Of a stretch of DNA of 51,839 bases, positions 1 to 51,839 are shown piece after piece. Position 1 is the first letter of the stretch; every line of letters starts with the position of its first letter. The stretch comes from Burkholderia sp. Bp8992 (GTDB lineage Bacteria; Pseudomonadota; Gammaproteobacteria; Burkholderiales; Burkholderiaceae), in NCBI RefSeq assembly GCF_003853705.1, contig NZ_QTQI01000041.1:1-51839 (forward strand). The letters run 5' to 3'. Under the pieces are notes generated by a model. It ran no database searches. It was given only the letters and a program-made list of their open reading frames with translations, and was not told the origin of the DNA. Both the position numbers and the translations under genes were made by a program.

Positions 1-66
1 CGGCCGTCGCGATGCGGCTATGCTCGCCCAACAGTTGCAAATGATTCTCCATTCGGTGTGCTGAAT

Positions 67-753
67 TTACCGCTTACGGTCAATTTGCTTCTCGACCGCG
101 ACAAGCCCTTCCGATAGTCCGATTCCGGTAGCCGTAGGCAAACACCAACACCGGTACAGGCGACGTGCAGCCTCGACCTCCTCCAGTTCGCATACCACTG
201 GCGAAATGTGCAAAAAATCGAAGCCACATCGGCATCGCGTCATGTTTAGCCGCGTGGTCATGATCGGCTTATCACACTGCGGACAGACATCAAGCAATTG
301 AACAGCATGCATGGGACATGCCGTCATCCATGTCAGGCGATGTGCGGCAAGCATGGATCCGCTCTCAAGGATGCACAGAGGACAAATTCGCTCCCGCTCA
401 CGAACAAGGAGGTGCCTAGCCTCAATCATATGATGACCAATCGCATAACCGAATGCGGCCCCTCGTGCTCGCCCACCGACTTCGACCGGGCACATCGATC
501 TTATGGTCGATTGCCCGATCCCGCAAACACGAGACAATTCCGCAACCTCGGCGGAAACCAACGGACCGAACGCAACGCAACCGGCTTCACGCAGCAATGC
601 TCCAACGCTTCTCAGGCCGTTGGCATCCACCAAGCGCATAAGCACCGACGACAACGACTCGTCAGGATAGGGTTCGACGCGAAGCGCAAGCGGTAGCCGT
701 AACATCGCATTCGTCGGCCTGACGGAACACGACACCCAACTTCGATTTCCCAT
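67..753 (-). CDS. Short TniQ-family transposition protein (second TniQ)
   Basis: The 228-residue product has the TniQ N-terminal signature (PYPDESLSSVLMRLVDANGL) followed by a Cys/His-rich zinc-binding region (ICPLC, CPMH, CPQC, CRC), the same order as in the longer TniQ upstream. TniQ/TnsD proteins select the target and recruit the TnsC ATPase. It is about 95 residues shorter than its neighbour, ending soon after the zinc region, so it lacks most of the C-terminal helical part. The ATG at 753 has a GGAG six bases upstream; a second ATG at 705 just before the conserved domain is possible. It is the last gene of the tns cluster. A short TniQ may be functional, as in Cas12k-associated elements, or may be a truncated paralogue. 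Confidence 0.8.
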   Translation of the reverse strand: MGNRSWVSCSVRPTNAMLRLPLALRVEPYPDESLSSVLMRLVDANGLRSVGALLREAGCVAFGPLVSAEVAELSRVCGIGQSTIRSMCPVEVGGRARGAAFGYAIGHHMIEARHLLVRERERICPLCILESGSMLAAHRLTWMTACPMHAVQLLDVCPQCDKPIMTTRLNMTRCRCGFDFLHISPVVCELEEVEAARRLYRCWCLPTATGIGLSEGLVAVEKQIDRKR

Positions 754-784
754 ATCGGACTCCAGATCGATGCAGTGCTCGTTC

Positions 785-1060
785 CTAGCGGTAAGCGCCT
801 GTCTGCATGCTCAGCAGCGTCCGGGCCTCCAGTTCCTCTCCTTCGACGGTATCGAGATATGTTGCCGGCTTCTTCCACCCGAGTGACGGAACCTCTTCGT
901 GTAACCACGTACACAACCACTTTTTCGCATCAAATCCTGCCGGCTCGCCTGACTCGTCACCCATTTTCCGCACAAGATTCACGAGCCTGTTCCAAACCGG
1001 TTCAGGCAAGTGCTCGACCATGCATTCGGATCGCCATGTGTCGCAACGGCACGTTTTCAT
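785..1060 (-). CDS. Small MbcA/ParS/Xre antitoxin-like protein (DUF2384 type)
   Basis: The 91-residue product ends in a block typical of the MbcA/ParS/Xre toxin-binding domain: WLHEEVPSLGWKKPATYLDT, then VEGEELEARTLLSMQTGAY. No complete helix-turn-helix precedes it; the N-terminus has several Cys residues (MKTCRCDTWRSEC). The ATG at 1060 follows a strong GAGGTG and is preferred to an ATG at 1132, which would lie inside the palindrome. It sits between two tniQ genes on the same strand, with no RES-type toxin partner beside it. It may regulate the tns operon or contact TniQ; that role is inferred from position only. Confidence 0.65.
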   Translation of the reverse strand: MKTCRCDTWRSECMVEHLPEPVWNRLVNLVRKMGDESGEPAGFDAKKWLCTWLHEEVPSLGWKKPATYLDTVEGEELEARTLLSMQTGAYR

Positions 1061-1100
1061 GATGTTCACCTCACCCAGATTCGAAGTCCCACGTCGGAAC

Positions 1101-1134
1101 CCGTGGCGATCCGATTCGAATCGGATCGCCACGG
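1101..1134. repeat. Perfect 34-bp palindrome
   Basis: The sequence reads identically on both strands from CCGTGGCG at 1101 to CGCCACGG at 1134, centred on TTCGAA. It lies in the 92-bp gap between the long tniQ and the small antitoxin-like gene. As RNA it would form a very stable hairpin; on the plus strand it is followed by TTTATT. It could be an operator, an attenuator between the two tniQ genes, or a binding or recombination site. A GATTCGAA copy also occurs at 1078-1085. Confidence 0.9.
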
Positions 1135-1152
1135 TTTATTGAGAACACCGCT

Positions 1153-2121
1153 TCACACGGTCTGCACCACTTGGCCTCCTATTGCGTCGACCAATGCACG
1201 ATGGAGGAACGCGAACGGTGGCTCCGGCAACTCCGTGAACAAACGCATAGAGATGTGCTCAACGCTTCGGGCCGAACTCAGGATCGCCCCCGACCGAGGT
1301 CGGTATCGCCGTTCCGCGTCGACCAGTTCCTTGAATCCCCGAGGCCAGTCCGACATGATCCGTCCGATTTTTTGCATGCGCGGCGTCAGTTCGGAAATGG
1401 CCTTCGAGCGCAGCCCCTTGTCTGTCGACCCGCTCGTTGCACCACTGACACGATATAAAAACGAAAGCACACGCAGCAACTCCCCAAGGTCAAGCGCGGC
1501 GAAATCCGGTGGGACGCCTGGCGGACAGTCCGGCACATCATGCTCAAAACTCATGCGCCAGCGTCGATCGATGAGCCGAGTGATCATCAGATCGTCCGTC
1601 TTCGCGGGTTGACATGCAGCCGACCCGAGATCCGTCCCGCACTGACAACGCGCCACGCCCGGCCGCGTGGACGACACTTCGCGTCGACAACCCGGACAGC
1701 GATCGAGCAGCTGGACGCCGTGGACAGCACAGCACGTCGCGAATACGTAAGCATTCACACCCAGCACGTGTTGATGCTCAGCGATACACAGCGGACATAT
1801 GCGCTCGTTGGCGCCGACAAGGATTGCATCGGGTTCGACCCAGTGGCCATACAAGCTGATCTTCGCGTGCTTCGTCCCGCTACGGTCAATCGCGCCCACG
1901 GTCAACGGTGTCATCGCCCGGACCAATTTCGGGGAGAGCCGGCAAACACGGGCAAGCGCATCGACCTCCGAGGCAAAGCGCGGCCGAGCAGCAGCCACGC
2001 CGGCGCGGCGCAGGACCATCCCCGGTCCACCCAACCCGTTGATCTCGGCAACGCGATGCAGCAACGACGAAAGCGACTCTCCGCGATGCGGAGCAACGCC
2101 AAGGAGAAGAGGGGTCGTCAT
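1153..2121 (-). CDS. tniQ: TniQ-family target-selection protein
   Basis: This 322-residue protein begins with the TniQ domain (HRGESLSSLLHRVAEINGL, residues 12-30) and carries zinc-ligand motifs at C109/C112, C131/H134, C142/C145 and C159/C161. TniQ/TnsD proteins bind the target site or a guide complex and hand it to TnsC. The C-terminal 150 residues are helical and not assignable by eye. Its ATG overlaps the tnsC stop codon as ATGA, implying translational coupling. It is the longer of two TniQ proteins here, so it is the better candidate for attachment-site recognition. Confidence 0.88.
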   Translation of the reverse strand: MTTPLLLGVAPHRGESLSSLLHRVAEINGLGGPGMVLRRAGVAAARPRFASEVDALARVCRLSPKLVRAMTPLTVGAIDRSGTKHAKISLYGHWVEPDAILVGANERICPLCIAEHQHVLGVNAYVFATCCAVHGVQLLDRCPGCRREVSSTRPGVARCQCGTDLGSAACQPAKTDDLMITRLIDRRWRMSFEHDVPDCPPGVPPDFAALDLGELLRVLSFLYRVSGATSGSTDKGLRSKAISELTPRMQKIGRIMSDWPRGFKELVDAERRYRPRSGAILSSARSVEHISMRLFTELPEPPFAFLHRALVDAIGGQVVQTV

Positions 2122-3026
2122 TGCACGTCCTCCGCAAACGGTTCACCCGGTTGGTCAAGCGGAACGCCATTAAACTTCGAATCGAAGGGATCGCGAGAAG
2201 GCGGTGCATCCTTCCAGATATGAACGCGAAACGCCGCGGCAAAATCGTTCAGCGTGACACTTTTCCCACCGCGTCGCTCGGCAACCTGGTAAGCACCGTT
2301 CAACAACTTGCACATGTAGTCCACCAGTCCTGCAGTTGCGTAGTACAACTTCATCACGACACGCTTGTCGACAATATCGGTCATCGGCAATGGCATATCT
2401 TTGGCGAGCGCCTGCATCACGCCAATGAACGTTTTGGCGCCTTCGTTGGTGTTCACATTGAACGGACGCATCTCCGTCACGCGAGAAAACCGGCGCCGCA
2501 ATTGCCCATTGACCCGCAGCACACCCAGCAGCGACGGCAGCCCCGCGAGCACAACAGCAGCTGGGAGCCGGTCCAGCAGCACCTTCAACCAGTTCGCAAC
2601 CTGTCTCAGCGAACGGCGATCGCCCTCGACGAAGTGCTGAAACTCGTCGAGCATGATGATCTCCACGCCACAGCCGTGTACCAGTTTGACAATCTGCTCT
2701 GTCAGGCGCGCACTCGATTGACCAGCTTGCGCAATTTCACCCAAGGCAATCAACATAGCTTCAGCCAACGATCTGACAGTCGGTACTGCAGGCACGATGA
2801 CATAGAGAACCGGCACGTGCCGGCGCAACACCTCCTCTCGCACCGGGAATTGGGCACGATAGCATTCGAGCACGGTCGATTTTCCGGCTCCGGACGCCCC
2901 GATCGTCGCCAGACACCCTGCTTCACCGGATTCCCGCAGCCATTGATGGATCTCCTCGATGCTCTTGAGCGCAACAACGAAATCGGGATGTTCGACGATG
3001 CTTTTACGGACATTAAATCGTTTCAT
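2118..3026 (-). CDS. tnsC: TnsC/TniB-type AAA+ transposition regulator
   Basis: The 302-residue product has a Walker A motif GASGAGKST (residues 43-51) and a Walker B motif IIMLDEFQHF (about 123-132), in the arrangement seen in TniB/TnsC. These ATPases form filaments on DNA and link TniQ to the TnsA/TnsB transposase. Its length is close to TniB rather than the much longer Tn7 TnsC. The ATG at 3026 has AAGGAG eight bases upstream, and that site lies just after the tnsB stop. It overlaps the following tniQ by four bases. Confidence 0.92.
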   Translation of the reverse strand: MKRFNVRKSIVEHPDFVVALKSIEEIHQWLRESGEAGCLATIGASGAGKSTVLECYRAQFPVREEVLRRHVPVLYVIVPAVPTVRSLAEAMLIALGEIAQAGQSSARLTEQIVKLVHGCGVEIIMLDEFQHFVEGDRRSLRQVANWLKVLLDRLPAAVVLAGLPSLLGVLRVNGQLRRRFSRVTEMRPFNVNTNEGAKTFIGVMQALAKDMPLPMTDIVDKRVVMKLYYATAGLVDYMCKLLNGAYQVAERRGGKSVTLNDFAAAFRVHIWKDAPPSRDPFDSKFNGVPLDQPGEPFAEDVQ

Positions 3027-3036
3027 GATGATCTCC

Positions 3037-4986
3037 TTACCGTTCGGTACGCTTCGTAACTGAAAATTCAGGAACGCTGTCGAATCTGACGATCATGGGA
3101 TCCACTTGGTCCGGCTGGACGGAGTCGTCAACTGCGTTCCCGCCGGCGGTTCCAAGCAAAAGATCCTTGCTCGACTTCCCCTTGATCTGCGCAACCCATT
3201 TGCGCTTCTTGAGTTTCTGATCAAGCTCCGCCTTGGCAATGTCGTCTGCGAGACGGATACGCGCTTTTCGAAGCGAGACAGGGTTGATATCGATACTGCT
3301 GTCTCGCATGGCGCCGGTGACTTCGTTGTGCATCCATCTGGTCAAATCCTTCGTGTAATCTGGATCGGTGCAATCAACGCGAAGGTATTCCTTCTGCCTT
3401 GGGTCGTAGACGTAGACAAAGCTGGTCTGCTCGTTGAAATACCGAACCTTGACTTTTTCGTCGCCCGAGATGCTGTGACGAAGCAGTTGCAACGCACTGG
3501 AGTTGTACGACAGGTGATCAAACGTCACGCCACTGTTCGTGATCGGACGCATGATGGTGTCCGAGAACGCGACGGAAAGCTGATCGGGATCGGCCGGCAT
3601 GTAGATAGGGGTCAGCCGCGCACTTTCCCGCCATGCCTGAAACGGTGTCTTGCCCTTCAAGCCACGATGTGGCGCGTGCTGGTAACACTCCACAATCCAG
3701 CGCACGACAAACACCGTTAGCTGTTCGAGGGTCACACACGCAAGCTTCTCGGACGGGTACTCTCCACGATCTTTGGTATTCGACCAAGTCGTTCCCGGAA
3801 TCAAATGGAAGAGTTGTTCTGCTATCGTGCGCATAAACCGCTCCACACGGCCTTTGAACCATGGTGCACGGCTCGGGCAGTACGCGAGTGAAATCCCCAA
3901 CTCGTCGCAGCCAGCTCGTGTGGCGCCGCCGTGGAATTCCCACGCGTTGTCACCGAAGATCATCTCGGCTACACCTCGCGCCAACCATTCAAGATGCCCC
4001 AGGCCTAATCGGTTCAGTAAATCGCGCTTGCTGAGCATGGCCATTTGCATTGCCCATCCGACCTCCTCCTGACCAGGTGAGCGCGCCCCGATATGAAACC
4101 CCATCACCATGCGAGTGTGCGCGTCAATGATGAGCGTCAGTACGGGACGGACGATGACCATACGGGTGCGCTCACAGACGCACAGCAAGTTCACCGGCGT
4201 GTGGTCAATCTCCCACCGCTCGTTGAGTCGTTTTGTCTTGAGCCGACGGAACACCGGTCGATACTGCTTAAGTGCTTCGATGCGGCCCTCCCGGGCCGCG
4301 GTGACGAGATAGCTGTTCAGTTTCCCGACATGACGGTAAAGCGTCGCTCTACTAATCGTAGGTAACGGATTTTCCAGGTCACGTTCGTTATGAGCGTCAA
4401 TGGCATCCTCTACTTGATCGTACAATCTCGCCACGTTCAGTTTCTGGCCATTGAGATAGTGCGTTTCGATGACATCTTCCACCAGCGTGAGCAGAGGACC
4501 ATCGAGGATTTCGCGTCGTCCCTTGTTTTCATGGCGCGGCACCACGTCCATGGCATCACGTGACGGTTGGTAGCGTTTTCTCCACCGGCAGAAGGATCGA
4601 TAGGTTGGCGGTATCGTTGCACCGACCTCACACGCCACCCGGTTGATGACGGTCTCGACTTCGCGCACGCGCGAGCACTTCGCCTCCTCCACGGCTCTTA
4701 GGTAGACGAGTCGCGCACGCATCACGACAAGATCTTCTTCTTTGAAGGTGGTGACATCACGTCGAGCAACAACAATCGGTGACGCAGCCGTCTCACGTAG
4801 CGATTCGATACTGACGGACCATGTCCCATTACCGTGGCGTGCCCATATTTCAGTTTCGTGCAGGCGTATTGGCGAGCTGTAGTCGGAGCTGAGCTCGATT
4901 CGACCGTCGGGCAGCGCAGTCTGAACGCGCCAGACATACTCGCCCTCACGGAACTCGACGCCACGCTTAAGCAAAAATTTTTGCAT
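3037..4986 (-). CDS. tnsB: TnsB/Mu-type DDE transposase
   Basis: The 649-residue protein is a Mu-like integrase-core transposase. The catalytic triad is visible as D261 (WEIDHTPVN), D346 (FGDNAWEF) and E382 (WFKGRVERFMRTI). The N-terminal 250 residues hold the helix-rich end-binding part and the C-terminus a basic tail (KLKKRKW) that may contact TnsC. TnsB binds the transposon ends and performs 3' cleavage and strand transfer. It starts at an ATG preceded by GGAGG and overlaps tnsA by 20 bases. Confidence 0.94.
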   Translation of the reverse strand: MQKFLLKRGVEFREGEYVWRVQTALPDGRIELSSDYSSPIRLHETEIWARHGNGTWSVSIESLRETAASPIVVARRDVTTFKEEDLVVMRARLVYLRAVEEAKCSRVREVETVINRVACEVGATIPPTYRSFCRWRKRYQPSRDAMDVVPRHENKGRREILDGPLLTLVEDVIETHYLNGQKLNVARLYDQVEDAIDAHNERDLENPLPTISRATLYRHVGKLNSYLVTAAREGRIEALKQYRPVFRRLKTKRLNERWEIDHTPVNLLCVCERTRMVIVRPVLTLIIDAHTRMVMGFHIGARSPGQEEVGWAMQMAMLSKRDLLNRLGLGHLEWLARGVAEMIFGDNAWEFHGGATRAGCDELGISLAYCPSRAPWFKGRVERFMRTIAEQLFHLIPGTTWSNTKDRGEYPSEKLACVTLEQLTVFVVRWIVECYQHAPHRGLKGKTPFQAWRESARLTPIYMPADPDQLSVAFSDTIMRPITNSGVTFDHLSYNSSALQLLRHSISGDEKVKVRYFNEQTSFVYVYDPRQKEYLRVDCTDPDYTKDLTRWMHNEVTGAMRDSSIDINPVSLRKARIRLADDIAKAELDQKLKKRKWVAQIKGKSSKDLLLGTAGGNAVDDSVQPDQVDPMIVRFDSVPEFSVTKRTER

Positions 4987-5602
4987 GACGCACCTCCGAA
5001 GGAGCGACGTAAATGGCTGCGTCGGAGGTCAGCGGCACATCGAGATCGATACCCGCGGCGCCATTGGCGATCCAGGTCAACGCAACGTCGCGCGAACGGG
5101 CCAGATGCACGAGGTTTCGGAAAGTTTTCGGATACTTCTTTTCAACGAGCCACTGTGCTTCCCGGATCCGTTCGGGCGAAATTCGCCCCAGCCACGACCG
5201 CAAGAGCCGCAGAGTCTCGTGACGGGTGCCGGAGATGTAGGTACGTTCATCCCAAATGAAGAGGGCGTGTCCATGCTCCGCAAGGACGGCTCTCGCACGC
5301 GCCACGCGTGCCTGCACTGAAGGCTTCTGCAAATCCTTTGCTGGCTTGGCTTCGACGAAGACAGTCGAACTGTCGCGCCGCACAATCTCGTAATCCGGCG
5401 TGTACCGGAAAAGCTGGCCGGCCTCACGGAGAACAAATGTTCTATCTTGAGCGCTACGAAAGCGCAGTACCTCAGGGCTGAACTCGAGCAAGAGGGTCGT
5501 CGCCTCTTCCGCCAGGGAATACCAAGGCATCGAGCAAGCGTTTTTGACAGAGGGCGTGAAACCTCGAAAATTTCCGCCACTGCGGGTATCGTACGAAGGC
5601 AT
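4967..5602 (-). CDS. tnsA: TnsA-type endonuclease subunit of the heteromeric transposase
   Basis: The 211-residue product shows the TnsA nuclease core: an acidic segment LAEEATTLLLEFSPEV (residues 30-45), TPDY with D70, and VEAK with E84 and K86. TnsA makes the 5' cuts that allow cut-and-paste transposition together with TnsB. An upstream in-frame start would give 265 residues, but the ATG at 5602 has AGGAGA at ideal spacing and starts a TnsA-like N-terminus, so it is preferred. It is the first gene of the tnsABC-tniQ operon. Confidence 0.9.
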   Translation of the reverse strand: MPSYDTRSGGNFRGFTPSVKNACSMPWYSLAEEATTLLLEFSPEVLRFRSAQDRTFVLREAGQLFRYTPDYEIVRRDSSTVFVEAKPAKDLQKPSVQARVARARAVLAEHGHALFIWDERTYISGTRHETLRLLRSWLGRISPERIREAQWLVEKKYPKTFRNLVHLARSRDVALTWIANGAAGIDLDVPLTSDAAIYVAPSEVRHAKIFA

Positions 5603-5784
5603 GATGATGTCTCCTGCGCCCTTTCGGGCACGTGGATGTGGGGACGCGAGTCCGAATGGACGAGCGCCGGCCGCGCGGATGTCATTTCCACGCAACGAGG
5701 AGACGAGTTGGACCTTGACGCCGAAGAGGAGGGAGCTATACTGAAGTTGTTCAGGCCTCAGCATTGCCCCCGCTCATCCGGGTC

Positions 5785-5820
5785 GAAAGAACCAATCCGT
5801 CGTAAAGGGTTGGTTTTTTC
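5785..5820. terminator. 14-bp stem hairpin upstream of tnsA
   Basis: Bases 5785-5798 pair with 5807-5820 over 14 positions (two G-U), with loop GTCGTAAA. On the plus strand the stem runs into a T-rich tract (TTTTTTCTTTTC); on the minus strand it lies between the XRE gene and tnsA. It may be a bidirectional terminator separating the two units or a leader structure of the tns transcript. Bases 5603-5887 hold no gene. Confidence 0.5.
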
Positions 5821-5887
5821 TTTTCTGTCGAATAGGCAGTATTCCTAATTCAATAAGTTGATGGGGAAAGACATTTTCCGGATGACG

Positions 5888-6244
5888 CTACCGATCCAGC
5901 CTCGTCACCAGTTCATCAAGCAAGGTGACTTCGTCACTGTTCAGACGTGTCGACGCTCGCACCAGGCGATTGACCAGACGCAACGTATCTGAGTGCAGGT
6001 CGTCGGGCAGCCGCAGTTTCTTTTGCGAGTCCAGAGCGGCCTCGAGCAATGAAGCAACATCGGCATCGGTCATGCCGAGTACCGCGGCAATCCGCTCAAT
6101 TTGTTCGCTCGATGGCGGCGGCTTAACCGCACGCTCAAGCTTCCAGACATATTGGATCGCGACCCCAAGCTCCCTGGCCACGTTCGTCTGACTGAGACCA
6201 GCTCGCTTTCGGTAGTACACCAATGCGTTTGAGAATGGAGTCAT
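5888..6244 (-). CDS. XRE-family helix-turn-helix regulator
   Basis: The 118-residue product opens with a Cro/CI-type HTH: LVYYRKRAGLSQTNVARELG followed by a recognition-helix region near VAIQYVWKLERA (about residues 8-40). The rest is helical with no recognised sensor domain. It lies just upstream of tnsA on the same strand, separated by a strong hairpin, and is a plausible repressor of the tns genes. The ATG at 6244 has only a weak AAGG nearby. Confidence 0.8.
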   Translation of the reverse strand: MTPFSNALVYYRKRAGLSQTNVARELGVAIQYVWKLERAVKPPPSSEQIERIAAVLGMTDADVASLLEAALDSQKKLRLPDDLHSDTLRLVNRLVRASTRLNSDEVTLLDELVTRLDR

Positions 6245-6927
6245 CGCCTTGCGCCTACACGTTTCCTATCTCGCAATGTATGTGGTGACCCTGCCGGCGG
6301 ACAAGTAATTTTTTCTTTTTCTGCGTGACAAAAAAGGCCGAAGAACCCTCATGTGAATCAAAAAAATAGGGGGACACGTTATGAAACCGCTGAAAAGGAG
6401 AAGAAAATAATTTCCCTTTTTGTACAAGTCCCGGCTCGTACGTTTCCCGAGTAGGGTCAATTCATTCGTCAAACTTCTGAACGGAGTGCTGGGCGAAATC
6501 GAGGCAAATTGATCAATAGGTGTTCAAGCGGCATGCATATTTTCGGTGATGGATGTGCCATGCCTTGCGACCAACGACCAACCGTTGCGTGAAAGTTACA
6601 CAAACAGTGCAAGTTCCAACTGCATCATTGATCCACGGTCGCCAAGTGTGACCGACGTCAGGCATCGGCGTGACGAGATTATTTTTTTCGCAAAGAAAGA
6701 AGATTGCTGGGTGGAGGACCTTCAAGTCTGCTCGGCGTGCGCTAGAGGCTACGCACTCCAACCTCCTCGAAACGCCGCGTCCTTACTAGAGCCAAATGTC
6801 CTCAGTGACGATCATTCTCCCAATCGCGGGGCACTCACGCTATGCTTCATGATTGACAAGTACGCGGGCCATGTAACCATCATGGCGAGGGCACGATTAG
6901 AAGCACATTAGAAATATCAATTACAAA
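6245..6927. other. Intergenic AT-rich region between tns block and helicase
   Basis: I see no convincing gene here; open frames at 6513-6761 (minus) and 6546-6911 (plus) overlap and match no family I know. The section 6300-6420 is rich in A/T and purine tracts. It contains TTGTC-N3-CAGAAAA on the minus strand (6317-6331), which recurs at the island's right edge, and a looser inverted version near 6388-6410. It may hold the right end of the tns element. The helicase promoter should also lie here, but no clear -35/-10 pair stands out. Confidence 0.45.
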
Positions 6928-9900
6928 ATGAATTTAAGAGAACTTGTCGCTGATCGAAGGACCTCGATTGAGAGCGGCGCAGTAGACGCGAGGCTCTTTT
7001 CACGTAATCTAAGACACCTCAGAGGCTACAGTTTCTGGGACGGTCAGGAGGGAACACCTCGCCTTTGGGAACATCAACAAGCGGCCATTGCAACTGTGGT
7101 TGCATACCTTTGTGGAGAAAAGACGATCCCTGAGCATCCTGAACACCAGGAGGCGGCACTCCTCAAGTTGCCTACGGGCACCGGCAAGTCGGGGATCATT
7201 GCCGTGATTTCTCGCTGCTTACCGCGTGTCCGACGCGTTCTTGTGCTCACACCCCGTACCGCGCTGACAGAGCAGCTCATGTCGGACATCTGCTATCGAT
7301 TCTGGAAATATCTGGGCTATGAGGTAAACGACACCGATCCTTTTGTCGCAAACGCTGAAACCATGGGCAAAGAGTTAGAGGGCGCATTTGTTGAACATTT
7401 ACTGCCCATCAACGTCGACATGATTCTGCGAAGCCTTCGGGACGGCGGCACAGATAGGGTGATTTTGGTCGGTACCCATCAAGCACTGGGCGATATTCGA
7501 AAGCGAGCGTTCAATCCCGCCGCTGACGATTCCGCAAACTGCCAAACCCTCCTGGATCACATTGGCGAGAACTTCGACCTAGTAATCGTTGACGAAGGCC
7601 ACTACGAGCCCGCGATCGCGTGGTCACGTGGAGTACGGGACTTCAATCTCGCAACAGTGCTCCTGAGTGCCACGCCGTATCGCAATGACTACAAGTCATT
7701 CCGCGTGCGCGGGCGATATCTCTTTAATCTTCCGTATCAACAGGCAGTCGATGACCGGATTATCCGCTCAGCTGAAGTTATCGTTCCCGAAGTGGATCCG
7801 GTAGATGGGCATGAACCAGCCATTGCTCAATTCGTCGATATATTGCATCGAGAACTGCCGGCTCGACTGACGAGATCGGCACGCTGGTTCCGCGATGACG
7901 AGCAACCAAAGGTGATGGTACGCGGAGACGATCTCGAGACTCTCTACCTCCTCCAGTCGGAGGTAGACCGCGTTTTCGACACGCAGTCCGTTCTCATTCA
8001 TGATCGGGCGAAAAGTACGCCGGATAATCCGCTCCGCTTCACAAGCGTTTCCGCTGCGCGACGCGCACAACCAACCGCCACATTCTGGATACATCAGAAC
8101 AAACTTATGGAGGGAATTGATGATCCAACATTCGTTGCCGTTGGCATTTTTGACCTCATGAGCAATGCCAGACAGCTGGTACAACAGATCGGACGGACAA
8201 CACGCTACGCAAGAGGCGGCCATCGCGAACGCCAAACTGCATGGATCCTTGGCTCACCCGCGAACGCTTTCCGTATTCGCGATGCGTGGGAGCGCTACAA
8301 GCGGTACGAGGACTATGCGGCACGAAATACCGGCTACATGGTCTCAAACGAAGTCACGTTACCTGATCGTCTGTTGGAGTATATGGCCGAGTACCAGTAC
8401 ATCGATGGGGAATTCCGAGGTCGCTTTGAGTTCGAGCGGCCACTGGCCGCGAGTGATGTCCAACTTCCACGAACTGCGACGATTCTACGGACTGTTGAAC
8501 CTCTGCCCAGCATTCACAATCTAGGTATCCTGATTGAGGACGCCATTGCGGACCGGGACCGGTTCAAAATTGTGCCAATTGCAGACCTGCCGGAGAACAC
8601 GATTGGGTTTAGCTACTATGCGTGGCGCAATTCGCCCTATCTCGTCGATCGCTTCTTCTCGGAATGGACACTCGGGATATTCGTCGCAGTTCAACAGGAT
8701 GAGTTCGTGTGCATGCACGACACAGAGGGACTGGTCGTCGATGTGGCGAACCTGAAACTGCGACGCGCCTCACGGGCTGTCCTGGAAAAGGCATTCCCCG
8801 AGCAAGACGGTGAGGATACTTCCCGCGTTTCGCGCATGTCCTTCTCCTCCCTCGACATGTCTCAGCACGCGATTCGAGGCATGGCGCTACGTACGCGCTC
8901 CTTCGCCGATGTCTTCACCGACCTTCTCGATCCCTCCCTCGTACCAGCGACAGCTGCCGGATTTGTCAACGGTAACGCACGCTACGTCGGCTTTGCACGA
9001 GCGCGACTAAGGGATGCATCGGAATCCCATGTTCCAATTTCCGATTACATTGCCTGGACTTCCGAGATCATCGCGGAGCTACGCGCCCCAAATCGCGCAC
9101 GTAATCATATCTTTGGTCGTTATGCGGTTGTCGTTGAAGACGTCAATGCCGCCGACGCACAACCCGTTTCGATTCTTCTGGACCCGTCTCTGGATGAGAT
9201 ACGTGACGACGATCAGGGCGTCACGGCCTTTGTGCTCCACGAGGACGTCGACTATTTCGACCTTTGCTCTGACGTCGATCCCGACAACGGAGCGTTTATT
9301 ATCACCATTGGAGATGAAGAGGTTCCATGTGCAGTGGAATATATTCCTGCAACGGGCAAATACCATCTTTCCAGCGATCGGCTGAATCAGAAATTCCCGC
9401 CAGCGGAACGAGGTGAGCGACGCCAACGTCAAACACTCACTCAGCGCTTGAACCAGCGCCAAGCGTTTCGGATTCTTACACGACGCACCGGAGTGGTTTA
9501 TTCGGAAGGTAGTTTTTATGAACCTCGGATGCGCTGGTGCCTCGAGGACGGCAGCAAGCCGGTTCTCGACTATGTCTACGAATCCCTCGCACTCGAACCG
9601 GTAGACTCCGAAAAGGGAGAAGAATATTTTCCAGTAGATCGGCGAGATTGGTATCGGAAATCCGTGTTCGGCCTGTTCTCAGCAACCTGTGATGGTCAAC
9701 TCGGCGCAAACGATATCGAAGAGGACGATCTGACCAGAGCAATTGATTCAATACCAATCTGGTTATGCGACGATGATAATCGGGAAGTGGCGGACTTTAT
9801 CGGACTCGATCTCACTACGAAGAGAATCGTTTTCGTCCATGCCAAGATCGGAGATCAAGGTCCTCGTGGTCGAGGATTCAATGTCGATGGCCTGCAAATC

Positions 9901-10278
9901 GTTGGTCGTCAGGCACTTGCCAGCCTAGGTTTCATATCTCGGGGGCAGCCGTCGCCGATCTGGACTCCAGAGCGCTGGGAAAATGACGTCCAGGCGAATA
10001 CGGTAACTCTAACGGGGCGCGACCGTTTGTTTCGCGGAGTGGCGGGAATGACGATCGATCAATTGAATGATGCACTTCACTACGCCAGCAGCAATCCATC
10101 GTTCGATAGGGAAATCTGGATCGTTGGTTCAAAGATGGCGCGACGTCAGGCGCTCGCCGATGGTCTTGAGCGGCAGCCACAAGACAATCGATTGCGGCAA
10201 TTTCTGATGCATTGGGACGCAATGCAAACGGCCTGCGCAAGAGCGAATACTCGACTGAAGTTGTTTTGTTCAAGATGA
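6928..10278 (+). CDS. Large SF2 DEAD/DEAH-type helicase with possible nuclease-like C-terminus
   Basis: This 1116-residue protein has SF2 helicase motifs: PTGTGKS (residues 82-88), VDEGH (221-225), SATP (247-250) and QQIGRTTRYARG (419-430). The central 500 residues are not recognised. Near the C-terminus the pattern ADFIGLD (D961) followed by IVFVHAK (H971, K973) resembles the hydrophobic-strand and lysine layout of a degenerate PD-(D/E)XK nuclease; that reading is tentative. No Shine-Dalgarno precedes the ATG at 6928. It converges on a methylase/GGDEF operon and is probably its effector or restriction partner. Type III-like Res subunits are an alternative relative. Confidence 0.85.
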   Translation: MNLRELVADRRTSIESGAVDARLFSRNLRHLRGYSFWDGQEGTPRLWEHQQAAIATVVAYLCGEKTIPEHPEHQEAALLKLPTGTGKSGIIAVISRCLPRVRRVLVLTPRTALTEQLMSDICYRFWKYLGYEVNDTDPFVANAETMGKELEGAFVEHLLPINVDMILRSLRDGGTDRVILVGTHQALGDIRKRAFNPAADDSANCQTLLDHIGENFDLVIVDEGHYEPAIAWSRGVRDFNLATVLLSATPYRNDYKSFRVRGRYLFNLPYQQAVDDRIIRSAEVIVPEVDPVDGHEPAIAQFVDILHRELPARLTRSARWFRDDEQPKVMVRGDDLETLYLLQSEVDRVFDTQSVLIHDRAKSTPDNPLRFTSVSAARRAQPTATFWIHQNKLMEGIDDPTFVAVGIFDLMSNARQLVQQIGRTTRYARGGHRERQTAWILGSPANAFRIRDAWERYKRYEDYAARNTGYMVSNEVTLPDRLLEYMAEYQYIDGEFRGRFEFERPLAASDVQLPRTATILRTVEPLPSIHNLGILIEDAIADRDRFKIVPIADLPENTIGFSYYAWRNSPYLVDRFFSEWTLGIFVAVQQDEFVCMHDTEGLVVDVANLKLRRASRAVLEKAFPEQDGEDTSRVSRMSFSSLDMSQHAIRGMALRTRSFADVFTDLLDPSLVPATAAGFVNGNARYVGFARARLRDASESHVPISDYIAWTSEIIAELRAPNRARNHIFGRYAVVVEDVNAADAQPVSILLDPSLDEIRDDDQGVTAFVLHEDVDYFDLCSDVDPDNGAFIITIGDEEVPCAVEYIPATGKYHLSSDRLNQKFPPAERGERRQRQTLTQRLNQRQAFRILTRRTGVVYSEGSFYEPRMRWCLEDGSKPVLDYVYESLALEPVDSEKGEEYFPVDRRDWYRKSVFGLFSATCDGQLGANDIEEDDLTRAIDSIPIWLCDDDNREVADFIGLDLTTKRIVFVHAKIGDQGPRGRGFNVDGLQIVGRQALASLGFISRGQPSPIWTPERWENDVQANTVTLTGRDRLFRGVAGMTIDQLNDALHYASSNPSFDREIWIVGSKMARRQALADGLERQPQDNRLRQFLMHWDAMQTACARANTRLKLFCSR

Positions 10279-10289
10279 AGACATTGGCA

Positions 10290-10309
10290 AGTCGCCAGCC
10301 GTGGCGACT
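10290..10309. terminator. Perfect 8-bp stem hairpin after the helicase stop
   Basis: AGTCGCCA (10290-10297) pairs exactly with TGGCGACT (10302-10309) around a GCCG loop, 12 bases after the helicase stop codon. No U-tract follows on either strand, so it may protect the 3' end or act with Rho rather than as an intrinsic terminator. The 215-bp convergent gap has no gene. Confidence 0.45.
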
Positions 10310-10493
10310 GCACGCTCATTGTTGTACTGCTCATTGCTCCCAAGAAACCGGTCTGGTGAAAGACACAGGCCGCGCGTAGCCAAATTAATGTCGCCGCGCT
10401 CGCCTCCCGCCTACCAGACCGCACCGCGATGCAACGTCGTGCTCGTCGTCTCATGTAGCCACCTTCGCTTCGCCGAAATTTCCCACATAGATG

Positions 10494-12221
10494 TTACGGG
10501 CGAGGCCGCAGGTAAATTGCATATTCCGTCACCGGCTTGGCGTTACGCTTTCCTTGCGCTTTATATACGTGATTCATCTGGAAAATTTCGACGCTATGAG
10601 CAACGTCGTTCAGATGCTTGAGCGTCCCCTTTATAGAAGCCGTGCCGGAATTGGAATAACTCCACAGGCAAGACCACCCATTCGCAAGGCAAGCGTGTAA
10701 AACCTTAGCGATTTCCCGCTCGATTAATTCTGGACGGCGTTCGCTGAATGACGATGCAAATCGAACTTTGCTACCGCGCTGAGGCAGCCGCCCCTTTCCG
10801 GACACGGAATGCGGTTGGTATTGAACGATCGCTTCCAGCACGTGGTAGTAACGACTGTACTCGTCTCGGGTATAAGGTGGATCGACGTACACGCACACTG
10901 GTCGCCGACCTACATTCGGTTTCAGAGCCTGCAGCGCAACCTCCCAAGGTCCAGGCATCACTTCGACAGGATACTTAACGTGCTCACTCTCCTCCGCTAA
11001 TCTCGTTAGACGAACGAAGAATTCGTGTGACACTGACAATGATCGCTGCTTTAAGGCCTCTGACAAGTCGCCACGTCGCTTACCATCTGGAGCGATATCA
11101 AGTTTGGGTTGCGCAAAGTGCCCTCCGTATGTATACGCACAGGCACTCGCTGCGCATACAAGAGCACCAAGCGCCCACCTCCGATCACGCTCCTCAGGCA
11201 AATCGTCGATAGCTTGACGCAGGCAATCTAGTTCCGCCCCTTGACGCTCGCCGAAGTAAAGTCCTGCGTAAAGGTGCGACAGAAGACGACCATTGCGCCA
11301 AGCGTCTGTCACAGCGTCGATGCCGCCCCGGTGCTCCTGCTCCCAGGCAAGCGTGCGACGCAGAAGGCTCGCGGCAACTGAGTCCTGAACCGTTGGTGAC
11401 AGCTCCGAATTCAACAACCGGTCCTCTTCATCAATCCGCTCGCGATGCCCATCGGAAAGCGACTCGTAGCGAGATCTCGCACCCCGTATCACAGTCTCCG
11501 CAATCACAGTTGCGGTTGAGAGGGTCATTCCTCCGCCTTGAACCAGACCAAGGTATCTACAAAAAATCTGTGCATCCGATGCAATGGTCGGGTAGTGACG
11601 CGAAAAAGCGCCCGCCATGGCACCGGAGCCGCACATTAAGTCCACTAACGTGGTTCCGTCTGATGCAACTGCATCCACTACATCCAGTATTTGGCCCGCT
11701 AATGCAGCTTTTGAGCCCATGTAATTCGCAGATCTGGCAAATAGCCCGCTACGACTTGCAGCGAGCTGTTGGTGCCGCAACCTGCTCTGGGCCGCGCGTT
11801 CCATCAGCGACACATCCAAGGTGTACGCCCGATACTCGCGCAAATCCAGCTCTTGCCATGAGGAGACTTGCTTACAGAGATTACCCGTCTTACTGTCGAC
11901 CCAAAGCGGCAAAAGCTGCATCCACAACTCTTCCGCCGAAGATCGGACTGCGGTGGCTCCCGCCGTCACACATGTATGGGAACCGAGAGGAGTAACGATT
12001 ACTGGAGCAAAAAGGTCGTCAGTGAGCTGCGGTTCGGTGCCCCAATCGAACGCAGAGGACGTGAGGTTAGACAGCCGCTCGAACTGACCTTGAGATACCC
12101 ACATCTGATTGTCCGGTCCCGTGATTGTCGGAAGCATTCCAATCCGCTTCCACTGTGCGTGCGTTGGATCGGACTCGTCAAACAATCGAATTAGCGGCAC
12201 GGTATCAGTTATCTTTATCAA
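10494..12221 (-). CDS. D12-class adenine DNA methyltransferase with N-terminal extension
   Basis: The 575-residue product has a D12-class core: NYMGSKAALAGQILDVV (from residue 166), SAM-binding LMCGSGAMAGA (195-205) and catalytic DPPY (447-450) followed by TRDEYSRYYHVLEA. The first 165 residues are extra and unassigned. The large insert between motif I and DPPY probably holds target recognition. Its DPPY neighbourhood (RYYH) matches that of the 343-residue methylase in the same operon, so the two form a subfamily. It is the last gene of the operon; its ATG overlaps the previous stop as ATGA. Confidence 0.85.
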   Translation of the reverse strand: MIKITDTVPLIRLFDESDPTHAQWKRIGMLPTITGPDNQMWVSQGQFERLSNLTSSAFDWGTEPQLTDDLFAPVIVTPLGSHTCVTAGATAVRSSAEELWMQLLPLWVDSKTGNLCKQVSSWQELDLREYRAYTLDVSLMERAAQSRLRHQQLAASRSGLFARSANYMGSKAALAGQILDVVDAVASDGTTLVDLMCGSGAMAGAFSRHYPTIASDAQIFCRYLGLVQGGGMTLSTATVIAETVIRGARSRYESLSDGHRERIDEEDRLLNSELSPTVQDSVAASLLRRTLAWEQEHRGGIDAVTDAWRNGRLLSHLYAGLYFGERQGAELDCLRQAIDDLPEERDRRWALGALVCAASACAYTYGGHFAQPKLDIAPDGKRRGDLSEALKQRSLSVSHEFFVRLTRLAEESEHVKYPVEVMPGPWEVALQALKPNVGRRPVCVYVDPPYTRDEYSRYYHVLEAIVQYQPHSVSGKGRLPQRGSKVRFASSFSERRPELIEREIAKVLHACLANGWSCLWSYSNSGTASIKGTLKHLNDVAHSVEIFQMNHVYKAQGKRNAKPVTEYAIYLRPRP

Positions 12222-13015
12222 GTTTCCACCGCAATGACAAGGCCAAAGGGAGAGTCATGCGGATCATTTGCCAAGCGCAGCCCAGTGCCTGGAAGCCGCT
12301 CCATGAATAGAGAGGAATTCATTCCCTTGTGAAAATTCATGACCCAAACACCCCCTGGCACTAAATGGCGTGCGACGGATGTCAGCGTCTGATCCATATC
12401 GCACGCGTAGTGCATCACATATGCACTCAATACGACTTGAATATCTTGCTTTCCGGAATGAAATTCGTCTTCAGTCATGACAGGAAGACCGGCATTGTGC
12501 GCCGCCAGTCGGACCTCTTCACCAATATCGAAGCCTCTAATCGTTGGCACCTGCACTGGCAACGCTGTCCCCAAGATAGTCCCTGGTCCGCATCCGACGT
12601 CAAGCAACGTCGCGCATGAGGAACGGTTCCTATGTTCTTGTGCGTGATCAAACAGGAACTCATAACACGCTTTGTTTCTCGCCGGGTCAATCTCAAGTTC
12701 GTAGCGATCTCCTAGCCAATTGAAGAACTCTGCAACCAGATGACTGCGTGCGATATCGTCCGACACTGGGGCCATGTAAGTATGCTCGAAAACACGTACC
12801 CAGCCAGAGCGTCCGTTACGCCACACGGCACCGGGCGCCGGACAGGTGCAGACTAAAACAGCCAAGCTTGGGGAGCGATACGTCACCGTGACATTCGGCT
12901 CACGCAGCAACGTACCAATCAACGCGTCATCGGCTGGAAGAATCAGGCGATCAGCATTAGTCACTGGACAAATCCACAATTCGTTTAGCAATTCGACGAT
13001 GGACACCGTCGACAC
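12218..13015 (-). CDS. Class I SAM methyltransferase with Trm112-like N-terminus
   Basis: The 265-residue product has the SAM-binding motif LLDVGCGPGT (137-146) and a Methyltransf_11/25-type core (VLSAYVMHYACDMDQTL, LVPGGVWVMNFHKG). The N-terminus ELLNELWICPVTNADRLIL resembles a Trm112-type domain with most zinc cysteines lost. The substrate cannot be read from the sequence; it lacks the DPPY/NPPY motif of amino-methylating DNA enzymes, so a small molecule, RNA or protein substrate is more likely. It overlaps the GGDEF gene by 59 bases. Confidence 0.75.
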   Translation of the reverse strand: MSTVSIVELLNELWICPVTNADRLILPADDALIGTLLREPNVTVTYRSPSLAVLVCTCPAPGAVWRNGRSGWVRVFEHTYMAPVSDDIARSHLVAEFFNWLGDRYELEIDPARNKACYEFLFDHAQEHRNRSSCATLLDVGCGPGTILGTALPVQVPTIRGFDIGEEVRLAAHNAGLPVMTEDEFHSGKQDIQVVLSAYVMHYACDMDQTLTSVARHLVPGGVWVMNFHKGMNSSLFMERLPGTGLRLANDPHDSPFGLVIAVET

Positions 13016-15524
13016 GCATGTGCAGACTCAAAGCGACATACGTGAGTTGCCCCATTCGAAGTTGGGTTGGCGTTGGCGCACCCGTAGGCACGCCCTCCGC
13101 CAAGAGCGATTGGGCGAGCTGAATCGAACCGTACAAACTGTAGGGCAAGCCAATGAAGGCTTCCACAGTGCGCCATACAAACACCCAGTCAACAATATTC
13201 TCCTCGGCCTCATCGCCGACTCTGGGTGAGGCCCATACCGAAACAAGACCTTCCGGCGAAGGTGAACCATCAGGCCTGGGGGCATGTGGCACAACCAGCA
13301 ACGCGCGACGCGTAGAACGATGTTGAGCACCCGTGCTGTAGCAGGATTCAAGCTCCCGTCTAAACGCCTCTACCTGCCCACCTTCCGCCAAGATTTTCCC
13401 AATACGACTCTGAGGTCCGATCAACACCTCGGAGGCATAGCGTCTCAGATCCCCGCCCTCGTCACGAAGATAGGCGGGGATCGGGTCTTGCTGAGGAGCC
13501 TCGAGCACGAGCTTAAACGCGATCAGTTCTTTCAGTGTCTGAAATGCATCATCTGCCGACCGTCGAATCGCTGCCCGGCGAAGTACGTCTATGATGACCG
13601 GATACGCCTGTGCCGCGGTACGGCATCGAACTCCATCGATCGACTCGAGCGATTGCGATTCCAGCATCTTGCGCGCCAAGACGTCCAATGTCGGATTAGC
13701 TTCTCCTGCTTGATAAGACTCCTCCGCGATCTCCACTGGAGCATTCTCGTAGAGTGACTCGACCAGTTCCTCCGCAGTCTTCACGATTTTGAGATTCTGC
13801 GTCAGTACAGGCCTCAGAACGCGAACCTCGTCGGACGTGATATCAGCAAGTGAAGCGATTTCATCAATAGACCAATCGATTTCCTGCTTCAAACGACGAA
13901 CTGTTTCGCTACTATCACATGCTCTTCCCCACCCGAAGATGTACAAGGCACCACCACCGCGTGCTGCCGACTGACATACTTGTGCTACCGCCACCTGCCA
14001 GAAATCCGGCAGACCCCCGCCTGAATTCGGCCGGTCGTCGATCACAACGACATGAGAAAGTAAGTCTCGCGGCAATACATCTCCACCCTCAAAGGTGGGT
14101 CGGTCTGACAGACCGACCTGCAATCCAATCAAGGGTATTGATCCGCGCTCGCGTTCACGAGTTAAGATTTCTACCTGTTCGACGCTCTCACAACCATCAA
14201 GGCTGCCACCCCACTTCACATTGCCGTCAACCAATACTTGTGCGCGAGAGCCGTCAGACGTAAATGCAACGCGCAAATCGTTGGGCAGCGTCTGATTGGT
14301 AAAATATTGAGCACGCAGAACTCCGCTTGCAACTGCAAGTGCCAATGCAATTTGAGGCACCGCTTCCGCGGGTTGCTCCTTCAGCAAGCTACCCATTGAG
14401 CATGTCGCGGTCGTCTCGATATCAAGCCACCTACGCAGATGTTCTACTGCGTCGTCCAGAGTCGTCGCACCATCCGCCTTGTGATTCTGCGCGGCCAGCT
14501 CCACCATCCCCAATCTCGGATCAGGGAATGTAGGACGGGACAGGCACGCTCGGCGTCGAACCAATACAGTGCCAAAGCGAGCAAAATTACGTGCAGTCGT
14601 GCTTACACCTGGAACGCCAACGACGCTGGCAATAGAAAGTCGTCCACGACGCTTAGCCTTGTCACGATTCTCGCTGTTCGACTCCTTGACCGGTGCAGTG
14701 TCTTCACCGTCGATCACCGGTGATTTTGTCGCCTCTTCTGCCTGACCGATTGTCTGCTCGATATGCTCGAACGTCACCTCGTCATGCAGGAACTGCAGCC
14801 CAAGAGTCAAGTCGATATTATGAGAGCGACCGTCATCACCTTGAAATGCGTGTTGTTGGATTCGCTGGCGGAGATCGTAGAGCGCCTTCATCATGGGAAG
14901 CAGGCCCACGTCAGGCAAGATCAGGTAGTACTCGTCACCGCTCGGGTGAAATGGCAACCCTCCATGACGCAAGCAAAGATCGTGCAGTTCACGGTTGACC
15001 ATGCGAATTGCTTCATCGCCTTTATCATGGCCTGCTTGGTCGTTCAGGTTTTTGAACTTGTCCAGATCAGCAAACAGAATCGCGATGGATCCCTTGTCGG
15101 GTGACAATTCCCTCAAGCGCTCCACTGACTTCGGCAGACGAACGCGCACAGACTCCCGTTTCCAAGCCAGGCCTCCGGCAGGTCGCATATCCTCGCCCCA
15201 CAGTGCCTTCGCTAGATCCTTCAGTCGTGGAAGGATCTCTTGCTCTTCCGCCGTCTCAGGAAAGCGATCACCGAATACCGTGAACTTCACATCGGCACTT
15301 AGCGCACCCTTCTGCAATACATGGGAAGGCACATCGTCTCCAATCGCCCCCCAAACGTATTTCTGGTCGAGTTGTTCGATTTGCACCCTAAGCCGGCGTG
15401 CAAACATTGATCCCGCAATCTCATCAAGGCGATGCGTCACCTCCTGAGGCGAAAGAAACTGCCAGTTAGTCTCCTCGATCAGCTGCTCTAGGCCGGCCTT
15501 CGCTTCACTGCTAGTCATTCCCAT
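12957..15524 (-). CDS. GGDEF-type nucleotide cyclase-like protein with large unknown C-terminal region
   Basis: The 855-residue protein carries a GGDEF-family domain at about residues 145-265: FADLDKFKNLND (151-162) supplies the first metal-binding Asp, HDKGDEAI follows, and the signature loop is SGDEY (195-199) instead of GGDEF. No RxxD inhibitory site precedes it. There are no membrane segments. Residues 1-140 and about 300-855 match nothing I recognise; the latter contains a Rossmann-like stretch (LLSHVVVIDDRP, GGALYIFGWGRA). GGDEF domains make cyclic dinucleotides and are related to the Cas10/mCpol palm, so a signalling role in defence is plausible but inferred. It overlaps the HAD gene by 14 bases. 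Confidence 0.8.
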   Translation of the reverse strand: MGMTSSEAKAGLEQLIEETNWQFLSPQEVTHRLDEIAGSMFARRLRVQIEQLDQKYVWGAIGDDVPSHVLQKGALSADVKFTVFGDRFPETAEEQEILPRLKDLAKALWGEDMRPAGGLAWKRESVRVRLPKSVERLRELSPDKGSIAILFADLDKFKNLNDQAGHDKGDEAIRMVNRELHDLCLRHGGLPFHPSGDEYYLILPDVGLLPMMKALYDLRQRIQQHAFQGDDGRSHNIDLTLGLQFLHDEVTFEHIEQTIGQAEEATKSPVIDGEDTAPVKESNSENRDKAKRRGRLSIASVVGVPGVSTTARNFARFGTVLVRRRACLSRPTFPDPRLGMVELAAQNHKADGATTLDDAVEHLRRWLDIETTATCSMGSLLKEQPAEAVPQIALALAVASGVLRAQYFTNQTLPNDLRVAFTSDGSRAQVLVDGNVKWGGSLDGCESVEQVEILTRERERGSIPLIGLQVGLSDRPTFEGGDVLPRDLLSHVVVIDDRPNSGGGLPDFWQVAVAQVCQSAARGGGALYIFGWGRACDSSETVRRLKQEIDWSIDEIASLADITSDEVRVLRPVLTQNLKIVKTAEELVESLYENAPVEIAEESYQAGEANPTLDVLARKMLESQSLESIDGVRCRTAAQAYPVIIDVLRRAAIRRSADDAFQTLKELIAFKLVLEAPQQDPIPAYLRDEGGDLRRYASEVLIGPQSRIGKILAEGGQVEAFRRELESCYSTGAQHRSTRRALLVVPHAPRPDGSPSPEGLVSVWASPRVGDEAEENIVDWVFVWRTVEAFIGLPYSLYGSIQLAQSLLAEGVPTGAPTPTQLRMGQLTYVALSLHMRVDGVHRRIAKRIVDLSSD

Positions 15525-16458
15525 GTCGCGTTATTTTCCCCGTTAATAATCTGCGAGCCTGGGTGACCAGTTGAAGTGCTTCGATCACACCGTTCGTAGA
15601 TGGATATGTTGTTTGAAAACGACTAGACGATTGCGCTTGAGTAGACGCATTCGCGACACAAACGCTCACACCAACAGCCTGAAGCAGTTCGACATCGTTG
15701 TCGTTATCGCCTATTGCCATGACATGACTTGGAGGAATCCGCAAATAACCCAGGAGGGACTCCAAGCCTACCGCCTTGCTCGACCCGAAAGGCCGCACCT
15801 CAATATAGCGTGATCCACTGACTGTCGGCGAAATGCCCGGAATGTGCTCGAGCGCAGCCGCGAGTTGCGTCCGCACGGTAGCGTCCTCCGACCAAAGCAA
15901 TGCCGCAACGCAATTGGAGTCTAACGGCACTGACTCCATCAGAGATACCGGAAGCCCGTTGAATTCCCGCTCGGGGGGATTACCTTGCCCAACGAATGTT
16001 GCCCATTCGCCGTCCAACCGGCCGGCGAGATCCGCATGCAACCAATACAGTAGGGCACTCCCCCCTACGCTTGTTACCACGGCCGTCAGCGCGTCAATCG
16101 ACTCAGTACTCAGAACGCGTTGCGCCAACAGTACACCAGCGGCCGTCATCACGACGCTACCGTTGTAGAGAATGACCGGAGTGTCTTTATGTCGAGATAC
16201 TGCTTCGATTGCTGGCCGAGCCCCGGCAAGCGCCCGGCCAGTAGCAAGCGTCAGCGGAACGCCACGGGATTTCAGACGATTCACTAAGTGAGATCGCTTA
16301 CCCCACTCGGTTTTGGTCGGCAGGTCATCGGAACTTGTTAGCAGCGTGCCGTCCAGGTCGAGCACGACGAGTTCGACCTGAGCAAAGGGCTTGAGGTCCT
16401 GAACATCAGACAGGGCGTTTGGTAGGAGAGCCGGTCGGCCGATCGACGATGAACACAT
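15511..16458 (-). CDS. Cof-type HAD-IIB phosphatase
   Basis: The 315-residue product has HAD motif I DLDGTLL with D34 and D36, a motif II region (LTLATGR) and motif IV GDNDND (250-255), with a C2-type cap between them, typical of Cof/sugar-phosphate phosphatases. HAD-IIB enzymes dephosphorylate small phosphorylated metabolites in the cytoplasm. The ATG at 16458 follows an AGG; an upstream ATG at 16515 would enlarge the overlap with the previous gene. Inside an operon with a GGDEF protein it might degrade or shape a nucleotide signal, which is inference. Confidence 0.82.
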   Translation of the reverse strand: MCSSSIGRPALLPNALSDVQDLKPFAQVELVVLDLDGTLLTSSDDLPTKTEWGKRSHLVNRLKSRGVPLTLATGRALAGARPAIEAVSRHKDTPVILYNGSVVMTAAGVLLAQRVLSTESIDALTAVVTSVGGSALLYWLHADLAGRLDGEWATFVGQGNPPEREFNGLPVSLMESVPLDSNCVAALLWSEDATVRTQLAAALEHIPGISPTVSGSRYIEVRPFGSSKAVGLESLLGYLRIPPSHVMAIGDNDNDVELLQAVGVSVCVANASTQAQSSSRFQTTYPSTNGVIEALQLVTQARRLLTGKITRHGND

Positions 16459-17437
16459 GATGCCTAGAGCGCCGTTTCCGGCTTGTTGTGGTGTAGCCCA
16501 ATGCGTTGACCTCATATTCTGTCATCGTACCCCGCGCACTAAGACAGGCTCTGAGATCGGGCAAAGGGATAAAAGCGTCCTCGCAATACTGCACGACAAC
16601 GCGCTTCCAGCCAACTTCACCCAACAATTTCTGCAGGTAATCGAGTCTCATTGCTTGCCGGAACTGAGTACTCTCCACACCAATTTTTTGGGGTAGCCCT
16701 GCGAGGCTGTCTGGGTTTGTTCGGGGCCGGCTCAGCTGCGCTAAAGATTCTGGCAGATGATAGTAACGGGCATAGTCTCGATCGTTGTACGGGGGATCGA
16801 GGTAAAGCAGGTCGAAGTTGCGGCCTCGTAAGGTTTCCAACGCATCGCCACGGAGGGCCTGTCCAGGGGGAAAACCCGACGGTATCGGCAAGAATGAAAG
16901 GGTGAAGGGGCGCAAAGCCTTGCGATCCCACTGTTTGAGGTAGGCATAGTAGGTGCCGGCCGTGTTGGCGCACGCATCCATCGCGTCAACAAATGAGGAG
17001 ACTAGGTGTGCGCGTTCCGAGGTCGATAGCCACCCGTTCTCATTCCATCGGCACATCTCGTCCCAAACACCTGCAATGCGAATCGCGTTTTCCACGGTGA
17101 AAAACATTCTCTGTCTGGCAAACTCGTTGACGATCCATGACCGTGTGTTGCGCTGTTGAACCAAATGGTCAAGGACTGCTTCTCGCGAGCCGAGATTCAA
17201 ATTGCGACGGACATGCAAATATCTTGGCACACTCGAGCAAACCACCCGGGTATGTTGGAAAGCATGCGGCATCGACAAAATATCGCAAGTAGTAACGCGA
17301 ACATTGCGCCGCCGCAGTGCAGCACCAATAGTTCCAAGCCCCCCGAAAGCATCGGCCGCCGTCTGGATTGGCATTCCATCAAGGGCCAGACCGATTACCG
17401 CCTCGAGCGTCGAGGATTTCGAGCCAAAATAGCGCAC
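16406..17437 (-). CDS. D12-class adenine DNA methyltransferase
   Basis: The 343-residue product begins with RYFGSKSSTLEAVIGL, has SAM-binding FGGLGTIG (31-38) and catalytic DPPY (214-217) followed by NDRDYARYYHLPE. This is the D12 class that methylates adenine N6, as in Dam and type II enzymes. Its DPPY context is shared with the 575-residue methylase at the operon's far end. It starts 14 bases after the Dam-like gene and overlaps the HAD gene by about 53 bases. The recognition sequence is unknown. Confidence 0.87.
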   Translation of the reverse strand: MRYFGSKSSTLEAVIGLALDGMPIQTAADAFGGLGTIGAALRRRNVRVTTCDILSMPHAFQHTRVVCSSVPRYLHVRRNLNLGSREAVLDHLVQQRNTRSWIVNEFARQRMFFTVENAIRIAGVWDEMCRWNENGWLSTSERAHLVSSFVDAMDACANTAGTYYAYLKQWDRKALRPFTLSFLPIPSGFPPGQALRGDALETLRGRNFDLLYLDPPYNDRDYARYYHLPESLAQLSRPRTNPDSLAGLPQKIGVESTQFRQAMRLDYLQKLLGEVGWKRVVVQYCEDAFIPLPDLRACLSARGTMTEYEVNALGYTTTSRKRRSRHHVFIVDRPTGSPTKRPV

Positions 17438-17451
17438 AGAATCGCCCCTCT

Positions 17452-18150
17452 CTATGATGACGCGTACGGCTCAACGTGTACGCCAATCTGATCAGCAAAT
17501 GTGTCTCGCATCCAGTTCAATAGCAACGCACGCTCCACATCCGGCAGACCAACTATTTTTGCGCGGAGCCGGTCCTGCTTACGCCGAATACGTTGTCGAT
17601 CACGGTACGATTTGCCCACCCATTGCAGATCTGCAGGAACGGTTGGCGGATCGTAATTGAGCCAAACGCGTTCCTCTCGCGCGCAGCCGTGGCTCCCCAT
17701 GTTGAATGAGAGCTCACGCCAATCACGAAGACGCTCGCTGTAGAGATCACTACCATACCCCGAGATCATTACGCGGCATGGAACGTTGACGAGCACATCA
17801 AGCAAAGCTTCATGATCCAACGACGTGTACTCGTGACGGTAGATAGTCGGGCGGCGACGCGTAGCAGGTAGATACGGAGGGTCCAAATAGAGGAACTCGG
17901 TTCCTTTAAACTCAAAAGTCCGCAAAAACTCTAACGCGTCATGTTGAACAAGGCGCAAGTTCGGAACTTCGTCGCCGCGCCACTGGGCCATCACCTCCGG
18001 ATCCGACTCAATGCCGATGCTTACGGATGCGGGAAGCTTGTTCCGTAGCACGGCTCCCATGCCGAGATACGCTTCGATGTACGTCTCGTGATCCGGAATG
18101 AGATTGATCAAGCGACGAAATAATTGGCCTTTGCCACCGGGATATGTCAT
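17452..18150 (-). CDS. Dam-like D12-class adenine DNA methyltransferase
   Basis: The 232-residue product starts with TYPGGKGQLFRRLI, a SAM-binding motif of D12 enzymes, and has DPPY at residues 90-93 followed by a short target region. The size and compactness resemble orphan Dam-like or phage methylases. It is the first gene of the six-gene operon. The ATG at 18150 has no Shine-Dalgarno, and a TTGACA box ends 30 bases upstream, so the mRNA may be leaderless. Confidence 0.86.
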   Translation of the reverse strand: MTYPGGKGQLFRRLINLIPDHETYIEAYLGMGAVLRNKLPASVSIGIESDPEVMAQWRGDEVPNLRLVQHDALEFLRTFEFKGTEFLYLDPPYLPATRRRPTIYRHEYTSLDHEALLDVLVNVPCRVMISGYGSDLYSERLRDWRELSFNMGSHGCAREERVWLNYDPPTVPADLQWVGKSYRDRQRIRRKQDRLRAKIVGLPDVERALLLNWMRDTFADQIGVHVEPYASS

Positions 18151-18158
18151 GCAAGTAG

Positions 18159-18218
18159 CATCGTCGGAATTGACGATGGTGTCAAGTGGCCTACATGCTC
18201 CCCTACTTTGGACTTGAC
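18159..18218 (-). promoter_or_regulatory. Putative promoter/operator of the methylase-GGDEF operon
   Basis: On the minus strand TTGACA (complement of 18180-18185) is followed after 18 bases by ATGCTA, a weak -10, placing the transcription start at or near the ATG. The spacer holds an inverted repeat CATCGTC-N6-GACGATG (18159-18178). A second inverted repeat GTCAAGT/ACTTGAC spans 18181-18218 and overlaps the -35. This layout suits a repressor or methylation-sensitive control site. Confidence 0.5.
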
Positions 18219-18380
18219 GCAGCCCGAACGCAGTCGCGTTAAACGCAGAACCAGCACGGGGACGTTAGCATCTGAAAATGAAACTATTTTGGTTACCATT
18301 CCCCGCGTCTAGACCTTTGTCCCCTCTCCACTCGGTCGATTTCCTGCATCGCGTGCAAGTGCGTGGCTTACTTCGCAAGC

Positions 18381-18473
18381 TCGGCCGCTGGCCAACATCT
18401 AGCGGATGGTCGTCATGTGAGCAGGCACAAGGTTGTGGCTGTGCTCATGGAGAAGAATCTGCTGGAGGCGTAA
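18381..18473 (+). pseudogene. Possible IS3-type transposase remnant
   Basis: In the frame ending at the TAA at 18471-18473 the translation contains HVSRHKVVAVLMEKNLLEA, similar to the HTH-like segment of IS3-family OrfB proteins (xVSRKRVARLMREhGL). There is no start codon or remaining catalytic domain. It is short and could be chance. Confidence 0.25.
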
Positions 18474-18660
18474 AATTCCAACAATGCAAAATAAAAAGTC
18501 AATTTATTTGCATGTTTTTCAAAATCAAGGTTCAATAAGCCTTATTTTCAGATTTACGCGTCAAATATTCAAAGACAACATATTGAGACTGCGGACATCT
18601 TTTCTGAGAGACAACAACAGTTAGCCAGGCGAGCGAACCTCACCTCCTCCCCCGTACCGG
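18474..18660. other. AT-rich right boundary of the island
   Basis: This stretch is very AT-rich for the genome, then gives way to GC-rich sequence after about 18625. On the minus strand it begins with repeated TGTTGTC (18610-18616 and 18576-18582) and contains TTGTC-N3-CAGAAAA (18600-18614), a motif also found at 6317-6331 in the same orientation. Several TTGA-led repeats follow. It looks like a transposon end with transposase-binding repeats, ending in ACA at 18613, 18616 or 18619. No gene is visible between 18474 and 18750. Confidence 0.4.
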
Positions 18661-18674
18661 CATTCGTCAAACCA

Positions 18675-18694
18675 ACTGTACCGGTACTGTACAG
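18675..18694. promoter_or_regulatory. MocR-type operator candidate upstream of the LysE exporter
   Basis: Two direct copies of ACTGTAC (18675-18681 and 18686-18692) flank CGGT, forming overlapping palindromes GTACCGGTAC and CTGTACAG. Such GTAC-rich repeats are typical of MocR/GntR-family regulators, which often sit divergent from LysE-type exporters. No such regulator is present; the island occupies its usual place. Confidence 0.5.
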
Positions 18695-18750
18695 AAAACC
18701 GTCGCTAAACTGATCTCCATTCCAGCCTAGAATTGAACGGAGAATCCGCG

Positions 18751-19368
18751 ATGGAATTCCTGACCCTCAGCGCATTGCCTGCCGGCATGCTGTTCGCACT
18801 CGTCACGTCGATCACCCCCGGCCCGAACAACACGATGCTGCTCGCGTCCGGCGTCAACTTCGGTTTCCGCCGCACGATGCCGCACCTGTTCGGCATCAGC
18901 ATCGGCGTCGCGATCCTGATGCTGTGCGTCGGCTTCGGCCTCGGCGAGGCGTTCAAGCGCCTGCCGTTGCTGTACACGATCCTCGAAACCGCAAGCGTCG
19001 TGTACCTGCTGTACCTCGCGTGGCGCATCGGCACGTCGGGCGAAGTGAAGGCGCACGGCGCCAAGCCGCGGCCGATGACGTTCGTCGAAGCCGCCGCGTT
19101 CCAGTGGGTCAACCCGAAGGCGTGGATGATGGTGCTGACCGCCGCGACGACGGTCCGCCTGTCCGCCGACTACGGGATGAACGCCGCGTGGATGTCCGTC
19201 GTGTTCATCCTGATCGGCTTCCCGTGCATCTGCCTGTGGGCCGCGTTCGGCCTCGGCCTGCGCCGCTTCCTGTCGAATCCGCGCGCGCTGCGCATCTTCA
19301 ACGTGACGATGGCCGTGCTGCTGATCCTGTCGCTGTACCCGCTCGTCGCGCATCTGCTGCCGCAGTAA
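18751..19368 (+). CDS. LysE/RhtB-family amino-acid exporter
   Basis: The 205-residue membrane protein has the LysE-family motif SITPGPNN (residues 20-27) near the first of about six membrane segments. These proteins export amino acids or related metabolites across the inner membrane. The ATG at 18751 has GGAGA eight bases upstream; a TTG six codons earlier lies before that site and is rejected. It is the first gene on the chromosomal side of the island. Confidence 0.88.
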   Translation: MEFLTLSALPAGMLFALVTSITPGPNNTMLLASGVNFGFRRTMPHLFGISIGVAILMLCVGFGLGEAFKRLPLLYTILETASVVYLLYLAWRIGTSGEVKAHGAKPRPMTFVEAAAFQWVNPKAWMMVLTAATTVRLSADYGMNAAWMSVVFILIGFPCICLWAAFGLGLRRFLSNPRALRIFNVTMAVLLILSLYPLVAHLLPQ

Positions 19369-19432
19369 GCGCTCACAAGCGCGCCCGTTGAGCTTCACGT
19401 GATGCAGGCGTACCCTTTCGGTACGGGCGCGT

Positions 19433-19452
19433 GCAACCGCTTCGGCGGTTGC
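19433..19452 (+). terminator. UUCG-loop hairpin after the LysE gene
   Basis: GCAACCGC and GCGGTTGC pair perfectly around a TTCG tetraloop. There is no T-run; it sits between the exporter and the small downstream gene and may trim or terminate the first transcript. Confidence 0.45.
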
Positions 19453-19478
19453 ACCGCTGCTCTGCATGGAGGTTGCTG

Positions 19479-19727
19479 ATGAAGCCAATGCTGAGAGCGG
19501 GCGAGCACATCGAAGGCATGCACTGGATCGCCGAGTATCACCCGCTCACGCACGACATCCGCGTGCTGCGCGAGAACATCGAAGTCGGCACTTACTGCGC
19601 GCCGCCGACGCTGTTCGGCGACGAGGAAGGGATGGGCGCCGCGAACCTCGCCGATCATCGCGGCCGGGAAGCCGCGCTGCGCGCGTATCTGCGCAACTTC
19701 GTCAAGGAACACGACGCGGAAGAATAG
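19479..19727 (+). CDS. Small conserved hypothetical protein
   Basis: The 82-residue acidic soluble protein (MKPMLRAGEHIEGMHWIAEY at its start) has no signal peptide or membrane segment. GGAGG lies six bases before the ATG, supporting a real gene. I do not recognise its family. It lies convergent with pcaK. Confidence 0.65.
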   Translation: MKPMLRAGEHIEGMHWIAEYHPLTHDIRVLRENIEVGTYCAPPTLFGDEEGMGAANLADHRGREAALRAYLRNFVKEHDAEE

Positions 19728-19755
19728 CGGCCCGAACGACGCCGCTCACAACGGA

Positions 19756-19772
19756 CCGGTGCAGCGCACCGG
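19756..19772. terminator. Hairpin between convergent small gene and pcaK
   Basis: CCGGTGC (19756-19762) pairs with GCACCGG (19766-19772) around AGC. It lies between two converging genes and could end both transcripts; no U-tract is present. Confidence 0.4.
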
Positions 19773-19784
19773 CCCGCACGTCGC

Positions 19785-21143
19785 TCAATGCCCGAGCGAC
19801 TCGATCTTGCCTGCCGGCTGCGCGACGCCATGCGGCCGCGCCATCTGCTTGATCAGCAATGCGATGCACGCGAGCACGCCCGCGACGGCGATCGTCGCGA
19901 ACACGCCAGCGAACGTGAAGTGCCGGCGCGTCAGTTCGGCAACGAGGAACGACCCCGCGATCCCGCCGAAGCGGCCGACGCCGAGCATCCACGCGACGCC
20001 CGTGCCGCGCCCTTCGGTCGGATAGAACGCGGCGGCCAGCGCCGGCATCGACGATTGCGCGGTATTCATCAGCACGCCGGCCACGAACACGACCAGCACG
20101 AGCAGCCCGACGTTGCCGGCCGCCTGCCCGATCGCATACACGCTCACCGCCGTCAGCGCGTAGCACACGGCGATCACGCGGTTCGCGTTGAAGCGATCCA
20201 TCAGCACGCCGCACAACACCGCGCCCACGCCGCCGAGCGGGAACAGCGCCGAGATCAGCGTCGCGCTCTTCGGCGTCAGCCCCGCATCCTTCAGCAGGAT
20301 CGGCATCCAGTTGATCGACGCGTAGAAGATCACGAGGCCCATGAAGTACGCGAGCCACAGCATCACCGAGCCGACGATGTACGAGCGCGACAGCACGACG
20401 CCGAGGCCCTTGCTGCCGGTCTGCGGCGCGGCTTCGGTCATCGCGAACGAGCCGGCGTTCAGCGCGTCGCGCGAGATGCGCGCGAGCGTGGCGCGGATCT
20501 TGTCGACCTGCTGGCCGCTCGCGACCATGAACCGTACCGATTCCGGCATCTTCAGCAGCAACAGCACGCCGAGCAGCAGCGGCGTCACGCCGCCGAGCAT
20601 CAGCACGCTGCGCCAGCCGAAATGCGGAATCATCCACGCGGCCAGGAAACCGCCGAACGCGGCGCCGAGCGGGAAGCCGCAGAACATCAGGTTGATAACG
20701 GTCGCACGGCGCTTGTCCGGGCAGAACTCGCCCATCATCGTGACCGCGTTCGGCATGGCCGCGCCGAGCCCGACGCCGGTGATGAAGCGCAGGATCGTCA
20801 GGTGTCCGATGGTGTTCGAGAAGGCGGACATCAGGCATGCGACGCCGAACAGGAACACCGAGCCGAGCAGCAGCGAACGGCGGCCGAGCCGGTCGGACAG
20901 CGGGCCCGACACGAGCGCGCCGCACGCGAGGCCGAACAGCGCGGCGCTGAGTACCGGCGCGAGATCGGGCTTGGTCAGGTTCCATTCGCCGAGCAGCGAC
21001 GGCGCGATGAAGCCGATCGCGGCCGTATCGAAGCCGTCGAGCAGCACGATCACGAAACACATGAGGAACACGAGCCATTGAAAGCCGCCGAACGGCTGCT
21101 CGTTGATGAAGGTCTGGACGTCGACCACGGGTGTGCGATTCAT
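19785..21143 (-). CDS. pcaK: PcaK-type aromatic acid:H+ symporter (MFS)
   Basis: The 452-residue protein has about 12 membrane segments and the MFS loop motif GPLSDRLGRRSLLL. The family of 4-hydroxybenzoate/protocatechuate transporters (AAHS) is suggested by the DGFDTAAIGFIAPSLL segment in helix 1 and by its place next to pca genes. It imports aromatic acids for the pathway. The ATG at 21143 has AAGGAG upstream and is preferred to an upstream in-frame start that would add 37 residues. A hairpin separates it from pcaC. Confidence 0.88.
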   Translation of the reverse strand: MNRTPVVDVQTFINEQPFGGFQWLVFLMCFVIVLLDGFDTAAIGFIAPSLLGEWNLTKPDLAPVLSAALFGLACGALVSGPLSDRLGRRSLLLGSVFLFGVACLMSAFSNTIGHLTILRFITGVGLGAAMPNAVTMMGEFCPDKRRATVINLMFCGFPLGAAFGGFLAAWMIPHFGWRSVLMLGGVTPLLLGVLLLLKMPESVRFMVASGQQVDKIRATLARISRDALNAGSFAMTEAAPQTGSKGLGVVLSRSYIVGSVMLWLAYFMGLVIFYASINWMPILLKDAGLTPKSATLISALFPLGGVGAVLCGVLMDRFNANRVIAVCYALTAVSVYAIGQAAGNVGLLVLVVFVAGVLMNTAQSSMPALAAAFYPTEGRGTGVAWMLGVGRFGGIAGSFLVAELTRRHFTFAGVFATIAVAGVLACIALLIKQMARPHGVAQPAGKIESLGH

Positions 21144-21219
21144 CGCTAGTCTCCTTGTCGGCCGAAACGGGCGCTTCAGCGCGGGTTCCGGTCGTATCCA
21201 ACATTGATATATGCAACAA

Positions 21220-21239
21220 GCGCGGCCTCGTGGCCGCGC
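21220..21239 (-). terminator. GC hairpin between pcaC and pcaK
   Basis: GCGCGGCC and GGCCGCGC pair perfectly around a four-base loop. On the minus strand TTGTTG follows, so it may be a partial terminator that lowers pcaK expression relative to pcaBDC. Confidence 0.55.
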
Positions 21240-21338
21240 CTTTCCTTCGTTCACGCACCGATTCGCTGCCGGCGCGCTCGTTCATCGTCAACCGCCCGCC
21301 AGTATCAGCGGGCCGCGCGATCGGATCACCGCCGGCGC

Positions 21339-21725
21339 TTAACCGGCCGCATCCTGTTCCTTGAAAATCTTGTCCGCGAGATGGAACGCGGAATTCGCAG
21401 CCGGCACGCCGCAATAGATCGCGGTTTGCAGCAGTACTTCCTTGATCTCGTCGCGCGTCACGCCGTTGTTGCGCGCGGCACGCAGGTGCAGCGCCAGTTC
21501 CTCGCCACGGTTCAGCGCGACCATCATCGCGATGGTCAGCAGGCTGCGCGTATGGCGCGGCAGGCCGTCGCGCGTCCAGATCTCGCCCCATGCATAGCGC
21601 GTGATCAGGTTCTGGAATTCATCGGTCACTTCGGTGCGGTTCTCGATCGAACGGTCGACGTGCGCGTCGCCAAGCACCGCGCGGCGCACCTTCATCCCTG
21701 CTTCGTAACGTTCCTGGTCGTCCAT
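21339..21725 (-). CDS. pcaC: 4-carboxymuconolactone decarboxylase
   Basis: The 128-residue protein is an AhpD-like CMD-family member (MDDQERYEAGMKVRRAVLGD, then GEELALHLRAARNNGVTRDE with the family His). It converts 4-carboxymuconolactone to 3-oxoadipate enol-lactone. Two ATGs are close; the one at 21725 has GAGG at better spacing than the one at 21731. It follows pcaD by about ten bases. Confidence 0.93.
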   Translation of the reverse strand: MDDQERYEAGMKVRRAVLGDAHVDRSIENRTEVTDEFQNLITRYAWGEIWTRDGLPRHTRSLLTIAMMVALNRGEELALHLRAARNNGVTRDEIKEVLLQTAIYCGVPAANSAFHLADKIFKEQDAAG

Positions 21726-21735
21726 CGCCATTGCC

Positions 21736-22521
21736 TCACGCGTTCAGGAAATCGAGCAGCGCACGGTTGAAGCCGTCGGTGCACTCGATGTTCGAAATGT
21801 GCGCGGCGTCGAATTCGACGTGCAGCGCACCGGGAATCGCGGCAGCGAGCGCGCGGCCCTGGTCGGGCGGCGTCGACATGTCCTTCGCGCCGGTCACGAC
21901 GAGCACCGGCAGCGTGATGCCCTTCACTTCCTCGCGCAGGTCGGCCGCGTTCAGCGCGTCGCAGTTCGCCGCGTAGCCGTCCTTGTCGGTATGCACGAAG
22001 GTGTCGCGGATCGCGTCGAACAGGCGCGGCTCGCGTTCGACGAACGCGTCCGTGAACCAGCGCGGCAGCACGGCGTCGGCGAGCGCGGCCATCCCTTCGG
22101 CGCGCGCCTTCTGCGCACGCGGCACCCACACTTCCGGCGAGCCGATCTTCGCGGCGGTATTCGACAGCACCGCACGTACGATGCGCGACGGGTGGCGCGC
22201 GGCGAGTGCCGCGCCCGTCAGCCCGCCCATCGAGATCCCGCAAAAATGCGCGCAATCGATGCCGACGTGGTCGAGCAGGCCGATCACGTCGCCCGCGAGC
22301 TGCTCGATCGTGTACGAACCGGCCGGCGCGTCGGAATGGCCGTGGCCGCGCGTGTCGTAGCGCAGGATGTTGAAGTGCGGCGTGAGCGGACGAATCTGCG
22401 GCGCCCACATCTGCAGGTCGGCGCCGAGCGAGTTCGAGAAGACGAGCCACGGCGCGTCGGCGCGCGCGGCACGGTCGATCCGGAATTGCAGTTTCACGCC
22501 GTTGACAGTGGCGAAAGGCAT
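21736..22521 (-). CDS. pcaD: 3-oxoadipate enol-lactonase
   Basis: The 261-residue alpha/beta hydrolase has the nucleophile elbow GISMGG with S97, and likely D214 and H241 complete the triad. It hydrolyses 3-oxoadipate enol-lactone to 3-oxoadipate. The ATG at 22521 shares one base with the pcaB stop (TGATG) and has AGGAG upstream, so translation is coupled. Confidence 0.95.
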   Translation of the reverse strand: MPFATVNGVKLQFRIDRAARADAPWLVFSNSLGADLQMWAPQIRPLTPHFNILRYDTRGHGHSDAPAGSYTIEQLAGDVIGLLDHVGIDCAHFCGISMGGLTGAALAARHPSRIVRAVLSNTAAKIGSPEVWVPRAQKARAEGMAALADAVLPRWFTDAFVEREPRLFDAIRDTFVHTDKDGYAANCDALNAADLREEVKGITLPVLVVTGAKDMSTPPDQGRALAAAIPGALHVEFDAAHISNIECTDGFNRALLDFLNA

Positions 22522-23894
22522 CAATGTTCTCCTGGTTGGATCGTGCCCGCATGCAGCGCGAGCACGGCGTCGACGTAGGCCTGCGCCTCGCCGACGTAAT
22601 GTGCGGGATCGAGCAGCCGCGCGAGTGCGTCGCGCGACAGGTGGGCCGACACGGTCGCATCGGCGGCGAGCACGTCGAACAGCGTCGCGCCGGTGCGAAC
22701 GGCTTCCTTCGACGCGTGCTCGACGACATGGTGCGCATCGAGCCGGCCGATGCGGTCGCCGAGCGCGAGCATCACGGCTTCGCCGAGAATCAGCCCATGC
22801 GTCAGGTCGAGGTTTGCGGCGAGGCGTTCGGTATTGACGTCGAGGCCCGCGACGATCTGGGCGATCTGCGCGAGCGCGCCGCCCGTCAGGCGTGCGAGGT
22901 CGGGCAGCGCATCCCATTCGGCCTGCCAGCCGCCGAGCGCGCGCTCGTGTTCCTGCACCATCCCCGCGAACACGGTCGCGACGAGGTTCGGCGCGCGCAC
23001 CGCAGCGGTCAGCACGGCCGCGCAGCCGACCGGGTTGCGCTTGTGCGGCATCGTCGACGAGCCACCCTTGCCGGCGGCGACCGGTTCGCCGAGCTCGCCG
23101 ACTTCGGTCTGCATCTGCAGCGACACGTCGCGCGCGATCTTGCCGAGCGTCCCCGTCAGCATGCCGAAGCAGGACGCGGCTTCCGCGATGCGGTCGCGCT
23201 GCGTGTGCCACGGCACCGCCGGCACCGCGAGCTTCAGGTCGGCCGCGAGCGCGGCCGTGACGCCCGCCGCCTGCTCGCGCAGGCTCGCGAGCGTGCCGGC
23301 CGCACCGCCGAACTGCAGCACCAGCGCACGCTCGCGCAATTCGGCGAAGCGCGCGCGATGGCGCAGCAGCGCATCGAGCCATTGGGCGAATTTCAGGCCG
23401 AGCGTGATCGGCAGCGCCTGCTGCAGCCACGTGCGGCCGATCATCGGCGTCGCGCGATGCGTGCGCGCGAGCGCCGCGAGCGACGCGCAGGCTTCGTCGA
23501 GCATCGGCTCCAGCACGTCGAGCGTATCGCGCAGCTGCAGCACGGTCGCGGTATCGATGATGTCCTGGCTCGTCGCGCCCCAGTGCACGAACTTCGCGGC
23601 CTCGGGGTCGTCGGCCTTCACCTGCGCGGTGAGCTGCTTGACGAGCGGAATCGCGAGATTGCCGCCGAGCGCCGCGCCGTGCGCGAGCGCGTCGGCGTCG
23701 AGCCGGCCGGCGTCGCATGCGCGCTCGATCGGCGCGACTGCAGCGGCGGGAATCACCTGCCGCGCGGCGAGCGCGCGCGCGAGCGCGGCCTCGACGTCGA
23801 GCATCCGCTGGATCGTCGCGCGGGGCGACCAGATCCGGTTGAGCGGCTCGGTGCCGCAGATGAGGGAGGTCAGGCGGGCGCTGTCTTCGAGCAT
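22521..23894 (-). CDS. pcaB: 3-carboxy-cis,cis-muconate cycloisomerase
   Basis: The 457-residue protein belongs to the fumarase/aspartase superfamily, with HWGATSQDIID (about residues 104-114) and the signature SSTMPHKRNP. It lactonises 3-carboxymuconate in the protocatechuate branch. The start at 23894 (MLEDSARLTSLICG) matches the family N-terminus although no good ribosome site precedes it; a GTG at 23963 is the alternative. Confidence 0.94.
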   Translation of the reverse strand: MLEDSARLTSLICGTEPLNRIWSPRATIQRMLDVEAALARALAARQVIPAAAVAPIERACDAGRLDADALAHGAALGGNLAIPLVKQLTAQVKADDPEAAKFVHWGATSQDIIDTATVLQLRDTLDVLEPMLDEACASLAALARTHRATPMIGRTWLQQALPITLGLKFAQWLDALLRHRARFAELRERALVLQFGGAAGTLASLREQAAGVTAALAADLKLAVPAVPWHTQRDRIAEAASCFGMLTGTLGKIARDVSLQMQTEVGELGEPVAAGKGGSSTMPHKRNPVGCAAVLTAAVRAPNLVATVFAGMVQEHERALGGWQAEWDALPDLARLTGGALAQIAQIVAGLDVNTERLAANLDLTHGLILGEAVMLALGDRIGRLDAHHVVEHASKEAVRTGATLFDVLAADATVSAHLSRDALARLLDPAHYVGEAQAYVDAVLALHAGTIQPGEH

Positions 23895-23982
23895 GGCATC
23901 AGATAGGGGAAACGGCGTGCGCCTATTGTCCACCCAAGCGCGCCGGCCTGCGCGCGAGCGCACGCGCCGGCACGCCTGCGGT

Positions 23983-24639
23983 TCAGGCAGCGGCCTTCTG
24001 CGTCGCGTCGATCAGCGGCACGCCGGTCAGCTTCTGCAGTTCGTCGAACGACAGGTCGGTGAAGATCTCGCTCACCGCGAGGCCGTCGGCCGTCACGTCG
24101 AGCACCGCGAGATCCGTATAGATGCGGCTCACGCATTGCACGCCGGTGACGGGGTACGAGCACTGCGCGACGATCTTGCTTTCGCCCTGCTTCGTCAGGT
24201 GCTCCATCATCACGAACACCTGCTTCGCGCCGATCGCGAGATCCATCGCGCCGCCGACTGCCGGAATCGCGTCGGGCGCGCCCGTATGCCAGTTCGCGAG
24301 GTCGCCGGTCGCCGACACCTGGAACGCGCCGAGCACGCAGTAGTCGAGATGGCCGCCGCGCATCATCGCGAACGAATCGGAGTGGTGGAAATACGCGCCG
24401 CCGGTGAGCAGCGTCACGTGCTGCTTGCCGGCGTTGATCAGTTCGTCGTCCTCCTCGCCGGGCGCGGGCGCCGGGCCCATGCCGAGCAGGCCGTTCTCGC
24501 TGTGCAGGAAGATCTCCTTGCTCGGGTCGAGGTGGTTCGCCACCAGCGTCGGCACACCGATGCCGAGGTTCACGTACGCGCCTTCGGGGATGTCCTGGGC
24601 GACGCGCTTGGCCATTTCATCGCGGGTCAGTCGTTTCAT
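23983..24639 (-). CDS. pcaJ: 3-oxoadipate CoA-transferase subunit B
   Basis: The 218-residue beta subunit has the SENG motif (47-50) with the catalytic Glu48, and the GIGVPTLVANHL segment. With PcaI it moves CoA from succinyl-CoA to 3-oxoadipate. GAGGAG precedes the ATG. It starts 19 bases after pcaI and lies 88 bases before pcaB, in a gap rich in GC inverted repeats. Confidence 0.94.
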   Translation of the reverse strand: MKRLTRDEMAKRVAQDIPEGAYVNLGIGVPTLVANHLDPSKEIFLHSENGLLGMGPAPAPGEEDDELINAGKQHVTLLTGGAYFHHSDSFAMMRGGHLDYCVLGAFQVSATGDLANWHTGAPDAIPAVGGAMDLAIGAKQVFVMMEHLTKQGESKIVAQCSYPVTGVQCVSRIYTDLAVLDVTADGLAVSEIFTDLSFDELQKLTGVPLIDATQKAAA

Positions 24640-24658
24640 GTCGGGTCTCCTCAGGCGG

Positions 24659-25375
24659 TCAGGCGGCTTGCGATGCAGCGTGTTCGGCGGCCAGCTCGGC
24701 CGCATGCGCGGCCTGCGGCACCTCGACGACGCGCTGGACGAAAATGCCCGGCGTCACGATGTGTTCCGGGTTCAACGCGCCGAGCGGCACGACTTCCGAC
24801 ACCTGCACGATCGCGACCTTCGCGGCGCTGGCCATGATCGGCCCGAAGTTGCGCGCGGTCTTGCGATACACGAGGTTGCCCCAGCGATCGCCCTTGTATG
24901 CCTTCACGAGCGCGAAATCGGCGTGAATCGGCGTCTCGAACACATACTGCTTGCCGTCGATCACGCGCGTTTCCTTGCCTTCCGCAAGCTTGGTGCCGTA
25001 GCCCGTCGGCGTGAAGAAGCCGCCGATGCCGGCGCCCGCCGCGCGGATGCGCTCCGCGAGGTTGCCCTGGGGCACGAGCTCCAGCTCGATCTCGCCCGCG
25101 CGGTACAGCCCGTCGAACACCTGCGAATCGCTCTGGCGCGGGAACGAGCAGATGATCTTGCGCACCTGCTTCGCCTTCAGCAGCGCCGCGAGGCCCGTCT
25201 CGCCGTTGCCCGCGTTGTTGTTGACGATCGTCAGGTCGCGCGCGCCCTGTTCGATCAGCGCGTCGATCAGCTCGGACGGCATGCCGGCCGTGCCGAAGCC
25301 GCCGATCATGATTGTCGCGCCATCGTGGATGTCGGCAACCGCCGACTGAAGCGATTCGAAAATCTTGTTGACCAT
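24659..25375 (-). CDS. pcaI: 3-oxoadipate CoA-transferase subunit A
   Basis: The 238-residue alpha subunit has the family motif MIGGFGTAGMPSELI (residues 23-37) and the GGFFTPTGYGT segment. It forms the transferase with PcaJ. AGGA precedes the ATG at 25375. It is the first gene of the pcaIJBDC(K) unit and lies just downstream of a large palindromic operator. Acetoacetate CoA-transferases are close relatives, but the context favours pcaI. Confidence 0.93.
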   Translation of the reverse strand: MVNKIFESLQSAVADIHDGATIMIGGFGTAGMPSELIDALIEQGARDLTIVNNNAGNGETGLAALLKAKQVRKIICSFPRQSDSQVFDGLYRAGEIELELVPQGNLAERIRAAGAGIGGFFTPTGYGTKLAEGKETRVIDGKQYVFETPIHADFALVKAYKGDRWGNLVYRKTARNFGPIMASAAKVAIVQVSEVVPLGALNPEHIVTPGIFVQRVVEVPQAAHAAELAAEHAASQAA

Positions 25376-25475
25376 GTCTCTTCCTGATGCGAACCCGCGG
25401 CTCGTGCGCGGCCTGTCGAGGGGACACGCGCGTGCCGCGTGCCACGCCGGAGGCCTTCGTCGACCCTCGGCTTTT

Positions 25476-25509
25476 GTTCGCTATTCGAACCCAGATTCGA
25501 TTAGCGAAC
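25476..25509. promoter_or_regulatory. 34-bp palindromic operator upstream of pcaI
   Basis: The outer arms GTTCGCTA and TAGCGAAC are perfect and an inner TCGAA/TTCGA continues the symmetry. The left half, GTTCGCTATTCGAAC, resembles the PcaR-type binding consensus GTTCGATAATCGCAC. It lies between the pobA stop and pcaI, 100 bases from the pcaI start, and is probably an IclR-family (PcaR) site. Confidence 0.65.
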
Positions 25510-25519
25510 GATGGGCCGA

Positions 25520-26752
25520 TCATAGAGTCGCGCACAGCGCGTTGTCAAGGCGGGTTCCCTCGGGGGCCGTCGCATCGTCGAACGGCAAGCCGACATAGTT
25601 TTCGGCGAGCGACTGCGCGGCGGCGCGCGAGCGCGTCACGTATTTAAGCTCGGCAAACTTCAGGCGATTGACGAACGGCGAGTCATCCGGCGACGAATGC
25701 AGCATGTTCGTCATGAAGTACGAGAAGTGCTCGGCGCGCCACACGCGTTCGAGGCAGGTCGCCGAATAGGTGTCGAGCGGCGTCGCGTCGCCCGTCCGGT
25801 AGCGTGCGCCGAGCGCGCGGGACAGCGCGCGGACGTCGGCCACCGCGAGGTTCATCCCCTTCGCGCCGGTGGGCGGCACGATGTGCGCGGCGTCGCCGGC
25901 GAGGAACAGGCGACCGTGCTGCATCGTCTCCGACACGAAGCTGCGCATCGGCGTCACGCTCTTCTGCGTGATCCGGCCCTCGGTCGGCGTCCAGCCGGTG
26001 TCGTTCGAGAAGCGCGTGTGCAGCTCGTCCCAGATCCGCGTGTCGGACCATTCGGCGAGGTCTTCGTCGGGCTTGCACTGCAGGTACAGGCGCGTGACCG
26101 TCGGCGAACGCATCGAGAACAGCGCGAAACCGTTGTCGTGGTGCGCGTAGACGAGTTCGTCGAGCGACGGCGCCGCGTCGGCGAGGATGCCGAGCCACGC
26201 GAACGGGTAGACGCGCTCGAACGTGTTCAGCCGCTCGGCGGGAATCGTCTGCCGCGCGATGCCGTGGAAGCCGTCGCAGCCGGCGATGTAGTCGCAGTCG
26301 ATGCGGTCCGCGCGGCCGTCCGCGTGCTTGAACGTGACGAACGGGTGCTCGCTTTCGACGTCGTGCAGCGCGACGTCGCTGACTTCGAAATGCATCTGGT
26401 GGCCGTGCTCGACGCCGGCCGCGATCAGGTCGCGCACGACTTCGTGCTGGCTGTAGACGGTAATCGCACGCCCGCCGGTCAGTTCCGACAGGTCGATACG
26501 GTGGCGCTGGCCGTGGAACAGCAGCTCGATGCCGTGATGTTCGAGCCCTTCGCGGCGCATCCGGTCGCCGAGGCCGGCTTCGTTCAGCGTGTCGACCGTG
26601 CCCTGCTCCAGCACGCCGGCGCGGATGCGGTTCTCGCAGTATTCACGCGAACGCGCTTCGACGAGGATGGAATCGACGCCTTGCAGGCGCAGCAGATGGG
26701 AAAGCAGAAGGCCGGACGGACCGGCGCCGATGATCGCGACTTGGGTGCGCAT
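25520..26752 (-). CDS. pobA: 4-hydroxybenzoate 3-monooxygenase
   Basis: The 410-residue flavoprotein has the FAD-binding GAGPSG (9-14) and the second FAD motif GDAAHIVPPTGAKGMN starting at residue 286, as in class A hydroxylases. It converts 4-hydroxybenzoate to protocatechuate using NADPH and oxygen. GGAG precedes the ATG at 26752. It lies upstream of pcaI on the same strand, separated by the operator, and is divergent from a LysR regulator. Confidence 0.94.
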   Translation of the reverse strand: MRTQVAIIGAGPSGLLLSHLLRLQGVDSILVEARSREYCENRIRAGVLEQGTVDTLNEAGLGDRMRREGLEHHGIELLFHGQRHRIDLSELTGGRAITVYSQHEVVRDLIAAGVEHGHQMHFEVSDVALHDVESEHPFVTFKHADGRADRIDCDYIAGCDGFHGIARQTIPAERLNTFERVYPFAWLGILADAAPSLDELVYAHHDNGFALFSMRSPTVTRLYLQCKPDEDLAEWSDTRIWDELHTRFSNDTGWTPTEGRITQKSVTPMRSFVSETMQHGRLFLAGDAAHIVPPTGAKGMNLAVADVRALSRALGARYRTGDATPLDTYSATCLERVWRAEHFSYFMTNMLHSSPDDSPFVNRLKFAELKYVTRSRAAAQSLAENYVGLPFDDATAPEGTRLDNALCATL

Positions 26753-26868
26753 TGTTCGTCTCCAGAACATTAATTCGAATCGTGGAACACATTTGAGCGC
26801 TTTCCCGACTATGCGGCAACGCGATTCAGGAGATATGTTGTATACGTTTTGGAGATATCGGCCCGGCG

Positions 26869-27795
26869 ATGGAAACGCTCGATCTGAACCTGATTCCCTA
26901 CCTCGTCGCGCTCGACGACACGCGCAACGTTAGCCGTGCGGGCGACCTGCTCGGCGTGAGCCAGCCACGCGTGAGTACCGCGCTCGGCCGGCTGCGCGAG
27001 TACTTCGGCGATCCGCTGTTCGTGCGCACGTCGCGCGGGATGGAGCCGACGCCGCGCGCGCTCGCGCTGCTGCCGGCCGCCCGCGATGCACTCGCGCAGA
27101 TCGAGCGCGGCCTCGTCGCGCCGCACGACTTCGACCCGGCCGCGAGCGCGCATACGTTCTCGATCGCGCTGTCGGACGTCGGCGAGATCGTGTTCCTGCC
27201 GAAGCTGCTGCAGGCGTTCGCGACGCGCGCGCCGCACGCGAACCTGCGCTCGGTCTCGCTCGCGCACGACGAAGTCGGGCGCGGCCTCGAAGCCGGGTCG
27301 ATCGATCTCGCGGTCGGCTACTTCCCCGACCTCGACGGCAACAATTTCTTCCAGCAGCGGTTGTTCACGCACCGGTTCGTCTGCCTGATGCGGCGCGGCC
27401 ATCCGTTCGAGCAGGCAGCGCCGTTCACGGTCGAGCAGTTCCTCGCGTGCGGTCACGCGGTGGTGCGCGCTGAAGGCCGCAGCCAGGAGGTGCTCGAGAA
27501 ATATCTCGCGAAGCAGCGCATGCAGCGCCGCGCGGTGCTCGAGACGCCGCACTTCATGAGCCTGCCGTTCATCCTGAGCCGCACCGACCTGATCGCGACG
27601 GTGCCGCACGCGATCGGCTATGCGTATGCGGCCGAGCACGCGTTCATCGTGCCGGTCGAGCCGCCGCTCGCACTGCCGCGCTTCGACCTGAAGCAGCACT
27701 GGCACCGCAAGTACCACAACGATCCGCGCACCGCGTGGCTGCGCAGCGTCGTCGCATCGCTGTTCAACGACGAGCAGGACGAATGGCCGAAGTGA
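26869..27795 (+). CDS. LysR-family regulator, candidate activator of pobA
   Basis: The 308-residue protein has an N-terminal HTH (RAGDLLGVSQPRVSTALGRL, about residues 24-43) and a ligand domain of the nitroaromatic/NodD-like LysR type (HFMSLPFILSRTDLIATVPH). It is divergent from pobA with a 116-bp shared gap that contains candidate T-N11-A sites such as TGTTGTATACGTTTTGGA. It is a good candidate for the pobA activator, although PobR is of AraC or IclR type in other genera. Confidence 0.85.
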   Translation: METLDLNLIPYLVALDDTRNVSRAGDLLGVSQPRVSTALGRLREYFGDPLFVRTSRGMEPTPRALALLPAARDALAQIERGLVAPHDFDPAASAHTFSIALSDVGEIVFLPKLLQAFATRAPHANLRSVSLAHDEVGRGLEAGSIDLAVGYFPDLDGNNFFQQRLFTHRFVCLMRRGHPFEQAAPFTVEQFLACGHAVVRAEGRSQEVLEKYLAKQRMQRRAVLETPHFMSLPFILSRTDLIATVPHAIGYAYAAEHAFIVPVEPPLALPRFDLKQHWHRKYHNDPRTAWLRSVVASLFNDEQDEWPK

Positions 27796-27891
27796 CGAAG
27801 CACGAGCGGCAGGCCGCACGCACGACCCGCGAAAGCATGAAACAATGGCCGGATATCGGCCGCCGCTGACGGCCTTCGATGGAGCCACTAC

Positions 27892-28527
27892 ATGGGTAAA
27901 GGAAAGAAAACCGCGCGGCCCGAGCCGGCCGCGTCCCGGCCGAGCCGTGAAGAAGCGGAAGACGCCGTCCGCGTGCTGTTGCGCTGGGCCGGCGACGATC
28001 CCGCACGCGAAGGGCTGATCGATACGCCCGCCCGCGTCGTGCGCGCGTACGAGCAGTTCTTCGCCGGCTATGCGCTGGAGCCGCGCGACATCCTCGCGCG
28101 CACGTTCAGCGAAGTCGACGGCTACGACGAGATGATCGTGCTGAAGGACATCCGCTTCGAGAGCTACTGCGAGCACCACATGGTGCCGATCATCGGCCGC
28201 GCGCACGTCGCGTATCTGCCGAATCATCGCGTGGTCGGCATCTCGAAGCTCGCGCGCCTCGTCGACGCATTCGCGAAGCGCCTGCAGATCCAGGAAAAGA
28301 TGACCGTGCAGATCGCCGACACGCTGTTCGACGTGCTGCAGCCGAAGGGCGTCGGCGTGATCCTCGAAGCCGCGCACCAGTGCATCTCGACGCGCGGCGT
28401 GCACAAGCCGGGCGTCGAGATGGTCACGTCGCGCATGCTCGGCACGTTCCGCACCGATCCGTCGACGCGGCGCGAATTCCTGTCGATCGTCGCCAATCCT
28501 TCTTCAGTCAACCTGACGAATACCTGA
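27892..28527 (+). CDS. folE: GTP cyclohydrolase I
   Basis: The 211-residue enzyme has the zinc ligands C93 and H96 in SYCEHHMVP and C164 in HQCISTRG. It makes dihydroneopterin triphosphate from GTP for folate or pterin synthesis. GGAG lies seven bases before the ATG. Its stop overlaps the next gene's ATG (TGATG), pointing to a pterin-specific unit. Confidence 0.95.
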
Positions 28528-29330
28528 TGGAGCAGACGAAGCAAACGGCGCACGCACCCGTCGTGCTCGTGACCGGCGCCGCGCGCCGGGCCGGGCGCGC
28601 GTTCGCCGAGTATTTCGCGAAGCATGGCTATCGCACCGCGGTGCACTACGACCGTTCGGCCGATGCCGCGCAGGCGGCTGCCCGTGCGATCGCCGAGCGC
28701 GGGCACGATTCGGCGGCGCTGCAGGCCGACCTGTCGGATGCCGCACAGATCACCGCGCTGATCGACCAGGTGTATGCGCGCTTCGGGCGCCTCGACGTGC
28801 TGGTCAACAACGCGTCGGTGTTCTGGCAGGACCATTTCCCGAGCTTCGACCTCGCGGCGTTCGACCAGGCGTGGGCCGTCAACTGCCGCGCGCCGATCCT
28901 GCTCACGCGCGCGTTCTACGAACGGGCGCGTGCGGCCGGCACGCAGGGCGTCGTCGTGAACGTGGTCGACCAGAAGATCAAGGAAAACTTTCACCGCGAC
29001 CATTTCAGCTACACGGTCGCCAAGGCCGCGCTCGGCAACCTCACGCAGATGCTCGCGCTGTCGTCCGCGCCGGTGCTGCGCGTGAATGCCGTGTTCCCCG
29101 GGCTGATGCTGCCGAGCGACGACCAGACGCAGGCCGACTTCGAACACGCGAGCCGCGCGTCGACGCCGCTCGCGCGCATCGCCGGCCCCGACGACGTCGC
29201 GAGCGCAATCCTGCTGCTGACCGGCAATGCGTACAACGGCGTGGATTTCGTCGTCGATGCGGGGCAGAACCTGATCCGCGTCGACCAGGACGTGCTGTAC
29301 AAGCACCGCTCGCCGGACGGCAAGCACTGA
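28527..29330 (+). CDS. FolM/pteridine-reductase-like short-chain dehydrogenase
   Basis: The 267-residue protein has the unusual cofactor motif TGAARRAGRA (16-25), NNAS, and Y161-x3-K165. The usual catalytic serine is replaced by Asp147 in VVNVVDQKI, as in PTR1-type pteridine reductases. It probably reduces dihydromonapterin or biopterin. Coupling to folE supports this. Confidence 0.85.
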   Translation: MEQTKQTAHAPVVLVTGAARRAGRAFAEYFAKHGYRTAVHYDRSADAAQAAARAIAERGHDSAALQADLSDAAQITALIDQVYARFGRLDVLVNNASVFWQDHFPSFDLAAFDQAWAVNCRAPILLTRAFYERARAAGTQGVVVNVVDQKIKENFHRDHFSYTVAKAALGNLTQMLALSSAPVLRVNAVFPGLMLPSDDQTQADFEHASRASTPLARIAGPDDVASAILLLTGNAYNGVDFVVDAGQNLIRVDQDVLYKHRSPDGKH

Positions 29331-29337
29331 CGCGCAC

Positions 29338-29366
29338 GGCGCGCGCCCGTGCGAACGGGGCGCGCC
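29338..29366. terminator. Convergent-gene hairpin
   Basis: A GC-rich stem of about 12 bp with a GCGA loop lies between the folE unit and the serine acetyltransferase gene, which converge. No U-tract is seen. Confidence 0.4.
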
Positions 29367-29379
29367 GCCGCCCGCCGCG

Positions 29380-30300
29380 TTACGGCTTCTCGGCGCTCCC
29401 GCCTTCGCGCACCTTGCCCTGCGCGACGCTCGTGCCCGGCGGCACGCTGTGCGTGAGCCACACGTTGCCCCCGATCACCGAGCCGCGCCCGATCGTCACG
29501 CGGCCGAGAATCGTCGCACCCGCGTAGATCACCACGTCGTCCTCGACGATCGGGTGGCGCGCATTGCCCTTGACCAGCGCGCCTTCGCCATCCGCCGGGA
29601 AACTCTTCGCACCGAGCGTGACGGCCTGGTACACGCGCACGCGCTCGCCGATGATCGCGGTTTCGCCGATCACGACACCGGTGCCGTGGTCGATGAAGAA
29701 GCTCGGGCCGATCTGCGCGCCCGGGTGGATGTCGATGCCGGTGGCCGAGTGGGCGATCTCATTGATGAATCGCGCGAGCAGCGGCACACCGAGCCGGTGC
29801 AGCGCATGGGCGAGCCGATGGTGCATCATCGCCAGCACGCCGGGGTAGCAGAGCAGGATCTCGGTGATGTGTTGCGCGGCCGGATCGCCCGCGTACGCGG
29901 CCTGGATGTCGCTGACGAGCAGAGCGCGCACCGCCGGCAACTGCCGGCCGAATTCGCGCGCGATCTCGAACGCGCGTTCGTCGAGTTCGGCGAACGGCGT
30001 ATCGGCATGCTCGGGCAGGAACGGCAGCGCACGGCGAATCTGCTCGGACAGGATGCGCAGCGTGCTTTCGAGCGTGTGGCCGACGTAGTAGTCGACGCTT
30101 TCGTCCGTCAGGTCCGGCGCGCCGTAGTGCGTCGGAAACATCGACGCGCGCAGGCCGGTCACAATCTTGCAGATCGCATCGCGCGACGGCAGCTCACGGA
30201 TGCCGCGCGGATGGCGCGTGCGATGGAGTTCCTCGCGCGACTCGCGCAAGCCGGCGACGATTTCTTCGAGGCCCCACTGACGGGCGGGTGATGTCGACAT
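29380..30300 (-). CDS. Serine O-acetyltransferase (EpsC/CysE type)
   Basis: The 306-residue protein has an N-terminal helical part and a left-handed beta-helix of hexapeptide repeats with HSATGIDIHPGAQIG and DHGTGVVIGETA carrying the active-site histidines. It acetylates serine for cysteine synthesis. The C-terminus lacks the typical Ile end, so feedback or CysK binding may differ. No strong ribosome site precedes the ATG. Confidence 0.9.
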   Translation of the reverse strand: MSTSPARQWGLEEIVAGLRESREELHRTRHPRGIRELPSRDAICKIVTGLRASMFPTHYGAPDLTDESVDYYVGHTLESTLRILSEQIRRALPFLPEHADTPFAELDERAFEIAREFGRQLPAVRALLVSDIQAAYAGDPAAQHITEILLCYPGVLAMMHHRLAHALHRLGVPLLARFINEIAHSATGIDIHPGAQIGPSFFIDHGTGVVIGETAIIGERVRVYQAVTLGAKSFPADGEGALVKGNARHPIVEDDVVIYAGATILGRVTIGRGSVIGGNVWLTHSVPPGTSVAQGKVREGGSAEKP

Positions 30301-30437
30301 ATGCCAATGCGGGCGGCCGCGCTCGGTCGCACGGCCGCTAATAAAGTGACGGGTTCCACAAGATTACCGCGTTTTTTGCCCGCGGGCGGTACACCGGGGA
30401 TCGGCCGGACGGCCGGCGCGGCGCGAGCGCGGCGGCG

Positions 30438-30671
30438 TCACATCGTGACGCTGCTCGCGTCGATCCATCGCACGGCCCAGTCGCGCGCGTGCGCGATCGC
30501 GTCGCCTTCGTCGTTGAACTGGAGCTCGATCGGAAAAAAACGGTTCGCAACGAGCTCCCCGTCGCTCGATCGGGAGATCACGACGTAGGGCTTGAACGAA
30601 CCATCGCTGGCGCGCGCGGGCGCGCAGTTCAACAGATAACCGCGGTGCGTGAAGGCAGTAGTCGCTTGCAT
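30438..30671 (-). CDS. Small conserved hypothetical protein
   Basis: The 77-residue protein (MQATTAFTHRGYLLNCAPAR) reads like a compact beta-rich domain with FPIELQFNDEGDAIAHARDW near the end. AGAGG lies about ten bases before the ATG. I do not recognise its family with certainty; similar small proteins occur in Burkholderia. It lies upstream of the acetyltransferase on the same strand. Confidence 0.7.
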   Translation of the reverse strand: MQATTAFTHRGYLLNCAPARASDGSFKPYVVISRSSDGELVANRFFPIELQFNDEGDAIAHARDWAVRWIDASSVTM

Positions 30672-30952
30672 GAATCCGCCACCTCTAGTCCCTTGCTTTG
30701 TTGTTCACTACCCGTCTTTAAGGGTGCTGCGGCGCCCCCGGCGCGGGCAGAGGCGGCGAGACTGCATCCCCTGTCGCCGCTTCGCAGGAAAAGAATCATA
30801 CTCTGTAGAAAACGCGTCTTCTAGCTGAAATAAATCATGACAAATCAGTGCGCGTCGCGCGACCGCGGCGATCGCCCGCGCGCCTTTTTCCCGTCGTGCC
30901 CGGAACGGGATTTGCTTCGATCCGGAGCGTTTTCGCCTCTAGGAGAGCCGCG

Positions 30953-31360
30953 ATGGAACCATCCGGTCAAACGGGTCGCGTGCATCCGCGCAGCGTCGAG
31001 CTCGACAACGACGACACGCACGACAGCACGGTCGACACCGACGGCAAGAATCGCGAGGCGTCGCGCCTCGCCGGCGGCGGGCCGATCTCGCCCGACCAGA
31101 TCACGCGCAGCAATGCGTCGCTCGTCAATGCGGTGCCGGAAACCGGCGACGGCTTCGCCGGTTTCGACAGCCGACCCGGCGGCAACCATCCGGCGTTCGC
31201 GCTGCGCGCGGGCTACATGGTGATCGAGAAAGGCTTCGACGCGCCGGCGCCGGGCGACGCGCTGTTCGGTCCCGTTCACCGGATGTACGGCAGCACGTAC
31301 TGGCCCGGCCACGGACGGCGGCCGGAACGCATCATCGAGCTGACCGCCGTGCCGAGGTAG
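30953..31360 (+). CDS. Burkholderia-type hypothetical protein (possibly DUF3005)
   Basis: The 135-residue protein is hydrophilic, with Asp/Thr-rich N-terminus (DNDDTHDSTVDTDGKN) and a Gly/Pro-rich C-terminus (GFDAPAPGDALFGPVHRMYG). AGGAG precedes the ATG by seven bases. I associate this type with DUF3005 but cannot verify it. Function is unknown. Confidence 0.65.
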   Translation: MEPSGQTGRVHPRSVELDNDDTHDSTVDTDGKNREASRLAGGGPISPDQITRSNASLVNAVPETGDGFAGFDSRPGGNHPAFALRAGYMVIEKGFDAPAPGDALFGPVHRMYGSTYWPGHGRRPERIIELTAVPR

Positions 31361-31814
31361 CCGGCGCGGCGTTTGAATCGATCGTTCGTTCGCGTGCCGG
31401 CACCGGCCGGCGACCGATGCCGATGGATCGGCGCGCGATCGACGACGCTCGAGTGAACGATTTCACGCATCCGCGGCTTTATGCACGCCGCGAATCGTGC
31501 CGATGCACATGCGTTGATCGAAGTCATGCCGAAACGGCGCGATTGCGATTGAATGGCGATACGTGCGGTGCATCGATGCGCGTTACCCACGCAACGCGTC
31601 ACGCCGCTGCCTGCTCATGCGTTCCCGCCACCGATGCGAACAGCGACGATGACCGAGCCACGCACCGCACGTCGCGCGGTGCAGCCACGCGCCCCGACGA
31701 GCACCTCACTGCAAAGTCCCTGCCGTTGGTTTACTCTGCCTCGCAGCATCGCGCATTGCCCAGCCTGATCGGCCATCCGGCCGACTTCGTTTCAACTCGC
31801 CACTCGGAGACACT
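31361..31814. other. Intergenic region upstream of the stress protein
   Basis: I see no supported gene in these 454 bases. The promoter of the universal stress protein gene must be here; no exact FNR box (TTGAT-N4-ATCAA) is visible. Confidence 0.6.
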
Positions 31815-32282
31815 ATGTACAAGCGTATTCTGGTTGCCGTCGACGGCAGCGACACGTCCCGTCACGCGTTCGATGCCGCGCTGGCGCTCGCGAAAGCGCA
31901 CGGCGCCGAGCTGCAGCCGTTCTACGTCGTCGAGAACGCCGCGATCTACTACAACGTGCCCGGCTACGATCCGTCCGTGCTGCGCGATCAGCTCGTCGCG
32001 CAGGGCAACGAACTCGCGCAGGATTTCACGAAGCGGATGCAGGCCGCCGGCGTGAAAGGCGAAACGCGGCTGAACGAAGCGACGTCGATCAACGATGTGT
32101 CGTCGCTGATCCTCGACGGCGCGAAGGCGTTCGGCGCCGATCTGCTCGTGCTCGGCACGCACGGCCGCCGCGGGTTCCGCCGCCTCGTGCTCGGCAGCAT
32201 CGCCGAGCAATGCGTGCGGCACGCCACGCTGCCCGTGCTGCTGATTCCGGCGGCCGCGAACGTCGACGAACCCGCCGCCTGA
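31815..32282 (+). CDS. Universal stress protein
   Basis: The 155-residue UspA-fold protein has ILVAVDGS at the start and the ATP-binding pattern G114-x2-G117-x9-G127-S128. It is probably a nucleotide-binding stress protein. GGAG lies seven bases before the ATG. It precedes an FNR-type regulator by about 100 bases, suggesting a low-oxygen response. Confidence 0.92.
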   Translation: MYKRILVAVDGSDTSRHAFDAALALAKAHGAELQPFYVVENAAIYYNVPGYDPSVLRDQLVAQGNELAQDFTKRMQAAGVKGETRLNEATSINDVSSLILDGAKAFGADLLVLGTHGRRGFRRLVLGSIAEQCVRHATLPVLLIPAAANVDEPAA

Positions 32283-32384
32283 CGGCATCCGGCATGCGCC
32301 GCCGGTCGCGACGTTTTGTCACCCGACAGCGGCAACTTGCGGTGGGACAATGATTCCGTCGATTCAACGCCGGAGTAAACGATC

Positions 32385-33131
32385 ATGCTGACGCCCGTCG
32401 CCACACGTCCCGCCGCCACGCCTCATGCCGGTAGCTGGGCGCCTCGCCAGGCCGCGCACTGCTCGTCATGCGCAATGCGGCACCTGTGCATGCCGCAGGG
32501 CCTGGCACCCGAAGCACTCAGCCGCCTCGAGTCGGTCATCTGCGCGGCTCGCCCCGTCAAGCGCGGCGAAGCGCTGTTCCGCGAAGGCGACGCATTCGAC
32601 AACCTGTACGCCGTGCGCTCGGGTTCGCTGAAAACCGTCGCGACGCGCCATGACGGCCGCGAACAGGTCACGGGCCTGCATCTCGCCGGTGAAGCGCTCG
32701 GCCTCGACGGCATCTGCGACGATACCCACCCGCGCACCGCAGTCGCGCTGGAAGACAGCTCCGTCTGCGTGATCCCGTACAGCGCGCTGAAAACCTTGTG
32801 CTCCGAAGCCGGCTCGATGCAGTTGCGCATGCACAAGCTGATGAGCGAACAGATCGTGCGCGAAACGTCGCAAACGATGCTGCTCGGTTCGCTGAATGCC
32901 GAGGAGCGCGTCGCCGCTTTCCTGCTCGACGTGTCGTCGCGCTACCTGAAGCGCGGTTACTCGCCCTCGGAATTCAACCTGCGGATGACGCGCGAAGACA
33001 TCGGCAGCTATCTCGGCATGACGCTCGAAACGGTCAGCCGCACGCTGTCGAAGTTCCAGAAGCGTGGCCTGATCGAAATGCAGGGCCGCCACGTGCAGAT
33101 CGTCGACTTCGACGGCCTGCAGCACGTCTGA
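32385..33131 (+). CDS. fnr: FNR-type oxygen-sensing Crp-family regulator
   Basis: The 248-residue protein has the iron-sulfur ligands C26, C29 and C35 in CSSCAMRHLC and a fourth, C128, in SSVCVIP. The cNMP-like sensor is followed by an HTH whose recognition helix ETVSRTLSKF keeps the FNR-specific E-x2-SR pattern. It should sense oxygen and switch anaerobic or microaerobic genes, likely including the neighbouring stress protein. Confidence 0.92.
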   Translation: MLTPVATRPAATPHAGSWAPRQAAHCSSCAMRHLCMPQGLAPEALSRLESVICAARPVKRGEALFREGDAFDNLYAVRSGSLKTVATRHDGREQVTGLHLAGEALGLDGICDDTHPRTAVALEDSSVCVIPYSALKTLCSEAGSMQLRMHKLMSEQIVRETSQTMLLGSLNAEERVAAFLLDVSSRYLKRGYSPSEFNLRMTREDIGSYLGMTLETVSRTLSKFQKRGLIEMQGRHVQIVDFDGLQHV

Positions 33132-33179
33132 TCCCGCGCGGCGCGCACGGCTCGCGCGCCGCCTGCATCGCACCCCGAA

Positions 33180-34073
33180 TCAATCGAGAAACAGCGCAGC
33201 GCGCGCCTTCAGCGCCGCGCTGAAGTCGTCGAGCCAGCCGATCGACAGACGCCAGCTCTGCCAGTAGAGATCGATGTCGACGGTCCGCCCGCGCGACATG
33301 TCCACCAGTTCGCCCGCCGCCAGTTGGCGATCGACCATCCGGTCCGGGCACATCCCCCATCCCAATCCCGTTTCGCATGCGCGCAGGTAGCCTGCGACGT
33401 GCGGTATCCAGTGCTGCGGCGGATCGAGATCCGCGCGTGTCACGCGCCGGATGAAACGCGCCTGCAGCCCGTCCTTCGGATTGAACATCACGCACGGCGC
33501 GCGGCGCAGCGCGTCGCGCGTGATGCCCGCACCGAAATAGCGTTCGTAAAACACCGGCGAGCACACCGCGCGATAGCGGATGCGCCCGAGCCGCTCGGAG
33601 CGGCATCCCTGGATCGGTTCGGCCTGCGCGGTCACGGCGCCCTGCACGCTGCCGTCGCGAATGCGCGACGCCGTGTAATCCTGGTCGTCGATCACGAGGT
33701 CGAGCAACGTCTCGCGCTCCGTGCAGAACGGCCCGACCGCGTCGATGAACCACGTCGCGACGCTGTCGTCGTTGACGGCCACGCGCAACGTCGGCCACGC
33801 GCTCGCGATCTGGCCCGGCAGCGCCGGCATCCGGCCGCCCAGTTCGGCTTCGAGCAACTGCACGCGCTCGGTATGCCGGCACAGCAGCGCACCCGACGTT
33901 GTCGCGACGCACGGCTGCCCGCGCTTGACGAGCACGCTGCCGACGCGCTCCTCCAGCAGCTTCACGCGCTGCGACACGGCCGACGGCGTGACATTCAGCT
34001 CCTTGGCCGCCCGCTCGAACGAACCGTGCCGGATCACGGCCGCGAGGGCATCGAGCAACGCGTAGTCGAGCAT
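33180..34073 (-). CDS. argP: LysR-family regulator ArgP/LysG
   Basis: The 297-residue protein has an N-terminal HTH (FERAAKELNVTPSAVSQRVK, residues 19-38) typical of ArgP/IciA. These sense lysine or arginine and activate the exporter gene. AAGGAA precedes the ATG. It is divergent from the exporter with 110 bases between them, containing AT-rich ATTAG/AATTAG repeats fitting a LysR site. Confidence 0.9.
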   Translation of the reverse strand: MLDYALLDALAAVIRHGSFERAAKELNVTPSAVSQRVKLLEERVGSVLVKRGQPCVATTSGALLCRHTERVQLLEAELGGRMPALPGQIASAWPTLRVAVNDDSVATWFIDAVGPFCTERETLLDLVIDDQDYTASRIRDGSVQGAVTAQAEPIQGCRSERLGRIRYRAVCSPVFYERYFGAGITRDALRRAPCVMFNPKDGLQARFIRRVTRADLDPPQHWIPHVAGYLRACETGLGWGMCPDRMVDRQLAAGELVDMSRGRTVDIDLYWQSWRLSIGWLDDFSAALKARAALFLD

Positions 34074-34183
34074 TAGATTTCCTTAATCCGCATTAGGTGA
34101 ATTAGCTTCTCTTATTTTCATGCTGACCGCAGACTAGCGCTACCCGATTCATTCGTCTACTGCTTCCACCGCTGCCCATCATC

Positions 34184-34804
34184 ATGAACTGGCTCGCTTT
34201 TTCCCACGGCGCCGCCCTGTGCGGTTCGCTCATCGTCACCATCGGCGCGCAGAACGCGTTCGTCCTCCGCCAAGGCATCATGCGCGCGCATGTCGGCAAG
34301 ATCGTGCTGCTGTGCGCGGTGTCCGACATGATCCTGATCGGCGCGGGCGTCGGTGGCGCGTCGGTGCTCGTCGAACGCTATCCGACCTTCGTTCATGCGG
34401 TGCTGTACGTCGGCCTCGCGTATCTCGCCTGGTTCGGCATCAACGCGCTGCGCCGCGCGTTCAAGCCGGGTCACGCAACGCTCGACGTGCGCGGCGACGC
34501 GGTCGCGCCGCCATCGCAAGGCGCACTCTCGATCGTGCTGATGACGCTTGCGTTCACATGGCTCAATCCGCACGTGTATCTCGACACGTTCCTGCTGATC
34601 GGCACGGCCGGCGCACGCGAGCCGGAAGGCGCGCGGCTCGCGTTCGCGATCGGCGCGATGACCGTCAGCGTCGTGTGGTTCCTCGGGCTCGGTTACGGCG
34701 CGCGACTGCTGGCGCCGTGGTTCCGCAAGGCCGTCGCGTGGCGCGTGCTGGATGGCGCGATCGGCAGCATGGTGCTGTTTCTCGCGGCTGTACAGTTGCG
34801 CTGA
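34184..34804 (+). CDS. argO: ArgO/LysE-type basic amino-acid exporter
   Basis: The 206-residue membrane protein has IGAQNAFVLRQGIMRAHVG near the N-terminus (residues 20-38) and TWLNPHVYLDTFLLIG, both typical of ArgO/LysE. About six membrane segments are present. It exports arginine or lysine under control of the divergent ArgP. No good ribosome site is visible before the ATG. Confidence 0.92.
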   Translation: MNWLAFSHGAALCGSLIVTIGAQNAFVLRQGIMRAHVGKIVLLCAVSDMILIGAGVGGASVLVERYPTFVHAVLYVGLAYLAWFGINALRRAFKPGHATLDVRGDAVAPPSQGALSIVLMTLAFTWLNPHVYLDTFLLIGTAGAREPEGARLAFAIGAMTVSVVWFLGLGYGARLLAPWFRKAVAWRVLDGAIGSMVLFLAAVQLR

Positions 34805-34820
34805 CCGACTCCCTCTCGCA

Positions 34821-34841
34821 CGGGCGGCCGACTGCCGCCCG
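34821..34841 (+). terminator. Hairpin after argO; rest of gap empty
   Basis: CGGGCGGC pairs with GCCGCCCG around a five-base loop, 17 bases after the argO stop. The remainder of the 353-base gap to 35157 holds no gene that I can support, only the promoter region of the aldo-keto reductase. Confidence 0.5.
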
Positions 34842-35157
34842 CGTCCCCTTCCGCGCCGGCGCAACGCCGGGCAGGCCGCCGCTCCTCTTCGCGCTCCCCG
34901 CTGCATAAAATCGCACCCGATCGAACGCAGCCATACGAAACACTCACGTAACGGACGAAGCGTCCGCCATCTGCTGCTAGTCACGCGTCATCGCGGCCAC
35001 GCGCCGGCTGCACGAACCGAAGCGATCGGCGAGAATGTCCTGTGTCCCGCGACAACGGCGGATGCGCACCGCGCACCGCGCACCGCACCGTCCCGCCGCA
35101 TTCGCATCGCCCCATCCCGCAGTTCAATCCCGTTACCCGCAGTTATCGGAGAGGAAC

Positions 35158-36105
35158 ATGGCACATCGCACACTCGGCACATCGACCATCCAGGTTTCGC
35201 CGCTCGCGTTCGGCGGCAACGTCTTCGGCTGGACCGTCGACGAGAACGCGTCGTTTTCGCTGCTCGACGCACTCGCCGACACCGGCATCAACTTCATCGA
35301 CACGGCCGACGTCTATTCGGCCTGGGTACCCGGCAACAGCGGCGGCGAATCGGAAACGATCATCGGCAAGTGGCTCAAGCGCTCCGGCAAGCGCGAGCAG
35401 GTCGTGATCGCGACCAAGGTCGGCCTGCTGGGCGCACGCGCGGGGCTGACGAAGGACAACATCCTGAAGGCCGTCGACGAGTCGCTCGGCCGCCTGCAGA
35501 CCGACTACATCGACCTGTATTTCTCGCACCGCGATCTCGCCGACACGGCCCCGCTCGAAGAAACGCTCGGTGCGTATCAGACGCTGATCGAAGCCGGCAA
35601 GGTGCGCATCATCGGCGCGTCGAACTACAGCGGTGCGCGCCTGCGCGAAGCCGCCGCCATCAGCCAGCGCGACGGGCTGCCCGCGTACCAGGTCATCCAG
35701 CCCGAGTACAACCTGGTCGACCGCGCCGGCTACGAGCGCGATCTCGAGCCGGTCGTGCGCGACCTGAAGCTCGGCGTCGTCAACTACTACGCGCTCGCGA
35801 GCGGCTTCCTGTCGGGCAAGTACCGCAGCGAGGCCGACCTGAAGAAGAGCGTGCGCGGCGACCGCGTCGCCGGCTATCTCAACGAACGCGGGCTGCGCAT
35901 CCTCGCGGCACTCGACGCCGTGTCGGCGAAGCACCACACGCAGCCGGCCGCGATCGCGCTCGCGTGGCAGATCGCGCGGCCGACGATCACCGCGCCGATC
36001 GCCAGCGCGACGTCGCTCGCGCAGCTCGAGCTGCTCGGCGAAGCGATCCGCATTCAGCTCGATCAGGACGACATTCGCCAGATCGACGAGGCCAGCGCGA
36101 CTTGA
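35158..36105 (+). CDS. Aldo-keto reductase
   Basis: The 315-residue protein has the AKR tetrad D48, Y53, K87 and H124 (FIDTADVYS, IATKVG, YFSHRD) in a TIM-barrel. It resembles YajO/YghZ-type reductases acting on aldehydes or sugars with NADPH. GGAGAGG precedes the ATG. Substrate is unknown and neighbours give no hint. Confidence 0.9.
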   Translation: MAHRTLGTSTIQVSPLAFGGNVFGWTVDENASFSLLDALADTGINFIDTADVYSAWVPGNSGGESETIIGKWLKRSGKREQVVIATKVGLLGARAGLTKDNILKAVDESLGRLQTDYIDLYFSHRDLADTAPLEETLGAYQTLIEAGKVRIIGASNYSGARLREAAAISQRDGLPAYQVIQPEYNLVDRAGYERDLEPVVRDLKLGVVNYYALASGFLSGKYRSEADLKKSVRGDRVAGYLNERGLRILAALDAVSAKHHTQPAAIALAWQIARPTITAPIASATSLAQLELLGEAIRIQLDQDDIRQIDEASAT

Positions 36106-36287
36106 CAATCGCAGCGGCGGCAGCAGGGCGGTCGGTGGAGTCGCGCAATCCGCGCGGTTTCGCGACCGGCCTGTGTCATAGGTGCTTCGGTTTCGCCGTG
36201 TGTGCGGAGGCGGAAAGTTCGGAAATGACGGATGGATACAATGCGAGCATCCTTCGCGCCCGATCCCACCCACGCACACGACCGCCG

Positions 36288-37075
36288 ATGACCCGAATCA
36301 CGCGCCGCGCCCGATTCTCCCGCCTGTTCTCCGCAACGATTGCCGCACTGCTCGCCTGCGCGCCGGCCGCGTCCTTCGCTGGCTGGTACGAAATCGCGAA
36401 CTACACCGGCACGATCGGCAATGCCCCCGTTCACGTGTCGCTGCAGACCTACGACGCAATCAACCGCAACGACGCGGGCCGCTGACGCGTCGACGGCAAC
36501 TATTACTACGACGCGCATCGCAAGCCGATCCCGTTGCGGGGCCATCGCGAGCCCGACGGCCGCATGACGCTGTGCGAAGCCTCATCGCCCGCATCGAACG
36601 CCGATTCGCCGGTCGTGCCGGCTGCATCGCCAGCACGGCCGAAGCCTTGCCCGATTGCACTGACGGTCGTCGGTAAAACGGCAACCGGCACCTGGGACGA
36701 CGGCCGCAACACGCTCCCGATCACGCTGAACGAAGTCGGGCGACTGAACGACAACGACCAGGGTCACTTCCAGCTCGACGGCACCGTCGATATTCCGATG
36801 TGGTACCGCACGAAGACGCACATGCTGGTCGGCACCTATGCGCTATCCGACAAGTGCGGTATCGCGATGCAGTCGCTGCGCGCCGTGAACATCGCGACAG
36901 GCCGCGTCGATCGCACGATCACGCTGGGTTGCGACGCGGGGATGGTGATGACGGCGATCTACGCGAACGTCGCCGACGCACGGCGGGCCGGCTACGTGAG
37001 CGTCGAGTCCGTGACGGCAAGATGGGTTACGAGCAGGACGTGTCGCTCGGGCCGCCATCGTCTTCGTCCAAGTAA
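36288..37075 (+). pseudogene. Secreted hypothetical protein, broken by stop and frameshift
   Basis: A signal peptide (MTRITRRARFSRLFSATIAA, then ALLACAPAASFA) opens a frame that meets an in-frame TGA at 36483-36485. The same frame continues beyond it with sensible protein (NYYYDAHRKPIPLRGHREPD and on to about 37018). Near 37010-37020 the frame shifts to one ending DGKMGYEQDVSLGPPSSSSK. Two separate lesions make this a decayed periplasmic protein. Function unknown. Confidence 0.7.
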
Positions 37076-37278
37076 ACACGTATCGCCTATCCGAAAATCG
37101 CGCCGAAGTTTTGACTCGCACGGCCGCTTTCGTTGACTCGGCCGGACATCGATCGCGCGTCCGCCCGCAGCGCCCCGTGGCAAGCGCGTCACACGCCGGC
37201 CCCGGGTCTTTCACGGATTGACCGCGCCATTCGACGTGCCCGAGACTGCGCCGCTCAGGCGGCCATTGGGAGAACGTC

Positions 37279-38247
37279 ATGCCGGACACCAGCACGGAGA
37301 TCGCCACGGTCTCGACGCGCGCCGTACGCGGCGCCGAGCGCGTCGAGTTCTGGGTCGACCATGTCGCGCGCACGCTCGTTCGTATCGAATGCAGCGGCAA
37401 GTCGTCCGAAGGGATCGACGCATCGATGCGCAAGCGCGATCTCGGGCTATTCAGCGCATGCGACATCGTCGCGAACCGGCACGCGGTCGTACGCACGCCG
37501 CACAACATTCACGCGGACCAGCGCGACGCCGTGTTCATCTGCCTGATGCACGAGGGGCGCGGCTATACGTTCCAGGACGTCGACTGCATGCAGCACGCGC
37601 CGGGCGACCTCGTGCTGTACGACACGTCGATGCCGTACGGTCATGGCTTTCCGGCCGACATGGCGATGACCGTGCTCGACGTGCCGCGCGACGTGTTCGA
37701 AGCGCGCGTCGGCCCGTGGCGCTACCGCAGCCTCGTCAAGATCGATCGCGACGACGGCGTGACGTCGTGGGCCGTGCGGCAGGTGTACGCACTGCTCGCC
37801 GCGCCGCAGGAACCGACGCCCGACGCGCGCGAACGGCGCGCCGCCGCGATCCTCGATCTCGTGCAGTCGATGCTGCGGCTGCGTGACGGCGATGCGTCGC
37901 CGACGAAGTCGACAGTCCACACACTGTCGCGCGCGAAAGCGTTCATCGACAGCCATCTCGCCGACGACGATCTCGACAGCCAGTCGGTGAGCCGCGCGAT
38001 CAACCTGTCGCCGCGCCAGCTCGCGCGCGTGTTCGAGATCGAGGGGATGCCGCTCACGCGCTACATCCTCGCGCGGCGGCTCGAACGCTGCCGCGCCGAC
38101 TTGCGCGACCGGTCGCTCAAGCACCTGACAGTCAGCGAAATCGCGTTCCGCTGGGGCTTCAACAACAGTGCGCACTTCAGCCGCAGCTATCGCGCGCGGT
38201 TCGGCGAGACGCCAAGCGACACGCGCGTGCCGGCCGACACGCGCTAG
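37279..38247 (+). CDS. AraC-family regulator
   Basis: The 322-residue protein has an AraC-binding-like N-terminal domain (HAPGDLVLYDTSMPYGHGF) and two C-terminal HTHs (INLSPRQLARVFEIEG; SEIAFRWGFNNSAHFSRSYR). It lies 149 bases before a GMC oxidoreductase on the same strand and probably controls it. GGGAG precedes the ATG. Confidence 0.9.
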   Translation: MPDTSTEIATVSTRAVRGAERVEFWVDHVARTLVRIECSGKSSEGIDASMRKRDLGLFSACDIVANRHAVVRTPHNIHADQRDAVFICLMHEGRGYTFQDVDCMQHAPGDLVLYDTSMPYGHGFPADMAMTVLDVPRDVFEARVGPWRYRSLVKIDRDDGVTSWAVRQVYALLAAPQEPTPDARERRAAAILDLVQSMLRLRDGDASPTKSTVHTLSRAKAFIDSHLADDDLDSQSVSRAINLSPRQLARVFEIEGMPLTRYILARRLERCRADLRDRSLKHLTVSEIAFRWGFNNSAHFSRSYRARFGETPSDTRVPADTR

Positions 38248-38396
38248 GGCCTGTTCGCACCGCCATCCGTCGCCGTGTCCCGGCGAGACAAGCACGGCGT
38301 CCGTCCCGGTCAAAAGGGGCCGCAACCCGCTCGCTAAGCTGGCTTCCTGTGCGGCGGCACTCGTTTCGCCGCCCGACAGCAAGGAGGAGAAGCGGG

Positions 38397-39962
38397 ATGG
38401 AGACGTACGACCATATCGTCGTCGGTGGCGGTTCGGCCGGCTGTACGGTCGCACATCGGCTGGTGAAAGCCGGCAGGCGTGTACTGCTGCTCGAGGACGG
38501 TCCGAAGGACGACAGCCTGTTCGTCCGGATTCCGGCGACGTTCATCCGGGTGCTCGGCACGCAGCGCACGGTCACGTTCGAGAGCGAGCCGCAGCCCGGT
38601 GCGGCGGGCCGCAAGACCTACGTGCCGCAGGGCCGCACGCTCGGCGGCGGCAGTTCGGTCAACGCGATGCTGTACGTGCGCGGCACGCGCGACGACTATG
38701 ACGACTGGGCCGCGCTCGGCTGCACGGGCTGGGGCTGGGACGACGTGCTGCCGGTGTTCAAGCGCGCCGAATCGCACCTGCGGCTGTCCGAGCCGTTCCA
38801 CGGCACCGACGGGCCGTTGAAGGTCGGCGACACGCGCTTCCGGCATCCGCTGAGCCTCGCGTTCGTGAAGGCCGCGCAGGAAGCCGGCATCGCGTACAAC
38901 GACGACTTCAACGGCGCCGCGCAGCACGGCGTCGGCTTCTATCACACGACGATCTTCGACGGGCAGCGCGGCAGCACCGCAGCCACCTATCTGGCCGACG
39001 CGATTGCCCATCCGAACCTGCGCGTGCTGACCGGCTGCCGCGTGACGCGCATCCGGTTCGACGGGCGGCGTGCAACGGGCGTCGACTGGCGCAGCGAAAG
39101 CGGCGCAACGGGGTCGGCCGCCGCGCGCGGTGACGTCGTGCTCGCGGCCGGCGCGCTGAGCACGCCGAAGCTGCTGATGCTGTCGGGCATCGGGCCGGGC
39201 GCGCACCTGCATGCGCACGGCATCGACGTGCTGCACGACAGCCGTGAAGTCGGCGCGAACTACCAGGACCATCTCGAGGTATCGATCTACGGCCGCAGCC
39301 ACGCGCCGGTCAGCCTGCTCGGTGAGGATCGCGGGCTGAAGGCGCTGCGGCACGGGCTGCAGTGGATGCTGTGCCGCACGGGCCTGCTGACGTCGAACGT
39401 CGTCGAATCGGGCGCGTTCGTCGATACAACGGGCAGCGGCCGCCCGGACATCCAGTTCCACGTGCTGCCGACGCTCGTCGGCGACGTCGATCGCGCGCCG
39501 CTGCCCGGCCACGGCCTGTCGATCAACCCGTGCCTGCTCAGGCCGCGCTCACGCGGCTCCGTGCAACTGCGCGGCAAGGATCCGGCCGCGCCGATCCTGT
39601 TCGACAGCGGCGCGCTGTCCGATCCGGCCGACGTCGACGGCCTCGTGCGCGGCGTCGCGCTCGCGCGGCAGATCATCCGCGCGCCATCGCTCGCGCGCAT
39701 CGTCCGCGAAGCGGAGACGTTGACCGACGCGACACTCGCCGATTACGTGCGGCACCGCGCGAAAACCGTCTATCACCCGGCCGGCACGTGCCGCATGGGC
39801 AACGATGCGGAAGCAGTCGTCACGCCGCGCCTCGACGTGCAAGGCGTCGACGGATTGCGGATCTGCGACGCATCGGTAATGCCGCGCATCGTGTCCGGCA
39901 ACACGAACGCGCCGACGATCATGATCGCGGAGCGCTGCGCGGAGTTCATGCTGGCGGAGTGA
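38397..39962 (+). CDS. GMC-family FAD oxidoreductase (choline/alcohol dehydrogenase-like)
   Basis: The 521-residue flavoprotein has GGGSAG (10-15), the GMC signature GRTLGGGSSVNAM and the C-terminal YHPAGTCRMG with the active-site His, then SVMPRIVSGNTNAPTIMIAE. It oxidises an alcohol group. The substrate is unknown; it is bracketed by two AraC regulators beside an aromatic-ketone gene block. AAGGAGGAG precedes the ATG. Confidence 0.92.
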   Translation: METYDHIVVGGGSAGCTVAHRLVKAGRRVLLLEDGPKDDSLFVRIPATFIRVLGTQRTVTFESEPQPGAAGRKTYVPQGRTLGGGSSVNAMLYVRGTRDDYDDWAALGCTGWGWDDVLPVFKRAESHLRLSEPFHGTDGPLKVGDTRFRHPLSLAFVKAAQEAGIAYNDDFNGAAQHGVGFYHTTIFDGQRGSTAATYLADAIAHPNLRVLTGCRVTRIRFDGRRATGVDWRSESGATGSAAARGDVVLAAGALSTPKLLMLSGIGPGAHLHAHGIDVLHDSREVGANYQDHLEVSIYGRSHAPVSLLGEDRGLKALRHGLQWMLCRTGLLTSNVVESGAFVDTTGSGRPDIQFHVLPTLVGDVDRAPLPGHGLSINPCLLRPRSRGSVQLRGKDPAAPILFDSGALSDPADVDGLVRGVALARQIIRAPSLARIVREAETLTDATLADYVRHRAKTVYHPAGTCRMGNDAEAVVTPRLDVQGVDGLRICDASVMPRIVSGNTNAPTIMIAERCAEFMLAE

Positions 39963-40048
39963 CGCGGCGCACGTATTACGGCCTGGCGCGCCATGGAAAC
40001 GAAAACGGCGCGTGACACACGCGCCGCCGAACCATCGGAAAACCTGCG

Positions 40049-41029
40049 TCAGCTCCCGCCCACACGCGCCGCATCGCGCAGCGCCATCGGCGACGCACCG
40101 TAGCGCTCACGAATCGCGCGGCTGAAGTGCGCCTGGCTCGAGAACCCCCAGCGAAACGCGATCTCGCCGATGCTCGTCTTGCGCAGCCGCGCATCGGTCA
40201 GCTCGCGATGCGCATGCGACAGCCGCTCCGACCAGATGTGCTGCGTGATCGACTCGCCTTCGGCCGCGAAGAGCCGGCCCAGATGCCGCAGCGACAGCCC
40301 GACCGCATTGGCGACGGCCTGCGGCGCGAGCTCCGGCTCGCCGAGATGCGTCGCAATGTACTGCTTCGCGGTCAGCAGGTACGACAGCGACGCGCGCGAC
40401 GCACCCGCGCCGTTCACTTCCGTGTCGATGAGTTCCGCGATCAGCGTGCGCGTGTGTTCGGCAAACCGCGCGGCGTCGCGCTCGACCGGATCCTTCATGA
40501 ACCGCTCGACGCTCGCGCGCAACGTCGCGCCGAGCATCGCGCCCGCGCCCGGCTTCGGCGCGATCCGCAGCGGCAGCGCAGCCAGCTCCGCATCGAGCCG
40601 GTCGTCGAACGACGTGACCGGAATGTCGATCAGCAGCTGCCGCATCGGCGTCAGGAATCCGAACAGATAAGGCACGCGCGTGTCGTAGACGACCACATCG
40701 CCGGCCTCCGCGAGCAGGCACCGGTCGCGCTGGATGAAATACGCGCGCCCGCTCACGATCTGGCACGCAAACAGCGACTCCTTCGGCAGCTGGCGCACCA
40801 GTGCGGGGCCGCGTTCGATCACGTGATCCTGGCCGCTGATGTCGGCGATGCCGAGGCCCGGCAGCGCGATGTCGGTCTTCTCGACCTCGAGCCCGGCCGG
40901 CGACAGCGACGAGCAGCGCAGCCCGACCAGCGTCGCCGCATTGAACGCATCCCAGTACGCCATCCTGTCGCGCGCCGGCACGTCGGCCGTCGAGCCTCGC
41001 GTGCATGAAAGAACGGTCGAATTCGTCAC
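40049..41029 (-). CDS. AraC-family regulator of the cupin-dioxygenase operon
   Basis: The 326-residue protein has an AraC-binding-like domain (EAGDVVVYDTRVPYLFGF) and a C-terminal HTH pair (VGLSLRHLGRLFAAEG; IGEIAFRWGFSSQAHFSRAI). It is a paralogue of the regulator at 37279. The GTG at 41029 with a full AGGAGGTGA just upstream is preferred over a TTG at 41122. It is divergent from the cupin gene and likely activates that operon. Confidence 0.88.
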   Translation of the reverse strand: MTNSTVLSCTRGSTADVPARDRMAYWDAFNAATLVGLRCSSLSPAGLEVEKTDIALPGLGIADISGQDHVIERGPALVRQLPKESLFACQIVSGRAYFIQRDRCLLAEAGDVVVYDTRVPYLFGFLTPMRQLLIDIPVTSFDDRLDAELAALPLRIAPKPGAGAMLGATLRASVERFMKDPVERDAARFAEHTRTLIAELIDTEVNGAGASRASLSYLLTAKQYIATHLGEPELAPQAVANAVGLSLRHLGRLFAAEGESITQHIWSERLSHAHRELTDARLRKTSIGEIAFRWGFSSQAHFSRAIRERYGASPMALRDAARVGGS

Positions 41030-41205
41030 GTCACCTCCTGCGGGCGCCTGTCGTGCGGAGCGGCACGGATTGGGGGATGGTTCATCTGGATTTTGGTGCG
41101 GTGCAATGTCCGGCGCGGTCAAGCAATTCGTCCAGCCCAGTCAAGAGCGGCGCCCACCGGCTGGCTAAAGTCGAGCCCACGACAACCCACACAAGGAGAC
41201 AAGCC

Positions 41206-41739
41206 GTGGTCGACAAAGCCGTATCCGAATTCTGGCAAGACATCCCGGCGATTGCCAATCCGTTCAAGCCCGATGCGCTGCCCGAAGCGTACATCCCGAA
41301 CGCGGCCACCGACGACGAGCGCTATTACGTTCCGTTCACCGAAACGGTTTCGTCTCGACCGCTGTGGATCTCGCCGTCGCAGAACAAGTGGTGCGACATC
41401 CTGATGGCGAAGGAAGCCGGGCTCGTGAACCGGCACTATCACCCGCACGAGGTGTTCGCGTACACGCTGTCGGGAAAATGGGGCTACCTGGAGCATGAAT
41501 GGACCGCGACGCGCGGCGATTTCGTGTACGAGACGCCCGGCGAAGGCCACACGCTGGTCGCGTTCGATCATCCCGAGCCGATGCGCGCGTTCTTCATCGT
41601 CAAGGGGCCGCTGATCTGGCTCGACGAAGCAGGCAACCCCGACGGCTACTTCGACGTGCACTCGTACATCGCGATGTGCAAGGCGCATTACGAGAAGGTC
41701 GGCCTCGGCGCGCAAGCGATCGAGAAGCTGTTCCGCTGA
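41206..41739 (+). CDS. 2,4'-dihydroxyacetophenone dioxygenase-like cupin
   Basis: The 177-residue cupin has histidines H77 and H79 in NRHYHPHE and H115 in GEGHTLVAF, fitting a three-His iron centre as in 2,4'-dihydroxyacetophenone dioxygenase, which cleaves the side chain of an aromatic ketone. AAGGAGAC precedes a GTG start. It opens the operon with the MFS transporter and two dehydrogenases. Confidence 0.8.
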   Translation: MVDKAVSEFWQDIPAIANPFKPDALPEAYIPNAATDDERYYVPFTETVSSRPLWISPSQNKWCDILMAKEAGLVNRHYHPHEVFAYTLSGKWGYLEHEWTATRGDFVYETPGEGHTLVAFDHPEPMRAFFIVKGPLIWLDEAGNPDGYFDVHSYIAMCKAHYEKVGLGAQAIEKLFR

Positions 41740-41757
41740 CGCACGGCGAGGCCTCCC

Positions 41758-43065
41758 ATGACATCCCCCTCCTCATCCGGATCCGCCTGGACGTACGAGA
41801 ACAGGCTGCTGCTGATCCTGTTCATGACGTTCGGCTTCGTGTTCTTCGACCGCCTCGCGCTGTCGTTCCTGTTCCCGTTCATGTCGGCCGAGCTGCACCT
41901 GACGAACACGCAGCTCGGCATGGTGTCGTCCGCGCTCGCGCTCACGTGGGCGCTGTCGGGTGCTGCGACCGGCGCATGGTCCGATGCGCGCGGCACGCGC
42001 AAGCCGCTGCTGATCGCGGCCGTGCTCGGGTTTTCCGTGTGCTCGGCATTGTCCGGGCTCGTCGGCGGCTTCGCGAGCCTGATCGCATTCCGCGCGCTGA
42101 TGGGCATCGCCGAAGGCCCCGTGCTGCCGCTGTCGCAATCGCTGATGGTCGAAAGCTCGACACCGAGCCGTCGCGGATTGAACATGGGCCTGCTGCAAGG
42201 CTCGGCCGCCGGCCTGCTCGGCGCGATGATCGGGCCGCCGGTCGTGATCGGCATCGCGACCACGTACGGCTGGCGCGAGGCGTTCTACGTCTCGTGCATC
42301 CCGGGCTTTCTGATCGCGTTCTGCATCTGGCGCTGGGTGCGCGAAGTGCCGCCCGGCGGCGTGCGGCACGCGCAGGCCGATACCGCCGCGGTACCGGCCG
42401 CAAGCGGCGGCGCCGAGGTCAACCGCTGGGCGCTGCTGAAGGAACGCAACATCCTGCTGTGCGTGCTGATCAGTTGCTTCTTCCTCACGTGGTTCGTCGT
42501 GATCATCTCGTTCGCGCCGGTGTTCCTCGTGGAAAGCCGTCACCTGTCGCCGTCCGGCATGGGCGTCGTGATGACCTGCCTCGGTGCCGCGTGGGTGTTC
42601 TGGGGCTTCGCGGTGCCGGCGATCTCCGACCGGATCGGCCGCAAGCCGACGATGATCGTGTTCGCGCTGATCGCGGCCGCGTGCCCGGTCGTGCTGATCC
42701 ACGTCGGCTCGGTCTGGGCACTCGGCGCGCTCGTGTTCGCCACCTACACGGGACTCGGCTGCTTCACGCTGTTCATGGCGACGATCCCGGCCGAAACCGT
42801 GCCGCCGCGCGCGATCGCCAGCGCGCTCGGGCTGATCATGGGCGCGGGCGAGCTGATCGGCGGCTTCGTCGCGCCGACCGTCGCCGGCTTCGCGGCCGAC
42901 AAGTACGGCCTGCAGTTCGCGATGTGGACGTCGACCGCCGGCGCGATCCTCGCGTGCGTGCTGTCGTTCGGCCTCGTCGAAACCGCGCCCGCCGTGCTGC
43001 GCAAGCGCGCGCTCGCCGGTGCTGCCGCCGGCCGCCTCGATACGCAAAACCTCGGAGGACGCTGA
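41758..43065 (+). CDS. MFS transporter (ACS-like)
   Basis: The 435-residue protein has about 12 membrane segments, with an MFS loop (SDARGTRKPLLIAAVLG) after helix 2 and SDRIGRKPTMIVF in the second half. It follows the cupin gene by 18 bases and precedes the alcohol dehydrogenase by one base, so it probably imports the substrate of the operon. Confidence 0.9.
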   Translation: MTSPSSSGSAWTYENRLLLILFMTFGFVFFDRLALSFLFPFMSAELHLTNTQLGMVSSALALTWALSGAATGAWSDARGTRKPLLIAAVLGFSVCSALSGLVGGFASLIAFRALMGIAEGPVLPLSQSLMVESSTPSRRGLNMGLLQGSAAGLLGAMIGPPVVIGIATTYGWREAFYVSCIPGFLIAFCIWRWVREVPPGGVRHAQADTAAVPAASGGAEVNRWALLKERNILLCVLISCFFLTWFVVIISFAPVFLVESRHLSPSGMGVVMTCLGAAWVFWGFAVPAISDRIGRKPTMIVFALIAAACPVVLIHVGSVWALGALVFATYTGLGCFTLFMATIPAETVPPRAIASALGLIMGAGELIGGFVAPTVAGFAADKYGLQFAMWTSTAGAILACVLSFGLVETAPAVLRKRALAGAAAGRLDTQNLGGR

Positions 43066-43066
43066 C

Positions 43067-44188
43067 ATGCGGGCACTTCAATGGCATGGCCCGCGCGACG
43101 TCCGTCTTGTCGAAATCGACACGCCGCGCGTCGGCCCCGGCGACGTGCGCATCGCCGTCGCGTATTGCGGGATCTGCGGCAGCGACCTGCATGAATATGC
43201 GGACGGCCCGCATGCGATTCCGGTCGACACGCCGCACCCGCTGTCGCGCCGCACCGCTCCGCTGACGCTCGGCCACGAATTCTGCGGCACCGTCGTCGAA
43301 GTCGGCGAAGGCGTGACGGCGCTGCGCGCGGGCGACCGCGTCGCGGTCGAGCCCGAATACCGCTGCAGCCAGTGCGCATACTGCCGCGCCGGGTCGTACA
43401 ACCTGTGCGTGTCGATGGGCTTCGCCGGGCTGATGGGCGACGGCGGGATGGCCGACTTCGCGGTCGTGCCGGCCTACATGCTGCATCGCCTGCCCGACGG
43501 CGTAAGCCTCGAACAGGCCGCGGTGATGGAGCCGGCCGCCGTCGCGCTGCACGCGCTGCGGCGCGGCGAACTGCGGCTCGGCGAGACCTGTGCGGTGTTC
43601 GGGCTCGGCCCGATCGGTCTACTGCTGATCATGCTCGCGAAACTGCAGGGCGCGACGACGATCGTAGCGGTCGACGTATCACCCGAACGGCTCGCGGCGG
43701 CCACGCGTTTCGGCGCGACGCACGCGTTCGACGCGCGCGGGCTCGATGCGTCCACGTTGCAGGACGCAATTCGCGCGGCCACGGGCGGGCTCGGCGTCGA
43801 TACGAGCTTCGAAGCGGCCGGATTGCAGGCCACGTTCGAATCGGCGATGCGGGCACTGCGCAAGGGCGGCCGCCTCGTGATGGTCGGCCTGATGCCGCAT
43901 GCGGGCTTCGATGCGTTTCGCGCGGTCAACGACGAGCTGACGTTCACGGCGAGCGTCGGCTACCGGCATGCCTACGAAGACCTGCTGCGGATCGTCGCGT
44001 CGGGCGCGCTCGACCTCACGTCGATCGTCACGCGCACCGTGTCGCTTGAAGACGCCGTCGCCGACGGCTTCGACGCGCTGCTCGCCGACCGCACGCAGAT
44101 CAAGATCCTCGTTTCACCCGCGCAGCGGCCGGCCCGTCGCGCACCAACCACCGGGAGTGTCGAGCATGAGTCGTCAGTGGGCGTTTGA
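43067..44188 (+). CDS. Zinc-dependent medium-chain alcohol dehydrogenase
   Basis: The 373-residue protein has catalytic zinc ligands C37, H70 and E71, structural cysteines C100, C103, C106 and C114, and a NAD-binding GLGPIGLL. It resembles 2,3-butanediol/sorbitol dehydrogenases. GGAGG precedes the ATG. It overlaps the next gene by 23 bases and is part of the cupin operon. Confidence 0.92.
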
Positions 44189-44888
44189 ACGCAAGTCCGT
44201 CGTCGTGACGGGCGGCACGTCGGGCATCGGCGCGCGCACCGCGCTGCGGTTCGCGGAAGCGGGCGCGTCGGTCGTCGCGCTCGGGCTCGACGCCGCCGGC
44301 CCACACGCGCCCGTACATGCGGGCATCCGCTGCGTGGAGCTCGACGTGACCGACAGCGACGCGCTGACGCGCACGATCGCGGCGCTGCCGCGGCTCGACG
44401 TGCTCGTCAACGGCGTCGGCATCAGCCGGCACGCGGACGAATACCGGATGGACCAGTTCGAGCTCGTGCTGAACGTGAACCTGACGTCGGTGATGCGCGC
44501 GTCCGATGCCGCACGGCCGGCGCTGTCGGCACACGGCGGCAGCATCGTCAATGTCGCGTCGATGTACACGTACTTCGGCAGCAAGGACCGGCCCGCCTAC
44601 AGCGCGAGCAAGGGCGGCATCGCGCAGCTCACGCGCTCGCTCGCACAGGCATGGGCCGATCGCGGCATCCGCGTGAACGCGGTCGCGCCCGGCTGGATCG
44701 ACACGCCGCTCAGTACCGGGCTGATGGCCGACGCGCTGGCGTCGCGCCGCATCCTCGATCGCACGCCGCTCGGGCGCTGGGGCTCGGCCGACGAGGTCGC
44801 GGACGTGATCCTGTTCCTGTGCTCGCCCGGCGCGTCGTTCGTGACGGGCGCGGTCGTGCCGGTGGACGGCGGGTACTCGACGGTCTAG
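44166..44888 (+). CDS. Short-chain dehydrogenase
   Basis: The 240-residue protein has TGGTSGIG (15-22) and the triad S132, Y145 and K149 (AYSASKGG). It probably oxidises or reduces a hydroxy/keto intermediate of the operon's aromatic ketone substrate. The start is inside the end of the preceding gene with GGGAG eight bases upstream. Confidence 0.92.
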
Positions 44889-45064
44889 CCCACGGCGCGC
44901 ACGGCATCGGCAGGTTCACGACACCCGCCGATGCCCGTTGCGCGGCCCGGTCCCTTTCTGCTGCCCCTGAACCACGATTCCCCGGTTCTGATTTATTCAT
45001 ATCAATCAGTAGTCCAATCAAAAATATCCGATCCGATCGGAAACATGTGAGGAGCACTTTGGAG

Positions 45065-46159
45065 ATGACGAAAAAGACCCTACTGGTACTTGCGGCGGCC
45101 TGCACGATTCCGGCTGCGGCGTTTGCACAGAGCAGCGTGACGATGTTCGGGCTGATGGATGCCGGCATCAGCTATGTCAGCAACCAGAGCGGCCACGGCG
45201 CCGCGAAATTCGACGACAACATCTTCTTTCCGAACCTGCTCGGCTTCGAGGCCAAGGAAGATCTCGGCGCGGGCACGCGCGCGATCTTCCGGCTCGTGAA
45301 CCAGTACTCGCTCGGCAACGGCTCGATCATCGGCGGCGGGTTGTTCGCGCGCACGGCCTACGTCGGGCTGCAGAACGACCGGTACGGCACGCTGACGCTC
45401 GGCAACCAGTACGAGTTCATGGTCGATTCGCTGGCCGCGAGCGGCAACGAGATCGCACAGGATCTCGTCGGCCTGTACGGCTTTCGCAACGGGCCGTTCG
45501 ACAAGCTCGCGCTGCCGAACAACCCGACCGGCGCATTCGACTGGGACCGCGTCGCCGGCAGCAATCGCGTCGCGAATTCGGTCAAGTACACGAGCCCGTC
45601 GCTGTCGGGCCTCACCTTCGGCGCGCTGTACGGCTTCGGCAACGTCGCCGGGTCGGTCGGCGCGAACAACACGGTCAGCGTCGGCGCGAGCTACGACAAC
45701 GGCCCGTTCGGCGCAGGCGCGGCCTATACGAACCAGAAATACGGCGCGGCCGGCGGATTGCCGCCGACCAGCGTGCGCAACTGGGGCGCGGGCGTGCACT
45801 ACACGGTCGGCACGGTCACGGGGAAGGCGCTTTTCACGACCGTACGCAACGCGCGGAACGGCGCGGGTGCGTGGTCGGCCGAAGCCGGTGCGACGTGGCG
45901 GCCGTCGCCGGTATGGGTAATCGGCGCGAGCTACACGTACATGTTGGGTAATGACGCGCTCGACAACGCGCATGCGCATCAATTCCTGGCCGCAGTCGAG
46001 TACTGGCTGTCGAAACGCACGATGGTGTACGTCGCCGGCGTGCATCAGCGCACCGGCCACGGCAGCAACGCGCAGATCAACGGCGTGATGGACGCGAACG
46101 GTGCATCGAGCGGCGCACTGCAGTCGATTGCGCGGATCGGGTTCAGTACGCGGTTCTGA
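45065..46159 (+). CDS. Outer-membrane porin (Gram-negative, OmpC-like)
   Basis: The 364-residue protein has a signal peptide cleaved after AAAFA, then QSSVTMFGLMDAGISYVSN, the standard betaproteobacterial porin start, and it ends in Phe. It should form a 16-strand trimeric channel. Its place after the catabolic operon, 176 bases on, suggests substrate uptake. A hairpin follows at 46177. Confidence 0.93.
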   Translation: MTKKTLLVLAAACTIPAAAFAQSSVTMFGLMDAGISYVSNQSGHGAAKFDDNIFFPNLLGFEAKEDLGAGTRAIFRLVNQYSLGNGSIIGGGLFARTAYVGLQNDRYGTLTLGNQYEFMVDSLAASGNEIAQDLVGLYGFRNGPFDKLALPNNPTGAFDWDRVAGSNRVANSVKYTSPSLSGLTFGALYGFGNVAGSVGANNTVSVGASYDNGPFGAGAAYTNQKYGAAGGLPPTSVRNWGAGVHYTVGTVTGKALFTTVRNARNGAGAWSAEAGATWRPSPVWVIGASYTYMLGNDALDNAHAHQFLAAVEYWLSKRTMVYVAGVHQRTGHGSNAQINGVMDANGASSGALQSIARIGFSTRF

Positions 46160-46176
46160 CGGCGAAAAACAGGCGC

Positions 46177-46196
46177 CGGCCGCGGTATCGCGGCCG
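46177..46196 (+). terminator. Porin terminator hairpin
   Basis: CGGCCGCG and CGCGGCCG pair perfectly around GTAT, 17 bases after the porin stop. No U-tract follows. Confidence 0.55.
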
Positions 46197-46367
46197 ATGC
46201 CGGCGTCGATACGCGGGACGCGGCGCAGCGCCTTCGCGAGATCGTCGAAGCGGCGCATGCATCGGGAATAAATCCGGCGCGGCACCGGTACATCAGGTGT
46301 CGCCACGCCGTTCGCCGCACCGGACGCGCGGGTGCGCGGCACCCCACCCGAATCAGCGAGATCGCTC

Positions 46368-46907
46368 ATGTCACAGCCCAACCACACCGCCTACGCACGC
46401 TTCGCGATCGCCATGCATTGGTCGATCGCGATCCTGATCCTGTTGAACCTGTCGATTGGGCTCTACATGGATACGTATCCGCACAACTCGTCGCAGTTCA
46501 ACGGCATCCTGTTCTATCACGCGTCGATCGGCAGCCTGATCTTCATGCTGACCGTGCCGCGCCTCGTCTGGCGCGCGACGCACACGCCGCCGCCGCTGCC
46601 GGACAGCGTTCCGGCCTGGCAGGCGCGGATCGCCGGCGCGTTGCACGGCGTGCTGTACCTGCTGCTGTTTCTCGTGCCGCTGACCGGCTACGTGCATCGC
46701 CTCGCAGGCGCACACGCGGTCAGCTTCTTCGGCCTCACGGAACTGCCGGTGCTCGTCGGTCGCGACGAACCGTTGCGACTCCTGACGGATACGCTGCATC
46801 GCGCGCTGGTGCTGACGCTCGGCCTGCTGCTGGCCCTGCACGTCGGCGCCGCAGTGAAGCACAAGTTCGTCGATCGCGACGGCGTGGCGGAACGGATGGG
46901 GATCTGA
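46368..46907 (+). CDS. Cytochrome b561
   Basis: The 179-residue membrane protein has four membrane segments with conserved histidines in AMHWSIA, YHASIG, LHGVLY and ALHVGAAVKH, fitting two haem b sites. It moves electrons in the inner membrane, probably from quinol. The ATG at 46368 lacks a strong ribosome site. Confidence 0.9.
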   Translation: MSQPNHTAYARFAIAMHWSIAILILLNLSIGLYMDTYPHNSSQFNGILFYHASIGSLIFMLTVPRLVWRATHTPPPLPDSVPAWQARIAGALHGVLYLLLFLVPLTGYVHRLAGAHAVSFFGLTELPVLVGRDEPLRLLTDTLHRALVLTLGLLLALHVGAAVKHKFVDRDGVAERMGI

Positions 46908-46955
46908 AGGAAACGGGAACACGCGCCGGTACGCGGCGCGTCCTTCATCGGCCAC

Positions 46956-47444
46956 TCACCGCGAACCGCAGCGATTCCGGCGGACGATCTCGGGGTCGAA
47001 GCTCGCATGCCCAGGCGAAATCCGCATCATCACCAGTTTCGCCTCGCCGCCCGGTGTCGACCACAGGCTTATCTGCGTCAGGTCGATGCCGTTCGACGAC
47101 TTCAGCCAGCGCACCATGCGGACCTGATCCGGGAAGCAGGTCGTCGCGCCTTCGTTGTCCTCGACGATGGTCCCGTACGCTTTCAGCGTCGCACGCATCG
47201 CGTCGACAGCCTGCGTTCGTGACACGGTGGCGTGCATCGCGTCAGCCGCATCGTCGTAGATCGCGTCGAACGCCTGCGTGTTGAAGCGTTGCACGGCCAA
47301 CGCTTCCGCCCGAAGCGCGGCCTGCCGGTTGTCGGCGTAGTAGCCGAAATGAATGCGCGCGCCGAGCGCGAACAATGCGACGCCCGTCAGCGCGACCAGC
47401 GCCAGTGCGACCTTCCATGTACGGCGCGCGGCTTTGGATCCCAT
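46956..47444 (-). CDS. Hypothetical single-pass membrane protein
   Basis: The 162-residue protein has a basic start and one N-terminal membrane segment (WKVALALVALTGVALFALGA), followed by a soluble domain resembling DUF4019/NTF2-like periplasmic folds (FNTQAFDAIYDDAADAMHAT). AGAGG lies nine bases before the ATG. The family is not certain. Confidence 0.65.
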   Translation of the reverse strand: MGSKAARRTWKVALALVALTGVALFALGARIHFGYYADNRQAALRAEALAVQRFNTQAFDAIYDDAADAMHATVSRTQAVDAMRATLKAYGTIVEDNEGATTCFPDQVRMVRWLKSSNGIDLTQISLWSTPGGEAKLVMMRISPGHASFDPEIVRRNRCGSR

Positions 47445-47457
47445 GGTCGGTGACCTC

Positions 47458-47661
47458 TTACGCGATATCGGCGACATCGTGCATGTCAAGCCGTTCAGCA
47501 TCGGTTGTCAATCCGCGCGAATCCTCGATGCGTTGCCGGGCCTCGGCGACGATACGCAGCGATTCGCGGACGAATCCGTCATCCGTCGTCGCTTCGAGAA
47601 GCAGCGCATCGGCGCGTTGACGCCGGTCTTGGCGGGGATTGTGCGGCAGGATGAACGTCAT
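47458..47661 (-). CDS. Small hypothetical protein
   Basis: A 67-residue charged protein (MTFILPHNPRQDRRQRADAL at the start) ends 13 bases before the membrane-protein gene. GGAAAA before the ATG is weak. The helical content and coupling to the next gene support it only moderately; the 289 bases upstream to 47950 hold no other gene. Confidence 0.45.
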   Translation of the reverse strand: MTFILPHNPRQDRRQRADALLLEATTDDGFVRESLRIVAEARQRIEDSRGLTTDAERLDMHDVADIA

Positions 47662-47902
47662 TCGAATTTTCCAAGGCGCGAAAAACGAGAGCCGCGTCCA
47701 GCGGCTTTTCGAACCGCCTCTGAAGCGCGCTCGCCCGGGCGAGCGGGCCGATTGTCGCCACTGCGTGCGCGGACCACAACACGCCGGCAGGGAAATTGAC
47801 CATTGTTGACATGGGCTGCGACGCGCGAGGTCATCGCGCGATGCACGGCATCGCCCATCCCACCCCCATCCAACCCCAAATAAATCCCCTTGACGCCCTA
47901 TC

Positions 47903-47939
47903 TTTCGATATATATCTTTAGATATGTTTTTCGACATAT
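47903..47939. promoter_or_regulatory. PadR-type operator upstream of yqjI
   Basis: The inverted repeat ATATC-TTTA-GATAT (47912-47925) lies within two direct copies of TTTCGA(T/C)ATATA. It ends about 12 bases before the start codon of the PadR regulator, so it probably mediates autoregulation of the metal-responsive pair. Confidence 0.65.
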
Positions 47940-47950
47940 AGGACAGGATC

Positions 47951-48661
47951 ATGCGACACAATCACTTCCGCGGCCATGACCGTTGCGACGGTCATGGTGC
48001 GCATGCCCGCCCCGACTGGTTCGCCGGTCTCTGGCACGCGATCGGCCGCCACCGTCGCGGCCACGACATGTTCGGTGGCGGCCCGTTCGGCGGCCGGGGC
48101 GGGCGCGGCGGCTTTGGCGATTTCGGCGACGACGGCATGCCGCGCGGCCGCCAGTTCAGCTCCGACGATCTCCAGTTGCTGCTGCTCGCGCTGGTCGCCG
48201 AGCAGCCGAGCCACGGCTACGAGCTGATCAAGGCGCTCGACACGCGTTCGAACGGTTTCTACAGCCCGAGCCCCGGCATGGTGTATCCGGCACTCACGTA
48301 TCTGGAAGAAGTCGGCTTCGTCGCGTCGCAGGCGGAAGGCAACCGCAAGCGCTATGCGCTGACCGACGCCGGCCGCGCGCATCTCGATGCGCAGCGCGAA
48401 CGCGTCGACACGCTGTTCGCCCGCCTCACGCACCTCGCCCGCAAGATGGAGTTCATGCGCCGCGCGTTCGCCGGGGAATCGGCAGGCAACGAAGCACCGG
48501 ACGAATCGCAGGCCGGCTGGCTGCCGGAGTTCGTCGAGGCGCGCGTCGCGCTCAAGCGCGCGCTGCTGCACAAGAGCGCCGCCGATGCCGACGAACAACG
48601 CCGCATCGCGGCCATCATGCGCCGCGCGACGGCCGAAATCGAAGGCGGCTCCGGCGCGTGA
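47951..48661 (+). CDS. yqjI: YqjI-like metal-responsive PadR repressor
   Basis: The 236-residue protein has a His/Cys/Gly-rich N-terminal extension (about residues 1-65) and a PadR winged helix (LLLLALVAEQPSHGYELIKA; SPSPGMVYPALTYLEEVGFV). E. coli YqjI has the same layout and responds to nickel/iron to control the ferric reductase yqjH. Here the reductase gene is directly downstream on the same strand rather than divergent. Confidence 0.85.
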   Translation: MRHNHFRGHDRCDGHGAHARPDWFAGLWHAIGRHRRGHDMFGGGPFGGRGGRGGFGDFGDDGMPRGRQFSSDDLQLLLLALVAEQPSHGYELIKALDTRSNGFYSPSPGMVYPALTYLEEVGFVASQAEGNRKRYALTDAGRAHLDAQRERVDTLFARLTHLARKMEFMRRAFAGESAGNEAPDESQAGWLPEFVEARVALKRALLHKSAADADEQRRIAAIMRRATAEIEGGSGA

Positions 48662-48699
48662 TTCGCGCGGCCCCGTCAAACCTCAAGGAGAACGGATCG

Positions 48700-49521
48700 A
48701 TGCAGAACACATCCGAGCGCACCGTGACCCGCGTGCGCCATACCCTCAAGTTCCGCCTGCTGCAGGTCCTGCGTGTGCATGCCGTGACACCGCACCTGCT
48801 GCGCGTCACGCTCGGCGGCCCCGATCTCGCGGATTTCGAATCCGCGTCGTTCGACGATCACGTGAAGGTGTTTTTCCCGCCGCCCGGCACCGAACGGCCC
48901 GCGATGCCGACGCTCGGCGCGAACGGCCCCGAGTTTCCGGAAGGCGAGCCGAAGCCGGTCGCGCGCGACTTCACGCCGCGCCGCTTCGACCGCGCCGCCT
49001 GCGAACTCGATCTGGAATTCGTGCTGAACCATCCGGGCCCCGCGTCGCAGTGGGCGGCACAGGCACGGGTCGGCCAATGGCTCGGCATCGGCGGCCCGCG
49101 CGGTTCGTTCGTCGTCCCGACCGGTTTCGACTGGCATCTGCTGATCGGCGACGATACGGCGCTACCGGCCGTCGCGCGGCGTCTCGAGGAGTTGCCGGCC
49201 GGTGCGCGTGCGGCCGTCGTGCTGGAAGTGGCCGATCGTGCCGCGCAGATCGCGTTCGACACGCGCGCCGACGTGCATGAAGTCTGGCGCTTCCGCGCCG
49301 AAGCCGACGCGGCAGAGGGCGATGCGCTGCTGAATGCCGTCCGCGACCTGCCGTTGCCGCCGTCCGGCGACGGCTACGTGTGGGCGGCCGGCGAAGCGCT
49401 GTCGATGCGTGCGGTCCGCCAGCACCTGACCGGCGAGCGCGGCGTCGACAAATCGCGCATCCGCGCGGCGGCCTACTGGAAGCGCGGCGCGGCGGCCGTG
49501 CACGAAACGCTGGAAGACTGA
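48700..49521 (+). CDS. yqjH: Siderophore-interacting FAD ferric reductase (YqjH/ViuB-like)
   Basis: The 273-residue protein has the FAD-binding RDFTPRRF motif (R-x-F-T form of RxYT) and a GGPRGSFVVP pyrophosphate-binding segment, then a C-terminal NAD(P)H-type domain (WAAGEALSMRAVRQHL). It reduces ferric siderophores in the cytoplasm. AAGGAG lies nine bases before the ATG. Coexpression with yqjI fits metal homeostasis. Confidence 0.9.
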   Translation: MQNTSERTVTRVRHTLKFRLLQVLRVHAVTPHLLRVTLGGPDLADFESASFDDHVKVFFPPPGTERPAMPTLGANGPEFPEGEPKPVARDFTPRRFDRAACELDLEFVLNHPGPASQWAAQARVGQWLGIGGPRGSFVVPTGFDWHLLIGDDTALPAVARRLEELPAGARAAVVLEVADRAAQIAFDTRADVHEVWRFRAEADAAEGDALLNAVRDLPLPPSGDGYVWAAGEALSMRAVRQHLTGERGVDKSRIRAAAYWKRGAAAVHETLED

Positions 49522-49702
49522 CGGATACGGACGCCCGATATAGGCGTGCCCGGCAACGGGCGCCCGGTCGACCGGCGGATGACACAATCGTGGCGTCCGC
49601 GCACCAGCGGGCTTGGCATCGGCATCGCGGCTGGTATATATCTGTGTGTGCGACGCCGCTGTCGGGCGACAGCCGCCGCAGCCCGCCCAGGAGCGCCCGG
49701 TC

Positions 49703-49927
49703 ATGACAAAAGAAAGCCACGCTTCGCCTTTCCTTCGCAACCTGAAGATCGTCGGCTATTGCGGCCTCGCCGCGGTGGTACTCGCACTGTTCGTCGCGAT
49801 GTGCGCGATCCTGAAGGAAAGCGCCCTCGATCGCGATGCCGCTCAGCACCCGACCGATACGGCTGAACTGCACGATGCGGGCGGCGGCCCGTCCGCATCG
49901 GCCGAATCGGCCAAGACACCCGGCTGA
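49703..49927 (+). CDS. Small single-pass membrane protein
   Basis: The 74-residue protein has one membrane segment (CGLAAVVLALFVAMCAIL) and an acidic, Ala/Ser-rich tail. AGGAG lies nine bases before the ATG. Function is unknown; no family recognised. Confidence 0.55.
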   Translation: MTKESHASPFLRNLKIVGYCGLAAVVLALFVAMCAILKESALDRDAAQHPTDTAELHDAGGGPSASAESAKTPG

Positions 49928-49953
49928 CGGCGTCCTGCCCGATTGCCTTTCAC

Positions 49954-50535
49954 TCAGGGCGCGTGCCGGCGCCCCATCACGACCGCGTGCACCGAATCGC
50001 CGATCCGTTCGAGCAGCACGATCACGCGTTGCCCGTACAGGTGCGCGGCCAGCGCGCCGGCCGTGCCGACCAGCACGCCGCCCGCCATGTCGAACGGCCA
50101 GTGCACGCCCGCATAGATGCGCCCCCACGCAATCGCCACGGCCAGCGCGGCCATCACGAACCCGGTCACGCGAGTCGTGCCGCCGAGCATCAGGCCGACC
50201 GCCATGCTCCACGCGAACGTCATGTGATCGCTCGGAAACGAGCTGTCCGGCGCGTGCGGAATCAGTTGCGTGCCGACGCCGGCCATGAACGGCCGCGGCG
50301 AGAACCAGAAATGCCCGATCACTTGCGCGAGCACGAGCGCCACGCATACGCCGACGCCGGCTTCGATCGCCTGGCGTCGTGTCGGGCGCGCACCGAAGAT
50401 CCAGGTCAGCAGCAGCATCGCCGGCAGTGCATAGACGAGCCAGTCGGCGGCGAAGATGGCGAGTCGGGCGACGCCCGGCTGCGGCGCAACCCCGGCGTTG
50501 ATGGCGGAAAAGAGGGTGAGATTGAGGTTCTGCAT
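49954..50535 (-). CDS. PAP2-family phosphatase (undecaprenyl-diphosphatase-like)
   Basis: The 193-residue membrane protein has the three PAP2 motifs: PRP (80-82), PSDH (101-104) and R139-x5-H145-x3-D149. It resembles BcrC/YbjG enzymes that recycle undecaprenyl pyrophosphate. The ATG at 50535 is preferred over an upstream extension; the ribosome site is weak. Confidence 0.88.
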   Translation of the reverse strand: MQNLNLTLFSAINAGVAPQPGVARLAIFAADWLVYALPAMLLLTWIFGARPTRRQAIEAGVGVCVALVLAQVIGHFWFSPRPFMAGVGTQLIPHAPDSSFPSDHMTFAWSMAVGLMLGGTTRVTGFVMAALAVAIAWGRIYAGVHWPFDMAGGVLVGTAGALAAHLYGQRVIVLLERIGDSVHAVVMGRRHAP

Positions 50536-50960
50536 GAATCCGGTTGCGTGGGGCGTAAAAAATCGACCGGTTGCCCGGCCTGATACGAACGATGCTAGGG
50601 CGCGCCCGCTTAAGCGATGCTTAATACGGCGGTGGCAGCCGCCGCCGCGGCCGGCGAAGCCCGCTGCGGCGAACGCACTTAGAGCCTGCACTGCAACACA
50701 AGTTCACACAATTGTCATATTCCCGCGCGACTGTCTCCCGTAAAGACTCACCTTTTTCACATCGTGGCGTCATCGACGCGTGCGACCATCGGGCCGCCGG
50801 GCGCCCTCCGTGCCGTTTGCATCGTTCATCTCAATATTTACGCCGCAAATTATTCGAAATCGGCAACAATTAATTCCATATGCGGCATCGCACAACGGCA
50901 ACGCACAGGCATACGATTACGAGCACTCATCCACGAAGCGATCAACAACAAGGAGTCCGC
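50536..50960. other. Intergenic region upstream of the acetoacetate decarboxylase gene
   Basis: No gene is supported. The 50700-50880 part is AT-rich for the genome and contains the palindrome ACAATTGT and AATATTTA/AATTATTCG segments, likely the divergent promoter region of the PAP2 and decarboxylase genes. Confidence 0.55.
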
Positions 50961-51701
50961 ATGAAAGCCAGCGATGTCCGATCGAAAGCGTTTGCGATGC
51001 CGTTGACCAGCCCTGCCTTCCCGATGGGCCCGTACCGTTTCGTCGATCGTGAGTTTCTGATCATCACGTATCGCACCGATCCGGATCGTCTCCGTGAAAT
51101 TGTCCCCGAGCCGCTGCAGGTCACCGAGCCGCTCGTGCATTACGAATTCATTCGCATGGCCGATTCGACCGGCTTCGGCGACTACACCGAAAGCGGCCAG
51201 GTCATCCCCGTCGAATACAACGGCCAGCCGGGCGGCTATACGCTCGCGATGTATCTCGACGATCACCCGCCGATCGCCGGCGGCCGCGAGCTGTGGGGCT
51301 TCCCGAAGAAGCTCGCGTCGCCCACGCTGCACGTGAACACCGATCACATCCTCGGCACGCTCGACTACGGCAAGGTGCGCGTCGCCACCGGCACGATGGG
51401 CTACAAGCACAAGGAGCTCGACATCGACGAGCAGACGAAGCGTCTCGCCGGCCCCAATTTCCTGCTGAAGATCATCCCGCACGTCGACGGCACCGCGCGC
51501 GTGTGCGAACTGGTGCGCTATTACATGCAGGACATCAAGATGAAGGGCGCGTGGACGGGCCCGGCGTCGCTCGAACTGGCGCCGCACGCACTGGCGCCGG
51601 TGGCCGACCTGCCCGTGCTCGAAATCGTCGAAGCCCGGCACCTGGTCGCAGATTTGACGCTGGGCCTCGGCGAAGTCGTCTACGATTATCTGGCTCAATA
51701 A
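50961..51701 (+). CDS. adc: Acetoacetate decarboxylase
   Basis: The 246-residue protein has the Schiff-base lysine in [11 protein letters not shown] (K116/K117), as in clostridial Adc. It converts acetoacetate to acetone and CO2. AAGGAG lies six bases before the ATG. It is followed by a 3-hydroxybutyrate dehydrogenase-like gene, together forming a ketone-body unit. Confidence 0.93.
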
Positions 51702-51753
51702 CACGTCCGCTGTCCTTTCTCCCTGTCAATCCTTTCACCACGGGAATTCGAAC

Positions 51754-51839
51754 ATGAGCAACCTGAATGGCAAGACCGCAGTCGTCACGGGCGCCGCGAG
51801 CGGCATCGGCAAGGAAATCGCACTCGAGCTCGCCAAGGC
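51754..51839 (+). CDS. 3-hydroxybutyrate dehydrogenase-like SDR (partial)
   Basis: The first 28 codons read MSNLNGKTAVVTGAASGIGK and on, with the TGxxxGIG cofactor motif of short-chain dehydrogenases; the window ends inside the gene. Position after adc makes 3-hydroxybutyrate dehydrogenase the likely identity. Confidence 0.75.
   Translation, partial: MSNLNGKTAVVTGAASGIGKEIALELAK

What the first reader, a model, noticed from the sequence alone, without database searches (positions are those of the whole stretch)
10494..18150. Six-gene methylase-HAD-GGDEF operon: candidate new defence or modification system
Seen: six minus-strand genes, five junctions overlapping or within 14 bases, encoding three D12 adenine methylases, a SAM methyltransferase with a Trm112-like start, a Cof-type HAD phosphatase and a GGDEF-type protein, next to a convergent 1116-residue helicase, all on a low-GC island with Tn7-like transposase genes. 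Known: methylases plus a helicase suggest self/non-self marking, and GGDEF domains make nucleotide signals. Inferred: a modification-linked second-messenger system. I cannot match the set to BREX, DISARM, Druantia, Hachiman, Dnd/Ssp, CBASS or Pycsar.
Basis: partly seen in the sequence, partly recalled or inferred. Interest (0 to 1): 0.82.

Follow-up and report, generated by a model that had tools for sequence, protein, structure and literature searches.

The report
Five-gene GGDEF–methylase immune-like operon
A rare, mobile set of five bacterial genes, kept in the same order across several bacterial phyla, joins an enzyme of the signal-nucleotide-making kind to DNA-marking enzymes and in some bacteria sits beside cell-killing proteins known from virus defence, so it looks like an undescribed immune system.

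Summary
The helicase and the Dam-like methylase are found only in the window. CBASS-type effector genes adjoin 6 of 14 loci; by chance about 2e-9 (patatins) and 5e-6 (SLATT). The three clostridial patatin loci carry the serine that marks cGAMP-making GGDEF enzymes. The GGDEF protein ends in a thymidylate-synthase-like fold without the catalytic cysteine. Best reading: a CBASS-like defence with a GGDEF-type synthase. The methylases' role is open, 8 of 14 loci, the window included, show no recognised effector, and nothing has been tested at the bench. Seven paper searches found no description.

The parts
16406..17437 (-). D12-A: DNA adenine methylase family protein (343 aa), core gene 1
   Evidence: Pfam MethyltransfD12 2.5e-5; PADLOC type II methylase PDLC03287 1.8e-38 over its residues 1-324; DPPYN motif invariant in the 13 aligned members
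15511..16458 (-). HAD-IIB (Cof-type) phosphatase, core gene 2; ORF is open from 16515, likely ATG at 16458
   Evidence: Hydrolase_3 1.3e-39; DxDGT, TGR, K and GDN.ND invariant in 13 aligned members; start inferred from homologues
12957..15524 (-). GGDEFX: 855-aa protein, core gene 3; GGDEF domain plus middle domain plus thymidylate-synthase-like domain
14727..15104 (-). GGDEF domain of GGDEFX (residues 141-266); SGDEY loop, DLD, N and GD retained
   Evidence: Pfam GGDEF 3.3e-15; matched in 12 of 12 members; motif table
13713..14639 (-). Middle domain of GGDEFX (residues 296-604) with invariant DxRPxxGG(G/C)LPDFW at residues 496-509
   Evidence: separate model pLDDT 85.5, pTM 0.86; no PDB or BFVD match at E <= 0.001
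12960..13712 (-). C-terminal thymidylate-synthase-like domain (residues 605-855), no catalytic cysteine at the expected place
   Evidence: Foldseek of the whole model to MilA 5jnh 1.5e-7, prob 1.00, and T4 dCMP hydroxymethylase 8.1e-7; motif table; sequence searches negative
12218..12964 (-). SMT: small SAM methyltransferase, core gene 4; ORF open from 13015, likely GTG at 12964
   Evidence: Methyltransf_23 3.2e-7; fused to D12-B in L028
10494..12221 (-). D12-B: second DNA adenine methylase family protein with an N-terminal extension (575 aa), core gene 5
   Evidence: MethyltransfD12 4.6e-10; alignment
17452..18150 (-). Dam-like D12 methylase (232 aa); co-directional, 14 bases upstream of D12-A, not part of the conserved set
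   Evidence: Pfam MethyltransfD12 5.7e-9; no counterpart at the other loci
6928..10278 (+). Convergent ResIII/DEAD helicase (1116 aa); separate neighbour, not part of the conserved set
   Evidence: PADLOC candidate PDC-S71, 1e-16; no match among called ORFs of the other loci
67..5764 (-). Tn7-like transposition genes (two TniQ, TniB, Mu-type transposase, TnsA-like)
18548..18572 (.). Approximate right boundary of the island
   Evidence: DNA homology to same-genus genomes starts here; GC rises to the right

Best explanation
The five genes form one mobile module that works like CBASS but with a GGDEF-family synthase. Shown: conserved order at 14 loci, GGDEF and HAD active-site residues kept, CBASS-type effectors adjoining 6 loci, a cysteine-less thymidylate-synthase-like fold at the end of the synthase. 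Inferred: infection is sensed by GGDEFX, perhaps because its TS-like domain binds a deoxynucleotide or folate whose level phages change; the GGDEF domain then makes a cyclic dinucleotide (c-di-GMP-type where the specificity residue is Asp, 3',3'-cGAMP-type in the clostridial clade where it is Ser); a patatin phospholipase, a SLATT membrane protein or, in loci such as the window, an unrecognised effector then stops or kills the cell. The two D12 methylases, perhaps one per strand of an asymmetric site, the small methyltransferase and the HAD phosphatase would mark DNA or adjust nucleotides so that the system stays silent without phage; this last step is the weakest.
For: Order D12A-HAD-GGDEFX-SMT-D12B, one strand, at 14 loci, with SMT-D12B fusion in L028. 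Distance matrices of the five genes correlate (r 0.70-0.88; 0 of 2000 permutations in each of 10 pairs, 12 loci). Patatin directly upstream on the same strand in L026, L027, L028, L029 (PADLOC CBASS Effector PDLC00758, 1.6e-87 to 5.4e-94), SLATT directly upstream in L025 and convergent downstream in L021. In 11 operon genomes PDLC00758 has 7 hits, 4 beside the operon; PDLC00712 has 2 hits, both beside it (chance 1.8e-9 and 5.2e-6 under random placement). None of 30 flank proteins scanned hit a CD-NTase model. Hypr-type Ser in L026, L027, L029, aligned to the Geobacter Hypr structure 6d9m; PMC6456294 (passages) names that Ser as the signature of cGAMP-making GGDEF enzymes and says natural Ser/Thr forms have GGDE[F/Y] (here SGDEF, SGDEF, TGDEF). 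In V. cholerae CBASS 3'3'-cGAMP activates the phospholipase CapV and folates inhibit the synthase DncV (PMC10653837, passages).
Against: 8 of 14 loci, the window included, have no recognised effector; in L020 (TetR-like gene to ribE-like gene) there is little room for one. The three Ser loci are one clade, so the Ser-patatin match may be a single event; the fourth patatin locus, L028, has Asp. TS-like is seen by fold only: Pfam, a profile search of PDB sequences and a profile comparison with one ThyA all failed. The rest of GGDEFX and SMT give no direct sign of a phage trigger. CBASS effector models do not prove the ligand. No assay.
Confidence: 0.55

Rival explanations
1. Epigenetic or restriction-modification-like module: the two D12 methylases mark both strands of an asymmetric site and the other three genes are the attack arm or regulators acting on unmarked DNA without a diffusible signal.
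For: Two distinct D12 methylases kept at 14 loci; D12-A and D12-B match the same PADLOC type II methylase profile of 646 positions, D12-A over its first half.
Against: No nuclease domain found in the five proteins (Pfam); D12-B has DAPY in place of DPPY in 5 of 12 aligned members and in L029; does not explain adjacent CBASS-type effectors.
Confidence: 0.15
2. Nucleotide or DNA hypermodification pathway: the TS-like domain, HAD phosphatase and small methyltransferase make or remove a modified nucleotide, which the D12-like proteins use or protect.
For: Nearest folds of the C-terminal domain are CMP/dCMP hydroxymethylases; HAD-IIB active site intact; SMT resembles small-molecule methyltransferases.
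Against: The residues at the catalytic-cysteine place are P-x-G-L in 12 of 12, so TS-type chemistry is unlikely; no kinase, transferase or polymerase in the set; does not explain patatin and SLATT neighbours.
Confidence: 0.12
3. Guard or decoy logic as in Panoptes: GGDEFX makes a steady signal that holds an effector off, and loss of the signal during infection releases it.
For: Rare, mobile, paired with 2TM-type and patatin effectors; Panoptes uses a related palm-domain synthase and a 2TM effector (PMC12657218, passages); Cas10 palm2 model weakly matches 4 of 12 GGDEFX (best 7.7e-5).
Against: Three extra conserved enzymes have no place in that scheme; 8 of 14 loci lack a recognised effector to hold off.
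Confidence: 0.1
4. Not defence: a c-di-GMP or related regulator carried by mobile elements for their own upkeep or host lifestyle.
For: Canonical Asp specificity residue in the window; 8 of 14 loci without recognised effector; on transposon island, plasmid and phage contig.
Against: Effector adjacency; extreme rarity (0 of 398 phylum genomes with a 2-row profile; 0 of 65 genus genomes; 1 of 397, the known one); no EAL or PilZ partner among the proteins scanned.
Confidence: 0.08

Closest known systems
CBASS (type II V. cholerae DncV-CapV)
   Same: Nucleotide synthase in an operon with a patatin phospholipase or SLATT-type 2TM effector; folate link of DncV parallels a TS-like domain here (PMC10653837 passages)
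   Different: Synthase is GGDEF, not CD-NTase; two D12 methylases, HAD and SMT are core; more than half of the loci show no known effector
Panoptes (OptS mCpol / OptE)
   Same: Palm-domain synthase of the GGDEF/Cas10 superfamily paired with effectors (PMC12657218 passages)
   Different: Five core genes; GGDEFX is a true GGDEF match with two further domains; effector not a fixed partner
Hypr GGDEF (GacA, Geobacter)
   Same: Ser at the base-reading position in L026, L027, L029
   Different: Window has Asp; different partner domains; GacA regulates metal respiration
Type II D12 methylases (two-domain types such as M.FokI, recalled)
   Same: Two D12 methylases together
   Different: Two genes, no nuclease, fixed partners HAD, GGDEFX, SMT
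MilA / T4 dCMP hydroxymethylase / thymidylate synthase
   Same: Predicted fold of the last ~250 residues
   Different: No detectable sequence similarity; cysteine place occupied by P-x-G-L

Membership tests
CBASS | CD-NTase (cGAS/DncV-like) synthase | tested here: not met
   Core proteins match no CD-NTase; none of 30 flank proteins scanned by PADLOC did; not every flank ORF was scanned
CBASS | CBASS effector in the operon | tested here: inconclusive
   Patatin or SLATT beside 6 of 14 loci; none recognised in the window
CBASS | Cyclic nucleotide made on infection activates the effector | not testable with these tools
   No biochemistry available
Panoptes | mCpol synthase plus S-2TM-beta effector, two genes | tested here: not met
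   GGDEF matched in 12 of 12, Cas10 palm2 only weakly in 4 of 12; five-gene core
Type III CRISPR signalling | Cas10 with CRISPR array and CARF effector | tested here: inconclusive
   No Cas10 family hit for the window protein; arrays were not searched for specifically
Pycsar | PycC uridylate/cytidylate cyclase | tested here: not met
   No PADLOC hit for GGDEFX
Restriction-modification (type II) | Methylase with cognate endonuclease | tested here: not met
   Two methylases but no nuclease domain in the five core proteins
BREX / DISARM / Druantia / Hachiman / Dnd | Signature proteins in PADLOC | tested here: not met
   Only generic type II methylase, mad2, PD-Lambda-5_B and helicase models matched, none as a whole system
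GGDEF diguanylate cyclase | GGDEF domain with catalytic residues | tested here: met
   Pfam 3.3e-15; D153, D155, N161, G196, D197, E198 invariant in 12 of 12
Hypr GGDEF | Ser/Thr at GacA position 348 | tested here: not met
   Asp in the window; Ser only in L026, L027, L029
Thymidylate synthase superfamily | Fold | tested here: met
   Foldseek 1.5e-7 to MilA, prob 1.00, on a model region of middling confidence
Thymidylate synthase superfamily | Catalytic Cys | tested here: not met
   P-x-G-L at the place in 12 of 12, placed by motif recall and fold, not by a sequence alignment

The most novel reading that the evidence does not exclude
A new immune system in which a GGDEF cyclase fused to a catalytically dead thymidylate-synthase-like domain reads the cell's deoxynucleotide or folate state, two DNA methylases set the self background, and the product (c-di-GMP-type or, in Clostridia, cGAMP) fires exchangeable membrane-damaging effectors: immunity that grew out of the c-di-GMP machinery and not out of cGAS-like enzymes.
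Probability: 0.35. Interest if true: 0.92.

Novelty: new variant of a known kind. Interest (0 to 1): 0.8.

Why it matters
If true, GGDEF enzymes, the commonest second-messenger synthases of bacteria, were recruited into a stand-alone immune system, with a sensor domain built from a dead nucleotide-metabolism enzyme. It would give a testable answer to how such systems sense infection and would link DNA methylation to nucleotide-signal immunity. The five-gene profile set made here is enough to find and test more members.

Tried and rejected
Rejected: (1) Trm112-like start of SMT. (2) Helicase and Dam-like gene as core parts. (3) My own first idea that the DDRPxxGGGLP motif of the middle domain is a phosphoribosyltransferase loop: the separate model matched nothing at E <= 0.001 in PDB or BFVD; best hits were P450 reductases at low TM-score. 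(4) TS similarity by sequence: no Pfam match, hhalign to one ThyA Prob 0.3, PDB profile search best hit VPS28 at 0.0092, taken as chance. (5) Transposon ends by repeat search: no clear pair. (6) The 149-aa ORF of L001 as the N-terminal part of its GGDEFX: best match 28 aa, E 0.019, undecided. (7) More members: 200-genome first search with the full protein found only ordinary GGDEF proteins; phage records only phage G's GGDEF region and no match; plasmids only L001 beyond GGDEF-only hits; four viral scans gave one operon contig, met again as L039 and L040, plus L041 with a HAD-only stretch not followed up. (0 of 398 with D12-B) and one search had no positive control; A12 rang in 11 of 11 known genomes. 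Two of 13 loci (L030, L031) are plain GGDEF proteins and were dropped from all counts.
Full report
What is there. The window's left 18.55 kb is a lower-GC island (0.51-0.60 against 0.62-0.73) with Tn7-like transposition genes; its right edge is at about 18548-18572, where DNA homology to other genomes of one genus begins. All junctions overlap or are at most 14 bases apart. The Trm112 feature is an effect of reading the ORF from a too early start: the likely GTG at 12964 overlaps the GGDEF stop by 8 bases, as in the nearest relative L019, and leaves the cysteine outside.

The unit is five genes. A plasmid of Bradyrhizobium japonicum USDA 123 (L001), one phage contig (L018) and 11 of 13 loci of one genome-contig scan (L019-L029; L030 and L031 are plain GGDEF proteins) carry D12A-HAD-GGDEFX-SMT-D12B in this order on one strand. 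With the window that is 14 loci: named hosts are Bradyrhizobium, Lysobacter, Herbaspirillum, Pseudomonas, Undibacterium, Caenimonas (Pseudomonadota), a Lentisphaerae MAG, two Bacteroidota MAGs and three Clostridia. L001 is interrupted by IS1380 within GGDEFX and its D12B is in two ORFs; L029 is in pieces; L027 ends inside D12B, of which 334 residues are present (202 bits); L019 has 1130 bases between D12A and HAD; L028 has SMT and D12B in one ORF of 839 aa. Pairwise distances of the five genes correlate (r 0.70-0.88, 0 of 2000 permutations in each of the ten comparisons, 12 loci); this shows co-inheritance but does not separate it from a shared host history. The helicase and the Dam-like gene had no match among the called ORFs elsewhere.

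It is rare: 0 of 398 genomes of the phylum (2-row profile without positive control), 0 of 65 of the genus, and of 397 of the family of L029's host only that host. A12 finds all 11 known genomes, so the last two are informative.

Effectors. All-against-all comparison showed a gene shared by L026, L027, L028 and L029 directly upstream of D12A on the same strand (4-base overlap in L026, gaps of 12, 26 and 247 bases in the others, by the coordinates). It is a patatin (Pfam 4.8e-29 and 1.2e-19 for the two tested) and all four match PADLOC's CBASS phospholipase effector PDLC00758 at 1.6e-87 to 5.4e-94; the GxSxG and DGG motifs (recalled as the catalytic dyad) are in the printed sequences. L025 has a SLATT protein directly upstream (Pfam SLATT_4 1.3e-9; PADLOC 2TM effector 1.8e-12), and L021 a relative of it (37% identity) convergent just downstream (PADLOC 1.4e-9, no Pfam match). 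In the 11 operon genomes the patatin model has 7 hits, 4 of them here, and the SLATT model PDLC00712 has 2, both here; with random placement this has chances of about 1.8e-9 and 5.2e-6. The four patatin loci are not four independent events. No CD-NTase model matched any of the 30 flank proteins given to PADLOC, a part of all flank ORFs. In L022 a metallo-beta-lactamase protein and in L023 a membrane-bound alpha/beta hydrolase lie convergent downstream; whether they are effectors is open, and I count neither. Eight of 14 loci, the window included, have no recognised effector.

The synthase. GGDEFX has a true GGDEF domain (12 of 12 members) with D153, D155, N161, G196, D197 and E198 invariant in 12. 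The residue that reads the base is Asp in window, L001, L018, L020-L023, L025 and L028, Asn in L019 and L024, Ser in L026, L027 and L029. In the HMMER alignment the Ser column falls on the Ser of 6d9m, 26 residues before the Asp of GGDEF, which fits Ser348 and Asp374 of the paper; there Ser is the signature of cGAMP-making Hypr enzymes, found naturally only with GGDE[F/Y] (PMC6456294, passages), and L026, L027 and L029 have SGDEF, SGDEF and TGDEF. All three have the CapV-like patatin, and V. cholerae CapV is activated by 3'3'-cGAMP (PMC10653837, passages). The Fisher value of 0.014 (13 loci, L001 left out) must be discounted because the three are one clade, and L028 has a patatin with Asp.

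The last 250 residues. Before any fold search I saw a likeness to thymidylate synthase motifs (recalled; note). The AlphaFold model (pLDDT 77.7, lower in this part) then hit, besides GGDEF structures, the TS-superfamily hydroxymethylases MilA (1.5e-7, prob 1.00, TM 0.48 by target), T4 dCMP hydroxymethylase (8.1e-7) and phage AfhB (TM 0.67 by target). TRR, WRTVE and SLH are invariant, where TS binds phosphate and sugar (recalled), but the cysteine place reads P-x-G-L in 12 of 12. Sequence methods find no TS link, so this rests on fold and motif. A sensor of a nucleotide or folate is my inference; the precedent is folate inhibition of DncV. The middle domain is confidently modelled (pLDDT 85.5) and has a nearly invariant DxRPxxGGGLPDFW (one Gly is Cys in L024), but matched nothing at E <= 0.001.

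The other three. HAD: all catalytic motifs invariant in 13 members, nearest solved relatives Cof-type phosphatases. D12-A: DPPY invariant in 13. D12-B: DPPY in 7 and DAPY in 5 of 12 aligned members, DAPY also in L029; the split follows the two main clades of the tree, with L001's place unsure. SMT: generic class I methyltransferase. Their joint role is not settled by anything I ran.

Literature. Seven searches for the combination listed no paper that by title and abstract describes such a system; only open-licence PMC papers are held and no preprints. I saw passages of three papers and listings of the rest.

Verdict. A real, conserved, mobile five-gene system, in print unknown to me, most likely a nucleotide-signal defence that works like CBASS without being CBASS. 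The window's copy is intact at ORF level and belongs to a clade in which 1 of 6 members (L021) has a recognised effector nearby.

Noticed in passing
6928-10278: 1116-aa ResIII/DEAD helicase whose C-terminal part matches PADLOC candidate PDC-S71 (1e-16); probably a separate defence-like cargo gene.
   Followed up: partly
17452-18150: Short Dam-like D12 methylase placed at the head of the operon in the window only.
   Followed up: partly
L023:17484-18458: AbiEi-like protein about 2.4 kb downstream of the operon (PADLOC 1.6e-14).
   Followed up: no
L001:7148-8485: IS1380-family transposase gene annotated inside the interrupted GGDEF gene of the Bradyrhizobium plasmid, so this copy is broken.
   Followed up: partly
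L022:7364-7759 and L023:7684-8052: Related small HTH-like proteins (28% identity) directly upstream of D12-A in both loci; perhaps regulators. No Pfam match for the L022 one.
   Followed up: no
L029:6072-6614: Fragment matching PADLOC mad2 of MADS (8.4e-30), about 0.7 kb before the patatin gene.
   Followed up: no
L041:2325-2537: HAD-only stretch on a 73.9-kb viral contig, neighbours not looked at.
   Followed up: no
L022:14888-16246: Convergent metallo-beta-lactamase protein matching PADLOC LmuA, RTasMBL and Avs1a models (1.1e-12 to 4.3e-6); possible effector.
   Followed up: partly
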